Source of the DNA: Terriglobales bacterium
GTDB taxonomy: Bacteria; Acidobacteriota; Terriglobia; Terriglobales; Acidobacteriaceae
Length of the DNA stretch: 55,870 nt
Direction: 5' to 3'
Assembly (NCBI GenBank): GCA_015654835.1
Contig: JAATGG010000213.1
Span: forward strand, 1-55,870
The notes under the pieces are model-generated. The model saw nothing but the letters and a program-made list of their open reading frames with translations, was not told the DNA's origin and searched no databases. The first letter of the stretch is position 1, and every line of letters starts with the position of its first letter. Positions 1 to 55,870 of this stretch are shown one piece after another. A program made the translations under genes and the position numbers.

Positions 1-400
1 CAAATCCAGCCGAGACCGGTAAGAGAGTTCGCCAATGCCAGCCGTAGATGTTGGCAGACCAGCGCATTTCGACGCCCGGTGTCCACAACGCGAAGCACAA
101 CAGCGGCAGTCTCATCGCAGATCGGCCCCGCGCCGTTTGCGAGTAGAAACCAATCCCCAGGATGAAGCTGCCGATCCAGCCGAACATCTGCGCGTGGCCA
201 TGGCGTTCCATCCATGCGGCCGGCAAAGCCCCAAGTCCATGGTTGGTGCTGATCGCCATCAAGTTCGAGAAACCAAGCAATGTTCCCGGCAGCGCCATAA
301 AGAACAGACCACTCAGTATCCAGGCACGGAGCGTGAGACTCTTCTGGTGTTCGCGCGCGATGAGATCGTTGTGAGACTCGATTTGAAGAATCGTGGACAT
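1..400 (-). CDS. Integral membrane protein, NnrS/heme-copper-oxidase-like (partial, runs off left edge)
   Basis: Reading the minus strand from an ATG at 400 gives an open frame to the window edge, so the C-terminus is missing. It has a short polar N-terminus, then hydrophobic helices around residues 25-45, 66-84 and 90-105. A His-rich segment, ERHGHAQMFGW, opens the second helix. That HGHAQ..GW pattern resembles the heme-ligand helices of NnrS-type and subunit-I-like membrane proteins; I infer the family from this alone. The ATG follows the ric remnant stop (404-406) by a few bases and has a GGGGATG-type ribosome site, so the two were one operon. Linkage of a nitric-oxide-related membrane protein with the RIC iron-sulfur repair protein is a sensible nitrosative-stress pair. 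Family assignment is moderate. Confidence 0.55.
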   Translation of the reverse strand, partial: MSTILQIESHNDLIAREHQKSLTLRAWILSGLFFMALPGTLLGFSNLMAISTNHGLGALPAAWMERHGHAQMFGWIGSFILGIGFYSQTARGRSAMRLPLLCFALWTPGVEMRWSANIYGWHWRTLLPVSAGF

Positions 401-403
401 CGC

Positions 404-736
404 TCATCCCCTATTGTTCAGTTCAGCTTCCAGCTTCATTGCCCTCGGAAAGAGCACATCGTTTTCTAAATGCACATGCTGCTTGAGGTCGGCTTCAAAT
501 TCGCTCAAGCCTGCAAAGAATGCGATGTGAGTGGCGCATGCCCAATCTGGTGTCGCAAAGCCCTCGGTAAGAGAGTGGAGTTCAGCCATGATTCGATTGG
601 CTGACTCATGCTCCTGCTCCATCATGAAGATGGGATGCGCTACCGAGCGAAAGCATGCATGTGCTGGCGGATAGGCGACAATCGATTCCTGATCCATCTG
701 AGCGATGCAGATCAGCATTGCGCCCAAGGTGTACAA
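404..736 (-). pseudogene. ric: ric/ytfE C-terminal fragment (hemerythrin-like iron-sulfur repair protein), truncated
   Basis: The frame encodes the C-terminal half of the RIC/YtfE/ScdA family, which repairs iron-sulfur clusters damaged by NO or oxidants with a di-iron hemerythrin fold. Visible signature: VAHPIFMMEQEHESA, then a His-containing helix (ATHIAFFAGLSEFEADL) and HVHLENDVLFPRA, supplying the His/Glu iron ligands. Complete proteins have about 220-240 residues. Here only about 85 residues are family-like, and the N-terminal ScdA_N domain and first iron-ligand helices are missing. Recognisable homology begins near position 700, where an IS66-type transposase fragment abuts it, so the listed start is just the first available codon. 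It is most likely non-functional. Confidence 0.7.
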
Positions 737-1124
737 AAACTCCGCCAGGAAACTCTACACGGATCGTGCCGCTGCTGTTCGACTGAGGCGCAACTGCAGG
801 AACAGAGCTGGCCACTTCAGGCTCTGTTACAACAACAGGCAACAGCTTCGCAGCAGGCTTCGAACGACCGCCAAGAGTCCCCTTGCGATACTCATAGCGC
901 CACACTGAAACACCTGGTTCGAGTTCACGCCGTGCTCGCGTGCTACGCGGGCAATCGATGTCCCAGGCGCAAACGTCGCTTCAACAATACGACGCTTCTC
1001 CTCCGCACTGCGATGGATGCGCTTCTGCGCTTCCGGTTCAGCCACACTCTCGATGACTTCGTTCACTCTGACATCGTCGGCCCGAAAACAACCTTTGTAC
1101 AGACGGCCGTCAGACGACACTTAC
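716..1124 (-). mobile_element. IS66-family remnant: tnpA (orfA) with frameshift and one terminal inverted repeat
   Basis: The minus strand encodes an IS66 accessory TnpA-like protein: RRIVEATFAPGTSIARVARE followed by HGVNSNQVFQ, the helix-turn-helix that opens this family. After VFQ the frame breaks near 905 by one extra T. The expected continuation WRYEYRKGTLGG is in the next frame, ending with TIRVEFPGGVFVHLGR. The outer end at 1124 starts GTAAGTGTCGTCTGACG, close to the GTAAGCG start of IS66 inverted repeats. OrfB and the transposase are absent and the inner end runs directly into ric. This is a decayed insertion whose internal deletion fused it to ric. Confidence 0.75.
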
Positions 1125-1126
1125 TC

Positions 1127-1170
1127 CTAACTCGTTGATAATACGATTTTTACGTCGCTCATAATCCAAA
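1127..1170 (+). repeat. Island-end (att arm) repeat, copy 1
   Basis: A 21-bp stretch, CTAACTCGTTGATAATACGAT, is identical to copy 3 (from 23179). It is followed by ACGTC and GCTCATAATCCAAA. The last part differs by one base from the anticodon-loop region of tRNA-fMet (GCTCATAACCCAAA). Homology with the other copies starts exactly where the IS66 end stops. I read it as the degraded right end of an element that once integrated at a tRNA-fMet gene. Confidence 0.65.
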
Positions 1171-1263
1171 TGAGAATCCGATCAACAGTGACCGATACCA
1201 TTTAATTTGTTTTTCGGTTTCTGAGCCTCCTACCGAAGTAACGAACTGGTTTGGAATCCGCGG

Positions 1264-1341
1264 ATAGGGCCGAAGATACGCCCCTTAGCCCAATTCGGAA
1301 TTGGGATGGCATAGGATGGTTTGGGCTGTTTTCGGCCCTAT
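1264..1341. repeat. Nested inverted repeats upstream of the sigma-factor gene
   Basis: The outer arms ATAGGGCCGAA (1264-1274) and TTCGGCCCTAT (1331-1341) are perfect 11-bp reverse complements. Between them lies the palindrome CCCAATTCGGAATTGGG (1289-1305). The rest of the 1171-1592 gap shows no gene that I can support. The structure could be an operator or a transcribed hairpin in the leader of the sigma-factor gene 250 bp downstream. I cannot choose between these from sequence. Confidence 0.45.
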
Positions 1342-1592
1342 GGTGTACGCGTATTGTACGTATATTCCTCCTGGAAAAGCCCAACTTGTCAGGGCGGGCA
1401 TGCACCTCAATCGTCTATTTGCCTTCGAATCGCTCGTTTGCCCAATAACGCCTTCATCGCACCCCCGTGACTTCCCTGCCATAGAATCTCGGGCAGGCCA
1501 CGGAAACATGCAGCGCCCTCTCGGAATGGAGGAGTGGCGCATCTGCATGATTTATAGTATTTGCAGTCTAAAGCACATTCCCCTAGCCAAAA

Positions 1593-2162
1593 ATGGAACA
1601 GGCCAAAGAAATAAGTCTTACTCAGCAGCTTCGACGCTACTCCGGTAAGGAGCAGGACATAGCGGAGGCAGTTCTTCGTCAGGTGCTGCCGAAGCTTCAT
1701 CAGGTTGCGGTGAGTGCTTTGCGCCGCGAACACAACATGCCAGATTTCTCTCCAACCGAACTTATCAATGAGGCATGGCTGCGCAGTCTGCATAAAGGCA
1801 ACTGGAAGGTCAACAACCGCAACCACTTTTATGCTATTGCTGCTCTTGCCATGCGTCGTGTACTCATTGATCTAGCACGCCGCCGTAACGCCGCCATACA
1901 TGGCTCAGGGGCAGTCGTGTTCTCGCTTACCGAGAACGACAATTATCCTGCGCCAACTGTTTCGAGCCCTGGAAACATTGTGAAGATCGGGATACTGATG
2001 GAGAAACTCGACGAAGCGGATCCACAAGTTGCCCGCGTTGTGGACATGCACTACTTCACCGGTTTCTCCATTCAGGAGATCACCGAGTTCACCGGTCTGA
2101 CGGAGCGGCAAGTCAGAAGTCGCTGGAAAAAAGGACAGAACTGGCTCAAAGACAGGCTATGA
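1593..2162 (+). CDS. ECF-type RNA polymerase sigma factor
   Basis: This 189-residue sigma-70-like protein is of the extracytoplasmic-function type common in Acidobacteriota and Planctomycetes (PF07638/TIGR02999-like). The sigma-2 region is seen in FSPTELINEAWLRSL and in FYAIAALAMRRVLIDLARRR. The sigma-4 helix-turn-helix is in FTGFSIQEITEFTGLTERQV followed by RSRWKKGQNWLKDRL. Length is normal. It is convergent with the small secreted protein at 2168. No anti-sigma factor with a zinc-binding domain is adjacent. This sigma type is often found beside large Ser/Thr kinases and secreted repeat proteins, as here (3135 and 6552). Direct control of those genes is an inference. Confidence 0.88.
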   Translation: MEQAKEISLTQQLRRYSGKEQDIAEAVLRQVLPKLHQVAVSALRREHNMPDFSPTELINEAWLRSLHKGNWKVNNRNHFYAIAALAMRRVLIDLARRRNAAIHGSGAVVFSLTENDNYPAPTVSSPGNIVKIGILMEKLDEADPQVARVVDMHYFTGFSIQEITEFTGLTERQVRSRWKKGQNWLKDRL

Positions 2163-2167
2163 GTGAT

Positions 2168-2998
2168 TCATGCTGATGGCCGTACACCGAATGAATAAAA
2201 AACGGACAGCCCACCTGTCTTTCGTACTGCAGTGACTGTTTGTTGGAAGCCATATTCCCCTGGAGACAGTGGCTCTTTAAGAACAATCCGATAAATGCCC
2301 TGCGCAATCTGTTCAGCACTATATCCTTGCTGGTTTTCCGGATTTACGCCGGCGGATGCGTGGTTGGTGAAGATACCGACCCTACCGAGATCAGCGACGC
2401 GTTCGTCCTTCTTAACCTTCATCGTCACTAACCCCATATCGCGTATCTCCTGATCCGGCATCAAATAGACATAAAAGACTGGTTTCGTATTGTTGATTTG
2501 AACATTTGCATTCGCATGATTTAATTCCTGCACGAGATGCGAAGCTGTTATCAATGAAAAATTTGAACCTGACCTTGAGGAAGGCATCTCGCGTTCCAGC
2601 CTTGTCAGATGCTCCTTGCCATCCTGTCCTTTGAGCAAGACATACACTCCCGGATCGTGTGGCACGACCGGATCATCCGGATTCGTGGGGGTAGCTGGGC
2701 CGGTTGCAGGTGCGGGTGCAAGCGGAGCTGACGTAGGATCAATCATCGCTGTGATCACCGCATTCGACACCCCTGCAGCCTTAAGGGACTTCAGTGCGGC
2801 CACAGAAGTATCAAAGCTCCCCGATGGTGCCTGTCGAATCTTCATAAGAATGACAGAATCGGATAAACCTGCAGCCGCCATTGCGAAGATGTCATTATTG
2901 GTCAACGCTCCTGCCGGAGCGGACTGCTGTGCACATACTGGAATCACAAAGAAAACCAGGCTAAGTACAAAAGCAAAAGTCTTTCTGGGAAAACGCAT
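2168..2998 (-). CDS. Secreted protein of unknown function
   Basis: This 276-residue protein starts with a clear Sec signal peptide (basic MRFPRK, hydrophobic AFVLSLVFFVIPV, then CAQQ with a likely cleavage after AQ). Residues about 33-87 form a helical unit, NNDIFAMAAAGLSDSVILMK and following, that looks like short degenerate repeats. Then comes a Pro/Ala-rich linker (about 88-112) and a globular C-terminal part of unrecognised fold. The start is supported by GGAGCAG a few bases upstream. I do not recognise a function. Its place beside the ECF sigma factor and the kinase suggests an envelope role. Confidence 0.7.
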   Translation of the reverse strand: MRFPRKTFAFVLSLVFFVIPVCAQQSAPAGALTNNDIFAMAAAGLSDSVILMKIRQAPSGSFDTSVAALKSLKAAGVSNAVITAMIDPTSAPLAPAPATGPATPTNPDDPVVPHDPGVYVLLKGQDGKEHLTRLEREMPSSRSGSNFSLITASHLVQELNHANANVQINNTKPVFYVYLMPDQEIRDMGLVTMKVKKDERVADLGRVGIFTNHASAGVNPENQQGYSAEQIAQGIYRIVLKEPLSPGEYGFQQTVTAVRKTGGLSVFYSFGVRPSA

Positions 2999-3134
2999 AT
3001 CTGCTCCTTGGAACCTGATTGCATATTTAGAGGCATGAGCATCTGTCTCTATATGCGTAGATTGCGGAGCTTTCCGACATCACGCTTCATATTTTTGTAA
3101 TTGAAAAGAGCGGCACGGCTATGACCATATAAAT

Positions 3135-6100
3135 TTACATTTGAATATTCTCATACTGTTTTTCCAAATCGTCCGCGATCCCCGAAGCAAAAGCATGAGC
3201 ATCTGAGGGACGCCGAGCTGGATCAAATTCAAGTGCTGCACTGATGGTCAGGATGCTCTCATCCGACAGGAAAATTGGCAGACTTCTGAGCAATTCCTGC
3301 ACGCGGAGAGGTAGATCCATTGCTGCATCCGGCAATAAAACCGAAAGCCTTTGCCCAGTCAACATCTCCACCAGTATCTTTGCAAGACTGTAAATATCTG
3401 TAGAGCTATTTGCGTAGCCGATTGCCTGTTCCGGGGCCATATAGAGCAATGTGCCTGCAGCGCGCGAGAGACCATGCATCGTCTCATCCGGGTCCTTCAC
3501 AATCGCAATAGAAAAGTCGATCAGAACCAGTTCGCAGCCGGGAATGCCGTCTTCTCGAATCATCAGGTTTTCGGGCTTGAGATCACGGTGGCAGATTCCG
3601 GAATTATGAATCGCCGCCAGCGCCCTGCCAACCTGACGCAAATATCTAGGAATGAGGTGCAGCTCGAGTTGACCAGTCTCAAGGTGGAACCGCATCGTCT
3701 GCCCTGCAATGAACTCCATTGCCAGATAAAGCGCTCCGCCCTGCAACCTACCGCTTCCATAGATATGCACTACATTTGGATGGTCCACTCGTTCCAGGGC
3801 TGCTACTTCTTGATAAAAGCGCTTTTCCAGCCAGTCTTTCTCAAGCAACTCGTTGCGAAAAATCTTGATGGCGCATGGTCTGCCACCGTGCTGCATGTCG
3901 CGCCCTTCCAGAATGTTGGCAAATCCCCCGCGGGCAATCAGCTTACCCGAGTAGAATCGTCCGTCGAGCAGTTTGCCCTTGAGTTGGTGTAATTCCGGAG
4001 AAAGCGCTTCCAGCCTCCACTCTGCCAACTCGGGCAGCATCTTACGCTCCCGTTCCTTGAGTTTTTTCCGCCAATGAAATCCGCTGAGAAGTAGTGTACC
4101 CAGGCACAACGCATAACTATCAAGCGCAAACCACGACAGCCACAACGGTTTCAACAGAGTGAAGCTCTGTTCCTCAATGCCGGACCATGCGCTGGCCGTG
4201 GAACCAATCGCCATGCGAGCCTGAACCTGAAGTTTATGTGAACCCCATCCGAGCTTACCGAGCGGCAAATCGAAGCTATTCCCCGATTGCCATGCACTCT
4301 GCTCAGGCAATATACGCCAGCGGAACTGGAAGGCATCGCGGCGATCAAATTGAAGTGAGCCGATATGCGCCACCAGATCTTCCCCGTGTGGAAAATCCGT
4401 AAGCTCCTCGCTATATTGCGCCTTTCGCACACCCACCGAATAACCTGCCAGAAAAATTCGCGGCACAGGCAGACGTGTCACAAAATCGATTGAAGGATGG
4501 AAGTGAGTAATTGATTTGCCTGTGTCGTACCAGATCGAGCCATCTGCATCACTGAAAAATGAAAATCGTGCAACGCCCTGTTCCGGTAATCCATCGGTAG
4601 CTTGCAACTCAAGCCAAGCTCCATTCTGTGCCTCTTCACCGTTGGCCACATATATGCTGGAAGTCGCAGTGCCGCGCCAAATACGTCCATTCCTGTCTGC
4701 TTCGATTACGTTGACGGGGGACTTGGTAACGCCACCGCCCGTATTGAAGATTGTCACCTTGAAAGGCTCTCCCGGCTTCCGAAGCGGATTGGCTACCCAG
4801 CCATACCGGGAAGCATTCAAGAATGCCGTCCACAAATCTCCATTTGGAGCAATTGCCAGATCGACGCCAAGTAAATTCGGTAGCCGGTCCGTCCGGTCAA
4901 TGCGCCGCCATTCGTCCTTTTTCCCTTGCCCGTCCTCGTGCGAAACAATCGTTTCATAGCTGTAAGCCCACAGCGTCTTCCGTGCCCGATCATAACGCAT
5001 GACTGTGCCTTGCCCATTTGGCACCTCCGGCACAAGCTGCAATTCATTTCCAAATACTTGTACTCGCGAAATTCCTTTGCTTCCGCCAAGCCAAAGCTTT
5101 CCATCGCCATCTCTGGCCAAGGACATACCAAACGCATCCACTGTTGAACGCGCCAGAATCCTTCCATCCAATGCCACATGGCTGATCGCGGGACCGAATC
5201 CTGCAGCATAGAATGTGCCGTCCGGCTCCGGCATGATTGCATCCACCGCATGCAGTGTTTGCGTACCCGGGATCAAATTCCATCTACGCCTTGCATTATC
5301 CAGCTCGAAGATACCATCATTGCCTGCAAGCATTCGCCCCTGTACGCGCGCCAGACTCTGCGCTCCATTGATACCGTCATTCTGGTTCCAGTACTCCAGT
5401 TGAAACGGATATGCAAAGCGATACAGACCATTATTGTTGGTGGCAATCCAGATGGTTCCATCATGAGCGACTAAGGCCGTCGCCATTCCGTCGGGAATGT
5501 TGTTTTCGAATCTGGCCTCGGAAAATGCATCTGGCCGTCCATACGCAAGCACGGAGCCATGAATGGCAAGCACGCGTCCATCCGGCCCCTCATCGAGCGT
5601 GTACCCACTAGGGCCGTCCCACGCATCAAACCGCTTAAGCGGGCCATTACCAGCGCAACCATTAAAGACCTCCGAATCATTCAATGCCCATACACATCCG
5701 AACCGGTCACGAAGCACTGCCTGCAATGCATGCCCATTGCTCTTCACAGCATGCGTTATAGGCTGCACACCCCCTCGTGGCCATTGACGTATCTGTTGTC
5801 GGCTGAACTCACACCATCCTGGGGGGCAAGGGAACAGTACATTTCCGCTATGGTCCGTTCTCATTCGTCCTGCTTCGTGCTGCAGAATCAGTTCCGGTTG
5901 CCACGCATTGCCTTCTTTGCGGAAGAGATACAGATCGTTGTACTCAAATTGATAATCGGTGGTCTTTGTTACCAGCATTACTCCGGGACCAGCTTGCTCC
6001 ACCCGCAAGGTAGAACTATTCATCAGTTGTTCAACGTGCCCCCTATGCAACCGATACAAACCACCAGCTACGCGTTCGCCCGGCGGAGCACCCACAGAGG

Positions 6101-6416
6101 GAATTCCATTTCGTGTCGTTACCCAGATACCGCCATCACCGTCCTCGGCAATGCCCACCACCGGTTCATCCGGAAACCCAATTTCCGCCATGGAATAGAA
6201 ACGCGAGCCATCAAATAGATACAGACCATGTTGCGTTCCCAGCCACATTCGCCATTGGCTGTCCTCAAACAGGGTAGATATTTGTTTTGGAGAATCAGAG
6301 ACAGGAAGAATCGGATAGCGCTGGGCAAGCAACGGAACGGCGAACAGGGCCATCCAATACGTCGCCGTTGCCCACCAGAGATTAATTCCGTTCTTGTATT
6401 GACGAATCGCTCGCAT
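3135..6416 (-). CDS. Beta-propeller sensor with cytoplasmic Ser/Thr protein kinase domain
   Basis: At 1,093 residues this is a one-protein sensor kinase. Residues about 12-31 are a membrane anchor or signal. About 40-650 are two-component-regulator-type propeller repeats (for example WLGTQHGLYLFDG and IWIATNNNGLYRF). A Y_Y_Y-like Ig domain follows (FQFRWRILPEQSAW). A transmembrane helix lies near 765-790 (LWLSWFALDSYALCLGTLLL), and the Ser/Thr kinase domain fills the C-terminus. Kinase motifs visible are the Gly loop (ARGGFANILEG), the lysine in CAIKIF, the catalytic HRDLKPENLM and the APEQ motif. The magnesium motif is DFS instead of DFG. The propeller should be periplasmic and the kinase cytoplasmic. 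This architecture normally ends in a histidine kinase, so the Hanks-type ending is notable. Start context is weak. Confidence 0.88.
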   Translation of the reverse strand: MRAIRQYKNGINLWWATATYWMALFAVPLLAQRYPILPVSDSPKQISTLFEDSQWRMWLGTQHGLYLFDGSRFYSMAEIGFPDEPVVGIAEDGDGGIWVTTRNGIPSVGAPPGERVAGGLYRLHRGHVEQLMNSSTLRVEQAGPGVMLVTKTTDYQFEYNDLYLFRKEGNAWQPELILQHEAGRMRTDHSGNVLFPCPPGWCEFSRQQIRQWPRGGVQPITHAVKSNGHALQAVLRDRFGCVWALNDSEVFNGCAGNGPLKRFDAWDGPSGYTLDEGPDGRVLAIHGSVLAYGRPDAFSEARFENNIPDGMATALVAHDGTIWIATNNNGLYRFAYPFQLEYWNQNDGINGAQSLARVQGRMLAGNDGIFELDNARRRWNLIPGTQTLHAVDAIMPEPDGTFYAAGFGPAISHVALDGRILARSTVDAFGMSLARDGDGKLWLGGSKGISRVQVFGNELQLVPEVPNGQGTVMRYDRARKTLWAYSYETIVSHEDGQGKKDEWRRIDRTDRLPNLLGVDLAIAPNGDLWTAFLNASRYGWVANPLRKPGEPFKVTIFNTGGGVTKSPVNVIEADRNGRIWRGTATSSIYVANGEEAQNGAWLELQATDGLPEQGVARFSFFSDADGSIWYDTGKSITHFHPSIDFVTRLPVPRIFLAGYSVGVRKAQYSEELTDFPHGEDLVAHIGSLQFDRRDAFQFRWRILPEQSAWQSGNSFDLPLGKLGWGSHKLQVQARMAIGSTASAWSGIEEQSFTLLKPLWLSWFALDSYALCLGTLLLSGFHWRKKLKERERKMLPELAEWRLEALSPELHQLKGKLLDGRFYSGKLIARGGFANILEGRDMQHGGRPCAIKIFRNELLEKDWLEKRFYQEVAALERVDHPNVVHIYGSGRLQGGALYLAMEFIAGQTMRFHLETGQLELHLIPRYLRQVGRALAAIHNSGICHRDLKPENLMIREDGIPGCELVLIDFSIAIVKDPDETMHGLSRAAGTLLYMAPEQAIGYANSSTDIYSLAKILVEMLTGQRLSVLLPDAAMDLPLRVQELLRSLPIFLSDESILTISAALEFDPARRPSDAHAFASGIADDLEKQYENIQM

Positions 6417-6478
6417 TCAAGTCTTAATTTTATACATCGGTGCTATTCTTTCGGGTAACTTTTCCATTCCGAAATGCC

Positions 6479-6526
6479 GCACTGCTATTGCGGAATGCCA
6501 ATAAAGACATCCTGCAATAGCAGTGC
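6479..6526 (-). terminator. Hairpin downstream of the NHL-repeat gene
   Basis: Perfect 13-bp inverted repeat, GCACTGCTATTGC at 6479-6491 and its complement at 6514-6526, about 25 bp past the stop of the minus-strand gene at 6552. A moderately T-rich tract follows in the minus direction. It fits a transcription terminator. Confidence 0.6.
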
Positions 6527-6551
6527 GAAACCAACTTTGGATACTGCGGAC

Positions 6552-9434
6552 TTAATTCGTAATAGTAAGCGACAAGGGGATCGAGTTCTGCACAGCGCTT
6601 GCGCCACTTCCACTGGTGGCAGTTACGGTTACCTGCGTCATACCGGTAGGCGTGCCTGCGTTTGGAGGATTGTTGCTATTGCTGGATGAGCCGCCACAAC
6701 CTACCATGCCTACGGCGCAGAGGATCGCCAGGGCGATTAGAGCCGTGAGGCCATTCTGGAAGCGTCTGCGCCATGAAAGAGGAATCACGAGGAACAAAGC
6801 TGCCAACACTGCACTCTCTGCTCCATCCTTCCAGCCTCTCGGCTCCGAGTTCTTGTGCAACGATGCTGCAGAAGGAGCTGTCGTCGTAATGGTCAGTTGT
6901 GTTTTGACAAGGCCACCGTTCGGCGTAACGCTCGAAGGAGAGAATGAGCAATTCGCTCCCGAGGGTAAGCCTGAACAGGCAAATGTAACTGCCTGATTAA
7001 ACCCGTTGGTTGGCGTAAGAGTGATTGTGACACTTCCCGACTGCCCCTGTGCAATGGATAGCGTTGTTGCACTGGTGTTCATTGAGAAGTTCGTAATCGT
7101 ATAAGCCGCTGTGGCTACGGCACTGTTGGTGTATCCAGACGCGACGGCAATTGCTTCGATTGTTTCGGATGAAGAAACCGTAATGGGGCCGCTGTATTTG
7201 GTCGAAGACGGAGTCGGAGTCGTTCCATCAGTTGTGTAATAAATCGCAGCGCCACTGGTCGTATCGAAGATTGTCACTGCCTGCGTGCCTGTATAGGAAC
7301 CTGCCACAGGCGAGAATGTGGGCGTGGAGGCTGTGGGCAAAGCTGCGGGGGTAACCACAATCGTCTCCGTATTCGACGTTCCTGGCGGATAGACCGCTGA
7401 GTTTGTGCTGATGTATGTCGCCGTAAAGTTATGCGTTCCCGCGGACAGAGGTCCTGTTGTATAGACGTATCCATTCGTTATATTGGATAGCGCTCCTTTG
7501 ACTAGAGTGGCGCTGCCATCCGTCAGTGTCCAGCTATAGCCGAGGCTATGCGGTTCTGCCGGGGTCTCCATTGCGGTCAGCGTGACGGTCTGGCCGGATG
7601 TCACTCCCGAGTTAGGAGAAGCGGACAGATTAACTACAGGAACAGGGGGAGCAACAGAGACAGAAGAACTCGTCACGCTGACACCGGCCTTGGCGTCATT
7701 GACGGAAATGAATTGCGAGCCTGTGGTATTAAACGCAACGGAGAAACTATGCTTGCCCGCATCCGCAGTCGTAAAGGTGTAGCTACCGGGTAGGGTGGCC
7801 ATGGAATCGCTGCTCTGGAACGAAACCGTATCCGCATAGGCGTTCACGGGATTTCCAGAGGCGTCTTCTGCCATGAGTGTGAAAACGTTCTGCGCGCCTG
7901 CAATCGCTGAACCCGGTAGGCCGCTGATCACCAGTTTTGTGAAGGTCTGCGTGCCAGTTCCCGCCAGGCTGATCGACTGTGTCGCATCGGTTTTTCCTTG
8001 CGAATTATCCGTCAAGGTTACCGCGCCTTGCAATGGCGCACCGCTCTCCTCCGGCTTGAACGAAAGCGATAGCATGCAGTCGCTACCTCCCGTTAGCGTA
8101 AGGGGGCCCACACAATCTGTGCCCGAATTGCTGCTCGATTGGGTGAAATTATTCGATACCGCCACGGTTGAAATGTCTAGGGACTGGCTGCCAACATTCG
8201 ACACGATGATGTGTTGTGGACTATCCGTGCTCGTTGAACCCGTTTGCGTTGTCGCAAATGTAAGTATTGGAGCCGTTGCAACATTCACCTGCCGCACGCG
8301 GCTCGTAGGCGGATCTGATATATAGAGATTTCCGTAGCTATCCACTGCCACAGCCGATGGGCCGGTCAACTCGGCAGCAATAGCGGAACCACCATCGCCT
8401 CCGAAGCCCCTGGAACTCCCCGCCACGGTATAAATGGTGCCTGCAATATTAACCTTGCGTATCAGCCCGCTGCCGGATTCCGCAATGTACAGATCTCCGG
8501 TAGCATCCACTGCGACACTAATGGGCTGATTCAATTCGGCCGCAGTAGACAATCCTCCATCTCCACTGGATTGCTGCGTGCCATCGCCAGCGATGGTTGT
8601 TATAGTGCCTCCACTTACCTTGCGGATCCTGTTATTACCGTAGTCGGCTATATACAGATTTCCACTTCCGTCTACAGCGACTCCGGCAGGCCCCTGCAGC
8701 CCGGCTGCAGTTGCATCCCCGCCATCGCCGCTAAATCCTGCATTGGCGCTACCCACCACCGTTGATATCATTCCGCTCGTCGTGATTTCGCGAACGCGGT
8801 TATTACCCTGATCTGCAACATAGAGATCGCCTGCCGCGTCCACGGCCAGACCTGCAGGCCCGTCAAGCAAAGCTGCCGTCGCGGGACCTCCATCTCCGGC
8901 AAACCCTTGGGTGGCATTTGCACCTGCGTAGGTCGAGATGATTCCAGCACTGTTAATGACTCGAATGCATTCAAATTGGGTGAAATAGATATTGCCGCTC
9001 GCATCCACGGCAATCCCGCCGCCAAGGCGGTCGAGTTGGGCTGCCGTCGCAGGTCCTCCGTCGCCGCTATATCCGGCCGTTCCGGTACCCGCGATCGTCG
9101 TAATCGTTCCCGAGGGAGTGACCTTACGAATGCGTATATTGTCGACAATATAAAGGTTTCCGCTCCCATCCGTAGCTAAAGGACCAGGACCGTCCAGCGC
9201 GGCCGCTACTGCGGCGCCTCCATCCCCGCTGAAATCAAATGTTCCATTGCCCGCATACGTGGAAATCACGCCGGGCGTGAAGGCCACTACGGCGCCCGTA
9301 GTCGGACCGGACGTAAACTTTCTGATTGACTCAGATTTTGCAGATGACTGTGCGATCTGCGCTGCCGCATTTGCCAGACAGCAGACGGCAATTGCCCCAG
9401 CCAACGCAGCGGTTCCTAGCTTATTCCAAGGCAT
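6552..9434 (-). CDS. Secreted NHL-repeat / Ig-like / chitobiase-C-terminal-domain protein
   Basis: I chose the ATG at 9434 because it begins directly with a signal peptide ([20 protein letters not shown], then ANAAAQ). The upstream in-frame codons look non-coding. About 960 residues. The N-terminal third contains at least six NHL-type blades with the recurring units [11 protein letters not shown] and [19 protein letters not shown]. Then comes a choice-of-anchor-D/ASPM-like domain (near 390-500), Ig-like beta domains, and a CHB_HEX-like unit ([14 protein letters not shown]). The C-terminal region carries a hydrophobic helix, [13 protein letters not shown], and a Cys after GMVG. Such proteins are abundant in Acidobacteriota and are presumed cell-surface or secreted adhesins or binding proteins. 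Function is unknown. Confidence 0.83.
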
Positions 9435-9639
9435 ATTCACTCTCCATACTGTTTTTTGATCCGGAACAATTAGCCACACGAAAGCGAACTAAGACTCACC
9501 CGCGGGGTGAAACGAAGAGATCGCAAACTTGTCGCCGGAACGGCAAACCTTTTGCTGTGGTGATTGGTGTAGCTCTGATATATGCGCGAGATCGCGGCCA
9601 TTTTGACATCGCACACGATTTTTCTAAATTACAAATCTG

Positions 9640-10133
9640 TTACAGAAAGATTGTGGCACTCCGTGAAGACATACAGAGACAGCAGGAGGCTGAGATGCAC
9701 GCCTGCTCTCGAAGAACTGAACAGGTACCACTAGAGAGTGATCCGCTCTTGCCGAGAAATGCGGCGGGGCAGGTCGCTGGAACTCTTGGATTTATGCACG
9801 AAGCAACACAATGTCCTCTGCTCAACCCTGCGCGGGCGAAGATGTCCGCATGGATGAATCCAAACATGCGATTAGCTATGGCGTCTAAACCTTCTTTCTG
9901 CCAAAACGCGTTCATTTCACGGAGAATAGGAGTGGTATCCGCGCGCTCCTTCTTTGTCTCGCTCCGTAAATCCTGCACGCCGGTGCACAAATCTCTTCCA
10001 GCGTGGCAGATCATCTGTGCTCGACCGGGAATTGTCGGATTGGCCAAAGGCGAAGTGCCGCCAGGTAAGCCTCGTGCAACGAAGGAGACCGATCGGAGAA
10101 CCACTGCGCAATTTTTTCTTGATCCGAACTCAT
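9640..10133 (-). pseudogene. Frameshifted remnant of an unidentified island protein
   Basis: The minus strand starts well at an ATG at 10133 behind GGCTGGGG, giving MSSDQEKIAQWFSDRSPSLH and a further 20 residues. It stops at a TGA near 10010. The next frame continues plausibly with FPGRAQ-like sequence and MICHAGRDLCTGVQDLRSET, then DTTPILREMNAFWQKEGLD, before decaying. Both pieces look like one original soluble protein broken by at least one frameshift. I do not recognise the family. Its position just inside the island-end repeat at 10348 suggests mobile-element cargo. The rest of 9480-10350 holds nothing else I can support. Confidence 0.45.
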
Positions 10134-10347
10134 CCCCAGCCTGTTGTTCAGCCATAGATTACGGCAGCGCGGTGCTTACAGAACGACATACTCCCTGCGA
10201 ATTTGGCCGCTCCTCTGCTGACAGCGGGGGATCGCTCAGGCATGTCTCGCGAGAATTTGCAGTTTCCTCACAAGCTGAGAGAGGCGGTTCTGATTCGCCT
10301 CATCAGGTAGCAGATACCCCGGCAGCGCATCCAGAAAGCGGGGTAAC

Positions 10348-10414
10348 GCTCTTTGAATCTCCCGACTATTCCATCTAATTTATTGATAATACGATTGTTA
10401 CGTCACTCATAACC
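10348..10414 (+). repeat. Island-end (att arm) repeat, copy 2
   Basis: This stretch shares with copy 3 (23151-23220) the ungapped pattern CGCTCTT.GAA.CTCCCG, then CTAT.CCATCTAA, then TTGATAATACGAT.GTTACGT and CTCATAACC. The last nine bases match the anticodon loop of tRNA-fMet, but the remainder of the tRNA is not present. The shared segment also preserves a short reading frame ending in LFESPDYSI-stop here and LFEAPGYTI-stop in copy 3. The conserved element end may therefore contain the 3' end of a gene. Confidence 0.7.
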
Positions 10415-10637
10415 TGATTGTTCCGTCCGTAACATATTTAGAATCTGAGGGCGGAATCAGCATCAGCTTGATTCCCAACGTCTGCAGGACGGTGAGTGCT
10501 TTCCCTATCTCACAGGTATCTTTGCCCTTCTCAAGATCGATGACAAACCGCAGCTCGGGCCCTGAGGTCAGCGCGAGTTCCTCCTGAGTGACTACCAGAT
10601 GCCTGCGCGTCTGTCGAATCAGAGCTCCAACCAGCCT
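10407..10637 (-). CDS. HipB/y4mF-like helix-turn-helix domain fused to the broken mannosidase
   Basis: The last 76 codons of the minus-strand frame are not mannosidase. They read LVGALIRQTRRHLVVTQEEL, then LRFVIDLEKGK and GKALTVLQTLGIKLML. This is the pattern of the y4mF/HipB-type XRE regulators that pair with HipA kinases. No start codon of its own is evident: the domain joins the GH92 frame directly after GGYFQ. No hipA follows, because the downstream side is the island-end repeat. Either it is a dead 3' piece of an antitoxin gene or it is translated as part of a chimera. I favour a dead fragment. Confidence 0.7.
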   Translation of the reverse strand, partial: RLVGALIRQTRRHLVVTQEELALTSGPELRFVIDLEKGKDTCEIGKALTVLQTLGIKLMLIPPSDSKYVTDGTIRL

Positions 10638-12318
10638 CTGAAAGTATCCGCCTTCGGGAGAAGCTTCAGGATTCCAGATGTTGTGCCAATATTGTGCGCG
10701 CTCAAGGAAGCGGCGGCTTGTTGCCTCATCGCCCAACCGGTCGGCAAGCGACGAGATGCCAAACTCTGCGGACACATCTTCCAAGGTATCGGCTGCCGGT
10801 CCCCAGGCAGGCGCGCCCACGGGGATGTAATGTAGCTTGAGCCATTGATCGAGTCCGGGCCGCTCGCCACCGCATTCTACGGGGCATCCATCCTGCTTAA
10901 GGTCGTCGGCAGTGGCTACATCGGCCGCGTGCACCAGCGAAACAAGGGCGCGCTTTGCGTCGAAGCTATGACCACCGAAGGCCCACACATCGGCCACTGC
11001 CGCGGCGGCGGGGTCGCCATTCATGACGTGCGTTGCGCCACCATTCTGGTCGGCCTGATTCAAGAGGCTTTGAGCAATATCGCTGCCTACCTGCGGATCA
11101 AGCCATGTCACCAGTTGCAGTTGCGAACGATATACATCCCAGCCAGAGAAGTTTGCATACTGCGCATGTTGACCGGCCACTATGTGGTGAGCCTGACCGT
11201 CCATGCCGCGATACTCGCCATTCACGTCACTGTAGGTGTTTGGCGTCATTAGCGCGTGATAAAGGGCCGTTGTGAACACCGTGCGCTCATCGCTTGTGCC
11301 GCCTTTGATTTCAATCTGATTGAGCCGCTTGCGCCATGCGTCTTCAACACGCGCACGTAAGGTATCGAATGAGGTGTCAGCCGTATTTTCAGCCGCGAGA
11401 TTCGCGCGCGCGTTCGCCTCGCTCACATAAGATATGCCGACACGGACATGCACCTCGTGTGCGCGCCCCGCTGCGAAACTCACCCACACTCCCGAACCAT
11501 TTCCCTTCTCGGGAAATCCCTTGGCACCAAAGCCTGTTCCACCATCGGCAGATATCGCGCCAGGCGTAACGGTCGCATCATGCCAGGCTCCAGTAGCCGT
11601 GAAAGGTTGGTCAAACTCCGCGACAAAGTAAACCGTGTAGTAGCTGCGACGATCAATCTTGTCGATGTAACCGCAGAAGTTGCCGCTCGTTACTGAGCCG
11701 CTCACGGAGCGGTGCTCGACATCTATGCGGGCATGCGCATCTGCGGAACCAATCTCGGAGTCCGAAGCGCGGATCAACAGATTGGCTGCTGGCCCCCGCG
11801 GGATAGCGGAAGATCGCTGCGCCCGTGTGAGGCGAGGCGGTGAGATCGACGCCGACATGATTGGCGAGTTCGACATGATAGTGTCCCAGATGCGCCTACT
11901 CATCCGCATGCGTAAAGCCCACCGCATAACTGTTCCGAAAATCACCGGACGGCGATTGCGTAATCGCCTCGGTGACCGGCATAATCGGCACGTCGCCTGA
12001 TCCTCCCGCACAGCCCCAACCCTCAACGTTCGTCAGACTGAAGCCGCGAATCTTTTCGGCGCGATATTCATATCCACCGGGCGCTGCAATTGGTCTGTCC
12101 TTTCGGATAGGACTCGCTTCCGGACTAAACACCACCATGCCGAAGGGTGCCACCGCGCCGGGAAAAACATTGCCGCCATTAGCTGTGCCGATCAGCGGAT
12201 TCACCCGGTTAAGCACATCACTTTGCTGTGCATCAACGCTCACTGCCACCAGGGAAAGAGAAAGAACTGCGCTTACAATTGCCGCGCGCAATGCCGAATT
12301 TGTCATATCCAAAGCCAC
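10407..12318 (-). pseudogene. GH92 alpha-1,2-mannosidase, disrupted and C-terminally replaced
   Basis: The N-terminal part (from ATG 12318) has a signal peptide and the GH92 opening VNPLIGTANGGNVFPGAVAP. An in-frame TAG at 11896-11898 interrupts it after FTHADE. The same frame continues past the stop with GHYHVELANHVGVDLTASP, and a +1 frameshift near 11790 moves the rest to another frame. That frame carries typical GH92 blocks: YHALMTPNTYSDVNGEYRGM, FSGWDVYRSQLQL, GGATHVMNGDPAAA. The enzyme would hydrolyse alpha-mannosides with calcium. The last roughly 200 residues of the family, including the catalytic acidic region near the C-terminus, are missing, replaced by the helix-turn-helix domain. 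With a stop, a frameshift and a truncation it should be inactive. Confidence 0.85.
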
Positions 12319-12415
12319 CTATGTTTCTATGTAAGCGATAGAGGTGTAACCGGGAAGATAGAGATTTCTGCCGCCTCGGCACGGTTGTTCCGCGTTTTAC
12401 TTGAGTACTGCTTTC

Positions 12416-12825
12416 TTACCATGCGTGCGGAATTTCAGCAAAGCCATGCTCCTCTATGCCGTTGAGGGTAATCCCCAACGCAATCACGAAGCGATTGTTG
12501 GGCAGCGTGATGCTCCGGACTTCTTTGTGGCTGTCGAGATGGAATTTGTACTCATAAAGATTAAAGGTACGCGCGTCTACGCTGCCGTCGTTGTCGTCTC
12601 GCTGCGGTAGCGCAGCGGCAGGGCCAGCGAAAAGTGCAGTTGTTGCGAGGCTGGCACGCGGCCCAGCAATTTTGATTCGGACGGCGCTAGAGCCGAGGTC
12701 GCGGTGTGATGGAGCGAATGTTGTTGCGCGAGCGACGGTTGCGCAGGAGCCGAAGTGAACAGCAATGCAATCGCGGTGTAAGCCGCATGCATGAGGGGGT
12801 GAGTAGAGAACACCTTCGAATCCAT
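12416..12825 (-). pseudogene. Stub of a pro-kumamolisin (S53 peptidase) gene fused to the tail of another secreted protein
   Basis: An ATG at 12825 behind GGAGG starts MDSKVFSTHPLMHAAYTAIA, a signal peptide, followed by SKLLGRVPASQQLHFSLALP. That is the hallmark opening of pro-kumamolisin activation domains. Coding then leaves the family and stops at 12577. In the neighbouring frame, from about 12601 to a TAA at 12416, comes FNLYEYKFHLDSHKEVRSIT then LPNNRFVIALGITL. This is a C-terminal beta-sandwich tail like those ending secreted hydrolases in this phylum. A deletion has therefore joined the start of one secreted gene to the end of another, out of frame. It is non-functional. Confidence 0.6.
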
Positions 12826-12907
12826 CGTGCTTCTGCCTCCATTGTGGGGATTGCGTAGATACTCTTGAGTTCGACTTGTCTGTTCGTGTTCTCTGGGGAA
12901 AGGAAAA

Positions 12908-12934
12908 GGCGCGCCATCAAACGAATGGCGCGCC
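12908..12934 (-). terminator. Rho-independent terminator of the GH38 gene
   Basis: Perfect 10-bp stem GGCGCGCCAT/ATGGCGCGCC with a 7-nt loop, directly followed in the minus direction by TTTTCCTTTCC. It lies seven bases past the stop codon of the mannosidase at 12941. Confidence 0.85.
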
Positions 12935-12940
12935 GGGGAG

Positions 12941-15900
12941 TTACTTCGATGCGTGTGGATAAACCACGCGCACGGTGAGAATTTCATAGGGGTGCACCGG
13001 AATAGTGACTTCTCCATTGGTTGCGGCGAGCTGTTGCCCGGTGGGCCTCTCGATGAGGTTCACAACCTCAGCCGAGGTTGCGCCGGCGGGCACATGGAGA
13101 TGCACGTCCACGGCCTTGCCAGCCCACTCGTACACACGATATACAAGCGCATCCGAGTCCTCAGCCTTCTTGAGTGCGGTTAGCACCACGTTCTCTGGCT
13201 CGACCGATGCATAGCTATGCTCCAGGCCGAGGGTGCCCGCATGACGCACCACCTGCTGGGCATCGAGTGCATAGTTGAACTCGTAGCCGTGCCGCACGGT
13301 GAGCGCTTGTTTCCAGTCGCCCGCATGGGGATAGATCTCATAACGGAAGTGATGACGGCCCTGGTCGGCGATCGGGTCAGGCGATGTGGGAGAGCGCAAC
13401 AGCGACAAGCGCAGCAAATTGTCCACCACATCGTAGCCATACTTTGATTCGTTGATGAGGCTTAGGCCGGCCTGGGCATTGCCGAGGTCTGCCCAGCGCA
13501 GAGCCGGCACTTCAAAGCGTGCCTTGTCCCAGCTATTGGTTCGCGTGGTTGCGCGCTCAATTGTGCCGTAAGGGATTTCGTAGGTAGCTTTGGCGCTCGT
13601 CTGCACGAGTGGAAACGCTGCCTTGAGCAGAATGTGCTGTTCGTGCCAGTCGATGTCGTTGTCGACCACCACATGATCCGCACCGGTATATAGGATGATG
13701 TCCTGTACGAACTTCGACTTCTGCCAATCTCGGCTTACGCGAATGACTGCGCGTAGGGGCGTGTTCTCGATAAGTCGCACTGAGCCTGCGCTAGTCAGGC
13801 GGGTTGGAGGCACGTCCAGCGCGCCTGGATCGATATTCCATGCGTCGAAGTCCTTCGGCGTGTCCTTGAAGGCCTCGAGCTCGTTGCCACAGCTATTCGC
13901 TGCGATCGTCTCTTTCTGCGCGGCCTTGCTGTAAAGGCTCGAAATGCAGCCCGTTTGGGGATCGACGCTCACCTTCAGCGCAGTATTCTCCAGCGTCAGC
14001 CCTTGAACCTTCAGATCACTAGCAAAGAACTTCTTGCCAGGTACTACATGCAAGACCTTATAACCGAGCGAGGGAACGTGATCGACAACAACCCGCAGCT
14101 CGTAGCTGTTGGTCTTGTCATCACTCGCTACTACGCTGGAAGGCAGAACCTGATTTGCGGCGTCGAGCACCGAGACCTCGCCGTGTGCCGCCTCCGGTAG
14201 CTGCACCTTTACATCGACCACTCCGTTGCGCTGCCAGGCCAGTGGATTGAAGACAAGCACTGGGATGGCGCCCGCCTTGGCGGTGTCGATGTCGGAGGAT
14301 AGCGTGTTCAGCGCGTCCTGCGAGATTTCACTGGTCGCCCAGCGCACCTGGTCGAAGTCGCTCTGCGCGTCCTTATAGATGATGCCAATGCCCGAACCTG
14401 CTGCGAGGTCATGGAAATCATTGAAGACGATCTTTTTCCATGCGTCGTTGAGCTGTTCAGAGGGGTACGCGTTGCCGTCGAGCCAAGCTAGAGCAGCGAA
14501 TTTTTCCGCGTTGATGGCCCACTCTTCGCTCTCGCGCATATTGCGCTTGTGTGCAGCCTGCGTCGTGAAAACACCGCGGTGATATTCGAGATACAGCTCA
14601 TCCTTCCAGGTGGGAATGGCAATTTTTCCTTCGACTGGATCGGGCGCCTTATAGCCCTGGGCGATCGAGTCGTAGTCCCACGTGGTCGAATCAGACGCGA
14701 TGCGCCGTTGTACATCCTGGAAGAAGCTAATGGCCGTGCCGAAGTGGTATTTAGGCGTCGCAGTGTTTGCGTCTGCCCAGTGCATGCCCTCATCGAGCAT
14801 CGAGCGGGTGGGGCCGCCGCCGTGGTCACCTACGCCGTAGAGGTCCATCATGCGGTCAAGCCCCGGGGCCTGCTGGCGCGCGCGAGAGAGGTCAAAGCCT
14901 AGGTGCGAAGGCGTCAGGTTCTTATTGTCGTAGCCATGCGGGAAGTAGGTCAGCACTTTGCTGCCGTCGGGCGACTCCCACCAGAAAAGTTTAAAAGGCA
15001 GACGGTTAGTGTCGCTCCATGACATCTTCTGCGTCATGAAATAGTCGATGTCGGCTTTCTTGTAAATCTGCGGTAGCTGCCAGTTATAGCCAAAGGAATC
15101 AGGATTCCAGCCGATGCGTACATCGACACCGTACTCCTTTTGATACCAGCGCTTGCCGAGCAACAGGGCTCTCGTGAGCGACTCGCCGTCTGGCATGTTC
15201 AGGTCGGGCTCGACCCACATGCCGCCCACAACTTCCCAGCGGCCCTCTTTGACGCGCTGCTTGATCTGATCGTTCAGGTCGGGATATTTTTGTGCGAGCC
15301 ACTCATTGTATTGTGCGGCTGATTGCGTATACGTGTAGCTCGGATACTCGTTCATGAGTTGCAACGCGGTGCCGAACGTGCGCTTAACTACATCGACCGT
15401 CTCGGTCCACGGCCACAGCCATGCAGCATCGATGTGCGAATTCCCGGTGAGATGAAACGTGTCCTGGGCGAGCAGGGGCTTGAGCGCATCCAAATCGCTC
15501 TGTGCCAGCTTCAGACCGGCATCGAAGTGCGTCTGATCGCCGCCATCCAGTGCCTTCAGGTCCACGTCATTCAGAGCCTTGTCAAGGATGGAGTCGTCGC
15601 TTGCAACGTTCTTAGACAAGCTGGGGATTAGAAATGCGGCAGCGATAGCCTGTTGCCGGAGGTCGCTTGGATCCGACCTGTTCTCGGCAAAATCGATTTT
15701 CAGAGTCGCACCATTGAAGGCCTTGGTATCGACTGTTTGAGGCAGCTTCACGGCAACCAGAACCTCGTCGCCGACCTTGGCGTTTTCAAACAAGACTGCG
15801 GGCTCAAGATCGGCGCCCGACGCCACACGGCGACCGTTGAAGTAGAGAATTTGGGGAGCGTTGTCGTCTATGTCAGCGTGGAATTGGAACCAGATACGTG

Positions 15901-16264
15901 TGCCCGTCAAATCGTAACCGTTGAGGGACTTGGGGACTTCGATCCATTTCCTGTACCAAACAGCATCTTTCGGGGCGTCCGTGTGTCCGTGCGTCTGCTG
16001 CCAAGCTGCGTCATCCAGAGTGAGGGACTCGCCATGCGGCAGATCGCCGATGTGGTATCTCCAATCTCCGTCCGGCAGATGATTGAGAGTGCCAAGTTGT
16101 TTGATGACATCCTGCGCATGGGCCGAGAGAGGCTTCAGCGCACTATTAAGATCTTCAGCAGATTGTGCACGGAGAAGTCCCATCGATCCCGGGAGCAATA
16201 TGGCGGCAGTGCATAAGCGAAAAGCAGTCTTCGGGAGCCACTTCAAGTGTGAAGATACGCACAT
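12941..16264 (-). CDS. GH38 alpha-mannosidase, exported
   Basis: At 1,107 residues this is a full-length GH38 enzyme that hydrolyses alpha-mannosides (retaining, zinc-dependent). It has a signal peptide at residues 1-33 and an N-terminal carbohydrate-binding-like domain (about 60-190). The catalytic domain opens with LTGNSHIDAAWLWPWTE, which supplies the zinc His and Asp. The nucleophile region is GWNPDSFGYNWQLPQ, and DHGGGPTRSML and FNDFHDLAAGSG follow. The central and C-terminal domains complete the family layout. The start has AGAGGATC upstream. It sits in a mannose-processing neighbourhood (broken GH92, TonB receptor), which suggests breakdown of mannosylated glycans in the periplasm. Confidence 0.93.
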   Translation of the reverse strand: MCVSSHLKWLPKTAFRLCTAAILLPGSMGLLRAQSAEDLNSALKPLSAHAQDVIKQLGTLNHLPDGDWRYHIGDLPHGESLTLDDAAWQQTHGHTDAPKDAVWYRKWIEVPKSLNGYDLTGTRIWFQFHADIDDNAPQILYFNGRRVASGADLEPAVLFENAKVGDEVLVAVKLPQTVDTKAFNGATLKIDFAENRSDPSDLRQQAIAAAFLIPSLSKNVASDDSILDKALNDVDLKALDGGDQTHFDAGLKLAQSDLDALKPLLAQDTFHLTGNSHIDAAWLWPWTETVDVVKRTFGTALQLMNEYPSYTYTQSAAQYNEWLAQKYPDLNDQIKQRVKEGRWEVVGGMWVEPDLNMPDGESLTRALLLGKRWYQKEYGVDVRIGWNPDSFGYNWQLPQIYKKADIDYFMTQKMSWSDTNRLPFKLFWWESPDGSKVLTYFPHGYDNKNLTPSHLGFDLSRARQQAPGLDRMMDLYGVGDHGGGPTRSMLDEGMHWADANTATPKYHFGTAISFFQDVQRRIASDSTTWDYDSIAQGYKAPDPVEGKIAIPTWKDELYLEYHRGVFTTQAAHKRNMRESEEWAINAEKFAALAWLDGNAYPSEQLNDAWKKIVFNDFHDLAAGSGIGIIYKDAQSDFDQVRWATSEISQDALNTLSSDIDTAKAGAIPVLVFNPLAWQRNGVVDVKVQLPEAAHGEVSVLDAANQVLPSSVVASDDKTNSYELRVVVDHVPSLGYKVLHVVPGKKFFASDLKVQGLTLENTALKVSVDPQTGCISSLYSKAAQKETIAANSCGNELEAFKDTPKDFDAWNIDPGALDVPPTRLTSAGSVRLIENTPLRAVIRVSRDWQKSKFVQDIILYTGADHVVVDNDIDWHEQHILLKAAFPLVQTSAKATYEIPYGTIERATTRTNSWDKARFEVPALRWADLGNAQAGLSLINESKYGYDVVDNLLRLSLLRSPTSPDPIADQGRHHFRYEIYPHAGDWKQALTVRHGYEFNYALDAQQVVRHAGTLGLEHSYASVEPENVVLTALKKAEDSDALVYRVYEWAGKAVDVHLHVPAGATSAEVVNLIERPTGQQLAATNGEVTIPVHPYEILTVRVVYPHASK

Positions 16265-16303
16265 CGATTTTGATCCTCTTTTTAATTCAGGGACAGTTCA
16301 GAA

Positions 16304-16341
16304 GCCGCCGCAGCGTGCTAGTAATGACACGCCGCGGCGGC
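16304..16341 (-). terminator. Strong GC-rich hairpin downstream of the TonB receptor gene
   Basis: Arms GCCGCCGCAGCGTG (16304-16317) and CACGCCGCGGCGGC (16328-16341) pair at 13 of 14 positions with a 10-nt loop. They lie 18 bp past the receptor stop. A run with AAAAAG on the minus strand follows 40 bases later, so termination is likely but not of textbook form. Confidence 0.65.
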
Positions 16342-16358
16342 GCAGAAGCGAAACAGAA

Positions 16359-19300
16359 TCAGAACAAAATTTTGGCTGAGAACTGAATCTGACGCGGCTG
16401 ATTGTAGGTACCCGCGCTGAGCGTACCGTAGCCATTCCATGCCCCGGGAAGGTTCGGATTAAGTACGCTTTGCACGCGCGTTGGAGCCTGGTTGAGATTG
16501 CCGGTGTTGAGGTTGAAGATTGAAGTATTCGTCAGGTTGAAAGCTTCGGCTTTGAACTGCAGTTTTGCATTTTCGTAGAGATGGAACGCCTTTTCAAAGC
16601 CAAGAGTGGTTTGCTGTGCCCACGGGTTGCGTACCTTCTCCGTGATCGGCTGCTGCGTCACAGTGGTGTAGGGCGCGAAGGATTGGAAGCATTGCGGACT
16701 GCTGTTGTTTACCCAACTCTTAGCGCTGCGATGCTGTGGATTAATGTTGTAGGTTCCGCAGGTGTAGTTGTAGGTAACTTGGTTTGGAGATTGAACGATA
16801 TTAAACGGTGTCCCTCCATCGTTCTGGAAGATCCACTCCATCTGCCAATCGTTGATGAACTGGCCCAGTACTCCATGAGCATTGCTGGCAATAAGTCCGC
16901 CCTTACCGAATGGCAAGCCATAGAGGCCGCTGAACGCGAAGTCCCAGGGCCGGTCGTTGCTGTCGATTCCCTTGTACGGTGCCGGATCGACGAGGCCGCC
17001 ATAGCTGTTGTTCAATCGGCTGGTAGCAGTCTCTGTCTTTGACCACGTAAACGAGGTCAGGAAGCTGAGGCCCTTGATCAGCGCTCCATTCCCCGACAAC
17101 CGCTTTTCTGCCTTGGCAATCAGCGAATTATAGATGGTATAGCCCTGCGGATCGGCAAAGTCATATACGCCGTCAAACTCCGGATACGGCACATCGAGAT
17201 ACTGCTGTCCAATGACACTGTTCGAACCCAGGCTTGTTGCTGCCCCGACCACACCATAAAAAGGATTGGGGACATTTTGCTCAAGCGATCCCGGATTTGC
17301 ATGTCCTGCTGCCCATTCAGCTGGCGTAATCGAGTCCTGCTGAATCGGAGCGCGCAGGCGTGTTGTGTATGAGCCCACATACTCGACGTCCCAAATGATG
17401 CTTGCCGGAGCCTCACCTTGGAATCCAAACGAGTACTGTTGCACACGAGGAATCTTGCGGTTTCTCTGGTCATAGGACGCGCCTGAACCTACGCCTGAGA
17501 GCAGGCCCTGCGAGTTGCCCGGCGGCACCACATAGCCGTTGGGATAGGGATTACCGGTATTAAAGTAGCCCGATGGTGTCAGCCCGTTATCCAACGTGTA
17601 AACGTAGTTCGTCTGCTGCTGCCACGTCGATTGTGCGCCAAGCTCAATGCCGAGCGCCGTGCCTAATCCGTACCCGCCTCGCATGACGAGGTGGGGGGTG
17701 ATCGCCACCGAAATACCGACCTTCGGTTCAAATGTTCCTATGTAGTTCTGATAAGCCGAGAAGCTACCACTCGCAAACTGAAAGCCGCCCAGCATGGGGT
17801 TGGGAAGGTTGGGGAACTGGGCATAGTTGATCTGGCCGGTGATGGGGTTGGTGCAGGTCAAACAGAAACCTGCCGAGAGACGGTTGTTGCGCTCACGTGG
17901 CGAACTCTCAGTCTCCCAACGCAGGCCAAGATTGAGCGTCACGTTGTGACGGATCTTCCAGTCGTCTTGTACATAAGCGGCATAATAGTTATAGCTCTCA
18001 TACACAGACTCATAGTCCTGAATATGGCCGGCTTGGCCGCCCCCTCCATCGGGGTATCCCAGCATCAGTTCGGCAATGGCATCGCCATCATCGTTGCCCT
18101 GGTACGGGTTCCGCTGGGTGAGGCCGCTTTCGAAAGTGAACTGTCCGTTCGGTTGGCCGATGCCCGTGGGGACGTCATGAAAAAGCTGAAAGTCGGCTCC
18201 TAAGTGGAAAGTGTGGGACTTGATTGTCCACACCACGGACGGATCGAGGCTGTAGGTCTCATACAAGCTGGGCGAAACCGTATTGCCTATAATGTTGGCG
18301 GTGCAGCAGTTATAGATATTGATCTCCGGCGGCAGGTCGAGCGTGGTCGTCGGAATAGCAGGCATATTCAGGCCCAGACTCTTGGCGGTAAAACTGGAGG
18401 GCGCAAGACCCGCGGCTGCCGCGCCGTCTGGGCTGACATTCCAGGCACGGTTGAAGGATAAGCGCACGTCGGTCATGAGGCTAGGCGTAAAGGTGTGGGT
18501 CAAATCGAGGATCTGCGTCAAGCTGGAGCGATAGTTATTGATATCGCCCTGTGCAATTGGATAAGGCAGGCCCGAGCCGTTGGAGACCTCATGGCCAGCC
18601 CACCAGGCGAACATGGCGTACATGCGTGTCTTATCGGTAAAGACCTGGTCGACACGAGCAATCGGCATGTTGTACGTGTGCTTTTGCGGATTCACCATGA
18701 CGTAGTTGTTCGTGTAGCCGGGACGGTTGGGCGCCGGATACAGCTTTGCGAATGCAAGACCGATGGCGCTGACGCGGTTGGCAGGAATGGTATTGTTCGG
18801 GAACTGGTCGCGAACGTACTGTTGACAGGGATTCTGCCCCTGCACGGCGCAGTGTGTGGTCAGCGGATCATAAATATTGGTCTCGCCCACCCCAGACAGG
18901 TAACCGGAGAGGTTCACGCTGCCGTCGGCCTGCGGCAGCATATCTGGGGTTAGGGTGCCCGTCGTGGTGGTTCCAGGTTCAGTCTGCCGATATCCTTCGT
19001 AGCTGAAGAAAAAGAAGGTTCTGCCCTTCAACACGGGTCCACCCACGGTACCGCCGAACTGATGCTCATTATGCGGTGGCTTAGGTGAGTCCTGTTGCCG
19101 AGCGCTATAACTATTGGAGTCCAGAACCGAATTACGCCAGAAGTCGTATAGGGTACCGTGGAACTGATCCGTACCGCTTTTGAGCACGGTGTTGACGGTG
19201 CCGCCGGCCTCGCGGCCATAGCTGGCGTCATAGGTATTGGTCATCACCTTGAATTCCTCGACAGCGTCAACGCTTGGAGAGATATTCCAGGTGCCGGCAC

Positions 19301-19943
19301 CGCCGCCGCCCTGCTGCGAGACGGGCGCACCATTCAGAGTGAATTGGTTGTAGTTGCCCGACTGGCCGTTGATATAGATGTTGTTGGTTTCGTCCCAGGC
19401 ACGGGTGCCGGAGAATCCACCGGTATTCTGCTTTACGCCCGGGGTCAGGGTCAGCAACTGATAGACCTGGCGGCCGTTCAGCGGCAAACTCTGAATCTTC
19501 TCCGGGTCCATTATAGTGCCGCCCGAAGCATCCGCCGTGTTGAGTTCGGCCGAGTTGGCGGCCACGGAAACCGTGTCCGAAACCGCGCCGACCTTCAGAT
19601 GGAAGATCAGATTCACCTTGGCGGCTACGTCGATGTGAATACCATTTTGTGTTTCGGTGCCGAAGTTGGCTGCCTCGGCTCTGACCGAGTAGATGCCCAA
19701 TTCGACGAAGGAAAGGGTGAAGTCGCCATCACCGCGGGAGACGGCGGTGTAGGTCTGCTGTGGTCCTTTTGCGGTGATTTTAGCGCCGGGAATAGCTGCC
19801 CCCGTCCCGTCAGTGACCTGCCCGTAGATGGTACCTCGATATTCCTGTGCTTGGGCGCAGAGGGTAAACAAGGTGAGCATCCACACGCAAATGGCAACGT
19901 AGCGGCCCGCGCGTATACACACGAGTGGCTTATGAATATGCAT
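16359..19943 (-). CDS. TonB-dependent receptor, Oar-like, with carboxypeptidase regulatory-like domain
   Basis: This 1,194-residue outer-membrane protein has a signal peptide to about residue 32 (ending LCAQAQ). A CarboxypepD_reg-like beta domain lies at about 33-115 (GTIYGQVTDGTGAAIPGAKI). The plug follows (IQSLPLNGRQVYQLLTLTPG), then a very large 22-strand-type barrel ending in the aromatic terminus IQFSAKILF. Length and domain order are those of the Oar-like receptors expanded in Acidobacteriota. It should import or bind large substrates with TonB energy. Ligand is unknown; neighbouring mannosidases suggest glycan oligosaccharides. A GGGGG ribosome site precedes the ATG at 19943. It is divergent from the regulator at 20297. 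Confidence 0.93.
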   Translation of the reverse strand: MHIHKPLVCIRAGRYVAICVWMLTLFTLCAQAQEYRGTIYGQVTDGTGAAIPGAKITAKGPQQTYTAVSRGDGDFTLSFVELGIYSVRAEAANFGTETQNGIHIDVAAKVNLIFHLKVGAVSDTVSVAANSAELNTADASGGTIMDPEKIQSLPLNGRQVYQLLTLTPGVKQNTGGFSGTRAWDETNNIYINGQSGNYNQFTLNGAPVSQQGGGGAGTWNISPSVDAVEEFKVMTNTYDASYGREAGGTVNTVLKSGTDQFHGTLYDFWRNSVLDSNSYSARQQDSPKPPHNEHQFGGTVGGPVLKGRTFFFFSYEGYRQTEPGTTTTGTLTPDMLPQADGSVNLSGYLSGVGETNIYDPLTTHCAVQGQNPCQQYVRDQFPNNTIPANRVSAIGLAFAKLYPAPNRPGYTNNYVMVNPQKHTYNMPIARVDQVFTDKTRMYAMFAWWAGHEVSNGSGLPYPIAQGDINNYRSSLTQILDLTHTFTPSLMTDVRLSFNRAWNVSPDGAAAAGLAPSSFTAKSLGLNMPAIPTTTLDLPPEINIYNCCTANIIGNTVSPSLYETYSLDPSVVWTIKSHTFHLGADFQLFHDVPTGIGQPNGQFTFESGLTQRNPYQGNDDGDAIAELMLGYPDGGGGQAGHIQDYESVYESYNYYAAYVQDDWKIRHNVTLNLGLRWETESSPRERNNRLSAGFCLTCTNPITGQINYAQFPNLPNPMLGGFQFASGSFSAYQNYIGTFEPKVGISVAITPHLVMRGGYGLGTALGIELGAQSTWQQQTNYVYTLDNGLTPSGYFNTGNPYPNGYVVPPGNSQGLLSGVGSGASYDQRNRKIPRVQQYSFGFQGEAPASIIWDVEYVGSYTTRLRAPIQQDSITPAEWAAGHANPGSLEQNVPNPFYGVVGAATSLGSNSVIGQQYLDVPYPEFDGVYDFADPQGYTIYNSLIAKAEKRLSGNGALIKGLSFLTSFTWSKTETATSRLNNSYGGLVDPAPYKGIDSNDRPWDFAFSGLYGLPFGKGGLIASNAHGVLGQFINDWQMEWIFQNDGGTPFNIVQSPNQVTYNYTCGTYNINPQHRSAKSWVNNSSPQCFQSFAPYTTVTQQPITEKVRNPWAQQTTLGFEKAFHLYENAKLQFKAEAFNLTNTSIFNLNTGNLNQAPTRVQSVLNPNLPGAWNGYGTLSAGTYNQPRQIQFSAKILF

Positions 19944-20296
19944 TTAGCCCCCTAAAGAAATTGCTGATTTCTCTCCTGTAACACCACGGAAATCAGCGGT
20001 TGAGTGAGCAAACTATAGGGAGGCGGTCGTCCAGAAGTAGTGAGATGCTCTGAATTTTTTATGAAATTGGAGATGAAACTTCCATTTCAGGTCTGCACAA
20101 GGCCACGGGGCGAGAGTCGAGAGCCAACTCTATCTAAATATGAGGGCCGCAATAATTATGAGTGCGAAACTGGTACGTACTGTTTCGTAGCAGAAAATTT
20201 TGGGTTAAGATTCAATCAGCTTGACAAGGCCTGTGTTGCTGCGTGCCAGTAACCCATTGCCGCGTGCTCCCAGTTTGCCATTTATGAGGTTTCTCC
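19944..20296. promoter_or_regulatory. Divergent intergenic region between TonB receptor and winged-helix/TPR regulator
   Basis: These 353 bp hold no credible gene. They must contain the promoters for both divergent genes and are the natural place for binding of the adjacent OmpR-type DNA-binding domain. I see AT-rich stretches (for example around 20045-20060 and 20130-20160) but no motif that I can assign. Confidence 0.4.
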
Positions 20297-22753
20297 TTGG
20301 GCACCACGGTCCGTCCCGGGAGTCGACCGTATCTTCCCAATCGGTATGGTAACGATTCCAATGACGAAATCGATCTCGACTTTGCTCACGGTTGTGTACG
20401 CCGGCAGGGCACGGAATGCTTCTTGCGCCATCAAACATTTCAAGTTCTGCTTTGCCTGATCGAGCGCCCTGGCGAGATAGTTTCGAAAGAGATCCTCACG
20501 GAGACCATCTGGCCTGACACGGCCGTCACCGAGAATGCTCTTACCCAGTGCATCGCCGAGATTCGCAAGGCACTTGGTGATGACTCGCGCAATCCACGGT
20601 ACATCCGCACCATCTCGAGGGCGGGTTACTGCTTCATCGCCCCGGCAATCGAGACCGGCCCAGCGGAGTCCGCTCTGGAGCGAGCACAACAGCCGGTGCC
20701 TTACGCCGAAACTGCCGTGTCACAAGAGGTTGCCACCTCTCTGGCAGATCCTACTACCATCGCCGCACTTCGGTCTGCAGAAATCTTCGAGCCGCCTTCG
20801 ATCCCGACCCAGCACCAGCGCCTACAGGCCATGCCCTCCTTCGTCCGGCGGGCATGGTCGCTACCCGTGATCTGCTGCTTGCTGCTAATTGCTTTCTGGG
20901 GCATCAAGCGACATGAGCGTGCGATTGCGGCTGAGGCCACTACTGGCCCGCTCAACAAGCAGAACCTGGCGATTATGTATTTCGAGAACGACTCCGGTAG
21001 CACGGATTTAGACTGGCTCTGCCAGGGCCTGACCGACATGATGATTACCGACATGTCCCGCTCCGGCCTGCTCCATGTGCTAAGCCGCCAGCAGCTCTCT
21101 ACTTTATTGCCTGTGGCTGTCAGTAAGCATGGTGAGCCAGTGTCGTTCGATCAGGCGCTCCACATCGCGCATATTGCGCATGCGGCCAGCCTGCTGATGG
21201 GCAACGTCTCCGCCATCAACGACAACATCCGCATCGACGTTCAACTGCACGATGCGGCGACCGGCCAGATTACCTTCGCAGACCATATCGTTTTCCCGCG
21301 TAACGCCAACCTGCTCAGCCAGATCGACATCCTCGCTAGTCGTCTTGCCAATACCCTTGAAGGGAGCGCCACTGTACGTCCCAGTCTCTCCGCGATTACT
21401 ACGGACAACATCGAGGCCTACCGGTACTACTCGCTAGGAGTCGAAAAGGCACAGCAACTCGAGAACTCCGAAGCGATCGAACTCCTCAAGCAGGCGACCC
21501 AATTTGACCCGCAGTTTGCCATGGCCTGGGCACGCATCGGTTACACCTACGCGCTCTCCGACTTTGTCCCGGAAAAGGGACGCTTCTATCTGGAAAAGGC
21601 TCTCCATCTCTCCAAGCGGCTGACCAACAAGGATCTTCTCTACGTCCACGCTTGGTATGCCATCTCGCGTTCCGATTTTCCTCAGGCGATCGCCACCTTT
21701 CGCGAGATCATCCGCCTCTATCCGCAAGAGAGCGAGGCATACTGGCGTCTCGCAAAGCTGCTGCGCGGCTCTGAGCATTGCGAAGAGGCCCTCAACGTCA
21801 TCCATCAAGGCCTCGAACTTGCTCCTAATGATCCGGCACTCTACAACATCGAAGGCCTCGTCTTGCTCGGCCTCCGCCGCTATCCCGAAGCGATCGACGC
21901 TTACAGGCAATACGTCAATGCTGCTCCCGGCTCGCCCAACGGCCATGACAGCCTGGGCATGGCCTGGCAGCAATCGGGCAACTATGATGCCGCGACCGCC
22001 GAGTACAATCAGGCGCTTTCCCTCGATCCCACGTTCGAGCCGTCGATCATTCATCTCGGCGACGTCTATTACCAGACCGGGCAATATCGAAATGCCGTCT
22101 ACCAATATCAGCGCTACGTAGCAGTGGCGCAGACAGCCAACGCGCGCGCCCTTGGTTACAGTGACTTGGCTACTGTTTATCTCGCCATGAACGATCTTCC
22201 GAAAGCCGAGCATGCAGCAGCCTATGAGCTCCGCGACAATCCTCACGCTGTCTGGAGTTCGCTTGAGCTTGCCTTGCGCACCGGCAACACCAAGGCAGCA
22301 CCCCTCTATGAGCAGCAACTCTTTGCGTACATTCCCACGCAGGAACGCGGCATGCAAGGCGACCAGCGGACGCGCTATTACTATCGAGGCTCGCTTGCTC
22401 TCGCGCATAACCATTCAGACGAGGCTCTTGCCGCCTTTCGCATCGCGCTCACGCATTTGCCACCTACGTCGGGTATCGATCTTTACGAAGACTGTCTCGC
22501 CAATGCCGAACTTCGCCTGGGTCGTTATCACGAGTCCATCGCGGAGTATAACCGCATTCTCGATCTCGATCCCAACTACCCTCTCGTGCACTATCACTTA
22601 GCCGAAGCGTACAGGCGTTTAGGCGACGAGCGACATGAGCAATCTGAATACCGGGCCTTTCTTCAGAGTTGGCAGGCTGCAGACAATCTTCCGGCCGTTC
22701 AGGAGACGCGCTTGCAGCTGAGCTCGGTCGGCAGTCATACCGCCAGCCGCTGA
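20297..22753 (+). CDS. CadC-like membrane-anchored winged-helix regulator with TPR repeats
   Basis: This 818-residue one-component regulator begins with an OmpR/PhoB winged helix (about residues 25-115: LIERPGEIVSKEILTETIWP, IRKALGDDSRNPRYIRTISR). A transmembrane helix follows (about 190-207, LPVICCLLLIAFWGI). A periplasmic domain of the TolB-N/adenylate-cyclase-associated type comes next (LAIMYFENDSGSTDLDWLCQ), then about eight TPR units (AWARIGYTYAL, SEAYWRLAKLLRGSEHCEEA, HYHLAEAYRRLGDE). The start appears to be TTG at 20297 with GAGG upstream, since no in-frame ATG precedes the DNA-binding domain. It is divergent from the TonB receptor and is the likely regulator of it and of the mannosidases (inference). 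Confidence 0.88.
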   Translation: MGTTVRPGSRPYLPNRYGNDSNDEIDLDFAHGCVRRQGTECFLRHQTFQVLLCLIERPGEIVSKEILTETIWPDTAVTENALTQCIAEIRKALGDDSRNPRYIRTISRAGYCFIAPAIETGPAESALERAQQPVPYAETAVSQEVATSLADPTTIAALRSAEIFEPPSIPTQHQRLQAMPSFVRRAWSLPVICCLLLIAFWGIKRHERAIAAEATTGPLNKQNLAIMYFENDSGSTDLDWLCQGLTDMMITDMSRSGLLHVLSRQQLSTLLPVAVSKHGEPVSFDQALHIAHIAHAASLLMGNVSAINDNIRIDVQLHDAATGQITFADHIVFPRNANLLSQIDILASRLANTLEGSATVRPSLSAITTDNIEAYRYYSLGVEKAQQLENSEAIELLKQATQFDPQFAMAWARIGYTYALSDFVPEKGRFYLEKALHLSKRLTNKDLLYVHAWYAISRSDFPQAIATFREIIRLYPQESEAYWRLAKLLRGSEHCEEALNVIHQGLELAPNDPALYNIEGLVLLGLRRYPEAIDAYRQYVNAAPGSPNGHDSLGMAWQQSGNYDAATAEYNQALSLDPTFEPSIIHLGDVYYQTGQYRNAVYQYQRYVAVAQTANARALGYSDLATVYLAMNDLPKAEHAAAYELRDNPHAVWSSLELALRTGNTKAAPLYEQQLFAYIPTQERGMQGDQRTRYYYRGSLALAHNHSDEALAAFRIALTHLPPTSGIDLYEDCLANAELRLGRYHESIAEYNRILDLDPNYPLVHYHLAEAYRRLGDERHEQSEYRAFLQSWQAADNLPAVQETRLQLSSVGSHTASR

Positions 22754-22960
22754 TTCAATGCCCACGCCCCAGCACCTGTTCGACTGGGATCGGTGGGGTT
22801 ACGGTTCGTTCTGCCTCCTACATGTACGAGCGCCAGTACAAAACTAGGCCATAGTCCGCCGCGCGAGCGGAGCATTGTGGCGGAGTAACAGTAGCCCACC
22901 GCCGGAACTTGGTTCGATGAGCATTTGCCTTTCAGACATTATTCATGGAACACCGGAGGG

Positions 22961-23047
22961 ATGTTCGAGGTGGAGATTTACGGACGTGTACGGCGAGCGG
23001 TACGGGTTGAGGGCAAGAGTCAACCCAACATCAACCCACTAAATTAG
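22961..23047 (+). mobile_element. IS21-family istA 5' remnant
   Basis: An ATG at 22961 behind CCGGAGGG encodes MFEVEIYGRVRRAVRVEGKS, the characteristic start of IS21-type IstA transposases, then runs into unrelated sequence and a TAG after 28 codons. The rest of istA and istB are absent. The 22754-22960 stretch before it holds nothing else that I can name and may include the IS left end. Confidence 0.6.
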
Positions 23048-23150
23048 GTTGGGTCGATAACGAGGCTGCCGTCATCCAGCGACCTTTTGGGTTCTCGACC
23101 CAGTTTCAACCCACCGAAAGAAATCCCAGTATGTGCTTTCAATAATTTAG

Positions 23151-23210
23151 CGCTCTTCGAAGCTCCCGGCTATACCATCTAACTCGTTGATAATACGATC
23201 GTTACGTCAA
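23151..23210 (+). repeat. Island-end (att arm) repeat, copy 3
   Basis: This is the best-preserved copy of the arm also seen at 10348 and 1127. It runs directly into the tRNA-fMet fragment at 23211. Because the arm lies outside the tRNA core on the side away from the integrase, I read it as the right end of the preceding element (10.4-23.2 kb). Confidence 0.75.
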
Positions 23211-23254
23211 TCATAACCCAAAGGTCGCTGGTTCAAATCCAGCCCCCGCAACCA
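23211..23254 (+). tRNA. 3' fragment of initiator tRNA-fMet: integration core (att site)
   Basis: The 44 bases start at TCATAACCC (anticodon CAT plus the 3' stem). They continue with the variable loop AAGGTC, a canonical T arm (GCTGG, loop TTCAAAT, CCAGC), the acceptor strand CCCCGCA, discriminator A and encoded CCA. A at position 72 is the hallmark of initiator tRNA (C1-A72 mismatch). The 5' half of the tRNA is missing: the arm repeat replaces it exactly at the anticodon loop. An integrase gene follows at 110 bp, oriented away. This is the classical layout of an island integrated at a tRNA 3' end, here tRNA-fMet. Confidence 0.88.
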
Positions 23255-23364
23255 GGACTTCTATTTTAGTTTCATATATTTAGAAAGCCATCGGACGATT
23301 TGTACTCCTTTTGTACCGCCGTTTCACGGTACAATCTCAGCAATTCGAGATCAGGAGTGTCCCC

Positions 23365-24495
23365 TTGGCCCTCTTCGTCTATACCCGCCACACCGCAGAC
23401 TGCTCCAAACGCGACGACCGCTTCTGGAAACGCTGCCGCTGTCCCAAGTGGATTCGCGGCGTCGTGGACGGCAAGACCATCCGCCAAACCGCTCATACAC
23501 GCAGCTGGGAGAAGGCTGAACAGCTTCGCAAATCCATGGATGACGGCGGTGTGCCCCTTCCCGTTGCTCCTCTGACTATCGTCCAGGCGCTTGCGGACTT
23601 TCTTACCGATGCCGAGATGCGCAATCTTGCCCCCGGAACCCTTTCCAAGCTCAAGACGCTTCGCGGGCAGTTGGAGGCCTGGGCGAAAGAGCGGGGCCTG
23701 CGCTATCTGAAGGAGCTGACCGTGGCCGAACTGGGCGTCTTTCGCTCGTCCTGGCAGGATGCTGGGCTCTCCCGCAAGATCAAGCAGCAGCGGCTGAGCA
23801 GCTTCTTCCTCTTCGCCATCCGCAACGGGTGGCTGACCGAGAACCCGGTCAAAAAGCTGAGCCGCATTCTTGTTCGCGATACGCCTACCGATTACTTCCC
23901 GGAAGCGGAGTTTCAGGCGATTCTCGCGGCCCTGGACAAGTACAAGCCGAAGGCATGGATCGACTCGAAGCATCAGGCGGAACGGCTGCGAGTTTTGACC
24001 CTCTTGATGCGCTGGAGCGGCCTGCGCATCGGCGATGCCGTCACACTCGAACGCACGCGTTTGGTGGGCGATAGCGTTCTGCTCTACCAGCAGAAGACAG
24101 GGACAGCGGTCTATGTCCCGCTTCCGCCCGAGGTCGCCGAAGCACTGCGCAATGTTCCTGCGAGTTACAATTCCAGCCCGCGCTACTTCTTCTGGAGCGG
24201 CCAGGGCAGCGTGAAGTCGCTGGTCAGCAATTGGCAGAAGCGCTACCAGGCGCTCTTTGCCTTGGCCAAGCTCAAGAAGGCGGATGGCAGCCTGAAGCGC
24301 TGCTATCCGCACATGTTCCGCGACACCTTCGCGGTCGAGATGCTGCTTGCCGGCGTTCCTCTCGAACAGGTGTCAATCCTGCTGGGGCACAAGAGCGTGA
24401 AGATCACGGAGAAGCATTATCTGCCCTGGGTCAAAGCACGCCAGGAACAGTTGGAACTGAGTGTCCGGAAAGCCTGGAACAAACCGGCCGCTTAG
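23365..24495 (+). CDS. int: Tyrosine recombinase (phage-type integrase) of a tRNA-fMet island
   Basis: I place the start at the TTG at 23365, seven bases after AGGAG; more upstream codons lack a ribosome site. The 376-residue protein has an N-terminal basic arm-binding part with Cys residues, a SAM-like core-binding domain (about 75-165), then the catalytic domain. The catalytic pattern is visible: R in MRWSGLRIGDAV, H..R in PHMFRDTFAVEML, H in LLGHKSVKITEKHY, with the tyrosine in KHYLPW. It catalyses site-specific integration and excision and sits next to its attachment core. A near-identical C-terminal fragment occurs at 28571. It looks intact and may be active. Confidence 0.93.
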   Translation: MALFVYTRHTADCSKRDDRFWKRCRCPKWIRGVVDGKTIRQTAHTRSWEKAEQLRKSMDDGGVPLPVAPLTIVQALADFLTDAEMRNLAPGTLSKLKTLRGQLEAWAKERGLRYLKELTVAELGVFRSSWQDAGLSRKIKQQRLSSFFLFAIRNGWLTENPVKKLSRILVRDTPTDYFPEAEFQAILAALDKYKPKAWIDSKHQAERLRVLTLLMRWSGLRIGDAVTLERTRLVGDSVLLYQQKTGTAVYVPLPPEVAEALRNVPASYNSSPRYFFWSGQGSVKSLVSNWQKRYQALFALAKLKKADGSLKRCYPHMFRDTFAVEMLLAGVPLEQVSILLGHKSVKITEKHYLPWVKARQEQLELSVRKAWNKPAA

Positions 24496-24547
24496 GTAAG
24501 TAGGATGGCTCCGATTAGGAATGCAAAACGCAGGGACCATAAACACC

Positions 24548-24590
24548 GAGAAGCCCGTCGTCATGCCTAGGCTGGAATTACGGGCTTCTC
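24548..24590 (+). terminator. Hairpin after the integrase gene
   Basis: Perfect 11-bp stem GAGAAGCCCGT (24548-24558) and ACGGGCTTCTC (24580-24590) with a 21-nt loop, 52 bp after the integrase stop. It is also a plausible end for the convergent minus-strand gene at 24704. No strong T tract is present. Confidence 0.55.
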
Positions 24591-24703
24591 GATTGAAACC
24601 GCACTGAGAGTCTCGCGTACACGCTAAGTCATGACCGCAATCAGGCAAGCAAGGGAGCCGATGACCGACATCCCGCCCGGAAGAAACATGGCATAACGAT
24701 GAA

Positions 24704-25108
24704 TCAAGCGATCTGCTTGCCAGGCTCCGCCCCAGCTGATTGGTCGAACACCGCGTCGACAGTGATCTTGACAACAGCGTGGGGCGTGGGGAGGCCCTTC
24801 TGAATTTCCGCCACCTGCTTGCAAGCGGTCTCGAAAAGCGGGCCGGAATCGAGCAGTTCGGCAGTTCCCTTCAGCTGGTACCCTTTTCCCGTGGATGGAT
24901 CTGCGATCGTCACCGCTATTTGTTTATTCTCAAGCAGGTTTTGCCTGGTTTTTCCCGCAAACAAATCAGCAAAGCAGACATGCTGCGAGTCCAGAAGTTT
25001 GAGAGTGCCTTTCGGCGTCGTATTGGGATTTCCGGTGCTGGACGCGGTCGCAACCCACGCCAACTTGCCGGGAAGAAAATCTTGCACTTCTTTTGGAATT
25101 TCCATCAT
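24704..25108 (-). CDS. Pyridoxamine 5'-phosphate oxidase-like (PNPOx) flavin-binding protein
   Basis: This 134-residue protein has the split-barrel fold of the small PNPOx/FMN-binding family. The pattern is KLAWVATASSTGNPNTTPKG, then a strand with CFADLFAGKTRQNLLENKQI and AVTIADPSTGKGYQLKGTAE. Such proteins bind FMN, F420 or heme and often reduce or detoxify small molecules. The exact substrate cannot be called. Length is normal. It heads or ends a minus-strand stress gene group with the membrane, PAS, ferritin-like and peroxidase genes. Confidence 0.82.
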   Translation of the reverse strand: MMEIPKEVQDFLPGKLAWVATASSTGNPNTTPKGTLKLLDSQHVCFADLFAGKTRQNLLENKQIAVTIADPSTGKGYQLKGTAELLDSGPLFETACKQVAEIQKGLPTPHAVVKITVDAVFDQSAGAEPGKQIA

Positions 25109-25215
25109 TCAACCTTTCAATTGCGAAGCCTGGACAAGGCGCAATCCGGTGCCTCCGGGACGGCTCCGCTGTTCCCTGATGCCAAAGCGCGGATGCGAAT
25201 GGCAACTTCAACTGA

Positions 25216-25554
25216 TTATTTCGGGCTAAAAGCAAAGTAGGCCAGGATCACGAAGCAGCCCACGGCGAGACCGCCGTGGGCGATCACCAATCCTTTGGGC
25301 TGTGCGCCCTTGGAACGCTTGTAGCCCAGCACCAGGCCAAGCGGAATGATAATCAGGGCCAGAGCGATATTAATCAAGAGCCGATGATCGCCGAAAAATG
25401 CCGCGATGATTACCAAGGCCGAACCTACAAGCGCCAGGCCGACGTGCGCCAACCGCGAGAGCTTAGAAGAAATCCTCCCTTTAAATACATCGGCAGCCAT
25501 GGAGAGACCCAGCAAAGCTGCAATCGTAAATACGACTACGGAAGAAATGAGCAT
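25216..25554 (-). CDS. Small four-helix membrane protein, unknown function
   Basis: I start at the Met at 25554 because it opens directly with a hydrophobic helix (MLISSVVVFTIAALLGLSMA). About 112 residues follow with three more helices (LAHVGLALVGSALVIIAAFF, LLINIALALIIIPLGLVLG, GLVIAHGGLAVGCFVILAYF) and short basic loops. I do not recognise the family. It lies in the stress gene cluster on the same strand as its neighbours. Confidence 0.65.
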   Translation of the reverse strand: MLISSVVVFTIAALLGLSMAADVFKGRISSKLSRLAHVGLALVGSALVIIAAFFGDHRLLINIALALIIIPLGLVLGYKRSKGAQPKGLVIAHGGLAVGCFVILAYFAFSPK

Positions 25555-25686
25555 TGAGAATTCTCCAAAAAGTGAAACGGTCAAAGCAGAGTTCTAACAG
25601 TCGAGTTCTTCTCCTCTGCCAATGCAACTCCCCCATTGGTTGAAAGGAGGCCATCAGCTTTTGCTTCCGGCCTCGGAGAACTGGCG

Positions 25687-26070
25687 TCACAACTGCACGA
25701 GTTCCGGAGTAGACGATGGCTGGCTCACCTGCAAGCCCATAGCCTCGGCACAACCTACGCCGAAATGAACGTACACGTCCTTCTCCTCTTCGAGCGGCAT
25801 CCAGTAGCCGATGATCCGCTTACCGTTCTGCGTGCTCTCGGTGCACACCGTCCGATGCTCTCGAAGCGCGAGGTTCGCTTTGCACTGCTTGCAGGTAGTC
25901 GTGAGCGCCTCGGGATTGAGCGAAAAACATTTGACGCCGGTTGGAGTGCCAACACTACGGCAAAGATCGTTCACCGCCAAGATCGTGCGGTCCTTTTGAA
26001 CCAGCATGACCGGTTCCGGAAACGGACCCCACATTGTTTGAAATGCATCGAGAATCGTTTGATCCAACAT
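25687..26070 (-). CDS. Small PAS-domain protein with conserved cysteines
   Basis: The ATG at 26070 has ATAGGAG upstream. The 127-residue product is a single PAS-like fold (WGPFPEPVMLVQKDRTILAV, NDLCRSVG, IIGYWMPLEEEKDVYVHFGV). It contains a Cys-rich middle, with CxxC in TTCKQCKANL and further Cys in CFSLNP and TVCTES. There is no output domain. A stand-alone PAS with such cysteines may bind heme, iron or a cluster as a redox sensor; this is inference. It sits between the membrane protein and the ferritin-like gene, all on the minus strand. Confidence 0.7.
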   Translation of the reverse strand: MLDQTILDAFQTMWGPFPEPVMLVQKDRTILAVNDLCRSVGTPTGVKCFSLNPEALTTTCKQCKANLALREHRTVCTESTQNGKRIIGYWMPLEEEKDVYVHFGVGCAEAMGLQVSQPSSTPELVQL

Positions 26071-26256
26071 AACTGAAGCTCCTATAAGGTTGGTTAGCCT
26101 GAATTTGAGACGTAGCATCAGGCAGTTTATTGCGAGAACTTTACCCGCAAGACTGTGGGCACAGACTCCATTCGAGCCCGGCTGACATCTGATGTCTATC
26201 TACTATTTCCATTTCCAGATATCAGCAGCGACCATGACGGAGCGCCGACGCCTTCA

Positions 26257-26754
26257 TCAAGCACAGGCGGCGAGAAGCTCCGATACCTCTTTCAGCCGAT
26301 GGCCGTGACTGGCTTCTTCGCGACCGTTTTGGCGAAAGAGCTGGCTTGCCTCGGCATTTCCGCAGCTCTCCGCCCATCGCTCGTAGTTGGCCTCCCCTGC
26401 GAACTCTGTCTCTGCCAGACTGTTCATCAGCTCCAGAGTGAGCTCGGGTTTCACCCAACCTACGAGATAAGGGTTCTCTTCGGGAGCCGGAACAGAATAG
26501 TCGGTACCGATCAGCTTTCCTATGGCTCTGCTGACACGCCATGCATGGGCCAACTCGTCGCGGCCGCTATCGTTCAGCAGCGCTCGAATCTTTGGGTCGG
26601 CGGCCCCTGCCGCAAGCTCGTCGTACATGACTTTACCTGCAGCTTCGAGTATCACCATCAGCTTAAGATCATCGATCGTCGGCCGAGTGACCGATCCTAT
26701 GTAGGCAAAAGCTTCGTAGAGGTCCTTTGGTGCGTTCGCTGGAAACGTATGCAT
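26257..26754 (-). CDS. Ferritin-like/rubrerythrin-type di-iron protein
   Basis: The start is at 26754, where AAAGGAGAG precedes MHTFPANAPKDLYEAFAYIG. The upstream in-frame codons look non-coding. The 165-residue four-helix bundle shows a ferritin-like set of carboxylate and His ligands: LMVILEAAGKVMYDE, RDELAHAWR, LAETEFAGEANYERW, EEASHGHRLKEV. It probably detoxifies peroxide or stores iron in the cytoplasm. It is grouped with the PAS protein and glutathione peroxidase. Confidence 0.8.
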   Translation of the reverse strand: MHTFPANAPKDLYEAFAYIGSVTRPTIDDLKLMVILEAAGKVMYDELAAGAADPKIRALLNDSGRDELAHAWRVSRAIGKLIGTDYSVPAPEENPYLVGWVKPELTLELMNSLAETEFAGEANYERWAESCGNAEASQLFRQNGREEASHGHRLKEVSELLAACA

Positions 26755-26918
26755 GTGGTTCTCTCCTTTTACATCTCGTAAATTGGGCTCGGAATCGATT
26801 CTGGTTAACGATCCATAGCGTGCTCTGAATGAGTCGCTGTCCTTATCTCTTGATCGCCGCACTTCAGCAACCGGCGCTTTGCTGCGGTATCAAGGTCATC
26901 TCGCATTGTCCTGACCTA

Positions 26919-27467
26919 TCAATTGGCAAGGGCCTTTTCTATCGCTGCGACGATCATCGGATCGCTGGGCGTAACGTCAGGGGCAAAGCGGTCGATCACG
27001 CGACCATCTTTACCTATGAGGAATTTCTCGAAATTCCAAAGAACTTCCGGCTCGGGATTAGGAGTGATGCCATGCCCCTTCAGCGTCTCGCGAAAAGCCG
27101 ATCCAGGATTGGAGCGCGCCGCCGGCCACGCGGCAATCAACGCGCTATAAAGCGGGTGTCGATCTTCGCCCGCGACAGTGATTTTAGAGAACAGGGGAAA
27201 TTGCACGTTGAAGTTGGCGCGGCAGAATTGCTGGATTTCTGTGTCGGCTCCGGGTTCCTGTCCTGCGAAATCGTTGGCTGGAAAACCGAGGACGACAAAG
27301 TCCTGGTCGCGGAATCGCTCATAGAGTTTTTCGAGTGCCTCATATTGAGGCGTCAAACCGCATTTCGATGCAACATTGACAACAAGTATGAGCTTGTCGC
27401 GATACGCAGCCAGAGAGCTGTCTTCGCCGGTGATGGTCTTGAGTGGAATTTTCTGAAGTCCTGTCAT
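26919..27467 (-). CDS. Glutathione peroxidase family protein (thioredoxin-dependent type likely)
   Basis: I start at 27467, where GAGGAG precedes MTGLQKIPLKTITGE. The 182-residue protein has the family landmarks: VNVASKCGLTPQYEALEKLY with the peroxidatic cysteine (codon TGC, not selenocysteine), VVLGFPANDFAGQEPG, and WNFEKFLIGKDGRV with the Trp and Asn of the active site. The usual GFPCNQF carries Ala and Asp here, so the common resolving-type cysteine of that motif is absent. It reduces hydroperoxides. It is divergent from the AraC regulator at 27653. Confidence 0.9.
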   Translation of the reverse strand: MTGLQKIPLKTITGEDSSLAAYRDKLILVVNVASKCGLTPQYEALEKLYERFRDQDFVVLGFPANDFAGQEPGADTEIQQFCRANFNVQFPLFSKITVAGEDRHPLYSALIAAWPAARSNPGSAFRETLKGHGITPNPEPEVLWNFEKFLIGKDGRVIDRFAPDVTPSDPMIVAAIEKALAN

Positions 27468-27617
27468 TTTTCTCCTCAGCCTGTGGTGAATTTGGCTGGT
27501 CACGATAAGCGCCTTCGGGGCCGATGTGCAGCAAGGAAGATGGTTCTTATGCTCTATCGGCCCTATTACAACGGCCCATGAAGTGATACTATCCTCAGTG
27601 TTAACGCCAATCCTATG

Positions 27618-27649
27618 CGATTGGATATTTTGCATGTACGATCGGATAT
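27618..27649 (+). promoter_or_regulatory. Direct repeats in front of the AraC-type regulator gene
   Basis: CGATTGGATAT (27618-27628) and CGATCGGATAT (27639-27649) are direct repeats differing at one position and spaced 21 bp start to start, two helical turns. That is the usual geometry of an AraC-family dimer site. They lie between the divergent peroxidase gene and the regulator ATG at 27653. Confidence 0.6.
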
Positions 27650-27652
27650 AAG

Positions 27653-28462
27653 ATGCTATGGAGCTTGAGCACCGAAATCGCCTCGCCCTCATCATGGCAT
27701 GACCATGATATTTTTGAGTTCGCCCTATGCCTGGACCAAGGCGGGCGGCTTCTGACAGACGATGGCGAGATCGACCTTCGCCCAGCCAGAACCATCCTCA
27801 TCCCACCGGGCGCTCATCATCGCTTCGAGCTGGCCGCGGATGAGACAAGCCGCCTGAAAATCATCTGCGTCCCGCCGAAGGATCTGCCGGGCTTCGTTTC
27901 ACCTCTTCACATCGCCATGCTGGACGGCCTCTGCGGAATCGGCGTGAGTGTGGCGGACCATCCGGGGCAGGAACTGTGGCTCGGCCAACTGAGCAACCTG
28001 ATCGTCGATGGGCTCGGTACTGACGACGAGCGGTCCAGCCAGTTGAATTGGAGTGCGATGAGCCTGCTTCTGTCTCTACACGCCAAGGGCCGCTATGCGG
28101 CAAAGGATCACCCCATCGACCGGCACAGAGCCCATATCCTCGACCTCATTTCATGGATTGAAAATCATTTGGAAGAGGACCTCAGCATCCAACAAGCCTC
28201 GTTCCAGTCCGGTTTGTCCCGCAGCCTGTTGACTAGGGAGTTCCGTCACTATACTGGCAAGAGTTTTGTAGACTACTGCAATGCGCGGAGGGTGCAAAAA
28301 GCAGCGATGATTCTGGTGACCCGCTCCGACTCCGTGACGCAGGCGGCCTTGGACAGTGGGTTTTCCAACCTTAGCCATTTCCATCGTCAATTTAAGGCTC
28401 ATTTCGGCCTGCCTCCAGCGGCCTTTCGGCGCAAGGTAATCGAGGAAGGTGGGCTTCGCTGA
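27653..28462 (+). CDS. AraC-family transcriptional regulator
   Basis: The 269-residue protein has an N-terminal cupin-like sensor (about 1-95: WHDHDIFEFALCLDQGGRLL, TILIPPGAHHRFEL). A C-terminal pair of helix-turn-helix motifs follows (about 165-265: DLSIQQASFQSGLSRSLLTR, then VTQAALDSGFSNLSHFHRQF and FGLPPAAFRR). It is divergent from the minus-strand stress genes, so it probably controls them and itself. The ligand is unknown. Confidence 0.9.
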   Translation: MLWSLSTEIASPSSWHDHDIFEFALCLDQGGRLLTDDGEIDLRPARTILIPPGAHHRFELAADETSRLKIICVPPKDLPGFVSPLHIAMLDGLCGIGVSVADHPGQELWLGQLSNLIVDGLGTDDERSSQLNWSAMSLLLSLHAKGRYAAKDHPIDRHRAHILDLISWIENHLEEDLSIQQASFQSGLSRSLLTREFRHYTGKSFVDYCNARRVQKAAMILVTRSDSVTQAALDSGFSNLSHFHRQFKAHFGLPPAAFRRKVIEEGGLR

Positions 28463-28570
28463 CTTCGAGGGAACCTGGAAAAGGTGAAGAGTTCGACATC
28501 TCGTTTAGCGGCCCGAAGAGCGTATTTTACATTATCATTCCGGCATAATCGCGCCATTCTACGAACTGCG

Positions 28571-28678
28571 ATCTTATTGGGGCACAAGAGCGTGAAGATA
28601 ACCGAAAAGCACTATCTGCCCAGGGTCAAGGCACACCAGGAACAACTGAAGCAGAGTGTCTCACGAGGCCTCAATTGA
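28571..28678 (+). pseudogene. C-terminal remnant of a second tyrosine integrase
   Basis: The 35 codons ILLGHKSVKITEKHYLPRVK, then AHQEQLKQSVS and a new stop, match the C-terminus of the integrase at 23365 with only a few changes (LPWVKARQEQLELSVR there). DNA identity is high too. The rest of this integrase copy is missing. The remnant ends exactly where truncated ribF ends, so it marks a recombination junction. Confidence 0.82.
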
Positions 28679-29227
28679 AAGCATCGCACATGCCGCTCTC
28701 ATATCCCCATCGGACAGAAGCTTTCGGATTCTGCTGCTTGAAACATGTTCGCCGCCATACCGAGTCGGGGTGTGTATTTTCACACCAAATCCAAACGCGC
28801 GACCAAACTCCGCGAGCTGATATACGTCAGCCTGCGCTGAATTACCGAATCGAAAGTTCGAACCTTCGTGGATCTCAACTGCGTGAAGCCAGTTGACGAG
28901 GATCTGCTCGACAAAATCCAGAGGAGACATTGACGCAAGCTTCCTGGTAAAGGGAAGCACAACTGTCGCTCCGACATGAAGTTGCTCAAGCAAGCGAAGC
29001 TTATCCGGTAATGGTGTGAGCAATCTCGTGGGAGCGCCGGAGCGAAAGAGCGACGAGGGATGCGGGTCAAATGTGACAATTGTTGAGGTAGCTCCAAGCT
29101 GTCGTCCGCGACGAACAATTGTTTTGATCAGTTCTTGATGGCCGATATGAACGCCGTCAAAGTTGCCTACGCTAAGAACGGTCTTAGTGTCCCGGGGAAT
29201 GGACTCCAGCGTAGTGTAAATCTGCAT
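28661..29227 (-). pseudogene. ribF: FAD synthetase/riboflavin kinase RibF, truncated to the adenylyltransferase domain
   Basis: From ATG 29227 the product has the RibF N-terminal nucleotidyltransferase domain: LSVGNFDGVHIGHQELI (the HxGH nucleotide motif), TFDPHPSSLF, and GSNFRFGN. The family runs to about 300 residues with a C-terminal riboflavin kinase domain. Here it stops at residue 188 straight after SSSRIRKLLSDGDMRAACAM. The final codons IEAS come from the antisense of the integrase remnant. The kinase domain was therefore lost when the element junction formed. The remaining domain could still adenylate FMN if stable, but FMN formation from riboflavin is gone. It is a relic of, or possibly a donor to, the flavin supply set downstream. 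Confidence 0.85.
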
Positions 29228-29712
29228 CAACGCCCTCTATCCAGCAACTCATTACATGCTGCTCTTCTACTGTAGACCAAGATTCAATATCGACTGCCGC
29301 AGGTCGCTCTTAACTCGAGCCCAATCTCGGCGACATATCACGACAAAGAGGTCACTCGCACATCTCCTCTGCACGATCTTTTCGCACTCATGAAAGGCTT
29401 GTCGCACGAAGGCTTCCAAACCGCTCGTTCTATGTCATGGCGATGATCAATACGCCAATACCATCATGCAGTCTCCACAATTTGTGCAGAGGCAAGTGGA
29501 CCCCTCAATTTGCAACTGATTATCGGGCATTTTACTCACCCATCACTTAATTCGATCAGACGAGTTTGGAAGCCGCCGCGGTTTCTCCGCCCAGACAATC
29601 AATACCTTGCCGACCGGCAGCACTTCGGGTCAGTCAGGCCTAAAGTGCTACGAGTAAACTTGCCATGAATAAGCCCTGCGCAGACTACGCGCCACTGTTT
29701 ATATCGTGGTGT
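29228..29712. other. Gene-free stretch
   Basis: About 485 bp between truncated ribF and the porin stop. I find no frame with a family-like product, no RNA gene and no clear repeat. It must contain the promoter of the minus-strand ribF remnant. Confidence 0.4.
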
Positions 29713-31155
29713 TTAGAAGTAGAACATGAGCTGAACCACGCCAATTAAAGGATTATCCAACCGTGGAGAAGATGTTGGATGCTTCGTGTACGAGAGCTCG
29801 CCACTTAAGATCGTACCGGATCGAACGTGATAACCGTAAGTTAGCGATGCGGCTGTGGAATCGTCGTAAACCGGAACTCCCATCTGCGAACCTAAGCTAT
29901 GTGGAAGCTGCTCAAATGTATTTAGCGCTGTACGACTAAACTGAGTTCGGTTGACATTGAGGATCGCAACATCCAGCGGTCGTTTTCGCAAAAGACCTAT
30001 CTCGTATAGAGCGAACTGATAGTACTGATGGTATACGTTAAAGTCTGGTGCGGCCCATTGACCAGTTGCGGTCCAATAGATCCCGCGGTAAGGAAGGTAT
30101 TTGTCCGATTGTGTAATCTGCCGTTCAAAAACAACGCTCGCTGCACCATTGTGTCCTTTTACCCCAGTAAGTACGTTCTGAGGAGAACTGTAGTCCTGGT
30201 AGTGACTTGAGTTATAAAAACCCGTTATTCTGAGCCAAGTTTCCTTCCCCCCCGGCGTTGCACTCTTCTTGTAACCGATCTCCGGCATATAGAGAGCACC
30301 TTCCCCGTGAGGGAACAGTCGAAAGCCCCACGGATCGCGACTGATGTTCACCTGTGATCCGCGTGGGTCGATGCTACGCTGGACAGCTGCTATAGCATAA
30401 GGACCGCTCTTCAAACTGTACTTCACAGTGAAAGTGGGCGCGAGGAAGGGCGTAAAACCCATCCCAAGTTCATATGGGATTACGGCGTTTACGCCCATGG
30501 TACCGGTAGCGATATCTCCAGCGATGTAACCGCCGTAGACAGTAGCGTCGTTCGACTCGTATCCTATCGTGTAAGATAGCTTACCGTCGAGCAGTGACTG
30601 GTAGAGATAGGCGCTGTTAGGGCGAAGGGCGTTCGGTCCTCCTATGCCTGTATAGTTGCTAGCCAGCCAACTACCTCCAACGACAAACTGCATCTTCTTT
30701 GAGGGAATGTTGTATGTCATCCATAGGTGAGTACCTTCTGACCAATTTGGCTTTTCGTCATTGTAGACTTGTGGATTCTGCGGCGCTTGTAGAAAGTTAT
30801 ACCCAAAGTTTGCAGTGCCTATACCAATAAAGCCTATATTGTAATGTGCAAACCAACTTCGAACTCCCCCCTCGTCGCGAGTGATCGTATCACCGGCAGT
30901 AGGACAACCAATATTCCAGGTGCTACAAATGCCATCGAGCTTATCGAATTTGGCACCAACCGCTCCAATCGTCAGTATCTCGGCTGGAATTTCTGGTGCA
31001 GGCTGCGTTGCCCCCGAATTGGCTGCTTCTTGTGGTGTTTCGACTTTGGTTGCCTCCGTGGACATGTCGGGTTTCTTTTCTAATGGCAGTTGCCCCCAGC
31101 TGACAGATGTCATTATGCCGGCGAATAAAAGAATCATCGTACGTTCGTGAATCAT
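29713..31155 (-). CDS. Carbohydrate-selective porin, OprB-like outer-membrane protein
   Basis: This 480-residue protein has a signal peptide (to about residue 20, ending WGQ), a Pro/Ala linker, then a beta-barrel. The pattern is that of OprB porins: GVRSWFAHYNIGFIGIGTAN, LDGKLSYTIGYESND, GIYWTATGQWAAPD, and a C-terminal phenylalanine after LIGVVQLMFY. It should let small sugars or similar solutes diffuse through the outer membrane. The start has AGAGGGAAG upstream. It is divergent from the sigma-54 activator across 790 bp. I found no sigma-54 signature on its own strand, so any coupling to that activator is unproven. Confidence 0.8.
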   Translation of the reverse strand: MIHERTMILLFAGIMTSVSWGQLPLEKKPDMSTEATKVETPQEAANSGATQPAPEIPAEILTIGAVGAKFDKLDGICSTWNIGCPTAGDTITRDEGGVRSWFAHYNIGFIGIGTANFGYNFLQAPQNPQVYNDEKPNWSEGTHLWMTYNIPSKKMQFVVGGSWLASNYTGIGGPNALRPNSAYLYQSLLDGKLSYTIGYESNDATVYGGYIAGDIATGTMGVNAVIPYELGMGFTPFLAPTFTVKYSLKSGPYAIAAVQRSIDPRGSQVNISRDPWGFRLFPHGEGALYMPEIGYKKSATPGGKETWLRITGFYNSSHYQDYSSPQNVLTGVKGHNGAASVVFERQITQSDKYLPYRGIYWTATGQWAAPDFNVYHQYYQFALYEIGLLRKRPLDVAILNVNRTQFSRTALNTFEQLPHSLGSQMGVPVYDDSTAASLTYGYHVRSGTILSGELSYTKHPTSSPRLDNPLIGVVQLMFYF

Positions 31156-31947
31156 GCTTCCCTCTCTGGGTAACGTCCATGGTGATTAGCGGTAGATTTG
31201 TACGAGCAACATTGGAAGCTGAGCAGTGTGTCGGGTCACGCTACTGGCTTCGGTGTCAATGCTGCCCACTGTTTGCGCTGTACGTTCGCAGAGAGTGACA
31301 ATTCCTGCGAAAGAGTCCCAGGCTAATTCTGCGTATCTCGACTCTTTTTTATTGCAAGACAAGTGCCATTTACCGTACTACCAAATGCGGCGGAATTTAC
31401 CAGGGCTAGGATCTGAAACGACTCAACCTGCCGTCCCAAAGTCTTGGTGACCGCATGAAGTCAGCATTACGCGCGAAGCAGACTCGGCCTAGAAATGTGG
31501 TGGAGCATGCCTGGAGGACAGATCATCAGGCGCCGCTTCGCGTCCCTTAGTCCAAACGGGGAAGTGTTCGGAATTCGGTAAGGGGCTTCCGCAGAAATCG
31601 AGTGGTTCGAGGCGTTCTGGACTTAATGGATCATTATTAGCGAGGCGATTGCACTTCACTGCGCCACTGTCACGGCAAACAGCATGCGCTGGGGTTCACT
31701 AAGCGGAGACGCCGAAGTGTCATCTTTTCCAAAACATGAGTTAGCGGGCATCTACGTCAGGAAGTCCTGAAATTGACCATTGGTAGTCTGCTTATCAGAA
31801 ATGTGACGGAATATAGTCACTATTTCTGATAAGCCAAATGCTCAAGTGATTCAAGTGATCACGCTCATTGACTTCATGAGCAATTCAGTGAAAGCATCGC
31901 CTTGATAGTCCGGGATTCGCAGGAACGTCCGGTAGAGGACTCCGATC
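31156..31947. other. Long leader/intergenic region before the sigma-54 activator
   Basis: About 790 bp without a credible gene. It includes the 43-bp inverted repeat at 31791-31833. Further downstream is a short direct repeat, CAAGTGAT at 31843-31850 and 31852-31859. One ACGTCAGG resembles the core of the upstream box found at three other promoters but lacks the rest of the box and a -24/-12 element at the right distance. Confidence 0.4.
31791..31833. promoter_or_regulatory. Large inverted repeat upstream of the sigma-54 activator gene
   Basis: CTTATCAGAAAT (31791-31802) is the exact reverse complement of ATTTCTGATAAG (31822-31833). The pairing extends inwards through TGAC/GTCA with one bulged base. 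It lies 115-157 bp before the ATG at 31948. It could be an operator for autoregulation or a hairpin; no T tract follows. Confidence 0.6.
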
Positions 31948-34068
31948 ATGAATTCAACTCAGCATGGTTGTTTTATGAATGACGATGTGGATATAGAGGA
32001 AGGCACTATTTGGCAGAATCCAGAATTGCCGGCCGCTCTAGGAAAAGAATTGTCGTCGGGCCTTGCTGACGAAGTTCGTTCACATAAGTTCGCGACGTTT
32101 ACCGACCTGGTTTTATACGAGCCTGAGTCTGGCACCCTTCGAATTGCCGCGATGCACTCGCGAGATCCGTTCGCGAATCAAGCTTGCAGACATACCACGA
32201 CGTTTTCTTATCACGGAGGTCTGCCGGCCTTGGCCTTAGAGAGTCGACAGAGTCATGTGGTAAATGTGGAGCGTAAAGCTCCTCCAGCGGAACTAGTTCC
32301 ATTTCTTGAAAACATTTCCAAGCTCGGAGTATCTCGGTTGTGCTACACGCCTTTGCTGGCTAAGGGCAAGAAGCTTGGATGCATCGTGAGCGATATCAGT
32401 CGATTGGCTGACGAGAGCGTGGCCCTTGACGTACTTAGCCGCAGTGCCGCTTATTTGTCGCTCCGCGTCGAGAACGCTATAATTCGTTCTTCGGCGCACT
32501 CTCTTAGCAGGCGTCTCGCGCTCGCGCACGCACAGAATGCAGTTACGCGGCAGGTTGGAACCTGTCTCGTGTCAGGGAAAACGACCAGAGCGGCCATAGA
32601 GGACGCGATATCGGTCATTCGACGTAAATTGCATTTGGAGTTTGCGTGGCTGTGGACGATTCAAGATAGTAGTTTGTGGGTGGCTTCAGATAGTACCCAT
32701 AGTTTTCGGTGCTACGCCGGCAACTCCCCTTATGGAACTGACCCGAAAGGCAGACAGGTTAAGTTGTCCGAGCGACAATGGAGTATCCTCCGGGCTTCTG
32801 AGGTCTCTAACGAGTCTTGGATAAAGGACGATCGCCTGTCCGCACCCTTTCTGCAGAGTTTGAATATGGAGGGTATTGCCTCTTCCGTTCTGATCAAGGT
32901 TACCGCGTTAGGCAATACTTTTGGGCTGCTTCATGTGGGAAGCAGTAATCCCGATTTTGTTGAACAGGCGAATAAACTCGATACCATGAGCAGCCTAGTG
33001 AATCAGTTGTCATTGGTTGCCGTGCGAGATTGGTTTGAATGGAAAGAGAAGCTCCTAAAGGAAAGGGCACCGGTGGCCCAGATTCCGGCGGTAGCACCCA
33101 CTAAGTCAGAAGCCGACACTGTCCCGATTGTTGGCGGTAGTCTCCCAATGCAACACGTCCTGAATCAAGTAGCGATGGTCGCTAAGACTGAGGCCCCTGT
33201 TCTTTTGCTAGGAGAGACGGGAACTGGCAAAGAGTTGCTTGCAAGAGCGGTGCATAGGGCGAGTGCTCGTCACAAGAGTGAATTCGTCGCGGTAAATTGC
33301 GCGGCAATACCATCCGGGCTTACAGAGAGCGAATTCTTCGGTCATGAGCAGGGTGCGTTCACAGGTGCACTTACACGAAGGGCTGGTTTGTTTGAGCAGG
33401 CGGACGGGGGAACCCTTTTTCTTGATGAAATCGGGGACATTCCTTATGAATTGCAGGGCAAGCTTTTGCGCGTTTTGCAGGATCAGCAGGTTCAGCTAGT
33501 GGGCGGTACCAAGAAAATCAAGGTCGATGTCAGGATCGTTGCAGCTACGCACAGAAACCTTCCTGCTCTCATGACGAATGGCGAGTTTAGACAAGACCTG
33601 TTTTTCCGACTGAGCGTCTTTCCGATCTGCATTCCTCCATTACGAGAACGCCGGGAGGATGTGCCATTGCTGATCCGCTACTTCGTAGATCGATATTGTA
33701 GGGAACTCGGGAAACCCTATCTGGAAGTCTGTCAAGATGACGTTGAGAAGCTCATGCAGTGGAATTGGCCTGGCAATGTCCGTGAGCTGACGAACTTTAT
33801 CGAGCGTTCTGTGATCTGTTCACAAGGCAAGAAGTTGGAAATCGGCGAACTCAGGAATTATACTCAGGCCGACGGTGAGACTGATCCGCTGTGCATGACT
33901 ACACCCGTTTGGGAGGCTCTTGAGAGAAACACGATTCTAAACGCCATTCGTACTGCAAAAGGGAGGATAGCGGGACCGAAAGGTGCCGCGATCCTCCTGG
34001 GGCTCAAAAGAACAACACTCCATAGCAAAATGCATCGGCTTGGGATAAGAAGAGAAGAGATATCGTAA
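31948..34068 (+). CDS. Sigma-54-dependent transcriptional activator, GAF-GAF-AAA+-HTH (FhlA-like)
   Basis: This 706-residue enhancer-binding protein has two GAF-type sensor regions (about 20-175 and 200-365). They lead to the AAA+ domain (about 395-620): Walker A GETGTGKELLARAVH, the sigma-54 contact loop GAFTGALTR, Walker B GGTLFLDEIGD and the arginine region QDLFFRLSVFPICIPPLRER. A C-terminal Fis-type helix-turn-helix ends the protein (GPKGAAILLGLKRTTLHSKM). There is no receiver domain, so it should sense a small molecule or redox state through GAF, as FhlA does with formate. It is the only sigma-54 activator in the window, and three sigma-54 promoters with a common upstream box lie 6-13 kb downstream, so it is their likely activator (inference). 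Confidence 0.94.
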   Translation: MNSTQHGCFMNDDVDIEEGTIWQNPELPAALGKELSSGLADEVRSHKFATFTDLVLYEPESGTLRIAAMHSRDPFANQACRHTTTFSYHGGLPALALESRQSHVVNVERKAPPAELVPFLENISKLGVSRLCYTPLLAKGKKLGCIVSDISRLADESVALDVLSRSAAYLSLRVENAIIRSSAHSLSRRLALAHAQNAVTRQVGTCLVSGKTTRAAIEDAISVIRRKLHLEFAWLWTIQDSSLWVASDSTHSFRCYAGNSPYGTDPKGRQVKLSERQWSILRASEVSNESWIKDDRLSAPFLQSLNMEGIASSVLIKVTALGNTFGLLHVGSSNPDFVEQANKLDTMSSLVNQLSLVAVRDWFEWKEKLLKERAPVAQIPAVAPTKSEADTVPIVGGSLPMQHVLNQVAMVAKTEAPVLLLGETGTGKELLARAVHRASARHKSEFVAVNCAAIPSGLTESEFFGHEQGAFTGALTRRAGLFEQADGGTLFLDEIGDIPYELQGKLLRVLQDQQVQLVGGTKKIKVDVRIVAATHRNLPALMTNGEFRQDLFFRLSVFPICIPPLRERREDVPLLIRYFVDRYCRELGKPYLEVCQDDVEKLMQWNWPGNVRELTNFIERSVICSQGKKLEIGELRNYTQADGETDPLCMTTPVWEALERNTILNAIRTAKGRIAGPKGAAILLGLKRTTLHSKMHRLGIRREEIS

Positions 34069-34472
34069 TTAGCGGTTGCTAAAAACTTGTATAGCTGGAC
34101 CTCACGGATACGGTCGGGAATAGTCATCATTGTCGCAACGGCATTCAAAAAGGATTGTGCGCAATAGGATTCGGCTTCAAGGGTTTTGGATTTCGGGGGC
34201 TCCTTTGCTCGTCAGGGATGAGCCCAGTTGACTCAGTGTGCTATTTAGATGTTCTATGCCAAACTATTTCCGGAGCGGCACATAGACCCACAATCTTAAG
34301 ACGCGCTGTTGTCAGCCGAATAACATTCTTCTTGCCACGGAAGAGCTCGTTTATCATGCGCTCACATGCGCAGATCGATTGGCCAGCTACCACTTGCTAG
34401 ATCGATAGGCTTGCCTGCGAGGTTGACGGAGACTGCAAATTGTTCTATACCAAAGTTAAAGTCAAGGCATAC
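34069..34472. other. Intergenic region before the FMN riboswitch
   Basis: About 400 bp after the activator with no supported gene. It should contain the promoter of the rib operon. I looked here for the 31-bp box with a sigma-54 promoter at the expected spacing and did not find one. The rib operon therefore seems to depend on a different promoter class plus the riboswitch. Confidence 0.4.
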
Positions 34473-34593
34473 GTCTTCAGGGCGGGGTGCAACTCCCCAC
34501 CGGCGGTTAAAGCCCGCGAGCGCCTGCGAAACGCAGGGTCAGCAGATCTGGTGAAATTCCAGAGCCGACGGTAATAGTCCGGATGAAAGAAGA
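34473..34593 (+). ncRNA. FMN riboswitch (RFN element)
   Basis: The conserved RFN blocks appear in order: CTTCAGGGCGGGGTGCAACT, CCCCACCGGCGG, AAAGCCCGCGAGCGCC, CAGCAGATCTGGTGAAATTC, CAGAGCCGACGGT and ATAGTCCGGATG, then GAAAGAAGA. The fold with a closing helix and five hairpins is the standard one. It binds FMN and shuts down downstream rib expression. It ends about 110 bp before the ribB start. Confidence 0.95.
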
Positions 34594-34700
34594 TGTGCCA
34601 ATGCAACTCTGGTTTCCAGCCTTCCATTCCGCTGGAACTACTCGCGCATAGCTCCGCCCTAAAACGCTTGCCTCAACCTTATTTTGTGAGGAGCGTTTCT

Positions 34701-35369
34701 ATGTCAGCCATTTCAAGTAGTGCCATCATTGCTGAATTAGCAGCAGTTCCATTCAGAGATCGTTTTCAACAAGCGCTGGACGATATGCGGCGCGGCCATC
34801 CGGTCATTCTCATGGACAATTATGACCGTGAGAACGAAGCTGATCTCATCGTCGCCGCAGAGAATATCTCGAACCAGACAATGGCTCTGATGATCAGGGA
34901 GTGCAGTGGCATTGTCTGCTTATGCCTTAACGATGATCTCCTAAGTCGTCTCGATCTGGCACCCATGGCCCCCAACAATCAAAGCCGTTTTCAGACTGCA
35001 TTCACGGTCTCGATCGACGCTCGCTATGAGGTTACAACAGGAGTTTCGGCGCAGGACAGGGTCACAACGATTCGTGCTGCGATCAGAGACGATGCACACG
35101 CCTCGGACTTGGTGCGCCCCGGACACGTCTTTCCACTGAGAGCTGTTCCGGGTGGTGTTCTCGAACGTCAAGGCCACACGGAAGGTTCAGTCGATTTGGC
35201 GCTGATGTCCGGGATGAAGCCAGCCGCCGTGCTCAGTGAAATTACGAATTCCGACGGCACAATGACAAGGGGCGATGAAATCCAACACTTTGCGGAACTC
35301 CACGGTATGACCGTGCTGACCATCGAAGAACTGGTCCGGCATCGCTGCGGCCAAGCTAGCGAGAGATAG
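34701..35369 (+). CDS. ribB: 3,4-dihydroxy-2-butanone 4-phosphate synthase
   Basis: I start at the ATG at 34701, which has GTGAGGAGCG upstream and begins [14 protein letters not shown]. The 222-residue product makes the four-carbon precursor of riboflavin from ribulose 5-phosphate. Motifs: [19 protein letters not shown] (acidic metal site), [47 protein letters not shown] with HTE. It is a stand-alone RibB rather than the common RibBA fusion. It is the first gene after the FMN riboswitch. Confidence 0.95.
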
Positions 35370-35529
35370 GTGGGACCGCTCAAGTGAACCTCATGTGCGC
35401 GCCGATGTGCCCATCGGCGCACCCTGTCATTCGCTTAATATTGATGTCCAATCTCAGCTGTTGGTGCCATCGGCCAAGTTTTCCAGTAGCTACCGGAGTC
35501 ACAGGAATTCTGGCGAACAGAAGGTAAGG

Positions 35530-36165
35530 ATGACTATGAGCGTCGAAGTGTACAAGACAGATATTCAGCAAATCACATGTGCGACATTGCCCACCAAGTG
35601 GGGACTATTTGACATCCTGGGGTTTGAGCGGGAAGTTGATTCGGAATGCGGTGCACGGATAGAAACAGCAGTGGCGCTCATCATGGGCGATCTGAAGAAT
35701 TTGCCGCCATTGCTGCGGATTCATTCACAGTGCCTGACCGGGGATGCCCTGGGGTCGGTGCGTTGCGACTGCCGTGGCCAGTTGGAATTGGCAATGAAGA
35801 CCATCTCCCGAGAAGGAGCGGGGATTCTCATTTATGAATTCCAGGAAGGACGCGGAATCGGGTTGATGGCGAAACTGCGAGCATACGCTCTGCAGGATAA
35901 AGGGTTTGACACAGTGGAGGCCAATGAGCATCTTGGCTTCCCCATAGACAGGCGCGATTATGTGTTGCCTGTCGAAATCCTGAAACACCTTGGCATCCGA
36001 AAGGTACGGCTATTGTCGAACAATCCCGATAAGTATGCAGCGTTGGTCAATGGCGATGTCCAGGTTGTGGAGCGTATTCCGTGTGAAGTTCTTCCCAATC
36101 CGTATGCCAAGAAATATCTGCTAACCAAAAAACTCAGGCTCGGTCATGCGCTCTCACTCGTTTAG
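35530..36165 (+). CDS. ribA: GTP cyclohydrolase II
   Basis: Two ATGs are possible (35530 and 35536), both with AAGG upstream; I use the first. About 211 residues. It converts GTP to the pyrimidine precursor of riboflavin. The zinc site is CLTGDALGSVRCDCRGQLEL with the expected three cysteines. The active-site region is IYEFQEGRGIGLMAKLRAYA and RLLSNNPDKYAAL. A 160-bp spacer separates it from ribB, unusually long for this operon, and shows no gene. Confidence 0.95.
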   Translation: MTMSVEVYKTDIQQITCATLPTKWGLFDILGFEREVDSECGARIETAVALIMGDLKNLPPLLRIHSQCLTGDALGSVRCDCRGQLELAMKTISREGAGILIYEFQEGRGIGLMAKLRAYALQDKGFDTVEANEHLGFPIDRRDYVLPVEILKHLGIRKVRLLSNNPDKYAALVNGDVQVVERIPCEVLPNPYAKKYLLTKKLRLGHALSLV

Positions 36166-36207
36166 GCATTTGACCGATTAATGACAATGTAATCGGAGGA
36201 ACGGTTC

Positions 36208-36843
36208 ATGTTTACGGGTATTATCGAAGAAGTTGGTCATGTTAAGAGCATTCATACTGCTGGCGGCACGCGCCGGCTGGAGATTTCGACTCCAACGATT
36301 TGCGAAAATCTCGGCATCGGAGATAGCGTTGCCGTAAGCGGCGTTTGCCTGACGGCGATTGACGTTACTGCGGATGGCTTTGCAGCCGATCTTACCGCTG
36401 AGACCTGGGAGAGAACATCGTTTTCAAGACTGGCACCCGGCACGTCCGTCAACCTCGAACTCCCACTCAAACTTGACGGACGCTTTGGCGGACACATGGT
36501 TCAGGGACATGTGGACGGAACAGGCAGTTTCCTCGGCCTGGAGACGATTCCCGATGCTCAGGATTGTTGGTTGCACGTGGAGATTCCTTCCAGCTTGGAA
36601 AAGTACCTGGTCTTCAAGGGCTCGGTCGCCATCGAGGGCATCAGCCTTACAGTCGCAAAGCTTACTGGCAACCGGCTGAGCGTAGCCGCTATCCCGCATA
36701 CCTGCAACGTCACGAATCTTGCATCGCTCAAGCCGCGCGACGTGGTCAACATCGAAACGGACATCGCAGCAAAGTACCTGGAGAAGTGGATGAATCGAAA
36801 CGCGGACCCCTCTATGGCTGTTGTCGAAAGCGCTCAGAAGTGA
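36208..36843 (+). CDS. ribE: Riboflavin synthase (alpha subunit)
   Basis: The 211-residue protein starts MFTGIIEEVGHV behind GGAGGAACGG. It has the two tandem lumazine-binding barrels of the family. The first shows VSGVCLTAIDV and LTAETWERTSFS. The second shows GHMVQGHVDGTGSF and AIEGISLTVAKLTGNRLSVA. It dismutates two lumazine molecules to riboflavin. Length is usual. Confidence 0.95.
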   Translation: MFTGIIEEVGHVKSIHTAGGTRRLEISTPTICENLGIGDSVAVSGVCLTAIDVTADGFAADLTAETWERTSFSRLAPGTSVNLELPLKLDGRFGGHMVQGHVDGTGSFLGLETIPDAQDCWLHVEIPSSLEKYLVFKGSVAIEGISLTVAKLTGNRLSVAAIPHTCNVTNLASLKPRDVVNIETDIAAKYLEKWMNRNADPSMAVVESAQK

Positions 36844-36847
36844 ACTC

Positions 36848-37176
36848 AGATTCGCTGTTGTCGTGAGCCAATTCAACTCGCTAATCGCCGACTGCTTGCT
36901 GAAGGGCGCCCTGGATGCTTTCGACCGCCAAGGCATGACCGGGAGCAGGTCGAGGTGGTACACGTGCCGGGAACCTATGATATCCCGGTAGCGGTGAAGA
37001 TTCTGCCTTGCACCAAAAGATTTGACGCCCTAGTGTGTGTTGGTCGCCTGATACGCGGCGAAACCGTGCATTACGAACTGATCGCCAATCAAACTCCGTG
37101 TGGCATTTGACAGCCGGCACTGGAGACTGGAGTCCTGCATGTGTTTGGAGTAGTAACTTGCGATACGACGGAATAG
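36848..37176 (+). pseudogene. ribH: Lumazine synthase RibH, decayed
   Basis: Four bases after the ribE stop, the DNA reads RFAVVVSQFNSLIADCLLKG and ALDAFDRQGMT, a clear lumazine synthase N-terminus. A one-base loss then shifts the frame. The new frame gives EQVEVVHVPGTYDIPVAVKI and CVGRLIRGETVHYELIANQ, ending in a TGA inside the gene, after which QPALETGVLHVFGVVTCDT still matches the family. The gene is therefore broken by a frameshift and a nonsense codon and lacks its own start. Lumazine synthesis must come from another copy. No ribD is present in the window. Confidence 0.88.
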
Positions 37177-37574
37177 GCCTCGGGCCACGGTGCCGTTATT
37201 ATATTTTCAACCTGCTATGCTTACTTTCCTTCAAACGGAAGCCTCCTGACGCTTAGTGTTGCAGAACCCATTGTTCTTCATGGATTGATGCATCGAGAAC
37301 AGGACATCAGGGTAGCGCCGCACGGGAAATTGACGTCGACTTTGCCCGCATGACGTTTATTCTCTATCTTGACTTGTGTCCTCCGCATTTTTGGCGATAC
37401 TCCTAGCAAGCAAATTGGTTGAGTATAATGCACTGCTTCGGGGTGACTTCAGACCAGTTCGAACAGTGTATGTTAGCTGGACGATCTTAGTGAGAAGTCG
37501 CTTGCAATGATTCTGCCTCGATTTCGAACGTAGTTTGCCGCACACCATCCCCTCGGGGACGATTGTACTGGCCA
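37177..37574. other. Gene-free stretch after the rib operon
   Basis: About 400 bp without a supportable gene or RNA. It ends at the conserved upstream box of the first VOC gene. A short in-frame stretch near 37265-37350 reads like protein but matches nothing I recognise. Confidence 0.35.
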
Positions 37575-37605
37575 TATTGCGTCAGTCCAGGCATTTCACA
37601 GTCAC
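37575..37605 (+). promoter_or_regulatory. Conserved upstream activator box A
   Basis: This 31-bp box matches boxes B (38751) and C (44815) without gaps: TATTGCGTCAG first, AG at positions 15-16, C at 18 and 23, and CAGT.AC at the end. Twenty of 31 positions are identical in all three. It lies 91 bp before the -24 GG of sigma-54 promoter A, the usual place for an enhancer-binding site. Confidence 0.8.
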
Positions 37606-37664
37606 ATCTAGTCACCTTCTGTCCTGGTAGTGACAAATCTCAGCGGGTTTCTCGTTACAGGAAG

Positions 37665-37680
37665 TGGAATCCCGGTTGCC
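37665..37680 (+). promoter_or_regulatory. Sigma-54 promoter A (before the first VOC gene)
   Basis: GTGGAATCCCGGTTGCC has the invariant GG and GC separated by 10 bases. The preceding ACAGGAAGTGGA is identical with promoter C. The start of the VOC gene is about 120 bp downstream. Confidence 0.75.
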
Positions 37681-37803
37681 ACAGCCTAGAGAGCGGTATT
37701 CCTATCGCTAGATACTAGCGCGCGGCCCTTTAGTGCAGCTTCTTCTTGACAGGAAACACGCGACATAGGCAGTTCAGCGCGTTGGTTAGGAGAAAACACG
37801 CGT

Positions 37804-38304
37804 ATGCGATTCCACCGTATGGCTATATTCGTGAGCGACATGGATGCAGCAGTAAAGCTATGGCGCGACGTGCTAGGCTTCCCGGTCATGACCGACAAGA
37901 CCATTCCTGACGAACAGCGCGCCGATCCTACAGCTGAATTCGGCCCAAAGCCTCCTAACGATATTGCGGACGCAATGATGGCTCGGTCACGGATAGTCGT
38001 GCTTAGCTCATCCGAAGGTGCGTTGATCGAGCTACAACAGCGTGAAATCCCAAGACTTTGGACAACGCGTCCACCTAACCTGCGTTACCAACGAACGGGC
38101 ATTCTCGAACTCGCGCTCCAAGTTACCGACATCGATGCGTGGTTCGTGAGGGTGCGGGCAGCGGGCTACAGCACGCAAACGGAGCACGTCTGGAAGTGTG
38201 CTGACACTCTCCGATCCTTTCTCTTCTTTGACCAAGACACCAACTTGATTCAAATGTGGGAACCAATCCGCGTACTCTCAGAGGGATCACCTATACAACT
38301 GTAG
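37804..38304 (+). CDS. VOC-superfamily (glyoxalase/dioxygenase-fold) protein 1
   Basis: The 166-residue protein has two beta-alpha-beta-beta-beta modules of the vicinal-oxygen-chelate fold. The first begins MRFHRMAIFVSDMDAAVKLW with a candidate metal His. The second is ILELALQVTDIDAWFVRVRA, ending FFDQDTNLIQMWEP. The middle has RIVVLSSSEGALIELQQ. Glyoxalases, epimerases and dioxygenases share this fold and the reaction is not identifiable. It is preceded by sigma-54 promoter A and resembles the VOC protein at 39317, so the pair are paralogs. Confidence 0.82.
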   Translation: MRFHRMAIFVSDMDAAVKLWRDVLGFPVMTDKTIPDEQRADPTAEFGPKPPNDIADAMMARSRIVVLSSSEGALIELQQREIPRLWTTRPPNLRYQRTGILELALQVTDIDAWFVRVRAAGYSTQTEHVWKCADTLRSFLFFDQDTNLIQMWEPIRVLSEGSPIQL

Positions 38305-38750
38305 ACTTTGTATCCGCCGATGACCCCATAAGCGAAGTGAGAGCAGAAAGAGAATTTACGGAGTGCATCCTGAGATATGTCGCCACCAGGGGTCGCAACT
38401 GATAATTCCACAGCATCGAAACGATAAAGCAGCCACATCGAAGCTCACTAGCGGCTATGTGACAGCTTTGAGCCTGTTACATCTCTGCTCACCGGCTAAT
38501 GAAGAATGTTCACTAATCCTTCAACGTCGGGAGAGTGAGTATCTTGCAAAGGTTCTGTCATGTCGGCGACGCTGATATTGCTCAACAGCGTTGACACTGT
38601 TATTGACCCTGTGTAGAGGTTCTTGGGCCTTGCAGTGTTCCACCATCTGGCAGCTGCCGTGAACAGTGGTACAGCTTGTAATGACCAGCGGGCCGTCGAG
38701 AGCACAGACCAGCTCGAAGGCATCGATATTAGGGAGGATTCTACTGACTC
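38305..38750. other. Gene-free stretch between VOC 1 and box B
   Basis: About 445 bp with no supported gene. Neither strand has a frame resembling a known family. Confidence 0.35.
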
Positions 38751-38781
38751 TATTACGTCAGGTGAGCCGCCCCGCAGTCAC
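38751..38781 (+). promoter_or_regulatory. Conserved upstream activator box B
   Basis: TATTACGTCAG followed by AG, C and CGCAGTCAC at the same positions as boxes A and C. It is 92 bp before the -24 GG. A second shared element, ACGAATTACT at 38810-38819, lies 33 bp before the GG, exactly as in promoter C. Confidence 0.85.
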
Positions 38782-38841
38782 CTCCACGTCGCTTTCCGTC
38801 GCAATTGCGACGAATTACTGCGGATTCTCTGCAACACGAAT

Positions 38842-38857
38842 TGGAATCAGAGTTGCA
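38842..38857 (+). promoter_or_regulatory. Sigma-54 promoter B (VOC/acyl-CoA dehydrogenase/fix genes)
   Basis: TTGGAATCAGAGTTGCAT: GG (38843-38844), 10 bases, GC (38855-38856), with the TTGCA form of the -12 element. It reads into the VOC remnant, VOC 2 and acyl-CoA dehydrogenase. Confidence 0.8.
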
Positions 38858-38962
38858 TACCATAGATAGTATTGCGATCGCGCTGTACTGCCGAATGGCG
38901 TTCGTGGCCGCTCTTCCTCACGGAAATGCGGCCACGACCAACGCAGTCTTGCGCGGAAAGAC

Positions 38963-39256
38963 ATGTGTATGCGCTTCCACCCTGTGGCCATATGTGCCAG
39001 TGACGCCGATCTAGGTTTGAAGCCGTTGCCCGGCGCCCCCAGTTTCCAGATAACAATCCATGGCATGCTTCGGAAAGAACAGACCAGACGTCCGATGACA
39101 CATATTGCCCTGGAGATTCTCGCCAATACCTTTGGCACCAATAATGCTCGATCCTCTGTGGGAAAAGAGGGGCTGCTTCCGTGCCATAAGGGAATGGTGG
39201 CCAAGGAAGGTGTTCGGCCAACTCATCAGTGTTACCTCAACTCGCAGGGAGCTTAG
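38963..39256 (+). pseudogene. VOC-protein remnant
   Basis: The frame begins MCMRFHPVAICASDADLG, nearly the start of VOC 1 (MRFHRMAIFVSDMD), and aligns loosely up to ILRKEQT-like residues (MLRKEQTRRP; VOC 1 has IPDEQRA). The remaining sequence no longer resembles the fold. It is probably a decayed duplicate lying just downstream of promoter B. It may still be transcribed as leader of VOC 2. Confidence 0.5.
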
Positions 39257-39316
39257 GCATTAGAACTCAAGGCCAATAAACAAAGGACACGCTAACCGCA
39301 CGAAAGGAGAAAAGCG

Positions 39317-39793
39317 ATGAATTTTCACCACGCATGTTTGATAGTGACCGATGCCGACAAGGAAATTGCTCTATTCCGAGATGTATTGGGGTTCAAGGTT
39401 GTCGTAGACACAATAATTCCAGGCAAGGACGAGACCTTTTTCAACCAGAGAACGCTGGATGATATCTTCCACGTCAAAGGCTCAAGCTCTCGCATGGTTA
39501 TGCTACTCCATGACGATGGAGCGTTCGTCGAGCTTCAGCAGCCATCGGTCCCCAAAATACAGGCAACTCCGCGAAAGTACCTTCAATATGGGTACACCGG
39601 GATATCGGAGCTTGCATTCTTGGTCACCAATATCGATGAACTGTTCAAGAAGGTCAAAGCTGCTGGCTACGAGACACAAACCGACTATGTCTGGGATGTC
39701 CCTGATGGCCAAGGTGGTATCGCCAAATCCTTCTTATTCTACGATCCGGATGGTGCCATGCTTCAGTTTTATCAAGCTCCACCTAGCAAGTAG
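39317..39793 (+). CDS. VOC-superfamily protein 2
   Basis: This 158-residue VOC-fold protein begins MNFHHACLIVTDADKEIALF and includes SSRMVMLLHDDGAFVELQQ, ISELAFLVTNIDELFKKVKA and FLFYDPDGAMLQFYQA. The candidate metal ligands (His near residue 4-5, Glu in VELQQ, Glu in ISELAF) are in place. It is similar to VOC 1 over its length. It has an AAAGGAG ribosome site. It lies upstream of acyl-CoA dehydrogenase, as in gene sets where a VOC epimerase feeds an acyl-CoA pathway (for example methylmalonyl-CoA epimerase); this assignment is speculative. Confidence 0.85.
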   Translation: MNFHHACLIVTDADKEIALFRDVLGFKVVVDTIIPGKDETFFNQRTLDDIFHVKGSSSRMVMLLHDDGAFVELQQPSVPKIQATPRKYLQYGYTGISELAFLVTNIDELFKKVKAAGYETQTDYVWDVPDGQGGIAKSFLFYDPDGAMLQFYQAPPSK

Positions 39794-39907
39794 CCTGCGT
39801 AACAGGCATGCATCCGTGAGCAACTACAGGAGGATCAACGTCCCTATATGTTGTCCCGGCTTCGAACTTAACGACACCGCCTAACGGCTATAAGAGGAGC
39901 AACACAA

Positions 39908-41077
39908 ATGTCATCTTTGGTAACTTCAAATACAACACTCAGCTCGCTAACCGACGAACAGCAGTTGATCCTTAACAACGTTCGGGAATTCGTGCAAACC
40001 GAAGTAAAACCGAGGGCTCCACAAATCGACAAGACTGCACAGTTTCCTCATGACCTTTTCAAGCGTTGTGCCGAGCTAGGTTTAACCGGACTCGCTATTG
40101 ACGAGGAGTACGGCGGTCTAGGACAGGGAGTGCTGATGGAGCAGCTCGTAATGGAAGAGATCGCCAAAGAGTGCCCAGTGCTGGCACTGATTCTCGATGC
40201 GCATCTCTTATCCTATCGGCTCATTAATCATTTCGGTAGTAAAGAGCAGAAAAAGCGGTTTATCCCGCCTACAGCGAGCGGGGCACAAATTACAGCCATG
40301 GCCAGCACCGAAGCGACCGGCAGCACGAATTTCGCTGAGCAGCAACCCATGGGGAAGAGAGATGGCGATGGAATAATCCTCAACGGTACAAAGTTATTCA
40401 CCACAAACTCCGATGTCGCTGGCTTTTATATTGTTCAAGGCATGGTCGATGGTGAATTCGTCAACGTTATCGTCGAGAAAGGAACCCCAGGCCTGGAAAC
40501 AGGAGCAATTGACCACAAGCTAGGAATGGCTGGCTCATCCACTGGAACAGTGCGGTTTAAGAATCTTCGCGTACCGAAAGAAAATATCCTCGCGGAACAC
40601 TCCGACGTACAAGACGCGAGCTTTGCGCTCTGCTTCCTGAACATAAGCTCGATATCGATCGGTTTGGCCGAGGGCGTCCTCGAAAAAACAAAGACCTACT
40701 TATTGAACAGAACTCGTAATCACAAACCCCTTGCCGGTTTCCAGGTTGTGGCGCACCACCTCGCTAAAATGCAGACCCAGATCGAACTTGCAAAGAGCAT
40801 ATTGGAGCGCGCTGCAAAGCTATACGACGAGGGCCGGCCGGATGTTGTTCTTACGTTTATGACGAAGGCGTTTGCATGTGAAATGGCGGTAGATGTTGCG
40901 AATCTATGTATCCAACTACACGGCGCGGCCGGGTACATGGAAGAAACGGGGATTGCCAGATATTTACGCGACGCCAAATGCAACACGATTGGAGAAATAT
41001 CGACCGACATCCATTACGACTACATTGCGCTCCGGATGGGGTTGCCGATTGATACAAGTTTTCCGCTCTTCGGTTGA
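39908..41077 (+). CDS. Acyl-CoA dehydrogenase
   Basis: The 389-residue FAD enzyme oxidises an acyl-CoA to the enoyl-CoA and passes electrons to ETF. It has an N-terminal helical domain (LTDEQQLILNNVREFVQTEV), a beta domain (ITAMASTEATGSTNF, NGTKLFTTNSDVAGFYIVQG) and a C-terminal helical domain (VAHHLAKMQTQIELAKSILE, QLHGAAGYMEETGIARYLRD). The catalytic Glu is likely that in NTIGEISTDIHYDY, matching the IYEGT position of the family. The substrate is unknown. It is directly followed by its electron acceptor genes (etfB/etfA/fixC/fixX). Confidence 0.93.
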   Translation: MSSLVTSNTTLSSLTDEQQLILNNVREFVQTEVKPRAPQIDKTAQFPHDLFKRCAELGLTGLAIDEEYGGLGQGVLMEQLVMEEIAKECPVLALILDAHLLSYRLINHFGSKEQKKRFIPPTASGAQITAMASTEATGSTNFAEQQPMGKRDGDGIILNGTKLFTTNSDVAGFYIVQGMVDGEFVNVIVEKGTPGLETGAIDHKLGMAGSSTGTVRFKNLRVPKENILAEHSDVQDASFALCFLNISSISIGLAEGVLEKTKTYLLNRTRNHKPLAGFQVVAHHLAKMQTQIELAKSILERAAKLYDEGRPDVVLTFMTKAFACEMAVDVANLCIQLHGAAGYMEETGIARYLRDAKCNTIGEISTDIHYDYIALRMGLPIDTSFPLFG

Positions 41078-41138
41078 TCAATGGACTGGACGTTTAGCTT
41101 AGGCGAGATGTCCGGTTCGTCGTTTGGATGGCAAAAAC

Positions 41139-41175
41139 GGAAAGGGCCTATCATGTCCAGGCCTGAGGCCCTTCC
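41139..41175 (+). terminator. Hairpin between acyl-CoA dehydrogenase and fixA
   Basis: GGAAAGGGCCT (41139-41149) and AGGCCCTTCC (41166-41175) form a 10-bp stem with a 16-nt loop. No T tract follows, so it may be a partial terminator or an mRNA stability element that lowers, but does not stop, transcription into the ETF genes. Confidence 0.5.
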
Positions 41176-41247
41176 TTCCTAACTGTGCGGAGCAAACATG
41201 ATGATGCAAAGTGTTGACCAAGGACACGATACTGACGAGGTGGACCC

Positions 41248-42015
41248 ATGTCGAAAGTCATAGCCTGCTACAAATGGGTGGCAGATGAAACTGATATCAA
41301 GGTAAATGCAGATTCGACCCTCGATATTAGTAAAGCCAAAGGCAAGATAAGTGATTACGACCGCAATGCAATAGAAGCAGCCGTACAGGCAGCAGGCGCT
41401 CTGGGCGGAACGGCTGTTGCGCTGACCTTTGGTACGCCTAAAGCAAAGCAGTCACTAAAGGATGCCTTATCCAGAGGACCTGCCGAAGCCTGCTACATCA
41501 ATGCCGAGGAGGCTGCAAGAGCAGATGGTGCTGTAACGGCCAAAGCTCTCGCCGCGGCTGTGAAGAAGATTGAGAACGTTAGTCTGGTGGTCTGTGGCGA
41601 AGGCGCCAGTGATACCTATGCTCGCCAGACCGCGCCTCGAATAGGCGCAGTCCTTGACTGGCCAGTTATTACATCGGTCAGCAGCGTGAGGTTCGATGGC
41701 AATGCTCTCATCGCCGTTAGAAGACTTGAAGACTGCATGCAAACTGTTAAAAGTGAGCTGCCCGCTGTGATCGCAGTACTGCCGGAAATGAACTCTGCCC
41801 CCATACCGGGCCTGAAAGCGGTTCTGTCGGCTGGTAAAAAGCCCGTCACTGAATTTAAGGCCGGGGATCTAGGAGTAGACTTTGCTCCAAAAACGACTGT
41901 GTCTGCCCTGAAGGCCTATGCGATGAACCGGAAGAGCGTCATCTTCAGCGAAGGCGAAATCGCAGACAAGGTAAAAGAACTCACGGCTGCTCTTAGGAAG
42001 GAAGGCGTCCTCTAA
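41248..42015 (+). CDS. fixA: Electron-transfer flavoprotein beta subunit (FixA type)
   Basis: The 255-residue protein belongs to the ETF-beta/FixA family: VIACYKWVADETDIKV at the start, ISDYDRNAIEAAVQ, ALTFGTPKAKQSLKDALSRG, LVVCGEGASDTYARQTAPRI, and RRLEDCMQTVKSELPAVIAV. It is the partner of FixB in a flavin-based electron-bifurcating ETF. Its stop overlaps the fixB start by one base (TAATG), so the two are translationally coupled. Confidence 0.93.
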   Translation: MSKVIACYKWVADETDIKVNADSTLDISKAKGKISDYDRNAIEAAVQAAGALGGTAVALTFGTPKAKQSLKDALSRGPAEACYINAEEAARADGAVTAKALAAAVKKIENVSLVVCGEGASDTYARQTAPRIGAVLDWPVITSVSSVRFDGNALIAVRRLEDCMQTVKSELPAVIAVLPEMNSAPIPGLKAVLSAGKKPVTEFKAGDLGVDFAPKTTVSALKAYAMNRKSVIFSEGEIADKVKELTAALRKEGVL

Positions 42016-42923
42016 TGGCGGGAATCTATGTTTACAGCGATAAGAAGGATCTAGCGGCAGAGCTCGTTGGCTTTGCGAAAGGCTGCGGAAAAAGAGCCAT
42101 TGTTCTGACCTTTGACGAGCGAGCAGCGAAGGATCTAAGTAACTCTGGAGCAGATAAGGTATGTCTGTTGAAGGGCGACAGCGAACTGGTGGAAAACTAT
42201 GGCAAGTCGATAGCGCACTTGCTCGCAGAACAAGGCGCGGAACTCTTTGTAGTCGGTGCAACCGTCAGTGGGAGAGATATCGCTGCCAGGGTCGCCGGGT
42301 ATCTGGACTGCGCAATGGTAAGCGAGGCGTCATCAATCACCTATACGGATGGCAAACTGGTGACTGAACGAATGATGTACGGCGGATCCGTTCAACAGAG
42401 CGAGGTCTTAGAGGGATTGTGTGTTGTGACAGTGCGCGCTGGAAAGTTCGAAGCGATTAGCGGCGCAGCAGAGGTTACAACCCTTGAGATTTCGGCAGAT
42501 ACGCGCACTACCTTGGTGGAGAGAAAAGATATCGTCAAAGAGGGTGCCGACCTCTCAGTAGCGGAGAGGATTGTCTGTGTTGGTATGGCCCTGGACAAAA
42601 GGGAAGATTTGCAGATCGCCCACGATCTAGCTGCTGTCCTAGGGGCAGAAGTAGGCTGCACCAGAGGGGTTGCTGAGGAAAAACACTGGCTGCCCGTGGA
42701 ACAGTATATCGGCATGTCAGGTGCGGTCGTAAAACCGAAGCTATACCTGTCCATGGGTGTATCCGGTCAGATACAACACGTGTTCGGTATCAGGGATTCT
42801 CAGATCATCGTAGCCGTAAACACGGATCCGAAGGCACCCATCTTTAAGGCTGCCGATTACGGCATTGTTGGAGATATGTATCAGGTCATCCCGCTCTTAA
42901 CTAAGACACTTAAGGGTGCTTAG
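42015..42923 (+). CDS. fixB: Electron-transfer flavoprotein alpha subunit (FixB type)
   Basis: The 302-residue ETF-alpha protein shows the C-terminal FAD-binding domain GAVVKPKLYLSMGVSGQIQH, then NTDPKAPIFKAADYGIVGDM. The N-terminal domain contains FVVGATVSGRDIAARVAGYL. It forms the ETF heterodimer with FixA and carries the bifurcating FAD with its partner. Confidence 0.94.
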   Translation: MAGIYVYSDKKDLAAELVGFAKGCGKRAIVLTFDERAAKDLSNSGADKVCLLKGDSELVENYGKSIAHLLAEQGAELFVVGATVSGRDIAARVAGYLDCAMVSEASSITYTDGKLVTERMMYGGSVQQSEVLEGLCVVTVRAGKFEAISGAAEVTTLEISADTRTTLVERKDIVKEGADLSVAERIVCVGMALDKREDLQIAHDLAAVLGAEVGCTRGVAEEKHWLPVEQYIGMSGAVVKPKLYLSMGVSGQIQHVFGIRDSQIIVAVNTDPKAPIFKAADYGIVGDMYQVIPLLTKTLKGA

Positions 42924-42953
42924 AACTTAGACGGGTGAAAAGGTGATAAGACG

Positions 42954-44243
42954 ATGGGCGACGAGAACTTCGATGCGATTGTAATAGGCGCCGGTCCGGC
43001 AGGAATAGCCTGCGCCTACACACTTGCGAAGCAGGGTAAGACGGTTCTGGTGATCGAGCGTGGCGACAGCGCCGGGAGCAAGAATGTAACCGGGGGCAGG
43101 TTTTATACGTACGCCCTGGAGATGGTGGATCGTGGGCTGACAGCAGAAGCCGCTCTGGAGAGAAAAGTCACTCATGAACAAATCATGATGTTAAGCGGCA
43201 ACCGGGCTATAAGTGTCGACTATTATGACCCTTCATTTAATAGGGTAGGAGGGACAGCGCAATCTTTTACGATCTTAAGGGCGGTATTTGATCCGTGGTT
43301 TGCCGGCAAGGCCGAAGAGATGGGTGCGACGGTCGTGTGCGGTATTCGAGTGGATGACGTGATAGAGAAGGAGGGGAAGATTGTCGGGGTGATTGCCGGA
43401 GGCGATGAGATGTACGCCAACGTTGTAGTAGCGGCCGATGGCGTCAATTCATTCATAGCCCAAAAGGCTGGCCTGATCAAAGACATTGAGTCCCATGCTG
43501 TTGCGGTGGGCGTGAAAGAGATTATCGAACTTCCCGCTCAAACCATCGAGCAGAGATTCAACCTCAAGAGCGAGGAAGGTGCGGCGCGCCTCATTTTAGG
43601 TTGTACCGAGGGGATACATGGTGGTGGATTTCTCTATACCAACAAGGAAAGCATTTCGCTGGGCGCCGTGTTTATGCCGGAAGAAGTGGCCCGGCACGGA
43701 CGATCGCTTCCTGAGATGTTTCAGGAATTCAAGATGCATCCGGCCATTTGCCCGCTCCTTGAAGGTGGGAAAACAGTAGAGTACGGCGGGCATCTGGTGG
43801 CGGAGGAAGGTTATCGGGGAATTCCCAAGAAGCTGTATCGAGAAGGTTTCTTGGTATGCGGCGAGGCAGCCGGATTTGTCGTTAACCTGGGGTACACCAT
43901 CAGGGGTCTCGATCTGGCGGTCTTGAGTGGGCTCGCCGCGGCAAAAGCTATTCTTGAAGCAGCTAGCCCGGCCAAAGTCGGGCCTGCATATATGCAACAG
44001 CTGGAAGCTGTCAAACTCTTACCGATCATGAGAGCGCTGGATGGATTTACCGACGCCCTGGATATACCGAATTTATTCGGGACCTACCCAAAAGTTGCTG
44101 CTGACCTTTTCCAAAAGCTTTATGCGGTCGATGGATCGGTTCCAGACCATCTAAGGAAGCAGATTTGGGGCGTTGTGAAAGGAAATAAACTTACGCTGCG
44201 GCAATTGTTTGCAGACGGTATCAGGGGGATGAAGGCGCTATGA
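42954..44243 (+). CDS. fixC: FixC-type ETF-quinone oxidoreductase flavoprotein
   Basis: The 429-residue flavoprotein begins with a Rossmann motif, IVIGAGPAGIACAYTLAKQG. It continues with GSKNVTGGRFYTY, VVVAADGVNSFIAQKAG and a C-terminal GEAAGFVVNLGYTIRGLDLA. Members of the FixC family take electrons from FixAB and pass them to quinone with FixX. AAAGGTG precedes the start. Confidence 0.94.
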   Translation: MGDENFDAIVIGAGPAGIACAYTLAKQGKTVLVIERGDSAGSKNVTGGRFYTYALEMVDRGLTAEAALERKVTHEQIMMLSGNRAISVDYYDPSFNRVGGTAQSFTILRAVFDPWFAGKAEEMGATVVCGIRVDDVIEKEGKIVGVIAGGDEMYANVVVAADGVNSFIAQKAGLIKDIESHAVAVGVKEIIELPAQTIEQRFNLKSEEGAARLILGCTEGIHGGGFLYTNKESISLGAVFMPEEVARHGRSLPEMFQEFKMHPAICPLLEGGKTVEYGGHLVAEEGYRGIPKKLYREGFLVCGEAAGFVVNLGYTIRGLDLAVLSGLAAAKAILEAASPAKVGPAYMQQLEAVKLLPIMRALDGFTDALDIPNLFGTYPKVAADLFQKLYAVDGSVPDHLRKQIWGVVKGNKLTLRQLFADGIRGMKAL

Positions 44244-44533
44244 ACATTGACAGGATGCAAACCCCGGAGCTCCTAAGTCTCAACAAATTCAATGTGGATG
44301 AAGAAGAACCTCATATCGTATTGGATAAGGAGATATGTGCGAGGTGCGAGGATAAACCGTGTCTGGTTGTTTGTTCCGCAGGGTTGTACAAACTAGACAA
44401 GAGTGGTGGAATCAGTTTCGACTATGCAGGTTGCTTAGAATGTGGAACCTGCAGAATCATGTGCAAGGACAAGGGGATTGTCAAATGGGTATATCCCCGG
44501 GGAACCTTCGGAGTTAGTTTCAGGCATGGCTAA
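44240..44533 (+). CDS. fixX: FixX-type ferredoxin-like protein
   Basis: The 97-residue protein has a CARCEDKPCLVVCSAGLY cluster and a CLECGTCRIMCKD cluster, typical of FixX (4Fe-4S). It is coupled to fixC by an ATGA overlap. It completes the fixABCX set that bifurcates electrons to quinone and to a low-potential carrier. Confidence 0.92.
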   Translation: MNIDRMQTPELLSLNKFNVDEEEPHIVLDKEICARCEDKPCLVVCSAGLYKLDKSGGISFDYAGCLECGTCRIMCKDKGIVKWVYPRGTFGVSFRHG

Positions 44534-44626
44534 AACGACCACCGCCTAAGGGACGGCAAGCTTGATAACGACTAACAGTCACGCGATTGCAGCTCCAGCC
44601 GCCAGAAGTCTGGCTCAGTGCCGGCT

Positions 44627-44785
44627 TCAAGCCTTGTTGGGGTGATGATTCTGAAGTTCTTCCCTACAGTCCCGCCGATGGCTTTCGGCGTATAGGCGGA
44701 TCGTCTGCTCGCCTACCGCTCCCACGCTCGCACATAAATATCCCCGCGCCCACAGGTATTGGCCTCCAAACTCGGTAGCCCACCC
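44627..44785 (-). mobile_element. IS200/IS605-type TnpA C-terminal remnant
   Basis: Minus-strand reading gives FGGQYLWARGYLCASVGAVG, then EQTIRLYAESH and a stop. The LWARGY..S.VG pattern followed by an I..Y helix resembles the end of IS200/IS605 Y1 transposases. The N-terminal half, with the catalytic HUH, is absent. The element sits between fixX and the hyb promoter region. Confidence 0.5.
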
Positions 44786-44814
44786 TACAGGAGGTTATGG
44801 CGTTGAGCTGACTA

Positions 44815-44845
44815 TATTGCGTCAGCTCAGACGCTCCGCAGTAAC
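44815..44845 (+). promoter_or_regulatory. Conserved upstream activator box C
   Basis: TATTGCGTCAG, AG, C and CCGCAGTAAC at the same positions as boxes A and B. It lies 92 bp before the -24 GG of promoter C. The inner part GCGTCAGCTCAGACGC is nearly palindromic here. The second shared element ACGAATTACT is at 44874-44883, 33 bp before the GG, as in promoter B. Confidence 0.85.
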
Positions 44846-44905
44846 TCCCGCAGTGCTTTTTGCCGCAGAAGCCACGAATTACTTGAGATTTCACATAACA
44901 GGAAG

Positions 44906-44921
44906 TGGACCAGTAATTGCA
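44906..44921 (+). promoter_or_regulatory. Sigma-54 promoter C (hyb hydrogenase operon)
   Basis: GTGGACCAGTAATTGCAT: GG (44907-44908), 10 bases, GC (44919-44920). It has the same ACAGGAAGTGGA lead-in as promoter A. The hybO start is about 97 bp after the GC. Confidence 0.8.
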
Positions 44922-45017
44922 TGCCCCAATACGTCATAGCCCATGTTTGGGCTATATGGCAATGAAGGTATCGACTTTGCGTGCGAACCTAATATGTCAA
45001 CGGGGTTATGAGGGTAG

Positions 45018-46199
45018 ATGACCATACGGAAGACGCCGAATTTCTGTGTTGTAAGGAATCATGGTTGTTTCAGCGACAACGACGAGGGATTGGCCAGCGT
45101 TGATACAAGGCTGGGGCTGTCCCGGCGTACGTTCTTGCAGTTTTGTGCAGTCGTGGCAGTAACCTTGGGATTGCCGCCGGAAGCAGAAGGCGCAATCGCC
45201 CAGGCGATATCGACCAAGCATCGTCCGCCGGTGATCTGGCTGCATTTTGCGGAGTGCACGGGCTGCACGGAATCGCTGCTGCGCACCGAGCATCCGGCGC
45301 TCGACAAGCTGATTCTGGAGTTGATTTCGCTCGATTACCACGAGACGCTGTTCGCCGGCGCGGGCCATCAGGCGGATGCGGCACGCAGGGCCTCGATGGC
45401 GGCCAATAAGGGCAAGTACGTGCTGGTGGTCGAGGGCGCGATTCCCGCGAAGGATAACGGCATCTACTGCAAGATCGGCGGCCGGACAGCGGTAGAGATC
45501 CTGAACGAATGCGCGCAGGATGCGGCGGCGGTGATTGCGCTGGGTTCCTGCGCCGTGTGGGGAGGAATGCCGTCGACGAAACCGAATCCTACCGGCTGCG
45601 TGGGCGTGGATGAGGTATGGAAGAAGCCGGTGGTCAACATACCGGGCTGTGCGCCTAATCCTTATAACTTTCTTTCGACCGTGGTGCATTACATCACATA
45701 CGGTAAGCTGCCGGAACTCGATAACCAGGGACGTCCGAAGTTCGCCTACTCGCGCATCATCCATGAGAACTGCGAGCGGCGTCCGCACTTCGATGCGGGC
45801 CGTTTCGCGCAGGAGTTCGGGGACGCCGGACATCGTGCCGGGTGGTGCCTTTACAAGCTGGGCTGCAAGGGGCCTGAGACGCATGCCAACTGTCCTGCGA
45901 TTCTGTTCGGCGATGTGGGCGGCGGAAGCTGGCCGGTCGGCACGGGCCACCCATGCATCGGCTGTACGGAGAAAGGGATCGGTTTCGAAAAGCCTATTTT
46001 CGCCCTGGCAGAATTGAAGGGCGTAACGCCGCCCGCCTCCTATCCGCGCATTGTCGAGCAACAGGGTCATGGAGCGACCATCGCGTCCGTCGCGGTGCTG
46101 GCGGGCGCTGCTGGAGTTGTCATCGGCGCTTCGGCAGCCATGGCCAGCAATCTCGGCAAGGGAAGCAAACCCGAAGACCCGTCAGAAGGCAAGGAGTGA
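45018..46199 (+). CDS. hybO: [NiFe] hydrogenase small subunit (group 1, Hyb type)
   Basis: The 393-residue electron-transfer subunit has a Tat signal (LSRRTFLQFCAVVAVTLGLP). Its iron-sulfur ligands are visible: ECTGCTESLLR (proximal), ALGSCAVWGGMP, NIPGCAPNP, the His-containing distal set around IIHENCERR and LGCKGPETHANCP, and HPCIGCTEKGI. The C-terminus has a membrane helix (IASVAVLAGAAGVVIGASA), so it is anchored at the periplasmic face. It passes electrons from H2 to the HybA/HybB module. Ribosome site GAGGGTAG. Confidence 0.96.
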   Translation: MTIRKTPNFCVVRNHGCFSDNDEGLASVDTRLGLSRRTFLQFCAVVAVTLGLPPEAEGAIAQAISTKHRPPVIWLHFAECTGCTESLLRTEHPALDKLILELISLDYHETLFAGAGHQADAARRASMAANKGKYVLVVEGAIPAKDNGIYCKIGGRTAVEILNECAQDAAAVIALGSCAVWGGMPSTKPNPTGCVGVDEVWKKPVVNIPGCAPNPYNFLSTVVHYITYGKLPELDNQGRPKFAYSRIIHENCERRPHFDAGRFAQEFGDAGHRAGWCLYKLGCKGPETHANCPAILFGDVGGGSWPVGTGHPCIGCTEKGIGFEKPIFALAELKGVTPPASYPRIVEQQGHGATIASVAVLAGAAGVVIGASAAMASNLGKGSKPEDPSEGKE

Positions 46200-46203
46200 T
46201 TCC

Positions 46204-47211
46204 ATGCCGCTGACAAGAAGAAGCTTTCTGAAGGGAACAGCGGCGGCTGGCGCTGCCTGTGCGGGTGCCACGGCAGCAACGGCCGAAGTCCGCGAAGAAA
46301 AGACTTTACCGCCCAAGGCGCTGGGGCTGTTGTTTGACTCGACCCTATGCGTCGGCTGCAAGGCGTGCGTGGTCGCCTGCCGCGAGGCGAACGGCACGCA
46401 TCCGGAGTTCAACACAGAAGACAAGCTGTGGGATACGCCGCTTGATCTCGATGCCGATACGCTGACCGTGATCAAGGCCTATCGCGAAGGCACGGGCGTG
46501 ACCAAAGACTCGGAAAAGGATGGGTACGCCTTCATGAAGAAGTCGTGCCTGCAGTGCATCGATCCCTCCTGCGTGTCGGTCTGTCCGGTTAAGGCCATGA
46601 CGAAGAACCCAGAGACAGGGATCGTCAGCTACAACCCCGATAACTGCATTGGCTGCCGGTACTGCGTGGCTGCATGTCCTTTCGGGGTGCCGCGTTTCGA
46701 GTACGACAAGACCTTCGCGCGGCTGCGCAAATGCGAGTTGTGCAAGCCGCGCCTGGCAGAGGGCAAGATCGCAGCCTGCGCCGAGGTTTGCCCCACCGGC
46801 GCCACCTTGTTCGGTCCAGTGACAGTGCTACGTGCCGAAGCCGAGCGCCGCCATAAACTGAGGCCGGGCGAGAGAGCCTTCTTCCCGCGCAAGACAGCCG
46901 ACTCGACCGACGTGCATGAGAAGCCTGCCCCACATTATGTTGCGGAAACCTACGGCCTGACGGAAGTCGGCGGCACGCAGATGCAGCTGCTCTCCGGGGT
47001 GCGATTCGAGAAGCTTGGCATGCCGGTGCTCCCGAAGAAGTCGTTCGTGTCGATCTCGGAGACCATTCAGCACACACTCTACAAGGGGATGATCGCGCCC
47101 GCAGTGCTATTCGGCTGCCTGCTCTTCCTGGTTCGCCGGGCGACCAACAGCGAACAGCACAAAACTGCTGAACACGACAAGCACGTAGATCAGCACAAGG
47201 GGGATGAGTAG
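46204..47211 (+). CDS. hybA: Hydrogenase iron-sulfur subunit HybA
   Basis: The start is the ATG at 46204 behind AAGGAG, overlapping the control region of hybO. The 335-residue protein has a Tat signal (LTRRSFLKGTAAAGAACAGA). Ferredoxin motifs: CVGCKACVVACREANG, CLQCIDPSCVSVCPVKAM, NCIGCRYCVAACPFGVPRF and CELCKPRLAEGK with CAEVCPTGA. A C-terminal membrane helix follows (MIAPAVLFGCLLFLVR). It links the hydrogenase small subunit with HybB. Confidence 0.95.
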   Translation: MPLTRRSFLKGTAAAGAACAGATAATAEVREEKTLPPKALGLLFDSTLCVGCKACVVACREANGTHPEFNTEDKLWDTPLDLDADTLTVIKAYREGTGVTKDSEKDGYAFMKKSCLQCIDPSCVSVCPVKAMTKNPETGIVSYNPDNCIGCRYCVAACPFGVPRFEYDKTFARLRKCELCKPRLAEGKIAACAEVCPTGATLFGPVTVLRAEAERRHKLRPGERAFFPRKTADSTDVHEKPAPHYVAETYGLTEVGGTQMQLLSGVRFEKLGMPVLPKKSFVSISETIQHTLYKGMIAPAVLFGCLLFLVRRATNSEQHKTAEHDKHVDQHKGDE

Positions 47212-47214
47212 GCT

Positions 47215-48420
47215 ATGCGCATGAAACCTCTTGGCGGACCTTACATTACCAGGACGACCATCATGGCAGCCCTCATGGTGGCGATCATGGGGATCCTCGT
47301 CCTGATTCGTCTCTGCTTTGGTCTCCGGTCGGTCACCAATCTCAATGACGGTTTTCCGTGGGGGTTGTGGCTTGCGTATGACATGGTCGCTGGTTCGGCC
47401 ATCGGGTGCGGCGGCTACGCGGTGGCGCTGATTGTCTATGTGCTCAACAAGGGCCAGTACCATCCTCTGATGCGGCCGGCTATCCTGGCCAGCATGTTCG
47501 GCTATGCTCTCGGCGGGGTATCCGTGCTGGTGGACATCAGTCGGTGGTGGAACGCCTGGCACATCGTGTGGCCGGCTTACTTCAACCTCAACTCGGTCAT
47601 GATCGAAGTCGCCTTGTGCGTCAGCGTCTATACGATGGTCCTGATGCTGGAGTTTGCTCCGCCGGTAATCGAGAAGACTGTCGAGTGGACGGGGCGGCGG
47701 GGCGGAGATCTTCATGCCGTCGCTACGGCCGTCGAGAAGGTGCTGAACAAGGTTCTGTTCGCGTTTATCGCCCTGGGCATGACGCTACCGACCATGCACC
47801 AGTCCTCGCTGGGCACCATGTTGATTCCCTTCGGTCCGCTCCTCAGTCCGCTGTGGCAGACTCCGGTTCTTCCCGCACTCTTTCTGCTGACGGCATTGTG
47901 CATCGGCTATAGCGTCGTCATGCTGGAGGCGACCCTGGTGTCGGATCGCTTCGCGCGCATCTCCGAGGCCCATATTCTCGGATTGCTGTCGCGCTACCTG
48001 ATCGCAGTGGTGACCGCATTCCTCGCGATTCGCTGGGGCGCTTTGCTCTACCAGGGCAACCTGCATTACATCTTCACTTCCGGTGGGCTCAGCTTCGCTT
48101 TCCTGGCGGAGAACGCCCTCTATCTGATTCCGGTTATTCTGCTGTGGCCTGAGCACCGGAGAATGGCTCCGCACTATCAGTTCATCGCCGCGATGTGCAT
48201 ACTCTCGGGCGGCATCCTTTATCGCCTCGACGCCTACATGATCGCCTACGGCCGCACTGGCTGGCGCTACTTTCCGTCGGTCCCTGAACTGCTGGTGACC
48301 TTCGGCATGATCGCAGTCGAAGTTCTCGGCTACGTGCTGATCGTCAAGTTCTTTCCTGTTCTTCCATCCGTTGAGCACGCCCATCCTGCGGCGCTGGCAA
48401 CTAATAGGAGCGTCGCATGA
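47215..48420 (+). CDS. hybB: NrfD-family membrane subunit HybB
   Basis: The 401-residue integral membrane protein has about ten helices. It includes FPWGLWLAYDMVAGSAIGCG, WWNAWHIVWPAYFNLNSVMI and, near the C-terminus, WRYFPSVPELLVTFGMIAVE. HybB is the quinone-reducing membrane partner in Hyd-2-type enzymes. A second Met at 47221 is a possible alternative start. It is followed by hybC with a four-base overlap. Confidence 0.94.
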   Translation: MRMKPLGGPYITRTTIMAALMVAIMGILVLIRLCFGLRSVTNLNDGFPWGLWLAYDMVAGSAIGCGGYAVALIVYVLNKGQYHPLMRPAILASMFGYALGGVSVLVDISRWWNAWHIVWPAYFNLNSVMIEVALCVSVYTMVLMLEFAPPVIEKTVEWTGRRGGDLHAVATAVEKVLNKVLFAFIALGMTLPTMHQSSLGTMLIPFGPLLSPLWQTPVLPALFLLTALCIGYSVVMLEATLVSDRFARISEAHILGLLSRYLIAVVTAFLAIRWGALLYQGNLHYIFTSGGLSFAFLAENALYLIPVILLWPEHRRMAPHYQFIAAMCILSGGILYRLDAYMIAYGRTGWRYFPSVPELLVTFGMIAVEVLGYVLIVKFFPVLPSVEHAHPAALATNRSVA

Positions 48421-50126
48421 CGACAAGAATCACCATTGATCCGGTTACTCGCATTGAAGGTCATCTTCGCATCGATGTCGAAGTTGAGAATGGCCGTGTG
48501 GCCAAGTCCTGGGCATCGGGCCAGATGTGGCGCGGCATTGAGAAGATCGTATTGGATCGCGACCCGCGCGACGCGTGGGCCATCGTGCAGCGCATCTGCG
48601 GCGTATGCACCACCGTTCACGCCATCGCTTCGGTGCGGGCGGTCGAAGAGGCGCTCGAACTGGAAGTTCCGTTGAATGCCCAGTACATTCGCAACATGGT
48701 TTTGACCGCCCATACCCTGCATGACCATATCGTCCACTTCTATCAACTGTCCGCCTTGGACTGGGTGGACGTGGTCTCGGCGACCAAGGCCAATCCCACT
48801 AAGGCGGCACGGTTCGCCGAAAGCATCTCGGACTGGGAAGGAAATAGTCCGGCGGTCATGGCCGATACCCAGAAGCGGCTGAAGACCTTCGTCGCCTCCG
48901 GCCAACTTGGCATCTTTACCAATGGCTATTGGGGCCATCCGGCGATGAAGCTCTCGCCCGAAGTCAACCTGATGGCGGTGGCGCATTACCTGCAAGCTCT
49001 CGATGCGCAGCGATGGGCCAACAAAATCGTTGGCACGCTAGGCTCGAAGACGCCGCACATCCAGAACCTGGCCGTGGGCGGCGTCTCCAATCCCATCTCG
49101 ACTGACAGTCAGAGCGTGCTCACCATCGAACGGCTTCTCGAGATCAAGGAATGCATCGACAAGGTCGGAGCTTTCCTCCATAACTGTTACTTCGTGGATG
49201 TTGCGGCTATCGCCGCGTCTTATCCCGAGTGGTCTTCGTTGGGCGCCGGCGTTAACGACTTCCTGTCAACACCGGATCTGCCCACCGACACCAAGGGTAC
49301 GCAATTCATGATGCCGGGAGGTTTTCTTCACGGGGGCGATCTTGCCGGTTTCCGGAAGATCTCCCGATTCGGCGATCCCTATTTCACTGATGGTGTAGCC
49401 GAGTCAGTGAAGCACTCCTGGTACACCTACAAAAGCAATGACGGCGAGCTCAAGCCCTGGAGAGGCGAGACCACTCCCGCCTATACGGATTTTCAGGATG
49501 ACGGCAAATATAGCTGGGTCAAGTCGCCGACCTACTATGGCAGACCGGCCCAGGTAGGACCGATCGCGTCGGTCCTGGCAGGCGTGGCGAGCGGGCACCA
49601 GACAACCAGGCTCTACGTCGAACGGCTAAGTCAAAAGATTCACACTCTGTCCGGCTCAAAGATATCTCCTGCGGCTTTGAATTCGACCGTCGGACGTCAC
49701 GCCGCGCGCGTGATCCGTGCCTGCGTCGTCTATGAAGATCTTCAGGCCAACTGGAAACTACTGATGGAAAACATCGGGAAGGGAGATGTGGCGACCTTTA
49801 ACAAGCCCACCTTTCCCAAAGGCGAAATCGCCGGCGTCGGTCAGGTTGAGGCGCCACGCGGCCTGCTCTCCCATTGGGTCGTGATCAAAGACGGTCGCAT
49901 CGCCAACTATCAGGCGGTGGTTCCTTCCACCTGGCTCGCCGCCCCGAAAAATGACAAGGGACAACCCGCCAGTTACGAAGTGGCCTTGCTGGGCACACCC
50001 GTAGCGGACCCCGAACGGCCCCTGGAGGCACTGCGCACCATCCACTCCTTCGATCCGTGTCTTGCCTGTGCCGTGCATCTGACCGATGCCGAGCACAAAA
50101 CCGCCGTTCAGGTCAGCGTCTTGTGA
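48417..50126 (+). CDS. hybC: [NiFe] hydrogenase large subunit
   Basis: The 569-residue catalytic subunit carries both nickel-binding pairs: the N-terminal RICGVCTTVHAIASV and the C-terminal FDPCLACAVH. After the final His, 15 residues (LTDAEHKTAVQVSVL) should be removed by the maturation peptidase HybD. It oxidises H2 on the periplasmic side, with no motif defect seen. The ATG is just after GGAGCGTCGC and overlaps the hybB stop. Confidence 0.96.
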   Translation: MTTRITIDPVTRIEGHLRIDVEVENGRVAKSWASGQMWRGIEKIVLDRDPRDAWAIVQRICGVCTTVHAIASVRAVEEALELEVPLNAQYIRNMVLTAHTLHDHIVHFYQLSALDWVDVVSATKANPTKAARFAESISDWEGNSPAVMADTQKRLKTFVASGQLGIFTNGYWGHPAMKLSPEVNLMAVAHYLQALDAQRWANKIVGTLGSKTPHIQNLAVGGVSNPISTDSQSVLTIERLLEIKECIDKVGAFLHNCYFVDVAAIAASYPEWSSLGAGVNDFLSTPDLPTDTKGTQFMMPGGFLHGGDLAGFRKISRFGDPYFTDGVAESVKHSWYTYKSNDGELKPWRGETTPAYTDFQDDGKYSWVKSPTYYGRPAQVGPIASVLAGVASGHQTTRLYVERLSQKIHTLSGSKISPAALNSTVGRHAARVIRACVVYEDLQANWKLLMENIGKGDVATFNKPTFPKGEIAGVGQVEAPRGLLSHWVVIKDGRIANYQAVVPSTWLAAPKNDKGQPASYEVALLGTPVADPERPLEALRTIHSFDPCLACAVHLTDAEHKTAVQVSVL

Positions 50127-50605
50127 GCAAAGTAGTGGTTCTGGGCATCGGCAACGTGCTGCTAAGCGATGAGGGCGTTGGGGTGCATGCCGTGAAAGCC
50201 CTCGCTCAACAATACGACTTAGCCGATGATGTCCATGTTGTGGATGGCGGAACCACAGGCATGGAGCTTGTGCCAGAGTTAGATGAGGTCGAGCATCTCA
50301 TCGTCATCGACGCGCTGAGGATCGGCCAGCCTCCTGCATCGATCGTCCGCTTGGAAGGCGATCAGGTACCAGCCTTCTTCAAAACCAAGCTGTCGCCGCA
50401 TCAGGTCGGACTTTCCGATGTTCTGGCGGCGCTGGCCTTCAAAGGTTCGGCCCCCAGCCACGTCGTCCTGATCGGCGTGCAGCCGGTGACGCTCTCGTTG
50501 GGCTTTGAACTCTCGCACGCAGTCAAGGCTCGCCTGGACGAAGTGGTGAGCCTTGTTGTTTCGGAGTTGGCGGTGAGCGGCCATCCAGCCCGGCTGCGCG
50601 CCTGA
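50123..50605 (+). CDS. hybD: Hydrogenase maturation endopeptidase HybD
   Basis: I use the GTG at 50123, which overlaps the hybC stop by two bases and starts directly with MSKVVVLGIGNVLLSDEGVG. Upstream codons lie inside hybC. The 160-residue protease of the HyaD/HybD family removes the C-terminal peptide of HybC after nickel insertion. Metal-sensing acidic residues are in DEGVG, and the family HQVGLSD block (HQVGLSDVLAAL) is present. Confidence 0.94.
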   Translation: MSKVVVLGIGNVLLSDEGVGVHAVKALAQQYDLADDVHVVDGGTTGMELVPELDEVEHLIVIDALRIGQPPASIVRLEGDQVPAFFKTKLSPHQVGLSDVLAALAFKGSAPSHVVLIGVQPVTLSLGFELSHAVKARLDEVVSLVVSELAVSGHPARLRA

Positions 50606-50618
50606 GAGGAAGTCCGCT

Positions 50619-50861
50619 ATGTGCATGGCCATTCCGTCCCTGGTGGTCTCTGCTGATGGTAATGTCGCCACCGTCGAATGTTTCGACGTCCGGCGCGTGG
50701 TCAGCACAGTGCTGATGCCTGAGTCAGTGGCGCCTGGTGATTATGTCGCTGTACTCGCGAACGCTTATGCCGTCGAAAAGGTGCCGCCGGAGGTGGCAGC
50801 CGAAACCCTGGTCTATCTGGAAACTGCGCTCCGCGAGCCAACTGCAGGAGATTCGCGATGA
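50619..50861 (+). CDS. hypC: Hydrogenase maturation chaperone HypC/HybG
   Basis: The 80-residue protein starts MCMAIPSLVVS, with the essential Cys2 and the MCxxIP motif of HypC/HybG, and contains VAPGDYVAVLANAYAVEKV. It ferries the Fe(CN)2CO precursor to the large subunit. It overlaps hupK by ATGA. No other hyp genes are in the window. Confidence 0.93.
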   Translation: MCMAIPSLVVSADGNVATVECFDVRRVVSTVLMPESVAPGDYVAVLANAYAVEKVPPEVAAETLVYLETALREPTAGDSR

Positions 50862-52018
50862 ACGGCGGCTTTGCAGGCGAGGGTGGCATCGACATTGCTG
50901 TGACCGCCGAAGGCGACTGCATCGTTGATGTGGCGATCACGAACCACCGTCCGCTCGGTCTCGCCTCGCGTCTGGCTGGCTTCACGTCCGAAGCTGCGGT
51001 TCGCCGCATTGCCGCGCTATTCTCCGTCTGTCGAATCGCTCAAGGGCTGGCTGGCAGCATCGCCGTCGAACAGGCTTTGGGAATAGATCCCGGCCCTTCA
51101 CAGAAGGCGGCGCGTGCGCTCCTGCTGCGGGGTGAAACGGTCCTGGAGCACGCTACCTGCGCGCTGTTGGACTGGCCGGTTTTGCTAGGGAAGAGACCGA
51201 CCACATTTCATGCCTTGAAGGCGCTTCGGGCCAGCCTGGCCGATCTGTGGGACTGCATCTATCCCGATGGTGACTGGATGCGGCCCGGCGGCGGTTGGCT
51301 GGCCCCGGATAAAACGGCGCTGATGGCCAGGCTCGACGCGGCCGAAAACGCGATCGAGGATGCGCGGCTGGCTTTGCCGCTCGATACAGCAGGCTGGCGG
51401 GACTGGGTCCGCGGCGCCAGGGGGACTGCTGCTGAGCTCTTTAGTTTGCTTGAGGCGGAAGGATGGGAAGGCTGCGGCGCGAGCGGCGTGCCGCTGTTGG
51501 ATAGTCTCGACGAGGCAGCGTTGGAGCGGTGTCTTGCCGCCGATGCCAACGGCGCCTTTGTTGCTCAGCCGGAATGGGAGGGCGGACCGAGAGAGACGGG
51601 GCCGCTGGCGCGCCGGGCGGGGGATCCGCTAGTTCGGGCGGTCGTTGCCCAACATGGCCGAGGGTTGGCCGCCCGCTTCCTTGCTCAATGCGTCGAGACG
51701 ATGTGGTGCCTGATGGAGATGCGGGACCTCGCAGAAGAAATCTATCGTGACAGAAACTCGCCGATACCGGTCGGCGATGGTGTCGGCCTCGGAGTGGTCG
51801 AGGCAGCGAGGGGCTGGCTGGCGCATCGAATAGAAATAGCGGATGGGCGCGTCTGCCGCTATCAGATCCTCGCCCCGACCGAATGGAATTTCCATCCACG
51901 CGGTGCTCTAGCACGTGGCCTCATGGAGGGTCGCCGGGGGCCACCCCCCGAACGCCTCGCGCAGTTGATGGTCGCCGCCCTCGATTCTTGCGTCCCCTGT
52001 CGGCTTAAGTTGCCCTGA
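50858..52018 (+). CDS. hupK: HupK-like hydrogenase accessory protein (large-subunit paralog)
   Basis: The 386-residue protein is remotely like the hydrogenase large subunit. The N-terminal pair is reduced to FSVCRIAQG where RxCGxC would be. The C-terminus ends SCVPCRLKLP, a remnant of DPCxxC, followed by only four residues, so no peptidase-cleaved tail. HupK proteins act in cofactor assembly. Its position after hypC supports that. Family assignment is by pattern and is less sure than for its neighbours. Confidence 0.75.
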   Translation: MNGGFAGEGGIDIAVTAEGDCIVDVAITNHRPLGLASRLAGFTSEAAVRRIAALFSVCRIAQGLAGSIAVEQALGIDPGPSQKAARALLLRGETVLEHATCALLDWPVLLGKRPTTFHALKALRASLADLWDCIYPDGDWMRPGGGWLAPDKTALMARLDAAENAIEDARLALPLDTAGWRDWVRGARGTAAELFSLLEAEGWEGCGASGVPLLDSLDEAALERCLAADANGAFVAQPEWEGGPRETGPLARRAGDPLVRAVVAQHGRGLAARFLAQCVETMWCLMEMRDLAEEIYRDRNSPIPVGDGVGLGVVEAARGWLAHRIEIADGRVCRYQILAPTEWNFHPRGALARGLMEGRRGPPPERLAQLMVAALDSCVPCRLKLP

Positions 52019-52220
52019 CGCGTGATGGGGGGCATGATCGTAATTCTTAAGATGGAATAATCCATTCTTAAAAAGAGAGAGCAGTACGGGAACTGCGAGA
52101 TGCCGCTGTAATCATTCCCATGTTTCACAAAAAAAGTCCTAATGGAGTGTGAGCCTTGTGCGCCGTGAGAGTACGGGGAATGAGAATGCGTGAAAAGCAG
52201 TTAGGGAAGAAGGAACTCGG

Positions 52221-53171
52221 ATGGCCACTATTGATCAACTGGATGTGCTCGATCTCGAATGCGTGGTGATGCTTGCGGAGACGCTCAGTTTCACGGAAAC
52301 GGCACAGCGCATGCATATGACGCAGCCGGGCCTAACCGCCCGCATCCACAAGGTGGAAAAGAGTCGGGAATGCAAATTCTTCGACAGGAGCAAGGGCGTG
52401 GTGAGGGCGATCACCCCGGAGGGTTTTGTGTTCGTCGAGGAAGCAAGGCGGATACTTGAGGATTTCCAGCGCCTAATCACCCGCACCGATGCGGCTCACC
52501 GGGCGTTTTCAGAAAGGCTTGCGGTTAGCAGACCGCGTCATGTCGACCTGCAATTGCTCTCTATCGTAGTCGCTGCGCAAGCAGTGGAGGGTATGGGTAT
52601 TTCGTTCCAGCAGCCTTGCGACTCGGATGAAGAAGCCATTGCGATGCTTCTAAACGGGAAGGCCGATGTGGCCTTAGTCGCATGGCCCGTTACCGAACCC
52701 TACGTCGCGCCGCTCCATCTGACTCACGATACGCTGTTAGCTGTTCTACCGGAGAACCATGTCCTCCGGGGCCGTACTGAGATTCATCTTGCGGATCTCT
52801 GTCACGAGCAAATCATCGGTTCGAAACACCAGTTTCCCAATGCCCTGAAGGATGCATTGCTTGGCAGGTGCCGGAATCTTGGTTCCGCACCAGAATGGCT
52901 CTGCATTTCAGCATCTCCTGCCGAGTCCGTTCACCTGGTGGATACGGGCGCAGGGACGGGCATCACCATTGTCACCAAGCGGTACTCGGAGGAACTTACG
53001 CTGACAAAGGCTGTTTACATTCCTTTTCCCGATGACGAAATTGCCTATGAATATGGCGTAGCCTATCGGCAGTCCGACCACCGATCAGTCTTAAATGATT
53101 TCTTGCAATATCTTGTTGAGAAATGCCGGCCTGTGGAGGGCCCGCGCGGGTGGCGCAAGCCGAATGCTTAA
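52221..53171 (+). CDS. LysR-family transcriptional regulator
   Basis: The 316-residue protein has an N-terminal winged helix (LDLECVVMLAETLSFTETAQ, RMHMTQPGLTARIHKVE). The effector-binding domain follows (AMLLNGKADVALVAWPVTEP, LLAVLPENHVLRGRTEIHLA). Target unknown. It is on the same strand 200 bp after hupK and may mark a boundary of the hyb cluster. Confidence 0.9.
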   Translation: MATIDQLDVLDLECVVMLAETLSFTETAQRMHMTQPGLTARIHKVEKSRECKFFDRSKGVVRAITPEGFVFVEEARRILEDFQRLITRTDAAHRAFSERLAVSRPRHVDLQLLSIVVAAQAVEGMGISFQQPCDSDEEAIAMLLNGKADVALVAWPVTEPYVAPLHLTHDTLLAVLPENHVLRGRTEIHLADLCHEQIIGSKHQFPNALKDALLGRCRNLGSAPEWLCISASPAESVHLVDTGAGTGITIVTKRYSEELTLTKAVYIPFPDDEIAYEYGVAYRQSDHRSVLNDFLQYLVEKCRPVEGPRGWRKPNA

Positions 53172-53361
53172 GCCGCATCGAAGCTTAATCGCAAAGCTGG
53201 CTGAAGTTCCGTTGATGCGGTGCCAATGTCGTTCTCTGTAATCAGAGCATATCTCCCATGTGGTGAGTACCCCGATGCTTGGCACAGGCAATCGGAATCG
53301 GCGCTTGGTATATGCTGAGAAGGCATTCTTGTATTCACCGTACAGAGGAGATAACAGAACA

Positions 53362-53682
53362 ATGGCAAAGAAAGCGACCGGACGCAGACCCGAGGGAAAT
53401 TTGGTCGAGGAGATCGATGCAGCAATTGCCTTGCTGACCCGCGTCCGTGCACTTGCGGCGTCCACTGCAGTGTCAGATGGAACCAATCGTCAGGTTGCAA
53501 AACAGGTTTCTGCCGGCAAGCAGCCCAAGCGGGTACTCAGTACAGAAGCCCGGGAGGCGATCGCCACGGCACAAAAGAAACGCTGGGCCAAGATCAGGCG
53601 GCAGAAGAAGAAGGCCGAGCGCGCGGTGCTTGCACAGCAACCTTCCGTACTGCCCAAATCAGAAACCTCTGATACGAAGTAG
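53362..53682 (+). CDS. Small basic protein, unknown function
   Basis: The start is the ATG at 53362 behind GGAGATAACAG. The 106-residue protein is Lys/Arg/Ala-rich. The C-terminal half reads STEAREAIATAQKKRWAKIR followed by RQKKKAERAV, a basic helical tail that suggests nucleic-acid binding. I do not recognise the family. Its 3' end overlaps the convergent TrbB gene by about 24 bp. Confidence 0.65.
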   Translation: MAKKATGRRPEGNLVEEIDAAIALLTRVRALAASTAVSDGTNRQVAKQVSAGKQPKRVLSTEAREAIATAQKKRWAKIRRQKKKAERAVLAQQPSVLPKSETSDTK

Positions 53683-54564
53683 TTCCCGAACCGCGCGGAC
53701 TCCATCGATCCTGGCGACGTGAATGACCACATCGATGGACCTGCGGCATTCCTCCTCCACATCGTTGAGCGATACGCCTCCGGAACCGCGCATCGCCAAC
53801 TGCGACAGACGATGCAGTGCATCTTCGGCACCGTTGGCGTGAATAGTTGTAAGCGATCCTCGATGCCCGGTATTCAATGCATCGAGAAAGACACGCGCTT
53901 CGGTTCCGCGTATTTCGCCCACGATGATGCGATCAGGGCGGTGACGTAACGCCGCTTTAAGCAGGTCGGGGAACCCGATCTGGCTTTTGTGGGTATCGAG
54001 CTGGGCCTCGGCGGAGATGACGTGCGGTTTCCGTATATAAAGTTCGGCCACATCCTCAAGGATCAAGATGCGGTCCTCGTCGGGAATGAAACCGGCCAGC
54101 ACATTGAGCAACGTCGACTTGCCTGAGCTTGTTGCTCCGGAGATGAGCAGGTTGTCGCCATGCTGAATAGAGTCCGCAAGCTGTTCTGCCTGCGGCTCCG
54201 TCAGCATCTTTCGCTCGATCAGATCGTGGATAGTGAAGTTCCGCGACGTGAGCTTACGGATCGTGAGCATGGGGTGGGGGTTGACGACAGGCGGAATCAG
54301 CGCGGCCATGCGGCTGCCATCCGGCAGGCGGAGATTCAGGATGGGCGAGTCCGCGTCGAGTTTCTTTCCAAAACGATTAGCGATCACTTCGAGGGCGGTC
54401 AGCAATGCTCCGTCCTCGAAGTGGATATCCGCCATTGGTTCTATATGGCCTTTCTCCTCGATCCAGACAGATCCATCGGGATTGACCATGATTTCGGAGA
54501 CTGTGCCGCTCGCGAGCAGATGCTCGATGGGCTTCAGGAACGGGATGATGATGTCAAAGCTCAC
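53659..54564 (-). CDS. trbB: TrbB/VirB11-family conjugative-transfer ATPase
   Basis: The start is a GTG at 54564 with AAAGGA upstream. The 301-residue secretion ATPase has the N-terminal sensing domain (SEIMVNPDGSVWIEEKG, RMAALIPPVVNPHPMLTIRK), Walker A ISGATSSGKSTLLNVL, ALRHRPDRIIVGEIRG (Walker B) and a His box (GSLTTIHANGAEDALHRL). It energises type IV secretion/conjugation pilus assembly. Only this piece of a transfer region is visible. The group II intron lies just upstream. Confidence 0.93.
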   Translation of the reverse strand: MSFDIIIPFLKPIEHLLASGTVSEIMVNPDGSVWIEEKGHIEPMADIHFEDGALLTALEVIANRFGKKLDADSPILNLRLPDGSRMAALIPPVVNPHPMLTIRKLTSRNFTIHDLIERKMLTEPQAEQLADSIQHGDNLLISGATSSGKSTLLNVLAGFIPDEDRILILEDVAELYIRKPHVISAEAQLDTHKSQIGFPDLLKAALRHRPDRIIVGEIRGTEARVFLDALNTGHRGSLTTIHANGAEDALHRLSQLAMRGSGGVSLNDVEEECRRSIDVVIHVARIDGVRAVRELLRIRGF

Positions 54565-54695
54565 GATAAAATCCTTTCCGGTAGGGTCGAGGACTGGCGC
54601 GGTGTTCGTAGACTGAGCCTATCCGTTTCTCCCCGTTTCCTCTGGGAGTGCCTCACTAGCTCATTCGTGAATCCGTTTCCAGCCCCCGCCACGTC

Positions 54696-54728
54696 GAACG
54701 CAACGTGCGGATTTCCCGCATTGCGCTC
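54696..54728 (-). ncRNA. Group II intron domain V
   Basis: On the minus strand the 33 nt GAGCGCAATGCGGG, AAAT, CCGCACGTTGCGTTC form the expected hairpin. A two-base bulge and a GAAA-type tip are present. Its position is 36 bp after the reverse-transcriptase stop, as in bacterial group II introns. Domain VI and the exact 3' splice site lie between here and the TrbB start but I cannot place them. Confidence 0.7.
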
Positions 54729-54763
54729 TCCTGTTTGCTTCATGTCAAGATTTATGTGACTTA

Positions 54764-55870
54764 TCATGCTGGGAGCGCTTTCGGTTTTGTCATGTATCGA
54801 ACTTGATAGTTATTGAATAACTTCAAGTCTTCATACAGCCATTTCGTACTCCACCTCTTCCAGCCGAAGCCCCATAGTTTCCGGGATCGTCCCAGATGGC
54901 GTCGAATCTTCTTTTCTACCCATTCTTTAATGAAGGAGAAGCACTCTCCGGAGTGTCCGATGGCGAAATAGTTTATCCAGCCGCGCAGTATCGGGTTGAT
55001 CCGTTGGATCACCTGCTCTACGGGCTGGGACTGGAATCGCCGGAACACAGCTTTGAGTTTATGCAACAACGCCGTCCGCTTCTTCAGCTTGGGCGTGTAA
55101 TGCGCTCGCCACACTTGCCTTCCAATGCTGCGAAGGCGTCGGAAGTCGAACCCCAGGAAACCAAAACTTTCCCCGTGTTCCAGGTCCACGATGTGACTCT
55201 TCTCTTCATTGATTTCGACTTGTAGTTTGGCGAACTCCTCCCGCAGCCGTTTGTTCACCGCCCCGATCAGCCACGCATGGCGCGGATAAGCATCGATCAG
55301 CACCACCAGATCATCGGCGAAACGGGCATACTCAACGGCGGTATATTTCCCGTAGCGCGTGGCTTCTTTCGCCCGCTCCAGCATACGATCTACCTCGTTC
55401 AGATAGATGTTGCTGAGTAACGGTGAAATTACCCCGCCCTGTGGAACGCCTTGTTTGCCCGATGCTGTCAGAACCAGCTTCAGCAACCGCATAACCTCAT
55501 CATCCTTGATTCGTCGAGCAACTTTTTCCAACAGCCGATGGTGCCTGACTGTATCAAAATATGCTCTTAAATCCAGATCGATGATGTGGGTCTTGCATTG
55601 CGCGATTGCTATCGCTACTCGATGCACCGTCTGATGCGCCGTGCGCTTGGGACGATATCCATACGACCCCGGTTGAAAATTCGCCTCGAAGATCGGCTCC
55701 ATAATGAGCTTGAGCGCACCCTGTACCACTCGATCCCGGATAGCAGGTATCGAAAGAGTTCGGAATTTTCCTCCGTCCTTCGGTATTTCCTGCCTCCGCG
55801 AACGTAGCGGCACATAAGTGCGGTTTATTAGTTCGCCCCGTATCTGCTCGATGAATTCCTCCGCGCCCTG
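54764..55870 (-). CDS. ltrA: Group II intron reverse transcriptase/maturase (5' end beyond right edge)
   Basis: The frame is open to the window edge, starting QGAEEFIEQIRGEL, so the listed end is a cut, not a start. The reverse transcriptase has the group II layout: IPKDGGKFRTLSIPAIRDRV, GSYGYRPKRTAHQ, IIDLDLRAYFDTV, KQGVPQGGVISPLLSNIYLN, YARFADDLVVL (the FADD catalytic motif) and a maturase domain (LRGWINYFAIGHSGECF, KIRRHLGRSR). At least 369 codons. It should splice and mobilise the intron whose domain V follows at 54696. Confidence 0.95.
   Translation of the reverse strand, partial: QGAEEFIEQIRGELINRTYVPLRSRRQEIPKDGGKFRTLSIPAIRDRVVQGALKLIMEPIFEANFQPGSYGYRPKRTAHQTVHRVAIAIAQCKTHIIDLDLRAYFDTVRHHRLLEKVARRIKDDEVMRLLKLVLTASGKQGVPQGGVISPLLSNIYLNEVDRMLERAKEATRYGKYTAVEYARFADDLVVLIDAYPRHAWLIGAVNKRLREEFAKLQVEINEEKSHIVDLEHGESFGFLGFDFRRLRSIGRQVWRAHYTPKLKKRTALLHKLKAVFRRFQSQPVEQVIQRINPILRGWINYFAIGHSGECFSFIKEWVEKKIRRHLGRSRKLWGFGWKRWSTKWLYEDLKLFNNYQVRYMTKPKALPA

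Follow-up and report, generated by a model that had tools for sequence, protein, structure and literature searches.

The window, that is, the whole stretch of 55,870 nucleotides analysed here, carries a gene for a sigma-54 enhancer-binding protein, a porin gene, two genes of VOC (glyoxalase-fold) proteins, an acyl-CoA dehydrogenase gene, a fixABCX group and a hydrogenase operon:

29713..31155, minus strand: OprB-family porin gene (PF04966, 69 bits)
31948..34068, plus strand: FhlA-like sigma-54 enhancer-binding protein, 706 aa, the proposed activator
37804..38304, plus strand: VOC (glyoxalase-fold) protein 1 (PF00903)
38963..39256, plus strand: 97-aa frame without a family match
39317..39793, plus strand: VOC protein 2, 41% identical to VOC 1
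39908..41077, plus strand: acyl-CoA dehydrogenase
41248..44533, plus strand: fixA, fixB, fixC and fixX, of the E. coli YdiQRST/FixABCX type
45018..52018, plus strand: hyb operon

The hyb operon encodes the small subunit, a 4Fe-4S protein (HybA-like), an NrfD-type membrane protein, the large subunit, a maturation protease, HypC, and a partial large-subunit-like protein which we take to be HupK-like; the gene set of a Hyb-type uptake [NiFe] hydrogenase is complete (both subunits, HybA-like, NrfD-like, maturation protease). The small subunit passes the cut-off of the hydA subfamily (440 against 179.5), and both subunits score below the cut-offs of the E. coli hydrogenase 2 equivalogs (small subunit 491 against 659, large subunit 858 against 969), so that the enzyme is Hyb-like but is not assigned to that equivalog. 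In the acyl-CoA dehydrogenase, for which the nearest model is the acryloyl-CoA reductase AcrC (279 bits, cut-off 640), the catalytic Glu of the C-terminal motif aligns, which is compatible with either direction of the reaction. Among the NCBIfam models, the Fix proteins come nearest to the E. coli YdiQ/FixA and YdiS/FixC types, with all scores under the cut-offs (FixA 202 against 338, FixB 229 against 528, FixC 398 against 610 or 397 against 466, FixX 105 against 166). As stated in the part of PMC6085437 consulted, putatively bifurcating ETFs are confined to the group 2 ETFs. Plasmid relatives of VOC 1 have catabolic genes nearby in all of the three places examined, out of four.

The genome contains a single rpoN (one PF04552 match, 193 bits, contig C148), and four units of the window are preceded by sigma-54 promoters combined with upstream dyads:

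31353..31368, minus strand: sigma-54 promoter of the OprB gene, TGGCACTTGTCTTGCA
31448..31463, minus strand: TGAC-N8-GTCA dyad of the OprB promoter, 79 bp to the TGG
31792..31832, upstream of the activator gene: 41-bp palindrome, TTATCAGAAAT-GTGAC-N8-GTCAC-T-ATTTCTGATAA, with one unpaired base
37569..37584, plus strand: dyad 1 of box A, TGGC-CATATTGC-GTCA
37589..37604, plus strand: dyad 2 of box A, AGGC-ATTTCACA-GTCA
37665..37680, plus strand: sigma-54 promoter A, TGGAATCCCGGTTGCC
38745..38760, plus strand: dyad 1 of box B, TGAC-TCTATTAC-GTCA
38765..38780, plus strand: dyad 2 of box B, AGCC-GCCCCGCA-GTCA
38842..38857, plus strand: sigma-54 promoter B, TGGAATCAGAGTTGCA
44809..44824, plus strand: dyad 1 of box C, TGAC-TATATTGC-GTCA
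44829..44844, plus strand: dyad 2 of box C, AGAC-GCTCCGCA-GTAA
44906..44921, plus strand: sigma-54 promoter C, TGGACCAGTAATTGCA

The earlier note, made from the letters of this DNA, had described three 31-bp boxes starting at 37575, 38751 and 44815, each at a fixed distance from a GG-N10-GC promoter (37665, 38842, 44906). The ungapped alignment of the boxes (37575-37605, 38751-38781 and 44815-44845) was reproduced with 20 of 31 positions invariant, the -24 and -12 elements are present at all three promoters, and the distance from the box start to the T of the TGG is 90, 91 and 91 bp for A, B and C, respectively. Likewise, B and C do share ACGAATTACT, starting 33 bp before the GG, and ACAGGAAGTGGA is common to A and C. 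What has to be revised is the description of the box: while the similarity is real, the unit consists of two 16-bp dyads in tandem, at a distance of 20 bp, and the conserved block begins about 6 bp ahead of the reported start. Dyad 1 has the form TGAC-N8-GTCA; the weaker dyad 2, AGNC-N8-GTMA, is degenerate generally and very weak at OprB. The layout of TGAC-N8-GTCA is the same as that of the inverted TGT/ACA half-sites with a 10-12-bp spacer which, in the passages of PMC6615313 at hand, are likened to FhlA and NifA sites.

Besides A-C, the promoter of the OprB gene (31353-31463, minus strand) has this design; this fourth member had been missed and was found by a pattern built from boxes A-C alone. 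GG-N10-GC at -24/-12 is present in all four promoters; the consensus TGGCAC-N5-TTGCW is matched exactly by the OprB promoter, and promoter A is the most divergent (3 mismatches). The gap between the dyad and the TGG is 79 bp at OprB and 80, 81 and 81 bp at the other three promoters. Between promoter B and VOC 2 there are about 475 bp, which contain the 97-aa frame.

Could this arrangement be a chance similarity among unrelated pieces of intergenic DNA? Each of its halves is weak by itself: the window abounds in sigma-54-like sites with up to one mismatch (123 against 94 expected), single dyads with up to one mismatch are not enriched (18 against 20.6 expected), and the weight of evidence is in the pairing, the spacing and the common letters. 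Exact TGAC-N8-GTCA dyads number four in the window, and they are located either between the activator and the porin genes or at promoters B and C. When 400 triples of 150 bp were simulated, no 31-mer exceeded 9 invariant positions, compared to the 20 observed, so that the likeness of the boxes is beyond chance. When up to 3 mismatches were allowed, the box pattern matched only A, B and C in the whole genome (reversed control, 0); as this pattern was made from A-C, the information here is the lack of other matches. The composite pattern derived from A-C (TGRC-N8-GTCA, 66-96 bp, TGG-N8-TTGC) yielded five matches in the 4.7-Mb genome (reversed control, 0), four of them on this 56-kb contig with gaps of 79, 80, 81 and 81 and the fifth within an enoyl-CoA hydratase-like coding frame. 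In simulated windows, the mean was 0.007 and the maximum 1, against the 4 observed. Among 135 related genomes, 76 matches were found in 56 genomes (reversed control, 58), with a mean of 0.56 and a maximum of 3 per genome, so that about 0.56 single matches per genome can be put down to chance; however, the four matches of the contig fall within 13.6 kb and their gaps span 79-81 bp. Chance similarity is contradicted by all these comparisons (genome, simulated windows, 135 genomes and simulated triples), and we regard it as extremely improbable. In the genomes sampled, there was no orthologue of the activator or of the acyl-CoA dehydrogenase and no orthologous locus; the 25 other hyb small-subunit loci that were checked are without the box, although they are only 51-62% identical.

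A different origin of the likeness would be the copying of a promoter cassette (A together with B and the VOC start, then C), in which case the box would reflect recent shared ancestry rather than a selected binding site. The resemblance of promoters B and C extends through the spacer (29 of 45 positions), and that of A and B into the ten bases that precede dyad 1 (8 of 10), so the likeness may, in part, be copied promoter DNA. Furthermore, 25 bases in the leader of B resemble the VOC 1 start: the first 25 bases from an internal ATG (38969) of the 97-aa frame match it at 84% (E 6e-4, from a two-sequence comparison), and this frame might be a decayed VOC copy. Nevertheless, the farther flanks and the leaders are near chance, whereas the dyads are 65-81% identical among A-C. 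Specifically, the positions identical in A, B and C make up 23 of 37 across the dyads and 6 of 50 farther upstream, yet 3 of 10 in the ten bases immediately before dyad 1, and 0 of 44 and 3 of 50 downstream of -12; conservation among the promoters is mostly limited to the dyads and the promoter elements. The OprB promoter, in addition, is on the opposite strand and has little in common with the others beyond the dyad, the -24/-12 elements and the spacing (its dyad region matches the other boxes at just 13-15 of 37 positions). Considering also that an activator site would still travel in a copied cassette, we find copying as the whole explanation quite unlikely.

Which protein would bind the dyads? 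The product of the gene at 31948 contains the sigma-54 interaction domain (Sigma54_activat, 231 bits) with the AAA lid, and its best NCBIfam match is FhlA/PRK15429 with 364 bits against a cut-off of 830, so that the protein is FhlA-like but is not assigned to FhlA. It has in common with E. coli FhlA the GAFTGA loop and the HTH AGPKGAA..LGLKRTTL.S.M.RLGI; the DNA-binding ends of the two are near-identical, with an overall identity of 34%. These features back its earlier designation as the likely activator. FhlA is characterised by two GAF sensor domains in its N-terminal half and by its response to formate; in the 31948 protein, the second part of the N-terminal portion gave a weak GAF_2 match (E 0.055), the predicted structure of residues 1-394 is too poor for use (pLDDT 33.5), and this N-terminal half may sense a small molecule. 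The inner dyad of the 41-bp palindrome, 115 bp before the activator start codon, resembles the box C dyad and is a possible autoregulatory site, through which the protein might control its own gene.

That this is the one sigma-54 activator, as previously claimed, is correct for the window proteins scanned but not for the genome, which has 13 such protein matches, i.e. twelve besides the 31948 protein. The dyads could, then, be real sigma-54 enhancers bound by another activator, with the 31948 protein controlling something else or contributing. The FhlA-like protein of contig C51, 36% identical over 53-701 and with a similar terminal HTH (GPGGAAERLGIKRTSLQRKM; the comparison covered the ends at 5 of 7 paralogue loci), would be an example. 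Such an assignment appears unlikely, given that all four promoters surround the 31948 gene, which itself has a matching dyad upstream, that the composite pattern has no further intergenic match in the genome, and that in three stretches, around the C51 activator, a second hydrogenase and rpoN, no dyad was found up to 200 bp upstream of a TGG-N8-TTGC.

Taken together, the putative promoters, the dyads, their spacing, the activator domains and RpoN, all visible in the sequence, support the proposal of a sigma-54 regulon with an upstream activator site at a fixed distance. These data suggest that a local regulon with one activator, the 31948 protein, probably comprises the OprB porin, VOC 1, the VOC 2/acyl-CoA dehydrogenase/fixABCX group, which would be read through from promoter B, and hyb. 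The 31948 protein, rather than another activator of the genome, would bind the paired TGAC-N8-GTCA dyads as upstream activating sequences and loop onto the RpoN-RNA polymerase poised about 80 bp downstream, so that the four units would be switched on jointly. As to the physiology, Hyb could pass electrons from H2 to the quinone pool, which FixABCX would connect to the acyl-CoA dehydrogenase operating as an enoyl-CoA reductase, by analogy with E. coli CaiA and FixABCX; alternatively, the dehydrogenase may work oxidatively on a substrate imported by the porin. Tentatively, it can be envisaged that an FhlA-like activator moved from the H2-producing formate hydrogenlyase to H2 uptake, where it might drive a mobile-looking respiratory module (H2 via Hyb to quinone, FixABCX and enoyl-CoA), with the substrate entering through the co-regulated porin and being processed by the VOC proteins, i.e. 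hydrogen-dependent enoyl-CoA respiration under one sigma-54 switch.

If correct, this scheme would place an FhlA-type regulator outside formate metabolism, and it bears on the possibility that an uptake hydrogenase and FixABCX form one electron route without nitrogen fixation. Four units of mixed, partly unknown function would be tied to one likely inducer, so that the substrate on which the VOC proteins and the acyl-CoA dehydrogenase act could be identified from a single induction experiment. The dyad-plus-promoter pattern is specific enough for genome scans for more such regulons.

The E. coli FhlA regulon (hyc, hyp) resembles the present system in its one-component activator with a long N-terminal half, an AAA+ domain with GAFTGA and a near-identical C-terminal HTH, as well as in the sigma-54 promoters with hydrogenase genes among the targets. 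The targets here, however, are an uptake (Hyb) hydrogenase, a porin, VOC proteins, an acyl-CoA dehydrogenase and Fix genes, and in the E. coli hycA-hypA region (MS 145-7 copy) TGAC-N8-GTCA was matched only with 2 mismatches. The E. coli caiTABCDE-fixABCX and ydiO/ydiQRST units have an acyl-CoA dehydrogenase beside fixABCX of the same subfamilies, but the cai-fix unit lacks a hydrogenase. In the sections of PMC3680233 consulted, cai/fix is controlled by CRP, FNR and CaiF, CaiA is the crotonobetainyl-CoA reductase, and fixABCX encodes putative flavoproteins of anaerobic carnitine respiration; an excerpt of PMC8743547 gives, from an in vitro screen with a 30% cut-off, a peak of RpoN holoenzyme plus NtrC between caiT and fixA. 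In a 2025 survey (PMC12316311), Ni,Fe-hydrogenase subunits are among the predicted sigma-54 targets in Proteobacteria, and acyl-CoA dehydrogenases and ETF subunits among those in Clostridia; unlike here, these are separate genes in separate phyla, and the passages concerned describe no common single activator site.

The closest precedent is found in rhizobia, and it makes the earlier statement that no link of this kind had been described too strong; the bifurcating character given there to the Fix-type ETF is putative. According to the portions of the two reports available, the hup uptake hydrogenase operon of R. leguminosarum is under NifA (PMC7415380), and in Bradyrhizobium DOA9 fixABCX and hya hydrogenase genes are down in rpoN mutants, with sigma-54-like sites listed before hydrogenase genes (PMC13207237); there, as proposed here, one sigma-54 system serves an uptake [NiFe] hydrogenase and fixABCX. 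The rhizobial system, however, belongs to nitrogen fixation, and there was no nitrogenase gene among the window proteins run against Pfam. Regulation of uptake hydrogenase and fixABCX by RpoN and NifA has been known from rhizobia, whereas the arrangement described here differs in its FhlA-like activator, in place of NifA, and in its partners, the acyl-CoA dehydrogenase, the VOC enzymes and the porin.

The three 31-bp boxes that the earlier note had placed upstream of the VOC 1 gene (box A), the VOC 2/acyl-CoA dehydrogenase/fixABCX group (box B) and the hyb operon (box C) were all found as described, together with their sigma-54 promoters, the distances between the elements and the 20 of 31 positions that are invariant among the boxes; the observation is correct, and it is stronger than first stated. 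Among 400 simulated triples of 150-bp sequences, in which the register could shift by one base, no 31-mer exceeded 9 invariant positions. The window corresponds to contig C265 (1-55870) in an assembly of 280 contigs, 4.7 Mb in total, and a scan of this whole genome with the box pattern, allowing up to three mismatches, brought up only the three known boxes (reversed control, 0). Each element taken singly is little proof: at up to one mismatch, the window contains 123 sigma-54-like sites against 94 expected, and 18 dyads (16-bp inverted repeats of the TGAC-N8-GTCA type) against 20.6 expected. The features that enter the argument are as follows.

Features of the window, by position
23311-24495, phage-type integrase gene, flanking the region on one side
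28661-29230, minus strand, FAD synthetase domain gene downstream of the OprB gene (189 aa, FAD_syn as its only match)
29713-31155, minus strand, OprB porin gene, target of the fourth promoter
31792-31832, 41-bp palindrome enclosing GTGAC-N8-GTCAC, 115 bp before the activator start codon
31948, gene of the FhlA-like sigma-54 activator (706 aa)
34469-34598, FMN riboswitch (121 bits), preceding ribB-ribA-ribE
34593-36843, ribB, ribA and ribE, between the activator and VOC 1 genes
37575, 38751 and 44815, boxes A, B and C
38963-39256, 97-aa frame in the leader of promoter B, no family match
54764-55813, group II intron reverse transcriptase/maturase gene, flanking the region on the other side

When the promoter regions are aligned, the invariant block begins upstream of the reported box start, and each box can be read as two tandem 16-bp inverted repeats with starts 20 bp apart: the first is TGRC-N8-GTCA with a central TATTRC, the second, weaker one AGNC-N8-GTMA. 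A distance of about two helical turns would place two activator dimers on the same face of the DNA. All three of A, B and C agree at 6 of 50 positions upstream, 3 of 10 just before the first dyad, 23 of 37 over the dyads, 10 of 45 in the spacer, 6 of 14 before the TGG and 8 of 16 over the -24/-12 elements, with 0 of 44 and 3 of 50 downstream of the promoter; promoters B and C alone have 29 of 45 spacer positions in common. Inspection of the spacer by eye revealed no IHF site. A riboswitch was rejected as the cause of the conserved blocks, the sole Rfam match in the window being the FMN riboswitch, which lies at another place, and so was a sigma-70 promoter, matches to which are rarer in 36700-45100 than in shuffles (4 vs 7.0).

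A composite pattern derived from A-C only (TGRC-N8-GTCA, 66-96 bases, TGG-N8-TTGC) has five matches in the genome and none in the reversed control. These are A, B and C, the DNA upstream of the minus-strand OprB gene, and a site on another contig, C271, which falls within a reading frame that we take, from its motif, to be enoyl-CoA hydratase-like. At OprB, the promoter is an exact match to the sigma-54 consensus TGGCAC-N5-TTGCW, and the dyad is 79 bp upstream of the TGG, compared with 80, 81 and 81 bp at the other three. In 135 other genomes, the composite pattern gave 76 matches in 56 genomes (mean 0.56, maximum 3; reversed control, 58). Simulated windows (n=300) gave a mean of 0.007 and a maximum of 1 against the 4 observed, at a narrower gap of 76-84 that was chosen after the sites had been seen. 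The OprB dyad resembles the others at 13-15 of 37 positions, with little likeness outside TGAC/GTCA, and the second dyad is very weak there.

The candidate regulator of the four promoters is the protein encoded at 31948, which contains a sigma-54 interaction domain. Its top NCBIfam match is FhlA, with a score of 364 bits where the cut-off is 830; identity to FhlA of E. coli MS 145-7 is 34% overall, and within the last 35 residues the two have AGPKGAA..LGLKRTTL.S.M.RLGI in common. GAF domains are at best tentative, and the AlphaFold model of the N-terminal half is too poor for use. The genome yields one match to RpoN. Since it also yields 13 matches to sigma-54 activator-type proteins, and one of these, on contig C51, carries a related HTH, the choice of the 31948 protein rests on its position and HTH type. 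The C51 protein (L002/L056, G000:C51:139-2217) is a second FhlA-like activator of 692 aa. The palindrome before the activator gene, which as single-stranded DNA folds 6.7 sd better than shuffles, is a candidate operator of that gene. As to the binding sites, PMC6615313 describes sites made of TGT/ACA half-sites, inverted and 10-12 bp apart, as similar to FhlA and NifA sites, and the dyad has the same layout; since the hycA-hypA region of E. coli matches the dyad only with 2 mismatches, likeness to FhlA sites in the sequence itself is uncertain.

Among the targets, VOC 1 and VOC 2 are 41% identical. The acyl-CoA dehydrogenase is nearest, among the models, to AcrC-type acryloyl-CoA reductase, with the C-terminal motif Glu aligned; fixABCX is of the E. 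coli Fix/Ydi type, with E. coli models as the best NCBIfam matches; and the Hyb-type hydrogenase is accompanied by a protease, HypC and a partial large-subunit-like protein. VOC 2 starts about 475 bp past promoter B, and the 97-aa frame in this leader, of which only 25 bases resemble the start of VOC 1, is possibly a decayed VOC copy. As the FMN riboswitch stands before them, ribB, ribA and ribE are under their own control; a flavin supply beside flavin-rich complexes fits the module and lies outside the box regulon.

In 148 other genomes the 31-bp pattern, with up to three mismatches, found four single matches, all with three mismatches, which can be attributed to chance because the reversed control gave 12. 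Outside this genome, no orthologue of the activator was found in 98 relatives (E<=1e-120), nor of the acyl-CoA dehydrogenase in 118 relatives (1e-100) or in 395 others of the same phylum (1e-90; genomes partly shared with the 118). Neither the activator (1e-105) nor the acyl-CoA dehydrogenase (1e-85) had one among 398 genomes from the phylum to which genome G535 belongs. These absences are weak evidence, since the 398-genome searches had no positive control and, among the matches listed, no more than 2-4 candidates were scored in each genome (acyl-CoA dehydrogenase in the 395 and 398 genomes, activator in the 398). The Hyb small subunit (E<=1e-110) occurs in 25 of 297 genomes, this one and 24 others. 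At the 25 more distant hyb loci outside the window (24 from the other genomes and a second one here), no box scored higher than 9.7 bits, whereas A-C score 62.6-64.8 (the L035 locus is cut short); one of them, L030, is preceded by a sigma-54-like site that has no dyad with it. The second hydrogenase small subunit of this genome (L050, G000:C242:27318-28421) is 52% identical and has no box. Relatives of VOC 1 among genome contigs lie at two loci, both without the box, where, unlike in the window, the VOC gene is kept between alpha/beta hydrolase and nitroreductase-family genes (L016, 9052-11234; L017, 9058-11241); none of the nine neighbours scanned there, out of many frames, is a hydrogenase, ETF or acyl-CoA dehydrogenase gene. 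Three of the four plasmid relatives of VOC 1 were looked at, and these lie near catabolic genes.

The flanking integrase and group II intron reverse transcriptase, together with the lack of orthologues, suggest that the region may be a horizontally acquired island. The genes in the first 20 kb of the window, among them one for a TonB receptor with CarboxypepD_reg, have an acidobacterial look. At 25216-25584 there is a small frame resembling a membrane protein, which matches EhaL weakly (E 2e-4; 22.0 bits, just under the Pfam cut-off of 23.8).

The working of the system can be envisaged as follows. Upon binding of an inducer, activator dimers on the paired dyads would assemble the ATPase ring, the DNA of about 80 bp would bend, and RpoN-polymerase would open the four promoters. 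The cell would thereby gain a porin to admit the substrate, both VOC proteins, the Hyb hydrogenase, and the acyl-CoA dehydrogenase along with FixABCX. For E. coli, CaiA has been described as a crotonobetainyl-CoA reductase, and fixABCX as encoding putative flavoproteins in anaerobic carnitine respiration (PMC3680233). If the present module works analogously, electrons could pass from H2 as donor to an enoyl-CoA as acceptor; the reverse direction, with acyl-CoA oxidised and electrons leaving through quinone, is also conceivable. The FixABCX of the window may or may not bifurcate electrons. A. vinelandii FixABCX does so in vitro (PMC5861303); the Fix proteins here match E. coli models best within NCBIfam.

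The statement of the earlier note that it knew of no described link of this kind is too strong as regards hydrogen uptake and fixABCX under sigma-54. In R. leguminosarum, NifA controls the hup operon (PMC7415380), and both fixABCX and hya genes are down in rpoN mutants of Bradyrhizobium DOA9 (PMC13207237); in view of these rhizobial precedents, RpoN control of uptake hydrogenase and fixABCX is not new. A 2025 survey predicted sigma-54 control separately for hydrogenase, acyl-CoA dehydrogenase and ETF genes (PMC12316311), and among the peaks that an in vitro screen lists for RpoN plus NtrC in E. coli, one lies between caiT and fixA (PMC8743547). In the open-licence PMC literature, so far as its accessible text extends, we recognised no description of hydrogenase and fixABCX combined with acyl-CoA dehydrogenase, VOC and porin genes. 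Unlike these precedents, the present system has an FhlA-like activator, and acyl-CoA dehydrogenase, VOC and porin genes as partners. Control through a sigma-54 enhancer-binding protein belongs to a known kind, and the set of targets around the FhlA-like protein is a variant of it.
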